A DNA stretch of 33,386 nucleotides from Desulfovibrio sp. (GTDB lineage Bacteria; Desulfobacterota; Desulfovibrionia; Desulfovibrionales; Desulfovibrionaceae): assembly GCA_004796465.1 (NCBI GenBank), contig QZKZ01000028.1:1-33386 (forward strand), read 5' to 3'. A program made the position numbers and the translations under genes. The notes under the pieces are model-generated. The model ran no database searches and had not been told where the DNA came from. It worked only from the letters and a program-made list of their open reading frames with translations. Below are positions 1-33,386 of the stretch, one piece after another. How positions within the stretch are numbered: the first letter of the stretch is position 1; the number at the start of each line of letters is the position of its first letter.

Positions 1-1
1 C

Positions 2-217
2 GTTGAGCAGGCCCTTGCCGACCTGGATATTGACCTCGGACAGTCGGTGGCCATTGGTGACAAGTGCGCTGATGTGGACTTGGGCCAGGCCGTGGGAGCT
101 TTGGGCGTACTTGTGCGCACGGGGCACGGCGCACAACACGAGGCTCAAGGGCGCTGCACCCCGGACCTGGTGGCCGACGACCTGCTCGGCGCGGCCAAGG
201 CCTTGCTTGCCAGGTAA
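2..217 (+). CDS. gmhB: D-glycero-beta-D-manno-heptose 1,7-bisphosphate 7-phosphatase, 3' part only
   Basis: Only the C-terminal 71 residues are in the window; the gene begins to the left. GmhB is a HAD-superfamily phosphatase that removes the C7 phosphate from heptose bisphosphate in the cytoplasm, a step in making the ADP-heptose used for LPS inner core. The fragment carries the late HAD motif IGDKCADVDLG, with Asp residues that bind Mg2+, followed by VLVRTGHG, which is characteristic of GmhB and the related histidinol-phosphate phosphatase branch. It stops at TAA 215-217, and 83 bases separate it from the MsbA-like exporter on the same strand. That pairing fits an LPS-related operon. HisB-N-type phosphatase is the main alternative. 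Confidence 0.75.
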   Translation, partial: VEQALADLDIDLGQSVAIGDKCADVDLGQAVGALGVLVRTGHGAQHEAQGRCTPDLVADDLLGAAKALLAR

Positions 218-300
218 CCCCGAACCAAGCACTGGACGGAAGCCGGGACCTGGGGTATTTCCCCAACGCGCCGGCGCTTTTTCTCCGGCCAGGAGTTATC

Positions 301-2082
301 ATGACATTCACGCAACTCGCCATGTTCGGGCTGACCAAGGGCCGCATTGCCTTGTTTTTTCTTTTGGCCCTCGGGGCCGCCGTTTTCGAGGGTTTTGGCA
401 TGGCCATGTTCTTGCCCCTGCTGGAGTTCATTGAAAAGGGCAGGGACGCGGCAGCGCTGGCCCAGGACTCGCGCATGTGGCAATACATTGTCGAAGGATT
501 CGCCCTGCTGAACCTGGAAGTGACCCTGGTCTCGCTCATCACTGCCTTGCTCCTGATCATGCTGCTGCGTGTGCTCGTGATCTACTCGCGGGTGGTCTAT
601 TCGGCCTGGCTGGGCCAGGACGTGATGCACCACACGCGCATGAGCGTATTTCGCGGCTACTTGCGGGCCTCGTACTCCTTTTTCGACAAGCGGGCCTCGG
701 GCCAGGTCGTGAACCTGGCGACCCTGGAGACCCAGCGCGTGGGCAGCAGCTTTCTGGCCCTGGCCTCGTTGGTGGCCAACTCGATCATAATTGTCGGCTA
801 CGTGGCGGTGCTGTTCGTGCTTTCCCCGGCCATGACTGGCCTTGCCGTGCTCTTTCTTCTGGCTGCCGGGCTCTTGGTAAGCTGGTTCGTTCGCAAGACG
901 CGTAGCGTGAGCCGGGACACCACCGCAGCCAACGAGCGTTTTTCCGTGTATCTGGTCGAACGTCTCATGGCGCTCAGGCTGATCAAGCTTACAGCCACCA
1001 CGGAGCGGGAAATCGACCGGGTGGACCATGCCTCGGCCAGGGTCCGGGACAATATGTACTGGCTCAACAAGCTGCGCGCCCGCGTTGACTTGCTCCTGGA
1101 GCCCACGGTGATTGTGGGCGGGCTGGTGATCCTGTATTTGGCCGTGGCTATTTTCCATATGTCCTTGGCCCAGGTCGGCTTGTTCATGCTCGTTTTGCTC
1201 AGGCTCATGCCCCTGTGCAAGGAAGTGCTGGGGTCGCGCCAGACCTTTTTGGCCAATGCCGGCGGTTTGGAAAAGGTGGAGCAGGGCTTGGAGGAATCCA
1301 GGGCCAACCAGGAGCCGGAGCAGGGCGGCACAGACTTTACCGGCATTATGGATGCCATACGCCTGGAGAGTTTGACCTTTACCTACCCTGGCCAGGATGA
1401 ACCCGCGCTCAAGGAATTGTCCATGGAACTGCCCGCAGGCAAAATGACCGCCTTGGTCGGCCCCTCGGGCGCGGGCAAGTCGACCCTGGTCGACTTGCTG
1501 CCCTGTTTGCGCGAACCAGACTCGGGCGGGGTGCTTTTTGACGGCACCGACGGCCGCGATTTCGACCGGGGATCGCTCAGGCGCAACATGGCCTTTGTGT
1601 CCCAGGACGCCTTTATCTTCAACGATACGGCCCGGGCCAACATCTGCTTTGCCCGCCCCGAAGCGAACGACGAAGAGCTGTGGGACATCCTGCGCAAATC
1701 CCGGGCCGACGAGTTCGTGTGCAACCTGCCCGAGGGGCTGGACACCATCCTTGGCGAACGGGGCGCGCGGCTTTCGGGTGGACAGCGGCAACGGCTGTCC
1801 CTGGCCCGGGCCCTGATCCAGAACGCCCCAATTTTGATTCTTGACGAGCCTACCTCGGCCTTGGACTCGGAAGTGGAAAAGGACATCCAAAAGACCATCG
1901 ACGAGATGCGGCGCTCCGGCAAGGTGACCATCGTGGCCATTGCCCACAGGCTCTCCACCATCAGCGAAGCGGACCGGATCGTGGTCCTGCGCGATGGACG
2001 CGTGGTGGAGCAGGGCACACACCAGGAGCTCATGGTCTCCGAGGATTGGTACCACAAGATCTGCGGCCTGCAGAATATATAA
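301..2082 (+). CDS. MsbA-like ABC exporter, fused permease and ATPase
   Basis: A 593-residue half-transporter of the type I ABC exporter family, which works as a homodimer in the inner membrane. Hydrophobic segments lie at about residues 15-40, 72-98, 150-175, 178-198 and 258-295, forming the transmembrane domain. The ATPase domain starts near residue 350, with Walker A GPSGAGKST (387-395), signature LSGGQRQR (from 491), Walker B ILILDEP (from 511) and a switch histidine in AHRLSTI. An AGGAG sequence lies about 7 bases before the ATG. The family moves lipid A, lipids, glycolipids or peptides outward. The heptose phosphatase gene just upstream makes LPS or another envelope glycolipid a reasonable guess, but the substrate cannot be read from the sequence. 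Confidence 0.88.
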   Translation: MTFTQLAMFGLTKGRIALFFLLALGAAVFEGFGMAMFLPLLEFIEKGRDAAALAQDSRMWQYIVEGFALLNLEVTLVSLITALLLIMLLRVLVIYSRVVYSAWLGQDVMHHTRMSVFRGYLRASYSFFDKRASGQVVNLATLETQRVGSSFLALASLVANSIIIVGYVAVLFVLSPAMTGLAVLFLLAAGLLVSWFVRKTRSVSRDTTAANERFSVYLVERLMALRLIKLTATTEREIDRVDHASARVRDNMYWLNKLRARVDLLLEPTVIVGGLVILYLAVAIFHMSLAQVGLFMLVLLRLMPLCKEVLGSRQTFLANAGGLEKVEQGLEESRANQEPEQGGTDFTGIMDAIRLESLTFTYPGQDEPALKELSMELPAGKMTALVGPSGAGKSTLVDLLPCLREPDSGGVLFDGTDGRDFDRGSLRRNMAFVSQDAFIFNDTARANICFARPEANDEELWDILRKSRADEFVCNLPEGLDTILGERGARLSGGQRQRLSLARALIQNAPILILDEPTSALDSEVEKDIQKTIDEMRRSGKVTIVAIAHRLSTISEADRIVVLRDGRVVEQGTHQELMVSEDWYHKICGLQNI

Positions 2083-2169
2083 GCAACCTTCCCATTCAGT
2101 GATGATGGGCTGAAGAGTACTCTTCCACTCTTGACCAAAACGCGTGCTTGGCCCTAAATTGCGGTACCC

Positions 2170-3294
2170 ATGGCCAAGAACCGTTACATCCGCGACAGAT
2201 ACGTGAGCCGGGACCAACGGCGTCCCGCTCCCAGGCAAGGATCCTCGCGAACCCTGTCCCTGGGCAGCGGGATCGATTCCTTGCGCGACACCCAGACCCG
2301 CAAGAAGATGGCGTTCCTGCTCATCAGCCTGGGCGTTCTGGTCCTGGCCGTGTTCCTGATTCTCGGCAAGTCCGAGGACGCTGCTCCTCCCCAAGAAAAC
2401 GACACGCAAGCCCAAGCACGGGCGTATGAGACCGCCTTGCAAGAGGAAATCCTGGCGGTTGCCGAGGACGATTACGCAACACGCGCGCGGCTGTTCCAAG
2501 AGCTACTCGCCCTGGACCCGGACAACGAGGAGTACCGCGCTGGTTACGAGCGCTACAACGAACTGCACGCCGAGGCCGTGCACACCGAGGAGCAGGAGCT
2601 GCTGCGCCGGGCCTCGACCCTGGCCCAAAACGGGGACCCTGACCTGGAAACCCTGGTCATGATCTACTCACGGCTAGCGGAACTCAGGCCGGACAACGCT
2701 GAATACGAGGCCCAACGCCTGGAATACCAGCAGACACTTCACGCTGAACTCGGGGAACTGGAGCAAGAACTCTACGCCCAGGTCCTGGAAGTGCCTGCCG
2801 AGGACTGGGAAACCAACATGGCGTTTTACGCCCGGCTCATGGAACTCAATCCGGACAAGGACCTTTACCGGGAGCGCCATGAGCATTACGCGGCCCAGGG
2901 CCAGGAGGAAAGGAGGCTCAGGGAACAGCGGCTGCTCAATCAAGTGCTGCAAGTCCCGGTAGATGACTATGAGACCAACATGCTGTTTTACAAGGAGCTT
3001 ATGGAGCTGAACCCGGACAACTCCACGTACCGGGAAAAGCACGGCCATTACGCGGCCCGCTGGGAAGAACAGCGCGCGGCCCTGGAGCAGGAGTTGTTCC
3101 AGCAGGTGCGCCAAGTTCCTGCCGATGACTACGAAACCAACATGGTGCTTTACGAACAGCTCATGGACCTCAACCCCGCTGAACCCCTGTACCGGGAAAA
3201 GTACGAATACTATCTTGTCTTGTACTACGAATCCCAAGGCATTGAACCGCCCCGTCTGGACTCCCCGCCAGGGGACGACGCCGGGGAGCAGTAG
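2170..3294 (+). CDS. Membrane-anchored protein with five TPR-like 54-residue repeats
   Basis: A 374-residue protein of unknown function. Residues 1-46 are basic and probably cytoplasmic; residues 47-66 form one clear transmembrane helix; the rest is acidic and should lie outside the cytoplasm. From about residue 96 there are five helical repeats. The last three are very alike, beginning VPAEDWETNM (208), VPVDDYETNM (262) and VPADDYETNM (316), each followed by a LMELNPD-type turn and YRE. Their period is exactly 54 residues. The two earlier repeats (near 96 and 154) are more diverged. The pattern resembles tetratricopeptide repeats, which bind other proteins. The tail after residue 358 is proline- and acid-rich. 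The ribosome binding site is weak. The gene lies 126 bases before the cheY-like gene. Confidence 0.72.
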   Translation: MAKNRYIRDRYVSRDQRRPAPRQGSSRTLSLGSGIDSLRDTQTRKKMAFLLISLGVLVLAVFLILGKSEDAAPPQENDTQAQARAYETALQEEILAVAEDDYATRARLFQELLALDPDNEEYRAGYERYNELHAEAVHTEEQELLRRASTLAQNGDPDLETLVMIYSRLAELRPDNAEYEAQRLEYQQTLHAELGELEQELYAQVLEVPAEDWETNMAFYARLMELNPDKDLYRERHEHYAAQGQEERRLREQRLLNQVLQVPVDDYETNMLFYKELMELNPDNSTYREKHGHYAARWEEQRAALEQELFQQVRQVPADDYETNMVLYEQLMDLNPAEPLYREKYEYYLVLYYESQGIEPPRLDSPPGDDAGEQ

Positions 3295-3420
3295 CCCAGT
3301 TGCCCGCACCCCGAATAAAAACCCTGCTGCTTGCCGCGCCGTATTTCTCGGGGTACACTGGCTCCCAATCCCCATGATCCGTTGTTTCCCGAACCCGTTG
3401 ACCACAGGCTGGGAAATCGC

Positions 3421-3843
3421 ATGCTGAACATCCTGATTGCCGACGACAGCCGCGCCATTGTGACCCTCATGTGCGGCTACATGAGCAAGCACGGCGAGTG
3501 CTCCATCGCCATGACCGGCCGCGAGGCGGTCCAGCTCTTTGATTCGGCCATGGAGTACGACGACCCCTTTGACGTGGTCCTCTTGGACATCATGATGCCG
3601 GAGATGGACGGGCTCACTGCGGCCAAACTGATCCGCGAACTGGAAACAGAGCGCGGCGTGGAACCGGGATGCGGGGCCAGGCTGGTCATGGTCTCTTGCC
3701 TCACGGACCCCAAGAACATGATGCAGGCAGCCTACGATATTGGCGCGGATATTTACCTGACCAAGCCCCTTGATGAGAAAGACCTTGTGGAATGTTTGGC
3801 CAACCTGGGGCTCATCACCAGGCAAGGTGGAGACCACGAGTGA
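3421..3843 (+). CDS. CheY-like single-domain response regulator
   Basis: A 140-residue stand-alone receiver domain. The acidic pair is D8-D9, the phosphoacceptor is D56 (LLDIMMP), the switch Ser is S92 and the conserved Lys is K115 (TKPLD). The reading frame is open further upstream, but homology to receivers begins at ATG 3421, so I chose that start. No output domain is present, so it must act by protein contact, as CheY does on the flagellar motor, or as a phosphate carrier. Its TGA stop overlaps the GTG start of cheD, indicating translational coupling and a chemotaxis-related role. The loop between beta-3 and beta-4 is longer than in CheY, as in some receivers that work with CheD or CheC. 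Confidence 0.85.
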   Translation: MLNILIADDSRAIVTLMCGYMSKHGECSIAMTGREAVQLFDSAMEYDDPFDVVLLDIMMPEMDGLTAAKLIRELETERGVEPGCGARLVMVSCLTDPKNMMQAAYDIGADIYLTKPLDEKDLVECLANLGLITRQGGDHE

Positions 3844-4355
3844 CGCCAGGAAGCAAAACAGGCCCCCCAGCCCACTACCTGAACATTTCCCAGGGAGTGC
3901 TGTGCCGCGAACCCACCAGGGTGATCACGGTGCTGGGTTCCTGCGTGTCCGTGACCCTGTTTTCGCGGCGCCTGGGCATTGGCTCCATTTTCCACGCTCT
4001 CATGCCCCAGTGGAAAGCCCAGGAGAACGGGCAGCTCTTTAATGTCTTCAAGTACGCGGATTCAGCCGTGGAAGCCCAGCTCAATGCCATGCACGAATTG
4101 GGCGTGACCATCAGCGGCTTGGAGTGCAAGGTCTTTGGTGGGGCCAATGCCCTGTTCCCCCATGAGGTGAGCGTGGGCGACCGCAACGTGCGCAGCGCCT
4201 TGGAAGCCCTGGCCGCGCACAAGGTCCGGGTCAAGGCCATGGATGTGGGCGGCAATGTGGGGCGCAAGCTCGTGTTCTACAGCCACACGGGCGATGTGTT
4301 CGTGAAGCGGCTCAATCAGCCTGAGTGCCGGGTGAGGAGGAAGGGGGCGAAGTAA
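3840..4355 (+). CDS. cheD: CheD chemoreceptor glutamine deamidase
   Basis: A 171-residue CheD protein. CheD deamidates glutamines on chemoreceptors in the cytoplasm and, in some bacteria, is controlled by binding CheC or phosphorylated CheY. The family motif GSCVSV places the catalytic Cys at residue 35, and HALMP places the catalytic His at residue 52. The later GGANALFP segment is also typical. The GTG at 3840 overlaps the TGA of the preceding receiver gene by three bases, and an AAGGTGGAG ribosome site lies at the right distance, which fixes this start. No receptor, cheA, cheW or cheR is in the window, so this pair lies outside a main chemotaxis cluster. Confidence 0.9.
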   Translation: MTPGSKTGPPAHYLNISQGVLCREPTRVITVLGSCVSVTLFSRRLGIGSIFHALMPQWKAQENGQLFNVFKYADSAVEAQLNAMHELGVTISGLECKVFGGANALFPHEVSVGDRNVRSALEALAAHKVRVKAMDVGGNVGRKLVFYSHTGDVFVKRLNQPECRVRRKGAK

Positions 4356-4434
4356 CAGCCAGCCTCTCACTTGAGTCTGATCCAGACCGGAAGCAAGTAT
4401 TTTTTTCAAGTAGGGTCAAGGGCATTGAGAGACT

Positions 4435-4454
4435 CTTGGGTCCTTGGACCCAAG
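4435..4454. repeat. Perfect 9-bp inverted repeat after cheD
   Basis: CTTGGGTCC is followed by TT and then GGACCCAAG, a perfect inverted repeat. It lies between convergent genes (cheD on +, acetyltransferase on -). No T-run follows on either strand, so it is not a classic intrinsic terminator, though it may still end transcription or protect a 3' end. Confidence 0.5.
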
Positions 4455-4490
4455 ATTGTCTTATGCCTGTGGTGCATGCCCTTGCGGGGT

Positions 4491-4507
4491 GTGGGGCAGA
4501 GCCCCAC
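4491..4507. repeat. REP-like palindrome
   Basis: GTGGGGC, loop AGA, GCCCCAC: a perfect 7-bp stem in a G/C-rich context. Short palindromes of this kind are often dispersed between genes in deltaproteobacterial genomes. Only one copy is visible here, so calling it a dispersed repeat is an inference. Confidence 0.4.
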
Positions 4508-4532
4508 GACGTTCATCCGTACTCTTTATGCC

Positions 4533-4958
4533 CTAAGAGCTGAACTGCATAAGCAGCTCGGGATGCCCTGTATGGGGATTGGTTTGTTCTTGGACTATGG
4601 TAAAGCCGCAGCTTTTGTAGAACTCGATGCTTGAAGGGTTGTTTTTGTATACGGTGAGGGTGAGGTTGTTGTGGAGTTCTTTAGCTTTGTCCATGAGCTT
4701 CTTGCCAATTCCTTTTCTTTGCATATCAGGCGCGACAAAAATTGCTGCTACTGATCCTTGATGCAGAGAGACGAATCCATGTACTTCTCCTTCGCCTTCA
4801 TAGACGTATGTGTCACTTGAGGGGATATACACCTCTCTCATCTCATCTGTTTTGGATTCGAGAAACTCTCGATCAATAAAAGGATGAGACTGTATTGATG
4901 CTTCCAGCCAGATGGTGATGACCTGGTCCATGTCGTTGTGAGTAAAAGCGCGGATCAT
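4533..4958 (-). CDS. GNAT-family N-acetyltransferase, YjaB-like
   Basis: A 141-residue protein of the GCN5-related acetyltransferase fold, which moves an acetyl group from acetyl-CoA to an amine. The acetyl-CoA pyrophosphate loop is MQRKGIGKK (about 79-87). The following VYKNNPSSIEFYKSCGF segment (103-119) is the usual C-terminal signature, with a Tyr (114) placed as the likely general acid. The overall pattern is close to E. coli YjaB. The substrate is unknown. The DNA is clearly richer in A+T than its neighbours and uses rarer codons, and the gene stands alone between two intergenic gaps, which suggests it was acquired by transfer. Confidence 0.82.
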   Translation of the reverse strand: MIRAFTHNDMDQVITIWLEASIQSHPFIDREFLESKTDEMREVYIPSSDTYVYEGEGEVHGFVSLHQGSVAAIFVAPDMQRKGIGKKLMDKAKELHNNLTLTVYKNNPSSIEFYKSCGFTIVQEQTNPHTGHPELLMQFSS

Positions 4959-5113
4959 TGGTAGCCTGGTGGGTACTCCAGTTGAAAGGCATGGCTCATG
5001 GACGAAAAGCTAAACATTCCGGGAAACAATACCACATCAAAGCAGGAAGACTTCCCTCGAATGAGCCAAGAGCAGCCCCACGCCGTTTATCTCCGGACGT
5101 TGCCGTCCCCTCG

Positions 5114-6160
<1,047 letters not shown>

Positions 6161-6163
6161 GGG

Positions 6164-7126
6164 TCACTCCGCGAGGTGGCAGGCCACGTGGGCGCCCGAG
6201 GATTTTTCATTGAGTTGGGGAATCTGTTCCCGGCACAAGTCCTGGCAGAGATCGCATCGCTCGTGAAAGGAACATCCCGGCGGAATCTTGATCAGGCTGG
6301 GCATGACCCCGGGGATTTGGTTGAGCCGGTTCTGGCGGTTGGAATGCTGGGGCAGGGCCGCGAGCAAGCCCTGGGTGTAGGGGTGCTTGGGCCTGTGCAC
6401 GATCTGTTGGGTGTCGCCGGTCTCCACGATGCGGCCCGCGTACATGACCGCGATACGCTGGGTCACCTGGGAGACCACGGCCAAATCGTGGGTGATCAGG
6501 ATCAGGCCCACGCCTTCTGTGGCGCACAGCTCCAGGAGCAGGTCCATGATCTCGGCCTGGATGGTCACGTCCAGGGCCGTGGTGGGCTCGTCCGCGATGA
6601 TCAGGCCGGGCGAGGCCATGAGCGCGATGGCAATCACGATGCGCTGGCGCATGCCGCCGGACATCTCGTGGGGATATTGCTTGAGACGCTTTTCCGGGGA
6701 CGGGATGTGCACCTTGCGGATGTTCTCCAGGGCAATGGCCTCGGCCTGCCTGCGGCTGCAACCCACATGGGCGCGCAGGGTCTCGATCATCTGGGTGCCG
6801 ATGGTCAGCACTGGATTCAGCGTCATCATGGGATCCTGGAAGATCATCGATATCTTTTCGCCACGGACCTTGCGCATGGCCGTGTCCGAGAGGCGGGTGA
6901 TCTCGATGTCCTCGAAGCGGATGGAACCGGAATCAATAAAGCCGGGCTTGCTGATGAGGTTGATCAGGGAAAAGCCGGTCACGGACTTGCCTGCCCCGGA
7001 TTCGCCCACCAAGCCGAGGCGCTCGCCCCGGCCCAAGGTGAAGGACACGTTGTCCACGGCAGTGAGATCGCCTTGGCGCAAGCGGAACTTCACGGTGAGG
7101 TTTTCTACGGAGAGCAGGGTGTCCAT
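6164..7126 (-). CDS. Peptide/oligopeptide ABC importer ATPase, DppD/OppD-type
   Basis: A 320-residue ATPase. It has Walker A GESGAGKSV (41-49), signature MSGGMRQR (155-162), Walker B LIIADEP (175-181) and the H-loop in LITHDLAVV. The C-terminal family extension has the cysteine cluster PPGCSFHERCDLCQDLC. The frame stays open far upstream, but similarity begins at MDTLLSVENL, so I take ATG 7126, 11 bases after the permease stop. It forms the ATP-hydrolysing dimer with the DppF-type subunit on the cytoplasmic face of the permease. Confidence 0.9.
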   Translation of the reverse strand: MDTLLSVENLTVKFRLRQGDLTAVDNVSFTLGRGERLGLVGESGAGKSVTGFSLINLISKPGFIDSGSIRFEDIEITRLSDTAMRKVRGEKISMIFQDPMMTLNPVLTIGTQMIETLRAHVGCSRRQAEAIALENIRKVHIPSPEKRLKQYPHEMSGGMRQRIVIAIALMASPGLIIADEPTTALDVTIQAEIMDLLLELCATEGVGLILITHDLAVVSQVTQRIAVMYAGRIVETGDTQQIVHRPKHPYTQGLLAALPQHSNRQNRLNQIPGVMPSLIKIPPGCSFHERCDLCQDLCREQIPQLNEKSSGAHVACHLAE

Positions 7127-7137
7127 GGCAAAGGGCG

Positions 7138-8055
7138 TCAGCTCTTGTAGAGCTTGGGGTTGAGGTAGTCGCGCAGCCAGTCGCCCAGGAGATTGATGGA
7201 CAGGATCAGGAGCACCAGCACAATGCCCGGCAGGATGGTGATCCACCAGGAGCCGCTGAAGATGTACTCGAATCCCGCCTTGATCAGGGAACCCAGGGAG
7301 GGCCGGGTAATGGGCATGCCCAGGCCGATGAACGAAAGCGCGGCCTCGCTCATGATGGCGTTGGCCACCTGCACCGTGGAGATGACCAGCACGGGGGTCA
7401 GGGTGTTGGGCAGGATGTGGCGGATCATGATCCTGCGGGCGGGCAGGCCGATGACCCGGGCCGCTTCCACGTATTCCTTGTTCTTTTCCCCGAGCACCGA
7501 GGCGCGCACGGTGCGGCCGATCTGCGGCCACTCGGCCAGGCCGATGACCACGATGAGAAAGGGCACGGCAATGCGTTCAAAGTTGCCCACGCCCAGGGAG
7601 GCCTTGACGATTGCGCCGATAAAGATGGCGATCATGTACGTGGAGAAGGAGAGCTGCACGTCGGCCAAACGCATGAACAGGGTGTCCACCCAACGGCCGC
7701 CGTAGCCCGCTATCAGACCCACGGTGATGCCCAGGAAGGCTTGCAGGGCCACGGCCCCCATGCCGATGATCAGGGACACACGCAAGCCGTAGAGGATGGT
7801 GGAGAGCATATCCCGGCCCTGGGCGTCGGTGCCCAGGAGAAAGCGTTCGTCGCTGCCTTCCTCCCACACGGGCGGCTTTTCCGAATCCATGACGTCGATG
7901 GATGCGGAGTCATAGGGGTTGTGGGGCGCGACCAAGGGCGCGCCAAACCCGACAATCAGGAAAAAAAGCAAAAATATGGCGCTGCCCACGGCCACGGGGT
8001 CATGCAGAAAACTGTGCAGCATGACGGACTGGCGTATGCGGCGCAACCAAACCAT
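7138..8055 (-). CDS. Peptide ABC importer permease, DppC/OppC-type
   Basis: A 305-residue inner-membrane permease. A first helix (about 24-44) is followed by the OppC-type N-terminal region with the LLGTDAQGRDMLS motif typical of DppC/OppC, then about five more hydrophobic segments. The EAA loop that docks to the ATPases is visible as EAARVIGLPARRIMIRHILP. Its ATG begins one base after the stop of the DppB-type gene, so the two are translationally coupled. Confidence 0.92.
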   Translation of the reverse strand: MVWLRRIRQSVMLHSFLHDPVAVGSAIFLLFFLIVGFGAPLVAPHNPYDSASIDVMDSEKPPVWEEGSDERFLLGTDAQGRDMLSTILYGLRVSLIIGMGAVALQAFLGITVGLIAGYGGRWVDTLFMRLADVQLSFSTYMIAIFIGAIVKASLGVGNFERIAVPFLIVVIGLAEWPQIGRTVRASVLGEKNKEYVEAARVIGLPARRIMIRHILPNTLTPVLVISTVQVANAIMSEAALSFIGLGMPITRPSLGSLIKAGFEYIFSGSWWITILPGIVLVLLILSINLLGDWLRDYLNPKLYKS

Positions 8056-8056
8056 A

Positions 8057-9034
8057 TTATTTCCTGCCCGTGATGCGCACGGTGGGGTTGACCAGGCCGT
8101 AGATCACGTCCACGACCGTGTTGACCAAAACGAAGATAAAGCCGACCACCACGAGATAGGCCACGAGCAGGGAAGTGTCCGAACGTTCCACCGCCTCCAG
8201 GAAAATGAAACCCATGCCTTGCCACTGGAACACGGTCTCGGTGAGCACGGTAAAGGCGATCATGGTCCCGAGCTGTACGCCGCCCACGGTGATCACGGGC
8301 AAGAGCGTGTTCTTGAAGGCGTGCAGCAGGTAGATGCGGGACAGTTTGAGGCCTTTGGCCTTGGCGAACTTGATGTAGTCGGTTTCCAGGACTTCTTTCA
8401 TTTCCGCGCGGATCAAGCGGATGAACAGGGGCAGCATGATCGAGGACAAGGAGATGGAGGGCAGGACCAGGTGCTTGAGCCCGTCCCAGGTGAGCAGGCC
8501 CGTGTCCCAAAAGCCCCAGATCCGCACCGTGTCCCCTCGCCCGTACGAGGGCAGCCAATGGAGTTCCACCGCGAATATATAAATCAGGATGATGGCTGTG
8601 AGAAAGACCGGGATCGAGACCCCCACAATGCTCAGGCTCATGAATAATCGGGAGAAAAAGTTGTTGGGCTTGACCGCGGCAAAGATGCCGATGGGGATGG
8701 AAAAAAGCACAATGATGAGTGAACTGCACAAGACCAGTTCAATAGTGGCCGGGGCTTTTTTCAGGATGACTTCCAGGGCCGGTTTCTTGAAGAAGTAGGA
8801 ATGGCCGAGGTCGCCCTGGACCGCATTGGTCACGAAGCGGACCCACTGGACCGGCAGGGGGTCGTTGAGCCCGAGTTCTTCGCGCAGGGCCATGCGTTCT
8901 TCCACCGAGACCGCGATGCCGACCAGGTCGCGGACCGGATCGCCCACAGCGCTCTTAATGGCGAAACCGATCACGCTGATGACCAGCATGACCAGAACGG
9001 CCTGGGCGATACGACGGACTATGAATGCGAACAT
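8057..9034 (-). CDS. Peptide ABC importer permease, DppB/OppB-type
   Basis: A 325-residue inner-membrane permease. The first helix begins at residue 9. The N-terminal part carries the GDPVRDLVG and LGLNDPLPVQW segments typical of DppB. The EAA-type docking loop is FAKAKGLKLSRIYLLHAFKN. About six hydrophobic segments are present. AGGAG lies about nine bases before the ATG. The gene is separated from the upstream binding-protein gene by 199 bases that hold a terminator, so it probably depends on read-through or a further promoter in that gap. Confidence 0.92.
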   Translation of the reverse strand: MFAFIVRRIAQAVLVMLVISVIGFAIKSAVGDPVRDLVGIAVSVEERMALREELGLNDPLPVQWVRFVTNAVQGDLGHSYFFKKPALEVILKKAPATIELVLCSSLIIVLFSIPIGIFAAVKPNNFFSRLFMSLSIVGVSIPVFLTAIILIYIFAVELHWLPSYGRGDTVRIWGFWDTGLLTWDGLKHLVLPSISLSSIMLPLFIRLIRAEMKEVLETDYIKFAKAKGLKLSRIYLLHAFKNTLLPVITVGGVQLGTMIAFTVLTETVFQWQGMGFIFLEAVERSDTSLLVAYLVVVGFIFVLVNTVVDVIYGLVNPTVRITGRK

Positions 9035-9173
9035 GGCATCCCGCTCCTACGCTGTATCGTTGAATATGGCAAGCAGGTTACAGCGCATTTCTGCCTTGTC
9101 CGGCAAGGGTTGGCGGCGAATGTGCCATTTCTTGTCCAGGAATTGGGCGCGCCCATTTGCAGCGTTCGGGGCG

Positions 9174-9204
9174 GAAAAAAAGGAGCCGCCCAGGGGCGGC
9201 TCCT
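9174..9204 (-). terminator. Intrinsic terminator/attenuator between binding-protein and permease genes
   Basis: On the minus strand a 10-bp stem (AGGAGCCGCC paired with GGCGGCTCCT, loop CCTG) is followed directly by a run of seven T. It lies 30 bases after the binding-protein stop and 140 bases before the DppB-type start. A partial terminator here would give more binding protein than permease, a common design for importers. Confidence 0.85.
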
Positions 9205-9233
9205 CGTTGTTGGTTGGTTTCGGGCCGGGATGT

Positions 9234-10877
9234 TTATTGAACAGCCAGGTCGCCGAAGTAAGGGAAGTTCATGACGTTGACGATGTCGCCGATGGTCAGG
9301 TTGTCATTGCCTGCCCAGGACAGGTTCTGCCAGTGCAGGGGCACGAAAGCGGCGTCTTCGTAAGCCATGGCTTCGGCCTGCTGCAGCATCTCGGCGCGCT
9401 TGGCCGGGTCGATCTCCGTGGCCGAGGCCGCGATCAGGGCGTCCAACTCGGGGTTGCAGTACTCGTTGGAGTTGTACTGGCCCGCGCCGGTGTCCGTGTT
9501 GGGGCACATGAGCAGGTATTCAAAGAAGTTGGCCGAGTCCTCGGTGTCCGAGTGCCAGCCGATCATCTGCATGTCGGCCACGCGGGCGTCGAACTCGTCC
9601 CAGTACTGGGCCTTGGGCATGGTGGTCAGCTCGACGGTGATGTTGATCTTGGCCAACATGGAGACCGCGGTTTCACAAATCTTTTCGTCGTTCACATAGC
9701 GGTTGTTGGGGCAGATCATGGTCACGGTGAAGCCGTCGGCATAACCCGCTTCTTCCATGAGGGACATGGCCATTTCCAGGTCGTAGCGAGGCACCAGGTC
9801 CGGGTTGTAGCCCAGGTAGCCCTCGGGGCTTTGCTGGCCGGCGGCAGTGGCGAAACCCTTCATGATGGTTTCCACGATGCCCGGGTTGTTGATGGCGTGG
9901 ACCACGGCTTGGCGCACGCGCAGATCCTGGAATTCCTCGCGGCGTTCCTGGTTCATGTGCAGGGTGATGATCCGGGTGCCGGACATGGTCACGAGCTGGA
10001 CGCCTTCGGCCTGTTCCACGCGGCCCAGGTCCTGGGGCGGCACGGGCATGATCATGTCCACGTCGCCGGCGAGCATGGCGGCCACGCGGGTGGCGTCTTC
10101 CTTGATCGGGGTGAATTCGATCACGTCGATGTTGCCCGGGGACTCGGTGTCCCAGTAGCCTTCAAAGCGGGTGAACACGTTGCGCACGCCTTGCTCGCGC
10201 TCGGTGACCATGTAGGGGCCGGTGCCGGATTCGTGGGCGTTGGCAAACGAGGGGCCTTCCTTGACAATGGCGTCCTTGGGCTGGCCGTTCTCGTCAGTGC
10301 CGGTGTAGAACGCGGCATCCATGGGGAAGATGTAGGTGGCCATGGACAGGGCCAGGCCGTAAGGCTCGGCCGAGATCAGGTCGACCGTGTATTCGTCCAC
10401 GACCTTGGCTTCGACAAAGGGATCGAACAGGAACTTGTAGTCCTGGCTCGTTTTGAGGCGGGCCACGGTCCAGGCCACGTCCTCGGCCGTGAAATGGTTG
10501 CCGGAGTGGAAGGTCACGTCGTCGCGCAGATGGAAGCGCAGGGTCGTGTCGTCGATCTGTTCCCAACTGGTGGCCAAGCGGGGTTCGATCTGGCCGTCTT
10601 GGGTCCAGCGCACCAAGGAATCGAACACCATGTGCGAGTACTGGAGCATGCCGCCGGAAAGCTGCACGTGGGGATCCAAGGACACGGGGTCCGCATCCAT
10701 GGCCAAACGCAGGACGGTTTGTTCGGGCGCGGCTTCTTCAACTTCAGCAGCTTCTTCAGTTGTTTCGGTTGCTTCCTCGGCTTCTTCAGCTTCCTCGCCT
10801 TCGTCGGCGCAGCCCAAGGCGAAGAGCATGGCGAACGCCAGCATGAGGACCAGTAGTTTCCACCATTTCATTTTCAT
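9234..10877 (-). CDS. Peptide ABC importer substrate-binding lipoprotein, DppA/OppA-type
   Basis: A 547-residue solute-binding protein of the SBP_bac_5 family and the first gene of the importer operon. The N-terminus has two Lys, a hydrophobic stretch and a lipobox-like FALGC, so it should be a lipoprotein anchored at Cys26. A glutamate-rich, low-complexity linker (about 27-50) follows before the folded domain, which starts near TVLRLAMDADPVSLDPH. The family signature YSHMVFDSLVRW follows. I chose ATG 10877 because AAGGAG lies seven bases upstream; an in-frame ATG at 10895 has no such site. It would capture peptides or a similar solute outside the inner membrane and deliver them to the permease. 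C-terminal homology is complete. Confidence 0.92.
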   Translation of the reverse strand: MKMKWWKLLVLMLAFAMLFALGCADEGEEAEEAEEATETTEEAAEVEEAAPEQTVLRLAMDADPVSLDPHVQLSGGMLQYSHMVFDSLVRWTQDGQIEPRLATSWEQIDDTTLRFHLRDDVTFHSGNHFTAEDVAWTVARLKTSQDYKFLFDPFVEAKVVDEYTVDLISAEPYGLALSMATYIFPMDAAFYTGTDENGQPKDAIVKEGPSFANAHESGTGPYMVTEREQGVRNVFTRFEGYWDTESPGNIDVIEFTPIKEDATRVAAMLAGDVDMIMPVPPQDLGRVEQAEGVQLVTMSGTRIITLHMNQERREEFQDLRVRQAVVHAINNPGIVETIMKGFATAAGQQSPEGYLGYNPDLVPRYDLEMAMSLMEEAGYADGFTVTMICPNNRYVNDEKICETAVSMLAKINITVELTTMPKAQYWDEFDARVADMQMIGWHSDTEDSANFFEYLLMCPNTDTGAGQYNSNEYCNPELDALIAASATEIDPAKRAEMLQQAEAMAYEDAAFVPLHWQNLSWAGNDNLTIGDIVNVMNFPYFGDLAVQ

Positions 10878-11002
10878 ACCCACTCCTTTGTACATGTTGC
10901 TTCGGTTGAGAAGTGAACGAATTTCCTCTGCTCCCACCTGCCGATCGGGGTCGGCGAATTGCCCGTCAGGGTCCCGTCCATGGGGCGGAACTTGGTCACA
11001 GA

Positions 11003-11030
11003 GTTGTAACCGAATGGAATAAAATAGCAA
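11003..11030 (-). promoter_or_regulatory. Possible sigma-70 promoter for the importer operon
   Basis: On the minus strand, TTGCTA and TACAAC are separated by 16 bases, about 110 bases before the binding-protein start. Each box matches four of six consensus bases. This is a weak, pattern-only call in the otherwise gene-free stretch 10878-11243. Confidence 0.28.
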
Positions 11031-11045
11031 GAGGAGCCGCAAGTA

Positions 11046-11175
11046 TAGGGGGAATGGGGAGTTGCGGAGGATTGGGCGGGGTTAATTTTTTGTCACCAAG
11101 GGGGAATCCAGGCAGGGTAGAAGGGGGAATCGAAAAGCGTTCTGAAAAGAGCGCGTGGGGTGTTCCCGGGGGGGA
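11046..11175 (+). other. G-tract cluster upstream of the methyltransferase gene
   Basis: The gene-free gap 10878-11243 holds a series of G-runs on the + strand at 11048-11052, 11056-11059, 11074-11076, 11078-11081, 11100-11104, 11115-11117, 11123-11127, 11157-11160 and 11168-11174. The spacing would allow G-quadruplex folding. I see no open reading frame with coding character in this gap. Confidence 0.4.
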
Positions 11176-11243
11176 GAGAGTACCGATCAAAGCATGGGCC
11201 GGAAATATTGCCGTATTCTCAATTCAAGGCCCAGGGGGAGAAT

Positions 11244-12023
11244 ATGGACAACAAAAAGGACTTGGCTGAATACTTCCAGGTCTCGGTGCGGTTAGTGGAA
11301 CATCTGGATTACCTGTTGTGGGAATTCACTGAACTCGGCGGCATGTCCCATCTCATAGCCCGGCTCCTGCAAGGAGCAGACATTGCGCCGGACAGCCGCG
11401 TCCTGGACCTGGGCTGTGGCAAGGGCGCGGTGGGTCTATCCCTGCTGGCCAGCCTGCCGGGGAGCATCGGGCACGTGACCGGGGTGGACGCGTATGCGCC
11501 TTTTGTCAGGGAGGCCCAACGCGCGGCCCAGAAACGGGGTCTTGCCGGGCAATGCCGGTTTCTCCAGGCTGACATTCGGGAATATCCGGCCCAAGACCCC
11601 CTGTTCGATTGCGTGCTCTATGTTTCCGTGGGCAACGTGCTGGGGGATTTGACCGGAACCATGGCCGCGTTGCGCAGCCATGTGCGGCCCGGAGGCTACA
11701 TGGTGGTTGACGACGGATACTTGGCCGGGGATGCGGTGGACTTTCCGGGCTACGAGGACATGGCCGGACGCGAGGAGACCTTGGCCCGGCTCACCGCGCA
11801 CGGGGACGAACTGGCCGGGGAGGTGGCCATTCCAGCTCAAGCCATAGCCGCGCAGAACAAGGAGTATTTTTCCCGGATCACCAGCCGCGCCCAAGAACTG
11901 GCAGGCCGTTTTCCCGACCTTGCCCACGACATCGAGAACTTTGTGCGCAAGGAGCAGGAGGAAAACACCATCCTGGAGCGGCATGTTCGCTGCGCCACAT
12001 GGCTGTTGCGGCGTGCGTCGTGA
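11244..12023 (+). CDS. Class I SAM-dependent methyltransferase
   Basis: A 259-residue cytoplasmic enzyme with a Rossmann-type methyltransferase domain. Motif I is VLDLGCGKG (53-61), the acidic residue after beta-2 is in VTGVDAYAPF, the post-I motif is FLQADIREYP, and the motif near beta-4 is FDCVLYVSVGN. The first 40 residues are a helical cap. A GGGGGAG ribosome site precedes ATG 11244, so the longer upstream frame is not used. The substrate is unknown; the family includes small-molecule and arsenite-type enzymes, but no cysteine set of ArsM is present. It ends 49 bases from the convergent histidine kinase gene. Confidence 0.83.
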   Translation: MDNKKDLAEYFQVSVRLVEHLDYLLWEFTELGGMSHLIARLLQGADIAPDSRVLDLGCGKGAVGLSLLASLPGSIGHVTGVDAYAPFVREAQRAAQKRGLAGQCRFLQADIREYPAQDPLFDCVLYVSVGNVLGDLTGTMAALRSHVRPGGYMVVDDGYLAGDAVDFPGYEDMAGREETLARLTAHGDELAGEVAIPAQAIAAQNKEYFSRITSRAQELAGRFPDLAHDIENFVRKEQEENTILERHVRCATWLLRRAS

Positions 12024-12072
12024 AGCGAGCCATGCCTTCCGCCATCAGGGGAGGCGTAGGGAACGTGCAAGA

Positions 12073-13458
12073 CTAAGAGGCCGCATCCGCCTCGGGGTGC
12101 GCGGGCAAGGTGAAGAGAATAGTCGCGCCTTTGCCCGGCCCGGATTCGGCCCAGATTGTCCCGCCGTAGTGGGTCACGATGTTTCGGCAGATGGCCAGGC
12201 CCAACCCCGTACCCATGGGAGCGCTGCGCAGGGTGTCCGTGCCGCTGGCCCTGTGGAATTTGTCGAATACCCGCTGCAACTGGTCATCGGGTATACCAAC
12301 ACCCGTGTCCGCGACCCTGAACTCCACCAGGCCGTCCTCGCAGCGGGCCGACACGGTCACCGAGCCCTTGTCCGTGAACTTGAGCCCGTTGTCGATCAAG
12401 TTGACCAGCACTTGCTGGATCTTGTCCGGGTCCACGCGCACCATGGGCAAGTCAGGCTTCACATCCAACACCAAGTGCACGTCCTCCTTGTCCATGAAAA
12501 AGCCCTGCTTGCAGTCCACCGCGCGTTTGGCGAGCTTGGCAGGCTCCATGGGAACGTCGTGCCAGGAGGTCTTGCCCGATTCAATACGGCTCAAATCCAG
12601 GCAATCATTGATGAGCCGGGCCAAGCGATCGCCTTCCTCGGCAATGATGTCCAGGTTGGAAACCATGACTCCGGCCTTGGCCGTCAAGTAGGAGTCATGA
12701 ACCAAAGCGGGCTGGATGTTCTGGATCATGGACTTGCGCAAGAGCTTCACAAAACCGATGATCGAGGTCAGGGGAGTGCGGATTTCGTGGCTGACGCTGG
12801 CCATGAACGCGGCCATGGCGTCCTTGGCGGTCAGGGCCTGTTCCCGGGCTTCGCCCATGGACTCCTCGGCCATTTTGCGCTCAATGGCCAGGGACGCCTG
12901 CTCGGACACCGCGGTCATGAACTCCACGTCTTGTTCGGTAAAAGCGTCAGGGTCCTTGTAGTCCTGCACGGCCATGACGCCGATGACTTCATTGTGGGTG
13001 ATCAGGGGCGCGCCCAGCCAGACCTCGGCCAAGGGACCCACCACCGTGAGGTTCTGGCTCAGGCATTCCCGGCCCATGAAGAACAAAGGTTTGCCCCCGC
13101 GCATCACGCGCAGGCAGAGACTGTCCACGGCAGGATCGCTGATGTTGTCAATGGGATAGTCGTCGTCGTGTGCGTCCTGGAAATAGGGGAAAACCAGGCG
13201 GTCATTGGCCTTGTCTTTGAGGGCTATGAAGAAGTTGTCCGCGTTGATGCCCTTTTTGAGAATGGCGTGCAGAGCGGCAAAAAGTTCGTCAATGTCCCTG
13301 GTGGTAGCGACGGCGTTGGAAATGGCAAAGAGCACGGCAGTGAGGTCGCGGCTGGACTTGAGCCGCTGCACCGACTCCTCGAGCTCGGCGTTACGCTTGC
13401 GCAGCGCGTTCAGTTCCGTCTCGAACTCGCTGTTGTCCCGCAGGTCGTCTTGGGTCAC
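12073..13458 (-). CDS. Cytoplasmic GAF-domain sensor histidine kinase
   Basis: A 461-residue soluble kinase without membrane segments. A short coiled coil (about 12-38) precedes a GAF domain (about 38-193), which may bind a small ligand or cofactor. Next are HisKA with phosphoacceptor H224 in SHEIRTPL, and HATPase with N-box LVNLIDNG (351-358), G1 DTGVGIP (384-390) and G2 GTGLGL (416-421). The start is GTG 13458 with AAGGA seven bases upstream. No partner receiver adjoins it, so it is an orphan kinase unless it pairs with one of the receivers elsewhere in the window. A loop of about 15 residues (245-262) in HisKA is longer than usual. Confidence 0.9.
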   Translation of the reverse strand: MTQDDLRDNSEFETELNALRKRNAELEESVQRLKSSRDLTAVLFAISNAVATTRDIDELFAALHAILKKGINADNFFIALKDKANDRLVFPYFQDAHDDDYPIDNISDPAVDSLCLRVMRGGKPLFFMGRECLSQNLTVVGPLAEVWLGAPLITHNEVIGVMAVQDYKDPDAFTEQDVEFMTAVSEQASLAIERKMAEESMGEAREQALTAKDAMAAFMASVSHEIRTPLTSIIGFVKLLRKSMIQNIQPALVHDSYLTAKAGVMVSNLDIIAEEGDRLARLINDCLDLSRIESGKTSWHDVPMEPAKLAKRAVDCKQGFFMDKEDVHLVLDVKPDLPMVRVDPDKIQQVLVNLIDNGLKFTDKGSVTVSARCEDGLVEFRVADTGVGIPDDQLQRVFDKFHRASGTDTLRSAPMGTGLGLAICRNIVTHYGGTIWAESGPGKGATILFTLPAHPEADAAS

Positions 13459-13943
13459 CGGATGTCCTTTCCCTTGCGCTCCTGTTGGCTGAAACCGTTG
13501 CTAGCCTAAACGCGTTGATATCAGAAAGGAGGCCAGGGGACAATGGGAAGGGCTGAAAAAAGTATCGAATTTTCACTATTATTTCATTGGGTTTCAACTC
13601 CAGAGTCCTGTTCCCCTTGGAAGGAAAAGTAGATTGTATGAGCAGTTACGAAATGTTGTGTTACAAAAAGCATACTAAGTGATTGACATGGTTTTGGATG
13701 GCGGCGTTGGTCACGACCTTGGTGCAAACAGGAACATCCGTCGGGGTTGAAGACTTCCGATCCCACGTATCCCGTCGGCTTTACCGGCTCAATAACAGGT
13801 GGTAGGTTACCGCAGTCGAGGTGAACCGTGGACATGACCCAGTGCGTATTGCTCGGAGTGGAGAGGATTCTTATTGAGCTGATACCGAGACCAGCGTTCC
13901 CGGCAGCGTCCATTCCAAATGCTCTCCGACCCCGGGGGGCAGC
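13459..13943. other. Gene-free interval of 485 bases
   Basis: This gap separates the divergent GAF kinase and PhnD-like genes and must hold both promoters. Its base composition is more even than that of the flanking genes. A minus-strand frame is open through 13584-13900 but has no recognisable motif or ribosome site, so I do not call it. A TTGACA at 13683-13688 (+) has no convincing -10 partner. It could be an old remnant of a mobile or lost gene. Confidence 0.4.
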
Positions 13944-14867
13944 GTGATCCCGCGTCCGCAACATCCCCACCTTTGGCTCGCGGCGCTGATTCTCGTCTTC
14001 TGCCTGGGCTGCGGCCAGGACGAAGAGCCCCTGGAAGTCGACTTGTCCCGGCGCCAGGAGCTTGCCGCGCAACGGGCCGATCACGACCTGACCTATGCCT
14101 ACCTGCCCCAGTATTCCCACACGGTGTCCTATGAACGGCACAGGCTGCTCGTGGCCTACCTCGCGGAGGCGACCGGCTTGGAGCTGCGCCAGGTATTCCC
14201 GGACACCTTTGAAGACCACATCCGCATGGTGGGCAACGGGGAAATCGACATCTCTTTTTCCAATCCCCTGGTGTACGTGCAGTTGGCTGAAAGCGGGGCC
14301 CAGGCTTTTGCCCGCGTCGTGGAGGAGTCAGGACCGGATTTCCGGGGGCAGATCATCTGCGCCCGCGACTCCCACGACCTGACCTCAATTGAGGATTGCC
14401 GGGGAACACGCTGGATAGCCGTGGACCCCTCTTCCGCTGGAGGGTATCTGTTCGCGGTAGGTCTGTTCCTGGACGCCGGGCTCACCCGGGAAGACTTCGC
14501 GGAAATCGCCTTTGCTCCCGGCCCGGGCGGCAAGCAGGAAAAGGTAGTGCTGGCCGTGGACGCCGGAACCTATGATATCGGGGCCATCCGCGAGGGCACC
14601 CTGGACGTGTTGGCCGAGACTCTGGACCTCTCGCGGATTCGCGTCCTTGCCGAGACCCCGGCCTATCCCGGCTGGGTCTACGCCGCCCGTCAGGGACTTG
14701 ACCCCGAGAGAGTGGAAACTTTGTCCCAAGCACTCCTGGCTTTGGACAGCGCGGATCCCGAACATGCGGCCATCCTGGAGGCCGCATGCTTCAACAGCGT
14801 CATTTCGGCCCGCGACTCCGACTATGACCCCATTCGCGAACTTCTTGCCCGGACCCGGGATTTCTGA
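13944..14867 (+). CDS. PhnD-like periplasmic-binding lipoprotein
   Basis: A 307-residue binding protein of the phosphate/phosphite/phosphonate (PhnD, PF12974-like) family. The signal peptide ends in a lipobox-like CLGC, so Cys23 should be lipidated. The domain starts at LTYAYLPQYS, and NGEIDISFSNPLVYVQL and DPSSAGGYLF match the usual anion-binding region. The start is GTG 13944. There is no permease or ATPase nearby; the stop overlaps the start of a membrane histidine kinase by one base. That arrangement, known for binding proteins that work as sensor subunits, suggests it presents its ligand to the kinase instead of importing it. The ligand is unknown. Confidence 0.83.
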   Translation: MIPRPQHPHLWLAALILVFCLGCGQDEEPLEVDLSRRQELAAQRADHDLTYAYLPQYSHTVSYERHRLLVAYLAEATGLELRQVFPDTFEDHIRMVGNGEIDISFSNPLVYVQLAESGAQAFARVVEESGPDFRGQIICARDSHDLTSIEDCRGTRWIAVDPSSAGGYLFAVGLFLDAGLTREDFAEIAFAPGPGGKQEKVVLAVDAGTYDIGAIREGTLDVLAETLDLSRIRVLAETPAYPGWVYAARQGLDPERVETLSQALLALDSADPEHAAILEAACFNSVISARDSDYDPIRELLARTRDF

Positions 14868-16582
14868 TGCTGATGCGTGTGTTCCGCAGGCTCGGTTTCA
14901 GGGCCAAGCTCGGTCTGGGCACAACAGCGATTGTCGTTGTCATGGCTTTGCTGTCCGCGATTCCAGCCAGCCATTTGGTCTCCAAGGCCCTGATCCGTGA
15001 AAACCGCCTGCGGGGGTCGTCCCTGTCGGCCAATCTGGCGGTCCAGGCCGTGGACTCCATGTTGGCCAGGGACTACCTGCGGCTCACCAACCTGGTGGAC
15101 GAGCCTGTTGCCGGAGACACGGGCGTCCTCTATTCCTTTCTCCTCGACTCCCAAGGCAATGTGCTGGTGCATAGCTTTGACGGTGGTTTTCCCACGGACC
15201 TCGTGGCCGTCAATCCAGCCGGGGATTCTGGCGTGAGTATCCGGCTTTTGGACGACCGGGGCAGGCTCATTGACGATTTCGCGGCTCCCGTGACCGTGGC
15301 GGGCTCCCGGTTGGGCACGGTGCGCATCGGTATTTCCCGGGACAACGTGCAGGCCTCCATCAACGAGTTGATCCTGGCCATTATCGGGCTTTCAGCCCTG
15401 GCGCTTGTCCTGGCCATAGGCGCGGCCACGGTGTTTGCCCGGCGCATGACCCTGCGCATCAAGCTGCTGACCAAAAGCGCCGAGGACATGGTGCGGGGCG
15501 AACTGGATAGGGTCACGGCTGTTCCCCCCAAGCGGGGTTGCCGGGAGATCATGGATTGCGAACGCCCGCAATGCCCGGCCTATGGGGAAGACGACCTGCG
15601 CTGCTGGTACGTGGCCGGGACCTTGTGCCCGGACTGCGAGGGGCTCGACGCCTCGGAAAAGTTGAATTCCTGCCGGATATGCAAGGTCTATCATGAGAAC
15701 GCCGGGGACGAGGTCCAGGAACTGGCCGAGACCTTTGACGTCATGGCCCGCTCCCTCAAGGCCCACATCCGGGACCTCACCGAGGCGCATGAGCGCTTGG
15801 TGGAACAGCAAGCCCAGCTCATCCAGTCCCAGAAGATGGAAGCCGTGGGCAAGCTCGCCGGCGGGGTGGCCCACGAGATCAACACCCCCCTGGGCGTGAT
15901 CCTGGGGTACGCCCAGTTGCTGCAAGAGGATTGTGAAGCCGAGAGCCAGATGGCCAGGGACATCGCGATCATTGAAAAGCAGGCCAATGTCTGCCGCAAG
16001 ATCGTGGCCGACTTGCTGGGGTTTTCCCGTATCGAGGAGAGCAGCCGCAAGGAGATGAGTTTCAACGACTCGATCCTGGAAGCAGCGGCCTTGGTGCGCA
16101 GCACCTTGACCATGGACCAGGTGCGGATTCAGGAAGACCTTGACGAGCGCAATCCGGTCATTGTCGGGGATGGAGACAAGCTCAAGCAGGTGTGGATCAA
16201 TTTCCTGAACAACGCCCGGGACGCCATGGAGGGCGGGGGCGCGGTACATATCCGTTCACGGCTCCTGCAAGAGGAAAACACCATGCGGGCTTGGTTCGCG
16301 GATACAGGGCCGGGCATGAGCCAGGAGATCATGGACCGGATCTTCGACCCCTTTTTCACCACCAAGCCCGTGGGCAAGGGAACAGGACTCGGCCTGTCGG
16401 TCTCTTTTGGAATCATCAAGGACCACGGGGGGACTATCCGGGCGGAAAGCCCGGTGAACGAGGACTTGGCCCAAAGCCTGGGCATGGACGGGACCAGGGG
16501 GCCGGGCACCGTGTTCATCGTGGACTTGCCTGTGCGGCCTCCGGATCATGACGAGAACGAGGACATGAACGAGACAACCTGA
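14867..16582 (+). CDS. Membrane sensor histidine kinase with cysteine cluster in HAMP
   Basis: A 571-residue kinase. Transmembrane helices at about 16-36 and 167-190 enclose a sensor domain of about 130 residues outside the cytoplasm. The first HAMP helix (191-214) is followed by an insert with eight cysteines (225, 231, 236, 247, 254, 257, 269, 272), and the second HAMP helix appears only at DEVQELAETFD (281-291). Then come a coiled coil, HisKA with H336 in GGVAHEINTPL, N-box NFLNNARDAM (445-454), G1 DTGPGM and G2 GKGTGLGLS (504-511). The ATG shares one base with the stop of the PhnD-like gene. Cysteine inserts of this kind recur in sulfate-reducer sensors and may bind metal or an iron-sulfur cluster; that role is an inference. 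Confidence 0.9.
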   Translation: MLMRVFRRLGFRAKLGLGTTAIVVVMALLSAIPASHLVSKALIRENRLRGSSLSANLAVQAVDSMLARDYLRLTNLVDEPVAGDTGVLYSFLLDSQGNVLVHSFDGGFPTDLVAVNPAGDSGVSIRLLDDRGRLIDDFAAPVTVAGSRLGTVRIGISRDNVQASINELILAIIGLSALALVLAIGAATVFARRMTLRIKLLTKSAEDMVRGELDRVTAVPPKRGCREIMDCERPQCPAYGEDDLRCWYVAGTLCPDCEGLDASEKLNSCRICKVYHENAGDEVQELAETFDVMARSLKAHIRDLTEAHERLVEQQAQLIQSQKMEAVGKLAGGVAHEINTPLGVILGYAQLLQEDCEAESQMARDIAIIEKQANVCRKIVADLLGFSRIEESSRKEMSFNDSILEAAALVRSTLTMDQVRIQEDLDERNPVIVGDGDKLKQVWINFLNNARDAMEGGGAVHIRSRLLQEENTMRAWFADTGPGMSQEIMDRIFDPFFTTKPVGKGTGLGLSVSFGIIKDHGGTIRAESPVNEDLAQSLGMDGTRGPGTVFIVDLPVRPPDHDENEDMNETT

Positions 16583-16598
16583 AGCAAGGAGCTATCCC

Positions 16599-16958
16599 AT
16601 GGCTTATATACTGGTCTTGGACGACGTGGAGGACGCCGGGCTGCTCATCAAAAGAATTCTGGAGCGGGCCGGGCATGAAGTCGCGGCCTTCACCGAGGAG
16701 GAGGACGCCATTACCCATGCCGAACTGAACATGGTGGACCTGGCGATCCTGGACATCAATCTCAAAAAGATGACCGGCGTGGAAGTCCTGGAGCAACTGA
16801 AAAAGCACTCGCCCAAGATGAAAGCCATCATGCTCACGGGTTACCCGACCATGGAGACGGCCAAGGACGCCCTGCACCTCGGCGCCAGCGACTACTGCGT
16901 CAAACCCATTGACAAGGAAGAGCTGGAAGAAAAGGTCGAGGAAGTCCTGGATATGTGA
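16599..16958 (+). CDS. Single-domain response regulator
   Basis: A 119-residue receiver with acidic pair D8-D9, phosphoacceptor D52 (AILDINL), switch Thr in MLTGYP and the conserved Lys in CVKPID. AAGGAG precedes the ATG, 16 bases after the kinase stop, so it belongs to the same operon and is the likely phosphorylation target. With no output domain it must act by protein contact or pass phosphate on to another protein. The MLTGYPTMETAKDALHLGASDYCVKP region resembles receivers of NtrC-type regulators, from which it may derive. Confidence 0.9.
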   Translation: MAYILVLDDVEDAGLLIKRILERAGHEVAAFTEEEDAITHAELNMVDLAILDINLKKMTGVEVLEQLKKHSPKMKAIMLTGYPTMETAKDALHLGASDYCVKPIDKEELEEKVEEVLDM

Positions 16959-17018
16959 GGTTTCTTTGGGAAGTCTTTACGTTACAGCCGTTGCCATTCA
17001 ACATAAAGGTAAGATTGA

Positions 17019-17861
17019 GTGAATAGGCTTATTGCGTATGTTGTTGTAATTGTAGTGGTATTGTTGCCTCGAATTTCATTCGCGGGTTTGGGTGTGGTGG
17101 AGCTTGTTGTGCCACCACAGAAATACGGGATATTTATTGCTATCGACGAGTACCCAGAGGAAATACTTACGTTGTATAATTGTAAAAGAGACGCTGATGT
17201 TGTCTCTGGGGCCCTGGGGTGTGATGAGTTTGAAATAACCAAGATATATGATGAAGAGGCAACATATGGGAATATAATGAGAGCACTGGAGGATCGTCTC
17301 AATTCATGCCACGAAGGAGATCTCCTTGTTCTGTTTTTTGCTTCGCACGGAGTCTTGCAGTATGACGACTTCTTCGTGCTTCCCTACTCGGATGGGTATG
17401 AGGCGGGCGTTGGTAGTGCTTCCATCATGCATAGCGCAATATCCGGAAGTTTGATCATGGATTTTGTCTCCTACTTTGTGAAGAAGGATGTCAACGTTAT
17501 TCTGTTCTTTGATACCTGCTACTCCGCAGGCATGAGCTTCGACATCTCAAACTTTTACAATCCCGGCTCAGAGTCGGGGTGCGCGCTCATCGTTTCGGCG
17601 TCGCCCCTGGAAGCCGCTACGGATTCGTCCCAGGATACTTTCAGTTTGCTATTTTCCCAAGGCCTGCTCGGAGAGGCGGACTTCAACAGCGACAAGGAAG
17701 TCACTATTCGGGAGGCCTTTGATTACGCATACGAGCACGTCAGGGAACGCTCAGATGGAATGCAGCACCCCGTATTCATCAGCACGCTTCCCAATACCCT
17801 CGTACTCAAATCCCTTGGAGAGAAAGAAGAACAGGGGATGGAGCCGCAAAGGGTGAGGTGA
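17019..17861 (+). CDS. Exported caspase-like cysteine peptidase (peptidase C14 family)
   Basis: A 280-residue protein. Residues 1-22 form a signal peptide (hydrophobic core followed by RISFA), so it should be exported. The mature part shows the caspase-fold core: the KYGIFIAIDEY strand, the catalytic His in FFASHG (H110) and the catalytic Cys in FFDTCYSAG (C167). An EF-hand-like DFNSDKEVTIREAF segment (221-234) follows, as in other bacterial C14 proteins. The start is GTG 17019 with a weak AGG site. The 5' half is much richer in A+T than the genes before it, a sign of transfer. Its substrate is unknown. It lies 60 bases after the receiver gene and could be read from the same transcript. Confidence 0.82.
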   Translation: MNRLIAYVVVIVVVLLPRISFAGLGVVELVVPPQKYGIFIAIDEYPEEILTLYNCKRDADVVSGALGCDEFEITKIYDEEATYGNIMRALEDRLNSCHEGDLLVLFFASHGVLQYDDFFVLPYSDGYEAGVGSASIMHSAISGSLIMDFVSYFVKKDVNVILFFDTCYSAGMSFDISNFYNPGSESGCALIVSASPLEAATDSSQDTFSLLFSQGLLGEADFNSDKEVTIREAFDYAYEHVRERSDGMQHPVFISTLPNTLVLKSLGEKEEQGMEPQRVR

Positions 17862-17956
17862 CCCTTGCGGTTCAGGTCGGCATGAGCAGCAGTTGAGCCA
17901 TAGGGGGCAAGTACGTCGCAAGGCGGCTGAGCCACTTTTTCTGCTGGAAGCAAAAG

Positions 17957-18089
17957 TTACCCCGCCCCTCGCTCGCTCAAGTACGCGGCGTACTGCTTGT
18001 CCGTGCCCATGATGTGGTTGACGAGCCACTCCTTGAGAAAGGCGAGGACGTTTTCCGGGGTGTTGTCTTCGGCCTCGGGTTCGAACATA
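17957..18089 (-). pseudogene. Orphan 3' end of a hemerythrin gene
   Basis: This stretch matches the last part of the intact hemerythrin gene (18966-19367) at 129 of 132 positions by eye. It encodes about the last 43 residues, from MFEPEAEDN to the stop, including ligands equivalent to H115 and D120 but not the other five metal ligands. The stop here is TAA, while the intact copy has TAG. Upstream of 18089 the sequence no longer matches hemerythrin. It cannot make a functional protein. Confidence 0.85.
17958..18089. repeat. Direct repeat, left copy
   Basis: The left copy of a 132-bp direct repeat; the right copy is at 18967-19098, offset by exactly 1009 bases. I count three mismatches. The two copies flank the toxin-antitoxin module and its promoter. 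Confidence 0.9.
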
Positions 18090-18143
18090 TGCACGGCAAT
18101 TCCCAAACTCAGTCCTTCCAGGAGGCGGCAAGAATACTTGCTG

Positions 18144-18500
18144 CTACGGAGCCCGAAACCGCCTGGGATCCACCTTGAGAACCTTGGCCAGCTTGCGGGC
18201 GGTCTTCTGGCCGATGGGCCGCTTGTTGTTTTCCATTTCGCTCAAGTGCCTGCGGGGAATGCCGGTCAACTCGGCGAGCCGGGCCTGGGTGAGGCCCTCG
18301 CGGTAGCGTGCGCCCGCAAGGAAAACGCCTGGCAATTCCTCGTCGGTGTGGCCCAAGGCTTCTTGCCAGGGGAGGGATGCGCCGGACTCCTGAAAGCCAA
18401 GCGCCCGCATGGCCTCCACCGCTTCCCGAGCCTTGGCCGCCGGTCCGGTGAAGCGCAAGGCCACATCCTTAGTAGGGGGCTTTTTCGTGTGTTCCAACAT
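18144..18500 (-). CDS. XRE-family HTH antitoxin
   Basis: A 118-residue protein. The C-terminal half (about 65-112) is a Cro/CI-type helix-turn-helix: GLTQARLAELTGIPRRHLSEME then NNKRPIGQKTARKLAKVL. The N-terminal half (1-60) is probably the toxin-neutralising part. Its start lies inside the toxin gene, giving a 32-base overlap, and toxin-first order is typical of HigBA-type modules. It should bind the palindrome upstream of the toxin gene and repress the operon together with the toxin. Confidence 0.85.
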   Translation of the reverse strand: MLEHTKKPPTKDVALRFTGPAAKAREAVEAMRALGFQESGASLPWQEALGHTDEELPGVFLAGARYREGLTQARLAELTGIPRRHLSEMENNKRPIGQKTARKLAKVLKVDPRRFRAP

Positions 18501-18747
18501 AGTTCACCTCAACAAGCCGGATATTGCCTGCGGCTTCTTCCCACACAGCCACGTAGGTGGGGCGGCCCTTGCGCAAATGGCAGTGGTGTCTGCGCCCGCC
18601 CAACTTGCCGTAGTTCGGCCAATCCCCTCGCACAGGGCCTGTGTCGGCGATATCTGCCATGAGCAGGGCTAGGGCGTTGCGCACGGCCTTGGGTAGCTTG
18701 CGCAGGCCTTTGTGCGCCCTGGTGGAAACAGAAACGGTCCAGGACAT
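18469..18747 (-). CDS. RelE/HigB-type toxin
   Basis: A 92-residue basic protein of the RelE/ParE superfamily, probably a ribosome-dependent mRNA interferase. Typical features are the start MSWTVSVS, the LRKLPKAVRNAL helix, the Trp/Tyr/Gly-rich turn near WPNYGKLGG, basic residues in GRRHHCHLRKGRP and the C-terminal strand RLVEVNYVGTH. I place the start at ATG 18747, which has AGGG about seven bases upstream and sits just below the promoter; the frame is open further but would run through the promoter. It overlaps the antitoxin gene. Confidence 0.83.
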   Translation of the reverse strand: MSWTVSVSTRAHKGLRKLPKAVRNALALLMADIADTGPVRGDWPNYGKLGGRRHHCHLRKGRPTYVAVWEEAAGNIRLVEVNYVGTHEKAPY

Positions 18748-18757
18748 GATTGCCCTG

Positions 18758-18785
18758 ATTGTACCAATTATTGGTACAGTGTCAA
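18758..18785 (-). promoter_or_regulatory. Sigma-70 promoter of the toxin-antitoxin operon
   Basis: On the minus strand a perfect TTGACA (18785-18780) and TACAAT (18763-18758) are 16 bases apart, ending 10 bases before the toxin start. This is the best promoter in the window. The short leader carries only the toxin ribosome site. Confidence 0.75.
18761..18777. promoter_or_regulatory. Palindromic operator of the toxin-antitoxin operon
   Basis: GTACCAAT, central T, ATTGGTAC: a perfect 17-base palindrome that covers the spacer and the start of the -10 box. It is the expected site for autorepression by the XRE antitoxin. Confidence 0.75.
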
Positions 18786-18965
18786 TGGGAAGTCTCCAGA
18801 ACCTTTGAGCCGGACGGGTATTGGGAAAAAAACCCGGCAACATACCATGATTTGAAATGCAAGGGAGCGGGTCCGTGGCATGTCCATTGGGGAGTTGAGA
18901 AACACGGCCCCCATGACGGCCCCCTCCATGGCGGCTGGCTGTACATTTCGTTGCCCGCCCGGACG

Positions 18966-19367
18966 CTACCCCGCCCCTCGCTCGCTCAAGTACGCGGCGT
19001 ACTGCTTGTCCGTGCCCATGATGTGGTTGACGAGCCACTCCTTGAGAAAAGCAAGGACGTTTTCCGGGGTGTTGTCTTCGGCCTCGGGTTCAAACATAAG
19101 AATCATGAGGTTGGCCACGAACTCGTCGTGTTCGCTTATATGCTCTTCCACGTCGGGAAACGCGTGTTCGGTCAGAAGCGCTTCCTCGGTCTGAAAGTGT
19201 TCCTTGGCGTAATTGGACATTTTGGTGATGATCTCGTGGTACCGCACATCCCCTTGGTTGAGGAGAATCGCGGTTTCCAGCTCGTTCAGCATATTCAGCA
19301 GCTTTTTGTGTTGGGCGTTCAAAGTGGTGTTGTTCACCGACAAGTCTTCCGTCCATGATACAGGCAT
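18966..19367 (-). CDS. Bacteriohemerythrin 1
   Basis: A 133-residue single-domain hemerythrin, which binds O2 (or NO) reversibly at a di-iron centre in the cytoplasm. The likely ligands are all present: H20, H57, E61 (HFQTEE), H76 and H80 (HISEH), H115 and D120 (HIMGTD). GGAGG precedes the ATG. It lies downstream of a hairpin terminator and has a 197-base upstream gap, so it probably has its own promoter. Its 3' 132 bases are repeated at 17958-18089. It is a diverged paralog of the hemerythrin at 20188-20589. Roles known for the family include oxygen storage, sensing and detoxification. Confidence 0.92.
   Translation of the reverse strand: MPVSWTEDLSVNNTTLNAQHKKLLNMLNELETAILLNQGDVRYHEIITKMSNYAKEHFQTEEALLTEHAFPDVEEHISEHDEFVANLMILMFEPEAEDNTPENVLAFLKEWLVNHIMGTDKQYAAYLSERGAG
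18967..19098. repeat. Direct repeat, right copy, within hemerythrin 1
   Basis: The right copy of the 132-bp repeat, forming the 3' end of the intact hemerythrin gene. It shares the same stretch from TACCCCG at the stop-codon end to ACATA with the left copy. Confidence 0.9.
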
Positions 19368-19503
19368 GCTTCCTCCAGCTTACTGATAAATACAGGGTCG
19401 ATCAGTCCGTAGGCCTTCCTGGCCGGGACTTGGCCCGGGACACGGGTAATCGACCGCGCATTCGGGGTCAAGGAGAAAGATTTCTTGCCGACCCTGGCAT
19501 ATG

Positions 19504-19547
19504 AATACAAACGCCCCGCCACTCCCACCAAAGGAAGCAGCGGGGCG
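19504..19547 (-). terminator. Hairpin terminator after the sensory operon
   Basis: On the minus strand CGCCCCGC and GCGGGGCG form an 8-bp stem around a 20-base loop, followed by TTTGTATT. It lies about 18 bases after the stop of the secreted-protein gene and marks the likely end of the seven-gene operon that starts at 30799. Confidence 0.6.
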
Positions 19548-19564
19548 GATCGCGGCAAACCAGG

Positions 19565-20137
19565 TCAGTGGTAGTCGTTGCAGGTCTCGAATTGGTATTC
19601 CGTGCCCTGGAATTCAATGGTGTAGGTGTCGAAGATTTTGTTGCCCCTCAGCTCGTTGTATTCCTGCTCGTGCTCGTAGGTGTAGGCCCCCTGGAACACG
19701 GAAACCTCGCCCGCGGGCAGGGTGTTCGAGAGCAGGTCCTTGAGCAGCACCGTGTCGTCGCTGTACTCAACGGTCTCTTCCGAGTATTCGCCGCATTCGT
19801 AAAATTCCCCCGCATCGTTGAGGCAGTAGATCTTGGCTGGGGCGGCCAGTTTGTGGTGCGCCCGGATAAAACGCAGGTCGTGGCCGGAGAGGTTCTCAAT
19901 GGTGGTCTTGTAGAAATTGGAGGCGTAGTAGGCCTGCCAGTCCCAAGCAGTCCACGGCTCATAGGGCTCCATGCCCACGAATAGGGTCTGGAAGGTGAGG
20001 ATGGGGGTGCCGTCGGCGTCGTGGACGGTAACCAGCGCTTCGCAATCCATGTCCACGGCCATGTCTTGGGCCGAGGTCATGAGAGGAACAGCAAGGGCAA
20101 CGACAAGTAGCAGGGCGGCGAAGAGTGCGTTTTTCAT
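19565..20137 (-). CDS. Secreted protein of unknown function with four cysteines
   Basis: A 190-residue protein I do not recognise. Residues 1-24 form a clean signal peptide with a likely cut after TSAQ. The mature part is acidic and rich in Tyr and Glu, and it has four cysteines (near 32, 104, 113 and 186), enough for two disulfides. Its sequence suggests beta structure, and the segment TTIENLSGHDLRFIRAHHK resembles surface-exposed beta-domain folds, but this is weak. AGGAG lies seven bases before the ATG. It is the last gene of the sensory operon, 50 bases after hemerythrin 2, so it may be a periplasmic partner or effector of the system. Confidence 0.75.
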   Translation of the reverse strand: MKNALFAALLLVVALAVPLMTSAQDMAVDMDCEALVTVHDADGTPILTFQTLFVGMEPYEPWTAWDWQAYYASNFYKTTIENLSGHDLRFIRAHHKLAAPAKIYCLNDAGEFYECGEYSEETVEYSDDTVLLKDLLSNTLPAGEVSVFQGAYTYEHEQEYNELRGNKIFDTYTIEFQGTEYQFETCNDYH

Positions 20138-20187
20138 GGGTGAACTCCTGGGTGTTGGGGGGTGGCGGCTCTTGGCCGAGATGCTGC

Positions 20188-20589
20188 CTAAAACACCCCT
20201 CGTTCATTGAGAAAAGGACCGTACAGTTTGTCCGTGCCCGAGATGTGGTTCACGAGCCAATCCTTGAGAAAGGCAAGCACGCTTTCCGGGCTGCTGTGTT
20301 CGCTGTCCGGCTCGAACACGAGGTCCATGACCTTGACCGCGAAATCCTCGTGCTCGCGGACGTGATCGTCCAGACCCGGAAAGGAGTGCTTGGCCATGAG
20401 CTTTTCCTCGGTTTGGAAATGGACCTTGGCATAGTCCGACATCTTGGAGACGATTTCCTGGAGCTGCTCTTCCCCCTTGCCCAGACCGATGGCCTCTTCC
20501 AGTTCTCCGAGCATCGCCACCAGCTGTTTGTGCTCAGTGTCGATTCGGACGATGTTTACCGACAGGTCTTGTGTCCAGGATATGGGCAT
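20188..20589 (-). CDS. Bacteriohemerythrin 2
   Basis: A 133-residue single-domain hemerythrin with all seven likely di-iron ligands: H20, H57, E61, H76, H80, H115, D120. It is the same length as hemerythrin 1 and starts with the same MP.SWT.DLSVN pattern, so the two come from a gene duplication, now clearly diverged. GGAGG precedes the ATG. It lies 11 bases after the PocR-HisKA gene, inside the sensory operon. This suggests an oxygen- or NO-linked role for the pathway, either buffering the ligand or sensing it. Confidence 0.92.
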   Translation of the reverse strand: MPISWTQDLSVNIVRIDTEHKQLVAMLGELEEAIGLGKGEEQLQEIVSKMSDYAKVHFQTEEKLMAKHSFPGLDDHVREHEDFAVKVMDLVFEPDSEHSSPESVLAFLKDWLVNHISGTDKLYGPFLNERGVF

Positions 20590-20600
20590 GATTCCTCCGG

Positions 20601-21509
20601 TTAGTTTTGCGAGGCCTTGTCAAGGTCGATGATTTGCAAGTCGTCGGAGTACTCCGCCACTTCATAGGTCGTGATGTTCTGCACCTTGTTGATCAGCCTG
20701 GAAAGGGCGGTGACGTTGTCGCGCATGGACTGCAGGGCCTCGCCCACTTCCTTGTCGTTGTCCCCGAGCTGACCTTGCAGGAAATCCACGTCAAAGCTGA
20801 GGGTTTGCAGGGGCTGGCTGAATTCGTGGGCCGCGGCGCCGGCCATTTCGAGCACGCCTTGCAGCTTGCCCGCGCGGATCTTTTCCGCTTCGGCCTTTTT
20901 GCGCTCCTCCATCTCATGTTCGAGGCGCAGGGTTCGTTCCCGCACTTTGGCCTCGAGATGCAGGTTCAATTCGCTCAACTCTTTCTGGTTGAGTCCCATC
21001 TCCCCAAGCAGCGAGGCCAGGGCGGTCAAGAAATTCATGCCCAACTCCAGCCTCTCCCTGGACAGCACCGGCACGCGGTCCACGGCCTGGAGATATTCGG
21101 TTTCATCAAAGCCGAAAGTCGCGGCCTGCTTTCGGAAGAACTCCCTGTCCGGAGGGTCCAGGAAAAACTGGCCCGCAAACAAGTTGGCCACGTGCCGTTC
21201 GCCGATGATGATGGGCGCGGCCATGTCCACAAGCCCGTTCAGGCATTTGTAGCTGGCGTACCCTGTTTTTCCGTTGAGTTGCTTGGCCAACTCCGTGTCG
21301 CTTTGCACGCAACGTTCAAGGGTTTGGGGGTGCTTGCGGTGGAACTCCGTGCATATGCGCTGCCAGCCCACCTTGACCAAGACATTGCCCTCCACATCGG
21401 TGATGGATGGGGGTATGCCGGTCAGGCGGTAGAAACTTTCGGCCAGGCCCTGGATCTTGTCCAGGTCCACCAGGTCGCCAAAGGAGTACTCCATGGTTCG
21501 GGGCTGCAA
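20601..21509 (-). CDS. PocR-domain protein with HisKA domain but no kinase ATPase
   Basis: A 302-residue cytoplasmic protein. Residues about 12-170 match the PocR ligand-binding domain (PAS-like fold, known for small hydrocarbon or propanediol-type ligands), with cysteines at 53, 67 and 89. A coiled coil (175-215) leads into a HisKA-like helix pair with a candidate phosphoacceptor H228 in AAHEFSQPLQ. The protein ends about 75 residues later with no N, G1 or G2 box, so it cannot bind ATP as a normal kinase. I chose TTG 21509 as start because AAGGAG lies five to six bases upstream; the in-frame ATG at 21494 is too far from it. It may be phosphorylated by, or pair with, the large kinase of this operon. 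Confidence 0.82.
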   Translation of the reverse strand: MQPRTMEYSFGDLVDLDKIQGLAESFYRLTGIPPSITDVEGNVLVKVGWQRICTEFHRKHPQTLERCVQSDTELAKQLNGKTGYASYKCLNGLVDMAAPIIIGERHVANLFAGQFFLDPPDREFFRKQAATFGFDETEYLQAVDRVPVLSRERLELGMNFLTALASLLGEMGLNQKELSELNLHLEAKVRERTLRLEHEMEERKKAEAEKIRAGKLQGVLEMAGAAAHEFSQPLQTLSFDVDFLQGQLGDNDKEVGEALQSMRDNVTALSRLINKVQNITTYEVAEYSDDLQIIDLDKASQN

Positions 21510-21539
21510 GCGTTTCTCCTTGGTTAGGGTAACTGCCCG

Positions 21540-22547
21540 CTATGTCCAGTTTTCCGCGAACCCCTCGTTCCGGAACATGTTCAGGCAGGCCTGCACCACG
21601 TCCCTGTCATAGAGCGTGCCCGCATTGTGCTCCACTTCATCCAGGGCGGCGTCAAGGCCCTTGCCCGGCCTATAAGGGCGGTCAAAGGCCATGGCCTCCA
21701 CCACGTCGGCCACGGCAATGATCTTGGCTTCGTCCAACAACTGGTCGCCGCGAAGGCCTTGGGGATAGCCGCTGCCGTCCAAACGTTCATGGTGCTGCAG
21801 CACGATCTCGCTGAGGGGCCAGGGAAACTCCACGGGAGACAGGATGTCCGAACCGACCTGGGAGTGGTTTTTGATGATGGAAAATTCAGCGCTGCTGAGT
21901 TTGCCCGGCTTGTTGAGGAACTCGGCCGGAACGTAGAGTTTGCCGATATCGTGCACCATGGCGGCCATGCGCAAGCCTTGGGTGCGGTCCCTGTCCATTC
22001 CCAGCCGCTGGGCCAGGACCGCGCTGAGATCGGCCACCCGGCGCTGGTGCCCGGCTGTATACGGGTCGCGCGCTTCCACCAGGGCGGAAAAGCCGAAGAT
22101 GATGCCTTCCATGGCCTTGCCGATCTTGCGCAGGTATTCCAGTTCCGAATGGGCGCGGAGCATGCGGTGCTGGTCCAGGCTCGCGTCCACGGCCCTTTTG
22201 ATGTCTTCTTCCTGGCAAGGTTTGGTGAGTATCCTGAAGACATAGCCATTGTTGACCGCGGCAATGGCGTTTTCCAGGTTGGCGTAACCCGTGAACAGGA
22301 TGCGCACCGAGTTGGGGGAGATATCCTTGGCCTTGGCCAAGAAAGTGATGCCGTCCATGTTCGGCATCTTCAGGTCCGAGACGATCACGGCAAAGGGCTC
22401 TTGCTGACCGATGAGCTCCAGGGCCTGTTCACCACTGTCCGCGGTGGTGATGGAATAATTGCTGCCCAGCAAGCGGCGGATGGACGCCAAAAAGTTGGGG
22501 TTGTCGTCCACGAACAGGATCCGGCGGTTGTTTTTGGAGTGCGGCAC
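21540..22547 (-). CDS. Response regulator with intact HD-GYP c-di-GMP phosphodiesterase domain
   Basis: A 335-residue RpfG-type protein. The receiver has D14-D15, phosphoacceptor D58 (VSDLKMP) and the Lys in LTKPC. The HD-GYP domain is complete: HDIGK (199-203), the KPGKL segment, NHSQVGSDIL and HHERLDGSGYP (252-262). It should break down the second messenger c-di-GMP when the receiver is phosphorylated. The GTG at 22547 has GAAAGGGG just upstream and clears the stop of the preceding gene; the TTG at 22571 would overlap it. It lies 30 bases before the PocR-HisKA gene. Confidence 0.88.
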   Translation of the reverse strand: MPHSKNNRRILFVDDNPNFLASIRRLLGSNYSITTADSGEQALELIGQQEPFAVIVSDLKMPNMDGITFLAKAKDISPNSVRILFTGYANLENAIAAVNNGYVFRILTKPCQEEDIKRAVDASLDQHRMLRAHSELEYLRKIGKAMEGIIFGFSALVEARDPYTAGHQRRVADLSAVLAQRLGMDRDRTQGLRMAAMVHDIGKLYVPAEFLNKPGKLSSAEFSIIKNHSQVGSDILSPVEFPWPLSEIVLQHHERLDGSGYPQGLRGDQLLDEAKIIAVADVVEAMAFDRPYRPGKGLDAALDEVEHNAGTLYDRDVVQACLNMFRNEGFAENWT

Positions 22548-22558
22548 GGGAGCCCCTT

Positions 22559-23722
22559 TCACAGTTTGCAATACGTGGTTTCGAGAACCTTGAAAGGTTG
22601 GTTCACGTTGTATTCTTGCGAGAAGCGCAGGAGATAGGCAATGGCCATTTCGCTCACCTCTTGGCCCTCGGCGAGGAGTTTGATCACCTCTTCCCCCTTC
22701 ATGGCGAAGATGTCCTCGGCCACGACCATGCCCGGCTCCAGGCCGTGCAGGTAAATCTTACGCTCGTTGAACGCCGGGCTTTCCCCCAGGGTGCTGAAGA
22801 GGTGGCCCAGCACGTCGGGATCATAGAGGTTGTCCTTGCCGGCCAAGGCGTTCAGGGCCTCACCTTGGGTCAGGCCCCAGGAGGTCAGCCGGTCGCAATC
22901 CAAGCAAACCTTGAGGATACGTGCGCCCAAGGGGATGTCATCCTTCTGCACATTGTCTTCAGGCACGCCGGTCCCGTTATAGCACTTTTCCTGGTAGGCG
23001 ATGATGCGGGCCACCTCCTCCAGGCGGGGGATCTTCTCGATGAACGACGCGGCAAGGGAAGGGTGCTCGTTGAACAACCGTTGTTCCCTGGGACCAAGGG
23101 TCTGCCCGGCAAGGTCCTTTTCCACGATGCTCTCGGGCAGGGTCACGAAGCCGATCATGGACAGCCTGGTGCCGGTGACCGCCTCCCAAAGATAGGGCGG
23201 GTCCATCTCCCGGCAGATATGGCGGACATAGGGGGTGATGCGGGATATGCGGCCGTAGACCGTGGGTTTGACCAGGGAGATGAGGTCGCCGAGCACGCCC
23301 ACGCTTTTTTGGATGGTCTTTTCCATGAGTTCCCGCCGGGCCGCGGCGATCTCATAGTACTGAATGCCGTCGACCAAGGCCTTGGCCATGGTCTTGGGCG
23401 GGCAAGGCTTTTGCAGCATCCTGAAGATATTGCCTTCGTTCACCGCTTCCAGGGCCACGTTGATCTCGGCATAGCCCGTGAGCAGGATGCGCACCGTGTC
23501 CGGAACACGTTTGTTCACTTCGGACAGGAACTCCACCCCGTTCATCCCCGGCATTTTATAATCGGAGATGATGATGCTGAAAGGCGCATCCTCTTTGATC
23601 AATTCCAGGGCGGAGTCTCCGTTTTCAGCAGTGGTCACGTCGAACCGCGCGGACAGGATTCTTTTGAAGGAAGAAAGCAGCCGGGTGTCGTCGTCAACTA
23701 TCAGGATTTTGTGTTTCAACAT
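22559..23722 (-). CDS. Response regulator with degenerate HD-GYP-like domain
   Basis: A 387-residue protein. The receiver is intact: D10-D11, phosphoacceptor D54 (ISDYKMP), Thr in LLTGYA and Lys in LQKPC. The C-terminal region aligns with HD-GYP, but the metal-binding residues are gone: LSMIGFVTLPESI (187-199) stands where HDIGK-IPDSI is expected, and AYQEKCYNGTGVP (242-254) where HHERxDGSGYP is expected. It probably lacks phosphodiesterase activity and may bind c-di-GMP or another protein. A C-terminal extension of about 90 residues follows the domain. AAGGAG precedes ATG 23722. Confidence 0.82.
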   Translation of the reverse strand: MLKHKILIVDDDTRLLSSFKRILSARFDVTTAENGDSALELIKEDAPFSIIISDYKMPGMNGVEFLSEVNKRVPDTVRILLTGYAEINVALEAVNEGNIFRMLQKPCPPKTMAKALVDGIQYYEIAAARRELMEKTIQKSVGVLGDLISLVKPTVYGRISRITPYVRHICREMDPPYLWEAVTGTRLSMIGFVTLPESIVEKDLAGQTLGPREQRLFNEHPSLAASFIEKIPRLEEVARIIAYQEKCYNGTGVPEDNVQKDDIPLGARILKVCLDCDRLTSWGLTQGEALNALAGKDNLYDPDVLGHLFSTLGESPAFNERKIYLHGLEPGMVVAEDIFAMKGEEVIKLLAEGQEVSEMAIAYLLRFSQEYNVNQPFKVLETTYCKL

Positions 23723-23734
23723 GAACCGTGCTCC

Positions 23735-24925
23735 TTACTGGCAGTGCTCCAAGACGTCTTTCCAATCCGGAAGGATGTTCTCAAGGGGAGAGGAGGCAAG
23801 TTTGTTTGCATACATTTCTTGCAAGGCATAGTGGGAATGGATGATGGTGTGCACATGGTCCAGGAGGTTGCCGAGGTGTATCTCAAACAGCGGGGCCGAG
23901 TCCTCGGGGATGGGCTGCAGGGAGTGGTGCAGGAACATGGCTTGGGTGACATTCGCGGGGATGCCCCACAGGCCCATCAAGTAGGCTCCCACATTGGCGT
24001 GGGATGTTCCGAACTCGCGTTCCTCCACCTCGTGCACGGTGTGTTTTCCCTCACCGACCACGGCGAGCACCCCGTTGTATTGCTCGGGAAAATGCGTGGC
24101 CAGCACGAGTTTGCCTATATCGTGTAAAAGCCCGGCCAGGAAAGCGTGGTCAGCCTCCTCCGCAGAGCGGCCCCGGGCAAGGGCCAGCCGTTTGCCCAGG
24201 CAGGCCACCCGTTGGCTGTGGTCCCACAGCATGGGGATGGAAAAGCCCGGCACCTTGGCCGGATCGTACACAGTAAAAGCCTGCACCGTCAGGACCAGGG
24301 ACCTGATCATGTTCAGCCCGAGCAGCATGACGGCTTGCTTGGGCTCGCTGACCTTGTTGCCGCCGTAATAGGGTGAGTTGACCAGGGCGATGAGCTTGGA
24401 ACTCAGGGCCACGTCTTGGGCAATGAGCGAGGCCACTGCGTCGATGGACGGTTCTTCCGAGTAGAGCTCCTGGGTGATGCGGTTGAAGGTCTCGGGTATG
24501 GCGGGCAAGGACTCGATGGTGGTGACGAGGTCCTTGAGCCCGTTGCCGAGTCCGTCGCCGTCTACCTTGGCGAGGTCCTCGATCAGGCCGACCAGCGTCT
24601 GGTAATCGCAGGGCTTCATGAGGAACTGGTGGGCCGAGAATACGGTCTGGCTCTGGAATTCACGGCTGGGCTGGCCGGTCAGCATGACGCGTTTCAAGCC
24701 GGGATGGGCGTGCTGCACTTTTTTGAGCAGTTGGTTGCCGTCCATGCCGGGCATGAGCAAGTCCGTGACAATGATGTGGCAGGGATTCTCCTTGAGAAAA
24801 GCGAGCGCTTCCTCGCCGCTGGTCACAAAGGTCATGTCCCATTCCTGGCGTTTGGGCGCCAGCATGCGCCGCAGGCCGCTCAGGACGAGCTTTTCGTCGT
24901 CAACGAACAGGATGCAGGTTTTCAC
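23735..24925 (-). CDS. Response regulator with HDOD output domain
   Basis: A 396-residue protein. The receiver has the acidic pair D9-D10, phosphoacceptor D55 (VTDLLMP) and a Lys in LMKPC. The HDOD domain (about 130-330) starts at IESLPAIPETFNRI, continues with ALSSKLIALVNSPYYGG and QAVMLLGLNMIRSLVL, and keeps an HDIGK motif at 268-272. HDOD domains are HD-related but usually bind or scaffold instead of hydrolysing nucleotides. The start is GTG 24925. It lies 24 bases after the large kinase gene and 12 bases before the degenerate HD-GYP gene, so it is part of the same operon. Confidence 0.87.
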   Translation of the reverse strand: MKTCILFVDDEKLVLSGLRRMLAPKRQEWDMTFVTSGEEALAFLKENPCHIIVTDLLMPGMDGNQLLKKVQHAHPGLKRVMLTGQPSREFQSQTVFSAHQFLMKPCDYQTLVGLIEDLAKVDGDGLGNGLKDLVTTIESLPAIPETFNRITQELYSEEPSIDAVASLIAQDVALSSKLIALVNSPYYGGNKVSEPKQAVMLLGLNMIRSLVLTVQAFTVYDPAKVPGFSIPMLWDHSQRVACLGKRLALARGRSAEEADHAFLAGLLHDIGKLVLATHFPEQYNGVLAVVGEGKHTVHEVEEREFGTSHANVGAYLMGLWGIPANVTQAMFLHHSLQPIPEDSAPLFEIHLGNLLDHVHTIIHSHYALQEMYANKLASSPLENILPDWKDVLEHCQ

Positions 24926-24949
24926 TCGGTCCGCCTCGTTTTGCCTCGG

Positions 24950-27900
24950 TTATTCCGTGTTTTCCAAGGGCAGGGTGATGGTGAATGTCGTGCCTACCCC
25001 TTCCTCGCTGTCAAGGGCAATATCCCCGCCGTGCTTGTCCCGGATCACGCTGTAGCTGATGGCCAAGCCTTGCCCCGATCCCTTGCCCACGTCCTTGGTG
25101 GTGAAAAAGGGATCAAAAACCTTGGTGCGGATTTCCTCGGGAATGCCCATGCCCGTGTCGGACACCTGTATTTGGGCTTTGTCGCCCAAGTGTTTGGTGG
25201 CAATGGTGATCGTTCCCCTGGTGTCGGGATTGGAGCCCAATTTTTCCTGGATGGTGTGGGCCGCGTTGATGATCAAGTTCAGAATGACTTGGTTGAGTTC
25301 AGCCTTGAAACCCGGAACAAGCGGGAGTGACTCGTCCAGGTCCATGTCCAGGTCTGCCGCGTATTTCCATTCATTGGTGGACACCGTGACCGTGCTGCGC
25401 ACGGCCTCGTTGAGGTCCAGGTAATCCCGGTCCTGCTTGCCGGGGTGGGCCAACTGCTTCACGGACTGGACGATTTTTGAGATGCGTTCCAGCCCTTCCA
25501 GGGAGTCGGAGAGCGCCTCGGGCAATTCCTCGGCCAGGAGGCTGTAATCGTATTTTCTCAGGAGAGGGCCGAACTCGGCGGGCATTCCCTCGGCGCTGTC
25601 TTCGTCTTCGGCGTGTTCAAGGTCGGCGCAGACCGTGATCAGGGCCAACAAGCCTTCCATGCTGTCTTGGAGAAAACGGATGTTGTTGTCCACGTACTGG
25701 ACCGGCGTATTGATTTCATGGGCAATGCCCGCAGCGAGCTGGCCGATGGATTCCAATTTTTGCGCTTGCAGGAGCTGGGCCTCCAACAGTTTGTGCTCGG
25801 TAATGTTGGTGACCACGCCAAGGGAACCGATGAAATCGCCCTCGTCATCGAACAGGGGCGTGGGGGAGACCAGGCAAAAAACCTTGTCGCCTTCCCTGTT
25901 GAGAAAGGTCAGTTCGTACTTCTCGGAGCCACCCTGCCTGCGGCTGGCAAGTTGTTCCAGCAAGTGGTCTGTTTCCGCGGGATCGATGAAATCCGCGCAC
26001 GCCTTGCCCAACACCTCGGAACGGGACAGGCCGAGCATCTTGCACAACTGGTGGTTGACGTAGGTGAAGGCCCCCTTGTCGTTGAGCATGAAGATGCCTT
26101 CCTGCATGGATTCCACCAGGGTCCGGTAGCGCTCCTCGCTTTCCGTGAACATTCTCCTGGCTTCCATGCCCTGGATGGCCAAGCCGTAATAGCGGGCGAG
26201 CTCTTCAACGCAGGCCAGGTCATTGGCGTTGAATCCATCCTCCTTGTTGGCCAGGGCAATGAGTCCGGCTCTTCTTTCGCCGAGCACCACGGGCACGGCA
26301 AGGAACTGTCTGATGGGAACATGCCCCTGGGGGAGCCCTGTAGACGCCGCGTGCTGTTCCGGCTCATTGGTGTAGAAGGAAAGGTTTTCATTAAGAGGAT
26401 ATCCCCACAGTCCGGGATACGTGGCTGCCTCGGGCGGTGAGATGCAGTCCTTGTCCACGGAGTCCATGGCGCACTGCTCGCCGAATATTGTATCAAAGGT
26501 ATGGGGCCGGAGCCTTTGGGTTTCCGGGTCAAGGGTGGCGCACAGGGCGTACTCCGCCCTGGTCAGCATGAGGGATTCCTCGTACAGGGCATTGGAGATT
26601 TCCTTGAGCGTGGTGTTTTGTCCCACAAGGAGTTCGTAGAGCCGGGACAGGGCGCCCTGGACCTGGAGATTCTTGCGCAGCCTGTGCTCGCGCTCTTTCC
26701 TGTCGGAAATGTCGAGGTGCACGCCCACCATGCGCAGGGGCGCTCCACTGGAGTCGCGCTCCACCATCTTGCCCACGGCAAGGATCCATTTCCAGCCGCC
26801 GGTCTTGGTTTGCAGGCGGAATTCGGATTTGTAGATCTGGTTGCCCTGTTTGGCCCGTTGGATGTCCGTGGCCGTGGTCTCCTTGTCCTCGGGATGGATC
26901 AGGTCCCAGAACGTGGATTCGTCGCTGGGCAATTCGCCCGGTTCATAGCCGATCATGGCCAGCAGGGTTTTGTCGAAGAGCATGCTGCCGGAAAGGAGGT
27001 TCCAGTCCCACATGCCCAGCTCCGACGCTGACAAGGCCATTTCGAGGCGCTCCCGGCTGACCACGAGCGCTTCCTCAACCTTTTTGCGGATGGTGATGTC
27101 TTGGCCGTAAATGTTGAGGTACCCGGAGTCGACCACCGGCGCGAAGGTCAGACCGAACTGGAAGTTGCCGGTGTCCAGGTCCATCAGGATGTTTCGCCCG
27201 GATTTCAGAGCGTTTAAACATAATTCAAGGATGTTGGGCGGCAGCCGCTCACCCATTTCGCATTTCCAGTGTCCCAAGAGCACGCGGCTGGCCTGGTTGG
27301 CGTAAAGAAGCATGCCCTCTGTATCCACGCGCATGACGGGATTGGGGTTTTCCGAAGGGAACCGCGCCAAGTCGCGGACTGCTTCTTCAGCCTTGCGGCG
27401 GTCCGTCACGTCCGTGATCACGGCGACGGACCCGCTGTGGTTCCCTTGTTCATCCACTAGAGGATTGGCGGAGATGACCGTTTGGACCACATGTCCCTCC
27501 TTGTGGAGGTACGCAAAGTCATAGGTCTCGGCCACTCCCTGTTTGCGGAGTTCAATATGCTGCTCGGAGAGTTCAACGACTTCATCCTCCATGAAGTTGA
27601 AGAGCTGCTTGCCGAGCATTTCCTCCGGTGCGTAGCCCAGCATGTCGGCCATGGCTTGGTTGACAAACACGGTGTTCGAATCCTTGTCGATTTCCCAGAT
27701 GCCTTCATGCAGGTTGACCAGCAAGGAGCGGTACTTCTTTTCGCTGGCTTCCAAGGCGTCTTGGGCCGCGATAAAGTCGTCGCGGGCCTGCTTCTCCCGG
27801 GTGATCTTGAACAAACCGTCCAGAAACAGGTTGAGCTGGAGCACGTCGAATTCCGTATAGGGCTGTTCCTTGTTGCCCACACCCAGGATGGCTTGGATTT

Positions 27901-30799
27901 TCCCATCAAGGTAGATGGGAACGCTCATGTGCCTGACCACGGGAAAGTGGCCTTCCGGGTATCCCTTTTTATCCGGTTCGTTCTGATAGTCGTTATGGAT
28001 CACGGGACCGCCCTGGCGGACACAGTCCGCCCAGATCCCCGCTTTTTCCATGGGGTAGTGCAGGCCGGTGGACACCTCGCATTCCTTGGCCACATCCCCG
28101 GACCAAATGTTGAGGTGGATGGTTTCCTGGTCCGAGTCGATGTAATGCAGATAGCCTGCCTTGCTTCCGGTCAGGCGCACGGCTTCTTCCAGGGCGTATG
28201 TGTTGATTTCCTCCACCCCGGCGTCCTGCATCTGGCTCAGCGTGAACAGAGTCTCGAACCGCTCGCGGTGCAGGTGGTCCTCGCTGATGGCCCGGTTCTG
28301 GCGAATGACCCGCCAGGCCTCGGACATGATGATGGAGACGAGCTTCACGTCCTCGTCAATGTAGTCCCCGGCCTTGTTGGCCACGCCCGCGAGCAGCACA
28401 ATCCGGTTGGCGTCGAAAATGGGAACCACGAGAAAGCCCTGCATGGGACCGCCCTTTTCAGCCCCTGAACCTTGCGGAACTTCCGAGCCGGAGCCATTGG
28501 AGATGACGGGCTCACGCCGTTCAAGGGCAACCTTCCACACTCCCTTGGGCGGGTATTCTCGAATACTGGGCTCCGGTGGTATGCCTCCCGAATTCATGCC
28601 TTGGTTCAGCCAGGCCCAGGGTGTCAGCATTTTTTCCTTGGGCCCCACCAGCATGACCGAGCCGAGTTCACTATGGGTCAGGTCGGCCACGGCGCTTAGG
28701 GCAAAATCCAAAATGGGCTGGTCAGGCTCGCCCGTCATCAGGCCGAGGCGCAGGAGGATTTCCAGCCGCTTTTCATTGTCCGCCATGACCTTTTCGTTTT
28801 CCACCCGCTCGGTCACGTCGGTGATCACGGCCAACATGTGGGGCGAGCCCCTGTAGTCCACAAGGGTTCCCCTTGCTTCAGTGGGAAAGGTTGTGCCGTC
28901 CTTGCGCATATCCAGGGTCTTGCCTTGGAATCTTCCGGTTTCGTGCAATTGAGCGACGTATTGATTGAACTTGCCCAGGTGGACGGGGTGGATGAGGTCG
29001 ACGGCAGCGAGGTCCATGATTTCCTCGGCCGTATACCCGTAAGTTTCGCAAGCCGCCCGATTGGCGTTGATCACGTTTCCGTCAAAGTCCGCGATGAACA
29101 GGCAATCGGTCACCGAGTCAAAGATGTCCCGGTACTCCTGCTCACTTTTCGCCAGGGCGATCTCCGAAGCCTTGCGGTCCGTGATGTCCACGAAGGTGCC
29201 CATGAACTGGAGGACTTGGCCTTGCTCGCCGAACTTGAAGGGGGTGTCCCTGGACAGGCACCAAATCCAGTTGCCGCTCTTGTGCAGGAACCTGTACTCC
29301 AGTTCGAAAACATCTCCCTCGGCAGCTTGGGACAGCTTGCCCATATGCTCGGACAGGGAGGGAAGGTCGTCCGGATGGAAAAGGTCGCTCATGTCCTCGT
29401 TGGACATGGCCTCGTAACTCGTGAGGTCATAGCCCAGGATGCTGGTGTAGCCCGTATTCACGTACACGTTTCGCTCTGCTTCCAGGTCGAAAACATACAG
29501 GCCCGTGGGGGAGGACGTTTCCAGCATTTTGAGGAAGTACTCGCTTTCCTTGAGTGCGGTTTCAGCCAACACCCGCGCCGTGACGTCCAGACCCACGGCC
29601 TGGTATTTCACGATTTGTCCCTCGGGGGTGAAAAAGGCCCGGTTGGTCCACTCTTGGTAGAGCTTTTCGTTGCTGGTCAGGACCTCATGGACAATAGAGT
29701 TGCTGCTGTTTTCCGGAGTCAGGACCAGGTAGCCGTTTTTGACCCGCTCCTTATCCTCTTCAGGGACAAAATCCAAAAAACGTTTCCCCACAAGCTTCTC
29801 AACGCTTGAACCAAAAAACTCGCAATACATGGCGTTGACATAGGTCAAGGTGGAGTCGGGCTGGAATTCGCAGACCATGGCCGGAAGGTCTTCGGATAGA
29901 GCTCGGTAGCGCTCTTCGCTCAGCTTGAGGGCATGCTCGGCTTTTTTGCGTTCCGTGATCTCCATGACGGTTGCGCCGAGCGCGAATATTTCTCCATCCG
30001 GGGTGCGGATGGGGTAATAGTCGGCCAGACAGTTGATCGTCATGCCCGGTTTTGCAGCTGATTCTCCTTCGACTTCCTGTCCGAGCACAGAGAGTCCGGT
30101 TTGCATAATGCTTCGGAGAACAGGTTCAACTTCATGGCTGATTTGCGGCAGAACCTCATGGAGAGTGTGGCCGATATGCTCTTTAATGGATTTTCCATTG
30201 ATTTCCGCGAGCTTCTGGTTGACGCGGACATAACGCAGGTCAGTGTCGAAAACCGCCATGCCGATGGGCGCGGTCTGGTAGATGTGGTCCAGTTCGGCAA
30301 GCTGCTTTTCGATCTGCCCGCGGCCGACCAAAAGACCTTGTTCAGCAGCCGCCTTTTCCGTGACGTCGTGGCAGGCGATGAGCACAACCGCGTTGCCCAG
30401 GCTGATCTCCTTGATCGTGATGTCCAGGACAACAGGCTTGCCCGACTTGTGGTTCGTCTTCCAGTCGGGAAAGTGGATTTCCTTTTCACGGCGGATTTGG
30501 TCCAAGTCGTACAGCCCCGGGCCAAAAAGGCTTTCCACGGTTCCCATGGCCGCGACCTCGGTGGTGTCGTAGCCAAAAATCTGGCTGCAGTACTTGCAGA
30601 CATAGTCGAACCTTGCCTGCGCATCAGCCGTGAACACCGCGCCGGACAAGGAAGAAAGCAGCAGTTCGTTCAGCTCTTCTTTTTCCGAAGCCAAACCGTC
30701 CTTGGACTCGAGCAATGCCGAATACCTCTTTTCGACGTCGCGCAATCGCTCGACCTCGGCCGCCAACTCCCCCCTTGTCATCGTCTCAGGTTGCTTCAT
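24950..30799 (-). CDS. Very large cytoplasmic multi-PAS/GAF sensor histidine kinase
   Basis: A kinase of about 1,949 residues, first gene of the sensory operon, with no membrane segment. By repeated linker motifs such as DITDRK I read PAS domains at about 48-150, 166-286, 297-410, 420-540 and 553-665; GAF at 680-835 and 847-1003; PAS at 1019-1133, 1140-1238 and 1250-1365; GAF at 1380-1545; PAS at 1552-1668. Then come HisKA with H1694 (GIAHEINTPVQ) and HATPase with N-box LNLIINAAH, G1 DTGMGIP and G2 GKGSGQGL. An acidic insert lies between HisKA and the ATPase (about 1725-1775). No receiver is attached. I chose ATG 30799, with GGGGGCAGG upstream, over TTG 30811. It can integrate many signals, and the receivers next to it are its likely targets. 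Confidence 0.88.
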   Translation of the reverse strand: MKQPETMTRGELAAEVERLRDVEKRYSALLESKDGLASEKEELNELLLSSLSGAVFTADAQARFDYVCKYCSQIFGYDTTEVAAMGTVESLFGPGLYDLDQIRREKEIHFPDWKTNHKSGKPVVLDITIKEISLGNAVVLIACHDVTEKAAAEQGLLVGRGQIEKQLAELDHIYQTAPIGMAVFDTDLRYVRVNQKLAEINGKSIKEHIGHTLHEVLPQISHEVEPVLRSIMQTGLSVLGQEVEGESAAKPGMTINCLADYYPIRTPDGEIFALGATVMEITERKKAEHALKLSEERYRALSEDLPAMVCEFQPDSTLTYVNAMYCEFFGSSVEKLVGKRFLDFVPEEDKERVKNGYLVLTPENSSNSIVHEVLTSNEKLYQEWTNRAFFTPEGQIVKYQAVGLDVTARVLAETALKESEYFLKMLETSSPTGLYVFDLEAERNVYVNTGYTSILGYDLTSYEAMSNEDMSDLFHPDDLPSLSEHMGKLSQAAEGDVFELEYRFLHKSGNWIWCLSRDTPFKFGEQGQVLQFMGTFVDITDRKASEIALAKSEQEYRDIFDSVTDCLFIADFDGNVINANRAACETYGYTAEEIMDLAAVDLIHPVHLGKFNQYVAQLHETGRFQGKTLDMRKDGTTFPTEARGTLVDYRGSPHMLAVITDVTERVENEKVMADNEKRLEILLRLGLMTGEPDQPILDFALSAVADLTHSELGSVMLVGPKEKMLTPWAWLNQGMNSGGIPPEPSIREYPPKGVWKVALERREPVISNGSGSEVPQGSGAEKGGPMQGFLVVPIFDANRIVLLAGVANKAGDYIDEDVKLVSIIMSEAWRVIRQNRAISEDHLHRERFETLFTLSQMQDAGVEEINTYALEEAVRLTGSKAGYLHYIDSDQETIHLNIWSGDVAKECEVSTGLHYPMEKAGIWADCVRQGGPVIHNDYQNEPDKKGYPEGHFPVVRHMSVPIYLDGKIQAILGVGNKEQPYTEFDVLQLNLFLDGLFKITREKQARDDFIAAQDALEASEKKYRSLLVNLHEGIWEIDKDSNTVFVNQAMADMLGYAPEEMLGKQLFNFMEDEVVELSEQHIELRKQGVAETYDFAYLHKEGHVVQTVISANPLVDEQGNHSGSVAVITDVTDRRKAEEAVRDLARFPSENPNPVMRVDTEGMLLYANQASRVLLGHWKCEMGERLPPNILELCLNALKSGRNILMDLDTGNFQFGLTFAPVVDSGYLNIYGQDITIRKKVEEALVVSRERLEMALSASELGMWDWNLLSGSMLFDKTLLAMIGYEPGELPSDESTFWDLIHPEDKETTATDIQRAKQGNQIYKSEFRLQTKTGGWKWILAVGKMVERDSSGAPLRMVGVHLDISDRKEREHRLRKNLQVQGALSRLYELLVGQNTTLKEISNALYEESLMLTRAEYALCATLDPETQRLRPHTFDTIFGEQCAMDSVDKDCISPPEAATYPGLWGYPLNENLSFYTNEPEQHAASTGLPQGHVPIRQFLAVPVVLGERRAGLIALANKEDGFNANDLACVEELARYYGLAIQGMEARRMFTESEERYRTLVESMQEGIFMLNDKGAFTYVNHQLCKMLGLSRSEVLGKACADFIDPAETDHLLEQLASRRQGGSEKYELTFLNREGDKVFCLVSPTPLFDDEGDFIGSLGVVTNITEHKLLEAQLLQAQKLESIGQLAAGIAHEINTPVQYVDNNIRFLQDSMEGLLALITVCADLEHAEDEDSAEGMPAEFGPLLRKYDYSLLAEELPEALSDSLEGLERISKIVQSVKQLAHPGKQDRDYLDLNEAVRSTVTVSTNEWKYAADLDMDLDESLPLVPGFKAELNQVILNLIINAAHTIQEKLGSNPDTRGTITIATKHLGDKAQIQVSDTGMGIPEEIRTKVFDPFFTTKDVGKGSGQGLAISYSVIRDKHGGDIALDSEEGVGTTFTITLPLENTE

Positions 30800-31012
30800 G
30801 CCTGCCCCCAATACCGGATACTGGAAAAACTTTGCGGAGAACTAGCCTTAACGTAACAAGCGCTATGGGTTTTGTACAAGAAAATCGTGCTTATCCGCGA
30901 TACGTATCCCGAGAGCGAAGCAAGCATCCCCTGCAAATCGCCGGGGCCGTCACAAAGGTATTGTCTCATGAGTTTTGTTGGGCATACAAAGAGCTGAACC
31001 GGAGGCAACGTC

Positions 31013-31741
31013 ATGCGTGGCAGGAACAAGGAAATTTTCCAGAGGATCGAGGCGATCCTTGACCAGGACCAGGGGGTGGACGCTGCAGGGGTCAATGAAA
31101 CGCTGGGGTTGCTGGGCGGCAATCCCCTGGACCCGGGCATGCTCAAAGACTTGATGATTTACAGCGAGACCCTGCCCAAGGCCCAGGAGCGGCCGTATAC
31201 AGAGCACGAGCGCTTTTTGCATTTTCTCTGGGACGCCTTTGACAAGCTGCCCGCGTGTTTGTGCGTGACCCTGGCCATTCCCTTGCGCCGCTTGTTCGCG
31301 GAGCGACTGTTCGGAAAATGCGGCAAGGGCGTGATCATCGAGGAAAACCTGCGCTTCAACTTTCCCGCGTTCATAGAGCTGGGCCAAGGCGTGTTCTTCA
31401 ACCGCAACGTGTTCCTGGACAGCAAGGGCGGCATTGAGATCGGGGATTTCGTGGGCATTGCCGAGGACGTGCGCATCTTCAGCCACGGCCACAGCGAGGC
31501 CGAGCATCTGGAGCGCAGCTACCATAAGGTGACCATCGGCGCTTACGCCAAGATTTATTCGGGCGTGACCATTCTGCCGGGCGTGACCATGGGCGAGGCC
31601 TCCATTGCCGCTTCAGGAGCCATGATCACCAAAGACGTGGAGCCGGGTATGGTTGCGGCCGGAGTCCCGGCCAAGGTCGTGCGTGAACGCAAGTCCGAGG
31701 GCCGCCAAGGGGACGACCTCGGACATATCTGGCTGTTTTAG
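31013..31741 (+). CDS. Hexapeptide-repeat acyltransferase, NodL/LacA-like
   Basis: A 242-residue enzyme. The N-terminal 100 residues are helical, with a hydrophobic stretch at about 78-92. From about residue 105 a left-handed beta-helix is built of repeats such as IELGQGVFF, IEIGDFVGI, VTIGAYAKI and VTILPGVTMGE. The likely catalytic His is in RIFSHGHS (158 or 160), and the VAAGVPAKVVRER ending is typical of sugar O-acetyltransferases. GGAGG precedes the ATG. It would use acetyl-CoA (or another acyl-CoA) to modify a sugar or glycan, perhaps of the envelope. It is transcribed away from the large kinase, with a 213-base gap holding both promoters. Confidence 0.83.
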   Translation: MRGRNKEIFQRIEAILDQDQGVDAAGVNETLGLLGGNPLDPGMLKDLMIYSETLPKAQERPYTEHERFLHFLWDAFDKLPACLCVTLAIPLRRLFAERLFGKCGKGVIIEENLRFNFPAFIELGQGVFFNRNVFLDSKGGIEIGDFVGIAEDVRIFSHGHSEAEHLERSYHKVTIGAYAKIYSGVTILPGVTMGEASIAASGAMITKDVEPGMVAAGVPAKVVRERKSEGRQGDDLGHIWLF

Positions 31742-31775
31742 GGGAGCGGGAAGATGGGGAACGCGGATTGAAGCG

Positions 31776-32537
31776 CTATTTATACCGTATATTGCCCATT
31801 TTGATGGAAACGTCGCGGGCGCAGCGCACCACGTCGGGCGCCACGGCTTCCCAGGTCAGGTCGGGAAAAACGCTCGCTTCCCAGGCAATGCTCAGGGAGG
31901 CAATGGCCCTGTCCCTGTAGTCAAAGATGGGAGCGCCCACGCAGTGCGTTCCAGGTTCGTTCTCTTCGTCGTCAATGGCCCAACCCCTGTCACGGATGGC
32001 CTCGATCTCCCGCGTCAAGCCGTCATAGCTGGTGATGGTCTTGTCGGTCAGCTTTTCCATGGGCTTGTCCTTGTAAAGTTCCTCGATTTCGCGGTCAGGA
32101 AGCCCGGACAGCAGGGCCTTGCCCAGGCTCGTGGCATGCAAGGGCCGCCTTCTGCCGATGATCTTGTAGCGCCGCAAGCTGTCAAAGGTTTCGACCTTGT
32201 CGATGTACACCAAGTCCCGGCCGTCACGAATGGCCAGAAAAGCGGTTTGCCCCGTGAGCTTGGTCAGGTGGTGGAGAAAAGGCTGTGCTTCGATCTTCAG
32301 CTCCAGGCTGTTGAGGTACAGGCTGGCCAGTTCAATAAAGCCGAGGCCCAGGCGATACTTGCCCGCGGAGTGGGATTGCTCGATGTACCCACGGTTGCGC
32401 ATGGAAGAGAGAAGGCGATGTACCGTGCTCTTATGCAGATCAAGCCTTTTGCTGATCTCCGTCATGGTCAATCCCTGGGGCTCCAGGGAAAGGAGTTCAA
32501 TAATGTTGAAGGCTCTATCAATGGACTGGACGCTCAT
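31776..32537 (-). CDS. IclR-family transcriptional regulator
   Basis: A 253-residue regulator. A winged helix-turn-helix (about 5-60) has the recognition region LDLHKSTVHRLLSSM, and the C-terminal effector domain (about 75-250) carries the IclR-type LHATSLGKALLSGLP and the GAPIFDYRDRAIASLSIA segments. GGAGG precedes the ATG. It lies 197 bases downstream of the KDPG aldolase gene on the same strand. KdgR-type members of the family control genes for KDG/KDPG breakdown, so control of the aldolase gene is likely but inferred. Confidence 0.9.
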   Translation of the reverse strand: MSVQSIDRAFNIIELLSLEPQGLTMTEISKRLDLHKSTVHRLLSSMRNRGYIEQSHSAGKYRLGLGFIELASLYLNSLELKIEAQPFLHHLTKLTGQTAFLAIRDGRDLVYIDKVETFDSLRRYKIIGRRRPLHATSLGKALLSGLPDREIEELYKDKPMEKLTDKTITSYDGLTREIEAIRDRGWAIDDEENEPGTHCVGAPIFDYRDRAIASLSIAWEASVFPDLTWEAVAPDVVRCARDVSIKMGNIRYK

Positions 32538-32559
32538 TCACTCCTCCGGAAGAATGGTC

Positions 32560-32576
32560 GCAAAGCGCGGCTTTGC
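32560..32576. promoter_or_regulatory. Inverted repeat just upstream of the IclR gene
   Basis: GCAAAG, loop CGCGG, CTTTGC lies 23 bases before the regulator start. It could be a leader hairpin or an operator for self-control. No other copy is visible near the aldolase gene. Confidence 0.3.
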
Positions 32577-32636
32577 GCATAATAATGGGTGCTTCTTGTA
32601 TGGCCCTCAAAGAAGGGTGCTTCCGTGAAATAAAAT

Positions 32637-32663
32637 ACAGGAGATGCAACTCGTTTCTCCTGT
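32637..32663. terminator. Stem-loop between KDPG aldolase and IclR genes
   Basis: ACAGGAGA and TCTCCTGT form a perfect 8-bp stem around an 11-base loop. On the minus strand it is followed by ATTTTATTTC, a T-rich but broken tail, so it may be a weak terminator or attenuator after the aldolase gene. Confidence 0.4.
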
Positions 32664-32734
32664 CCGGGTTCCTGCAACTCAGGTTTTTCTCCCCAAGGAG
32701 GGGAGCGGTTCCGCTTGACTCGGTCGAAAGGCGC

Positions 32735-33361
32735 TCAGGAAATCATTTTCATGGCCATGTCAATTCTTTTTTCAATCACTCCCCACTCCCCCTGGGCCAA
32801 CAGGGATTCAGGCGCGAGCCAAGTTCCGCCACAGCAAAACACCCGCTCCAAATCCAAGTAGGAGGACAGGTTCTCCAGGGTGATGCCTCCGGTGGGCATG
32901 AGGGAGAGTGTCCTGTACACGCTGAGCAAGGTCTTCACCATCTTGGTCCCGCCGGAAAGCTCGGCCGGGAAAAACTTCAGCCGCGTCAGCCCGAAGCCCA
33001 TGGCGGTCTGCACCTCCGAGGGAGTACAGACTCCGGGGATCACCGGCAAGCCCAGATTCAGGCTTTCTTGGACCATGGCCGGTTCGCAGCCCGGGCTGAC
33101 CAGGGCGTCAGCACCGGCTCCAGCCGCAACGCGGACTTGTTCGGGAGTCAGAACGGTTCCCGCCAAGACCAGCATATTGGGATAGCGCTTTTTGATGCGG
33201 GAAATGGCCTCTTCAGCACACTCCGTGCGAAAGGTGATCTCCACGGCGTTCATGCCCTGTTCGTTCAAAATAGCGCAGAGCTTGAGGCCGGACTCCACAT
33301 CGGGAAGACTGACAACAGGCACGAGCCGAATGTCGGCTATTTTTTCTTCAAATACGGTCAC
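32735..33361 (-). CDS. eda: KDPG/KHG aldolase
   Basis: A 208-residue class I aldolase that splits 2-keto-3-deoxy-6-phosphogluconate into pyruvate and glyceraldehyde 3-phosphate (Entner-Doudoroff and uronate pathways) in the cytoplasm. The Schiff-base Lys is K129 in LKFFPAE, the catalytic Glu is E41 in VEITFRTE, and the phosphate-binding PTGGI and CGGTWL motifs are present. The length is normal. The start is GTG 33361, with AGGAG six bases upstream. More genes of the pathway may lie to the right, outside the window. Confidence 0.93.
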   Translation of the reverse strand: MTVFEEKIADIRLVPVVSLPDVESGLKLCAILNEQGMNAVEITFRTECAEEAISRIKKRYPNMLVLAGTVLTPEQVRVAAGAGADALVSPGCEPAMVQESLNLGLPVIPGVCTPSEVQTAMGFGLTRLKFFPAELSGGTKMVKTLLSVYRTLSLMPTGGITLENLSSYLDLERVFCCGGTWLAPESLLAQGEWGVIEKRIDMAMKMIS

Positions 33362-33386
33362 CGTGTTCTCCTGATCTGTGTTCGCA

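Follow-up and report, generated by a model that had tools for sequence, protein, structure and literature searches.

Three consecutive genes on the forward strand of contig QZKZ01000028.1 of Desulfovibrio sp. encode a periplasmic binding protein, a sensor histidine kinase and a single-domain response regulator (Table 1). Positions 1 to 33,386 of this contig are referred to below as the window. The kinase start codon shares bases with the stop codon of the binding-protein gene in a TGATG overlap. In Pfam scans, the kinase is composed of a transmembrane segment (TM), an sCache_3_2 domain (residues 41–168), a second TM, a HAMP domain split by an insert, a HisKA domain carrying H336, and HATPase_c.

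Table 1. Features of the window discussed in the text
Feature	Position	Strand	Remarks
PtxB/PhnD/AioX-type periplasmic binding protein	13944..14867	+	Pfam Phosphonate-bd 6.7e-57
Sensor histidine kinase	14867..16582	+	571 aa ORF
HAMP, first part	15431..15529	+	Residues 189–221, profile positions 1–31
Eight-cysteine insert, two_CW-like	15530..15697	+	Residues 222–277; NF045718 match, 108-row alignment
HAMP, second helix	15698..15760	+	Residues 278–298, profile positions 32–52
Single-domain (CheY-like) response regulator	16599..16958	+	Pfam Response_reg 5e-26
Caspase-fold (Peptidase_C14) protein	17019..17861		Signal-like N-terminus
Direct repeat, left copy	17958..18089		132 bases, copies 98% identical
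XRE-type HTH gene	18144..18500	-	Between the repeat copies
Hemerythrin-like gene	18966..19367	-
Direct repeat, right copy	18967..19098		3' end of the hemerythrin-like gene
REC-HDOD gene, two REC-HD genes, PocR-domain gene	20601..24925	-	Adjoin the next gene
Kinase-type protein	24950..30811	-	1953 residues, many PAS and GAF domains

The remainder of the window holds features of its own. The caspase-fold protein lies after the response regulator, a place often taken by a PPDK-like gene in relatives. Between the two copies of the direct repeat, the XRE-type gene is accompanied by an ORF judged HigB/RelE-like by eye, for which Pfam gave no match; the arrangement is as if a toxin–antitoxin-like cassette had duplicated the end of the hemerythrin-like gene on insertion.

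A HAMP domain split by an eight-cysteine insert had been proposed in a sequence-only reading of this DNA, and the two HAMP profile parts on either side of the insert confirm it. The HAMP profile PF00672 matches the kinase with 27.9 bits in two stretches, above the 25 bits taken as the threshold and with both helices covered; scanned separately, the first half scores 16.5 bits (residues 171–224 alone) and the second 19.0 bits. The kinase is absent from the list of 43 matches returned by a whole-genome HAMP search. The cut falls between profile positions 31 and 32, directly ahead of the GDE(V/I) at the start of helix 2, and since the profile breaks off before the insert and resumes after it at the next position, the insert sits at the junction of connector and second helix. 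Relatives show the same break: the first half ends at position 24–31 in seven of them (L011, L013, L016, L029, L034, L140 and L142), and the second half starts at position 32–35 in L037 and L039. This fixed split point counts in favour of the explanation developed below. The insert comes after the second of the two hydrophobic segments of the kinase (residues 161–193), a position that points to a cytoplasmic location and supports its earlier placement on that side of the membrane between the two HAMP helices. The helix boundaries first estimated at residues ~214 and ~281 are close to those of an AlphaFold2 model of the HAMP-insert fragment, in which helix 1 extends to ~209 and helix 2 begins at ~282.

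Eight of the ten kinase cysteines fall inside the 56-residue insert, at positions 225, 231, 236, 246, 254, 257, 269 and 272 (CX5CX4CX9CX7CX2CX11CX2C); the other two are at 356 and 376. Residues 222–279 thus hold eight cysteines in 58 positions versus two in the 513 elsewhere (Fisher p = 2.7e-7). The CX5CX4C and CX2C-type spacings noted earlier are borne out by these positions and by their conservation in 108 aligned inserts, which comprise the window, 80 loci from named genomes (the best 80 of 130 relatives) and 27 loci from a second collection, a few rows being one locus present in both. The named-genome scan was built from nine closer inserts, as 28 diverse inserts share no conserved stretch; its patterns, which supplied 80 of the 108 rows, include RCWY..GT and so bias C246 and W247, not the other cysteines. 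In alignment A5, by comparison, most inserts were chosen by their cysteine pattern and invariant columns arise partly by construction; the figures given here come from the 108-row alignment, which was built without that pattern. C225, C231, C236, C246, C269 and C272 are kept in every row, C254 in 106, C257 in 98, and all eight together in 97. The proposed check for the insert in other HAMP proteins thus found it in relatives, with six cysteines invariant. W247 is likewise present throughout (108/108) and W226 in 106 rows, the window departing from its relatives in one respect, namely R226 in place of this tryptophan. Because C257 is replaced in 10 rows and C254 in two, not every cysteine is a needed ligand, which counts against the explanation favoured below; C257 is missing from whole subgroups in which the others persist.

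With its flanks, the insert matches the NCBIfam family NF045718, two_CW_domain (E 1.2e-6, 28.8 bits). The curated cut-off of this family is 35 bits, and the window scores below it in three scans (28.0, 28.8 and 29.4 bits). The second of the two CW motifs is present (C246-W247) and the first reads CR (C225-R226); all eight positions of the cysteine framework of two_CW relatives are cysteine in the window. NF045718 is matched by all 28 members of an insert alignment made of the window and 27 relatives, with a best E of 1.4e-11. Run at E up to 1, the profile also produced matches short of the cut-off in 4 of the 14 control genomes. Matches near E = 1 are accordingly meaningless; the window's own E there is 1.1e-5. 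By sequence comparison, the insert is a diverged relative of the uncharacterised two_CW domain: it shares with the 27 aligned relatives the same cysteine order with CW motifs, and it differs from the family in its score below the cut-off, the missing first tryptophan and its placement inside HAMP. Pfam finds only HAMP across this region and no model for the insert. The name two_CW appeared in no paper in a literature search, and the literature searched, in part as titles and abstract openings, contained no description of such a module inside HAMP.

The module is found in varied protein contexts. A search of 297 phylum genomes with the insert gave matches in 106 of them at an E of 0.01 or less, weak matches included. 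Among the best 80 of 130 relatives, the named matches are nearly all Desulfobacterota or deltaproteobacteria of the sulfate-reducer type, with two Nitrospiraceae (L076, L115). A survey of 20 hand-picked places, which provides examples and not frequencies, located the module in HAMP kinases whose sensor domains are of the sCache or Mcp40H type, in one methyl-accepting chemotaxis protein (L039), and in two large proteins, close to the N-terminus (L137, which also has PAS and kinase domains, and L138). In the hybrid kinases L133 and L134, HAMP is intact and the module lies between the ATPase and receiver domains; L135 is similar by sequence. Its presence in these other signalling proteins marks it as portable, with an input or regulatory role, and counts for the explanation favoured below. 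The tree computed from 73 inserts is poorly resolved, with 15 of 70 inner branches well supported, and it places HAMP-embedded forms on either side of one supported split. Loci L123, L125 and L126–L132 include stand-alone two_CW proteins of 72–74 residues and seven proteins of 122–157 residues with an N-terminus that is HTH-like by eye and a two_CW tail; for one of the latter type, L129, a Pfam scan at E up to 0.001 gave no match. These small proteins are possible soluble metal or redox regulators.

The AlphaFold2 model of the HAMP-insert fragment, computed from an 81-row alignment, has a mean pLDDT of 82.9. Within it, the insert is loop-rich, contains short helices and lacks strands, at a pLDDT of mostly 68–84; a model of the insert alone (73 rows) has a mean pLDDT of 78.6 and three short helices. 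No relative of the insert was found by sequence among solved structures (best E 1.2). Foldseek searches with the HAMP fragment returned nothing below E 0.001, the best match being the HAMP domain of Af1503 at E 6.7, and the insert alone gave no match at any E up to 10. With neither a solved relative nor a fold match, no particular metal can be assigned, which counts against the explanation favoured below. A heme c site was considered and dropped, as the insert contains no CXXCH.

The upstream binding protein is probably a lipoprotein, with an LGC lipobox near residue 23 by eye. Its nearest solved structures are PtxB (2.3e-15), a phosphonate-binding protein, ArrX, HtxB and AioX, and the sensory proteins AioX and ArrX among them count for the favoured explanation. 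A search with the binding protein, in which the insert played no part, matched 38 of the 297 phylum genomes at E up to 1e-20: 19 orthologues at E 1.3e-96 or better are followed by a clean gap, the rest lying at 2.5e-28 or worse. Thirty of the 38 loci were fetched, and the insert, detected by pattern, is present in 24. An insert-bearing kinase adjoins all 19 orthologous binding proteins, the window's own counted, and all five distant ones from a single genus (36–39% identical), whose kinases carry the framework minus C257 and have lysine in place of W226. In the other six fetched loci, the insert was not found within 1.5 kb flanks; one of these, L171, has an adjoining kinase whose HAMP is uninterrupted by eye. 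Since the orthologous binding proteins all stand beside insert-bearing kinases, the insert is a regular part of this kinase lineage. In the distant genus (L162–L165, L169), the protein upstream of the insert-bearing kinase apparently consists of two binding-protein modules in tandem (552 residues by eye in L162 and L164).

The kinase is preceded by the binding protein at 76 loci among the best 80 of 130 relatives, and two of the four misses are at contig starts. At 50 of these 80 loci, the kinase is closely followed by a receiver at least 50% identical to that of the window; six loci end too soon, and 24 lack a close one despite enough flank. Of 13 loci inspected downstream of the kinase, two (L052 and L099) encode a longer receiver protein there; that of L099 is a sigma-54 activator, located between the kinase and TauE. 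Judged from gene neighbourhoods, the signalling unit is a binding protein, a kinase and, in 50 of these 80 loci, a receiver, and the periplasmic ligand is probably delivered by the dedicated PtxB/AioX-like protein encoded just upstream.

In the AioXSR systems, the regulator is a DNA-binding protein of the sigma-54 type, whereas the window receiver consists of a receiver domain only, with no output domain in the Pfam scan. The kinase of the window is further set apart by its cysteine module. The likeness to the arsenic-sensing systems AioX-AioS-AioR and ArrX (PMC5908839) is in the combination of a PtxB-fold periplasmic sensor protein, a kinase and a regulator, and the window has such a sensor protein adjoining its kinase.

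A parallel to the relatives is the Desulfovibrio 'nitrate cluster', Dde_0597-0605 in D. alaskensis G20 and DVU0251-0245 in D. vulgaris (PMC4001038). Among the matches listed, the neighbours that recur in relatives are PPDK-like proteins (35 loci), the TauE family (10) and a dual-specificity phosphatase family (9), each family being named from one or two scanned members; in L050, L057, L070, L071 and L088, TauE lies upstream and PPDK downstream, all on the kinase strand. The same set of TauE, PtxB-like protein, HAMP kinase, CheY-like receiver, PPDK-like protein and phosphatase makes up the nitrate cluster, and this match counts for the favoured explanation. In the window, the genes for the PtxB-like protein, the kinase and the receiver follow one another in that order on a single strand. 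The window differs in having these three genes only, with no TauE or PPDK-like gene beside the operon among the ORFs scanned, and in a kinase without PAS; the published table gives HAMP and PAS for the nitrate-cluster kinase, and the cysteine module is unmentioned in the part of the source seen. The make-up of the cluster suggests that Dde_0602 would carry the insert. The window genome, ~95% complete, gives weak matches only (PPDK E 1.7e-10, TauE E 2.9e-4), and this want of a close partner counts against the favoured explanation. In G20, fitness in nitrate is raised by mutations in the genes for TauE, the binding protein, the kinase (Dde_0602, fitness +2.34), the receiver and the PPDK-like protein, and the authors proposed a leaky thiosulfate transporter, citing unpublished weak growth on thiosulfate. 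The D. vulgaris kinase is annotated as a pseudogene and its isolated mutant had little or no advantage in preliminary data; DVU0245 and DVU0250 behaved in pools opposite to their G20 homologues. Nitrate resistance arose both from loss of the nitrate cluster and from loss of the redox regulator Rex (PMC4001038).

The best explanation, to which we assign a probability of about 0.58, is a three-component oxyanion sensor whose HAMP domain carries a cytoplasmic cysteine-ligated metal site as a second input or structural brace. To the gene order, split HAMP, cysteine conservation and binding-protein association, all read directly from the sequences, we add the following steps by inference. The PtxB/AioX-like lipoprotein of the operon would bind a small oxyanion, at best guess a sulfur oxyanion such as thiosulfate, and would dock onto the sCache domain of the kinase; the signal would then pass via TM2 into HAMP helix 1. 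The insert would be a two_CW-type metal module, holding a [4Fe-4S] cluster or zinc within the HAMP connector, and its metal or redox state at the hand-over from helix 1 to helix 2 would set the signal passed on to HisKA and the receiver, or veto it. In relatives, the neighbouring TauE and PPDK-like genes may be under control of the system. These parts are not equally firm. That the insert binds metal, a reasonable proposal of the sequence-only reading, is very probable from its sequence, the cysteines being among its most conserved positions, as such a site would require. A role in modulating the hand-over has slightly better than even odds, and redox sensing, which the same reading had suggested, somewhat less than even as against a structural zinc. 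The loss in the window of the near-invariant W226 and the 24 of 80 loci (best 80 of 130) without a close receiver despite enough flank also count against the explanation as a whole.

Three other accounts of the insert were weighed against this metal-bearing relay. Zinc might act purely as a structural clamp, holding the lengthened HAMP connector in its fold without contributing a signal. Such a clamp would fit the zinc-ribbon-like arrangement of four cysteines as two CX2C pairs (C254/C257 and C269/C272), all four occurring in 97 or more of the 108 rows, and also the location of the module outside HAMP in other proteins; yet C257 is lost from whole subgroups that retain the other cysteines, and six invariant cysteines are more than a mere spacer needs. 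The predicted fold, at moderate model confidence, differs from zinc ribbons and rubredoxins in its lack of strands, which speaks weakly against a zinc ribbon. A clamp and nothing more is rather unlikely.

Lower still in probability is a metal-free thiol switch that senses cytoplasmic disulfide, polysulfide or persulfide. The many cysteines of a small, loop-rich module would suit it, and so would the sulfide-rich life style of the hosts, as judged from organism names; six invariant cysteines together with the conserved CW and CPAY motifs nevertheless exceed what a two-cysteine switch needs, and resting disulfides are disfavoured in the reduced cytoplasm. These points leave the switch improbable. 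That the insert is a chance or lineage-specific loop without function could be argued from the window itself, which lacks W226 and scores below the two_CW cut-off, but the module is kept in 19 of 19 orthologous and five of five distant systems, and its cysteines persist in different families, two Nitrospiraceae records (among the best 80 of 130) included. Conservation refutes this last account, which retains next to no credence.

HAMP domains are relays and not usually sensors. A conserved cysteine module at the hand-over, fixed in one three-component lineage, would place a second input inside the relay. We tentatively consider, at odds clearly below even, a two-input gate in which signalling requires both a periplasmic oxyanion, bound by way of its binding protein, and a suitable state of the cytoplasmic cluster. 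If true, such a gate would tie the uptake of alternative sulfur electron acceptors by sulfate reducers to their internal redox state, and it would fit the nitrate resistance that follows loss of such a cluster or of Rex in the published work (PMC4001038). The link to the nitrate cluster supplies a phenotype, nitrate resistance and weak thiosulfate growth, in bacteria of importance to oil souring and the sulfur cycle.

Follow-up and report, generated by a model that had tools for sequence, protein, structure and literature searches.

Proteins that join a sensor to a HisKA domain without a HATPase domain were described in Archaea by Galperin in 2005 and 2018, REC-PAS-HisKA proteins among them (PMC1183210, PMC5847659). 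Known from Archaeoglobus and Methanomicrobia, they have been called "nonenzymatic HK-like proteins" or, in P2CS, "possible incomplete histidine kinase"; phosphoacceptor or phosphatase roles were suggested, and none of these archaeal proteins had been studied (PMC1183210, PMC5847659). Searching the literature for experiments on HisKA proteins that lack the ATPase, we found censuses only. The archaeal proteins have N-terminal sensors, a C-terminal HisKA domain with its His, no HATPase domain and in some cases an N-terminal REC domain, an architecture shared by the PocR-HisKA protein that we report here (PMC5847659). Compared by description, the latter differs in belonging to the Desulfobacterota, in its PocR sensor and in a defined C-terminal beta-hairpin motif. 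A second comparison is offered by Spo0B and ChpT, in which a DHp-type bundle without kinase activity shuttles phosphate, and which have in common with the PocR-HisKA protein a DHp-type hairpin, a His and the lack of autokinase activity (PMC3433190). In ChpT an ATPase-like C-terminal domain persists that has lost ATP binding, whereas the PocR-HisKA protein has a short hairpin cap only. Spo0B likewise retains an ATPase-like C-terminal domain, and we know of no sensor domain in either Spo0B or ChpT. Finally, the FixL-type HisKA domains (HELNQPL; 4gcz, 8a7f) are among the nearest solved relatives by sequence and fold, but FixL-type kinases continue into an ATPase domain and their sequence likeness to our module stops at the end of alpha2. 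As far as the literature shows, the defined C-terminal cap, the spread in the phylum, the pairing with REC domains and the PocR version are new.

The gene lies in a stretch of 33,386 nucleotides of a Desulfovibrio sp. genome, hereafter the window, whose source assembly comprises 434 contigs; the gene neighbourhood is that of a single genome, its genus having no second genome in the set searched. The features on which the argument turns are the following.

20601..21509, minus strand: PocR - coiled coil - HisKA-only gene, 302 aa, with a TTG start or an ATG at 21494
20994..21476, minus strand: PocR sensor domain, residues 12-172 (Pfam PF10114, E 8e-53)
20679..20849, minus strand: HisKA helical hairpin (DHp), residues 221-277 (Pfam PF00512, E 4e-5; AF2 model)
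20826..20828, minus strand: codon of the predicted phospho-acceptor H228, invariant in 41/41 homologs
20610..20666, minus strand: C-terminal conserved motif, residues 282-300 (YEVAEYSDDLQIIDLDKAS), a predicted beta-hairpin cap (AF2, conservation)
20188..20589, minus strand: hemerythrin-like gene, downstream, same direction, 11 bp gap (Pfam PF01814)
21540..22571, minus strand: REC-HD-GYP gene, upstream, 30 bp gap, candidate partner (Pfam, motif alignment)
22559..23722, minus strand: REC + degenerate HD domain protein, candidate partner (Pfam, motif alignment)
23735..24925, minus strand: REC-HDOD protein, candidate partner (Pfam)
24950..30811, minus strand: giant PAS/GAF/HisKA/HATPase kinase, heading the cluster, possible phosphate source (Pfam)

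The genes are thus read in the order giant kinase, REC-HDOD, REC-HD, REC-HD-GYP and PocR-HisKA. The TTG start of the last is preceded by AAGGAG, with an in-frame ATG five codons in, and its TAA stop is followed by GGAGG and the hemerythrin ATG at 20589. Pfam finds PocR and HisKA in the 302-aa protein and nothing else convincing, the HisKA match (24.0 bits) falling slightly below the curated cut-off of 26.9 bits. The initial annotation, made from the letters of the window, had noticed the HisKA-like motif AAHEFSQPLQ and a protein ending before the ATPase domain with a normal stop and tight spacing to the next gene, and these observations hold: the His of the motif is residue 228, and 74 residues separate it from the protein end.

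Several neighbours deserve mention in their own right. The catalytic residues of HD-GYP are present in the upstream REC-HD-GYP protein by motif alignment. In the REC-HD protein (22559-23722, minus strand) the HD-GYP active-site residues are replaced (HHERLDG by QEKCYNG, HD by SM), with similar replacements in seven relatives; its family, found in about half of the 199 related genomes and often next to an intact REC-HD-GYP, is by these residues a conserved pseudo-phosphodiesterase. The giant kinase (24950-30811, minus strand) is 1953 aa long and includes three GAF domains and numerous PAS domains. Between two hemerythrin-like proteins of 133 aa that resemble each other (18966-19367 and 20188-20589, minus strand) lies a 190-aa protein (19565-20137) that has no Pfam match and apparently carries a signal peptide. 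On the plus strand (14867-17861), a Cache-HAMP kinase and a single REC gene are directly followed by a caspase-like (Peptidase_C14) gene.

No Pfam match to HATPase_c, with its N, G1 and G2 boxes, follows HisKA in the 302-aa protein. When every six-frame ORF of the window was scanned with the HATPase profile, the matches were confined to its three known kinases (12076-13458, 14867-16579 and 24953-30811), which leaves no ATPase domain nearby that a frameshift might conceal. We then have to ask where the homologs end, a comparison that the initial annotation had proposed. With the last 81 residues of the protein as query, 199 genomes of the host family yielded close relatives in two, which belong to another genus; these relatives are both HisKA-only proteins of the PAS-like kind. 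One such PAS-like module, searched in turn against 395 genomes of the phylum, matched in 114, the weakest matches possibly being ordinary kinases. The ATPase domain is absent from all 41 module proteins of the long-locus set (40 longer loci and the window) and from 53 of the 54 module homologs in shorter loci, the sole exception being a weakly matched ordinary kinase; the two sets overlap and therefore are not independent counts. This is the opposite of homologs that all carry the ATPase, which the initial annotation had named as a ground for giving up its reading.

The modules share a C-terminal motif, about Y-x4-Y-x(5-7)-IIDIDKAS (Y-x4-Y-x7-IDLDKAS), and all 41 long-locus modules terminate within 27 residues of it. 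Across the 30 loci that were fetched, module proteins stop 0-27 residues past the motif, locus L061 excepted, and an ATPase never comes next. The L061 protein (1117-2571, minus strand) has a PAS-like stretch after its HisKA-only module, the only internal copy of the module that we saw. In a class-level profile search, ordinary kinases cover mostly positions 2 to about 60 and modules cover 1-84; the PocR-HisKA protein falls with the HisKA-only family, covering positions 1-84 including Y-x(5-7)-ID, with no ATPase after them. Two Geobacterales proteins (L203, L204) have a REC-HisKA-only layout and end in Y..MIDL or Y..MIDV, without the counterparts of K275 and Y282; they apparently form a distant branch of the HisKA-only family. 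The observation is thereby confirmed as real: the gene encodes an ATPase-less HisKA protein and is no accident of truncation.

H228, P233, Y287 and D295 are invariant in the 41 modules, and nearly so are K275 (39 of 41), E229, A223 and Y282 (38 each), and Q232 and I293 (37 each). AlphaFold (AF2), run as a monomer and given 41 sequences for the final 120 residues, predicts a DHp hairpin of helices 184-247 and 253-277 at pLDDT 95, followed by strands 284-288 and 291-294 and a short helix 296-299, that is, a beta-hairpin capping the HisKA hairpin. As a control, the HisKA region of the window kinase 14867-16582 was cut to the same length and modelled with 23 sequences: no strands appeared, the second helix ran on and the linker dropped to pLDDT 68. 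With the module model as query, Foldseek returned kinase DHp domains as the closest solved folds, FixL chimeras first, all at E-values above 0.01, a level to be expected of helical hairpins so short; Pfam, AF2 and Foldseek thus all find the helical hairpin with phospho-acceptor His by which sensor kinases are recognised. The sequence likeness to solved DHp domains generally stops near the end of the second helix and, since the control formed no strands either, the modelled beta-hairpin cap appears to be specific to the HisKA-only family.

The sensors that precede the module are varied: PAS families in 25 of the 41 proteins, REC in eight, GAF in two and PocR in one, namely the window's own, and L135 is a bare 106-aa module with no sensor. 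The PocR domain and coiled coil (residues 6-210) are 57% identical to those of a PocR-PAS-HisKA-HATPase kinase that the same genome encodes (C35, L002), which differs from the window protein by its PAS domain, its full ATPase domain and a HisKA of another kind (RHDLKAPL). The window module clusters in the tree with the PAS-HisKA-only proteins of genomes G044 and G002 (support 99/96) and not with kinases. Derivation by truncation of the local PocR kinase was therefore rejected, the HisKA of that paralog being unrelated and the module grouping with HisKA-only proteins. The simplest history, judged from these sequences, looks like the joining of a PocR front end to a pre-existing HisKA-only module, making the protein a mosaic. 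The module-versus-kinase tree requires three changes against 19 in shuffles; built on only 62 columns, it permits the family to have arisen once, no more.

An association with REC domains recurs in the family. Eight of the 41 modules are fused to REC, the acceptor Asp being present in all eight, and nine have a same-strand REC gene within 150 bp. A small single REC gene adjoins seven of the 41 modules versus nine of the 609 remaining genes in these loci (Fisher p 1e-5), and 26 of the 41 have neither a REC fusion nor an adjacent REC gene. Among the best 30 homologs of one neighbouring CheY-like protein, six again adjoin a module, the module gene coming first (six genomes, four families); in two members of this CheY-like family, the gene close upstream is instead that of an ordinary kinase.

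Starting from the architecture, the conserved ending, the predicted cap and this association, it is tempting to hypothesize that the PocR-HisKA protein is a ligand-controlled, ATPase-free histidine module whose H228 exchanges phosphate with REC domains, a reading that we hold tentatively and place a little short of an even chance. The PocR domain would sense a small molecule, as its family suggests, and the coiled coil would relay the signal to the HisKA hairpin; we infer that the latter dimerises into a four-helix bundle bearing H228, which the dedicated C-terminal beta-hairpin would close where the ATPase domain would otherwise stand. Having no ATPase domain, the protein cannot phosphorylate itself. 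H228 might instead take phosphate from one phospho-REC and hand it to another, like Spo0B or an HPt protein, in a putative direction of transfer; the three upstream REC-HD proteins, supplied by the giant kinase, would be the nearest candidate partners. The phosphotransfer role put forward in the initial annotation is compatible with the invariant H228 (41/41), with E229 (38/41) and with the REC association, and its alternative of a ligand-controlled inhibitor is possible, so that as a whole that earlier reading is partly supported.

The same hairpin might serve as a ligand-gated phosphatase, the HisKA bundle binding the phospho-RECs of the cluster and speeding their dephosphorylation, so that the signal drains away upon a change of PocR ligand. 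Galperin proposed such a role for archaeal ATPase-less HisKA proteins (PMC5847659), and the DHp domains of EnvZ and NtrB suffice for phosphatase activity without the ATPase domain (PMC3510030). The REC association of the modules also agrees with it, although it would look the same for a phosphatase, for a REC-binding scaffold or for phosphotransfer. In tested HisKA enzymes, however, the acid at +1 from the His serves the kinase reaction and Thr or Asn at +4 is needed for the phosphatase, which the change N375Q abolished in CrdS (PMC3510030). In the module family, position +4 is Gln in 37 of 41 (Gln232 in the window protein) and Thr or Asn in four of 41, and it is instead the Glu at +1, required for kinase but not for phosphatase activity, that is conserved. 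Phosphotransfer is therefore favoured over a phosphatase, which we regard as rather unlikely. The Gln at +4 is evidence against it that is not decisive, because some FixL-type kinases, which share HELNQPL, are phosphatases.

Less probable still, and in our view clearly unlikely, is half of a split or heterodimeric kinase, the module pairing with a full kinase to be trans-phosphorylated or to block it in the style of RetS-GacS, a DHp pairing with a solved precedent (7n0e). E229, which kinases need to phosphorylate the His, is retained, and kinase genes adjoin modules in L113, L133, L202 and L203; on plasmid pHRM2a of Desulforapulum autotrophicum, a PAS S-box gene precedes a REC-module gene annotated "response regulator". 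Against this, a kinase gene directly adjoins only two of the 41 module genes, and the giant kinase has another type of HisKA, which scores only 13.6 bits against the module profile. Relatives L190 and L192 moreover keep kinase, REC-HDOD, REC-HD (the pseudo-HD protein) and REC-HD-GYP in the same order with no HisKA-only gene; an obligate pairing with the giant kinase is rejected by this synteny, and the heterodimer that the initial annotation had envisaged lacks support as a conserved function. A passive scaffold, whose helices merely dimerise PocR or hold REC proteins without phosphate chemistry, would agree with the protein-protein interaction that Galperin lists as the likely role of REC-PAS-HisKA proteins (PMC5847659), but the invariant His and Pro and near-invariant Glu are residues of H-box chemistry and not generic dimer contacts; since the His-Glu pair is needless for pure dimerisation and yet was kept without the ATPase, phosphate chemistry is favoured and we deem a scaffold quite improbable. 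That the gene is a decaying or artefactual kinase, shortened by mutation, frameshift or an error in the 434-contig assembly, is next to negligible, since homologs in many families terminate at the same motif, which rules out the sequencing error considered in the initial annotation, no coding trace of an ATPase lies downstream and the module falls among HisKA-only modules rather than kinases.

Genes of this kind usually receive the annotation histidine kinase or response regulator, or are set aside as truncated; given their conserved ending, predicted cap and recurring REC partners, they form a family open to testing. The pairs with CheY-like proteins (e.g., G551, G301, G555) and the L135 module are small enough for phosphotransfer assays. 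The PocR-HisKA protein belongs to a widespread family and would probably give phosphate to neighbouring regulators or take it from them. That sensor-driven, ATPase-free histidine phosphotransferases make up a widespread class, with a beta-hairpin in place of the ATPase domain, is conceivable and somewhat doubtful. If true, they would join kinases and HPt proteins as another kind of two-component protein, through which ligands, redox signals or phospho-REC inputs tap phosphorelays without the use of ATP; if the modules transfer or drain phosphate, they would add a further class of node to the two-component wiring diagrams of these bacteria.
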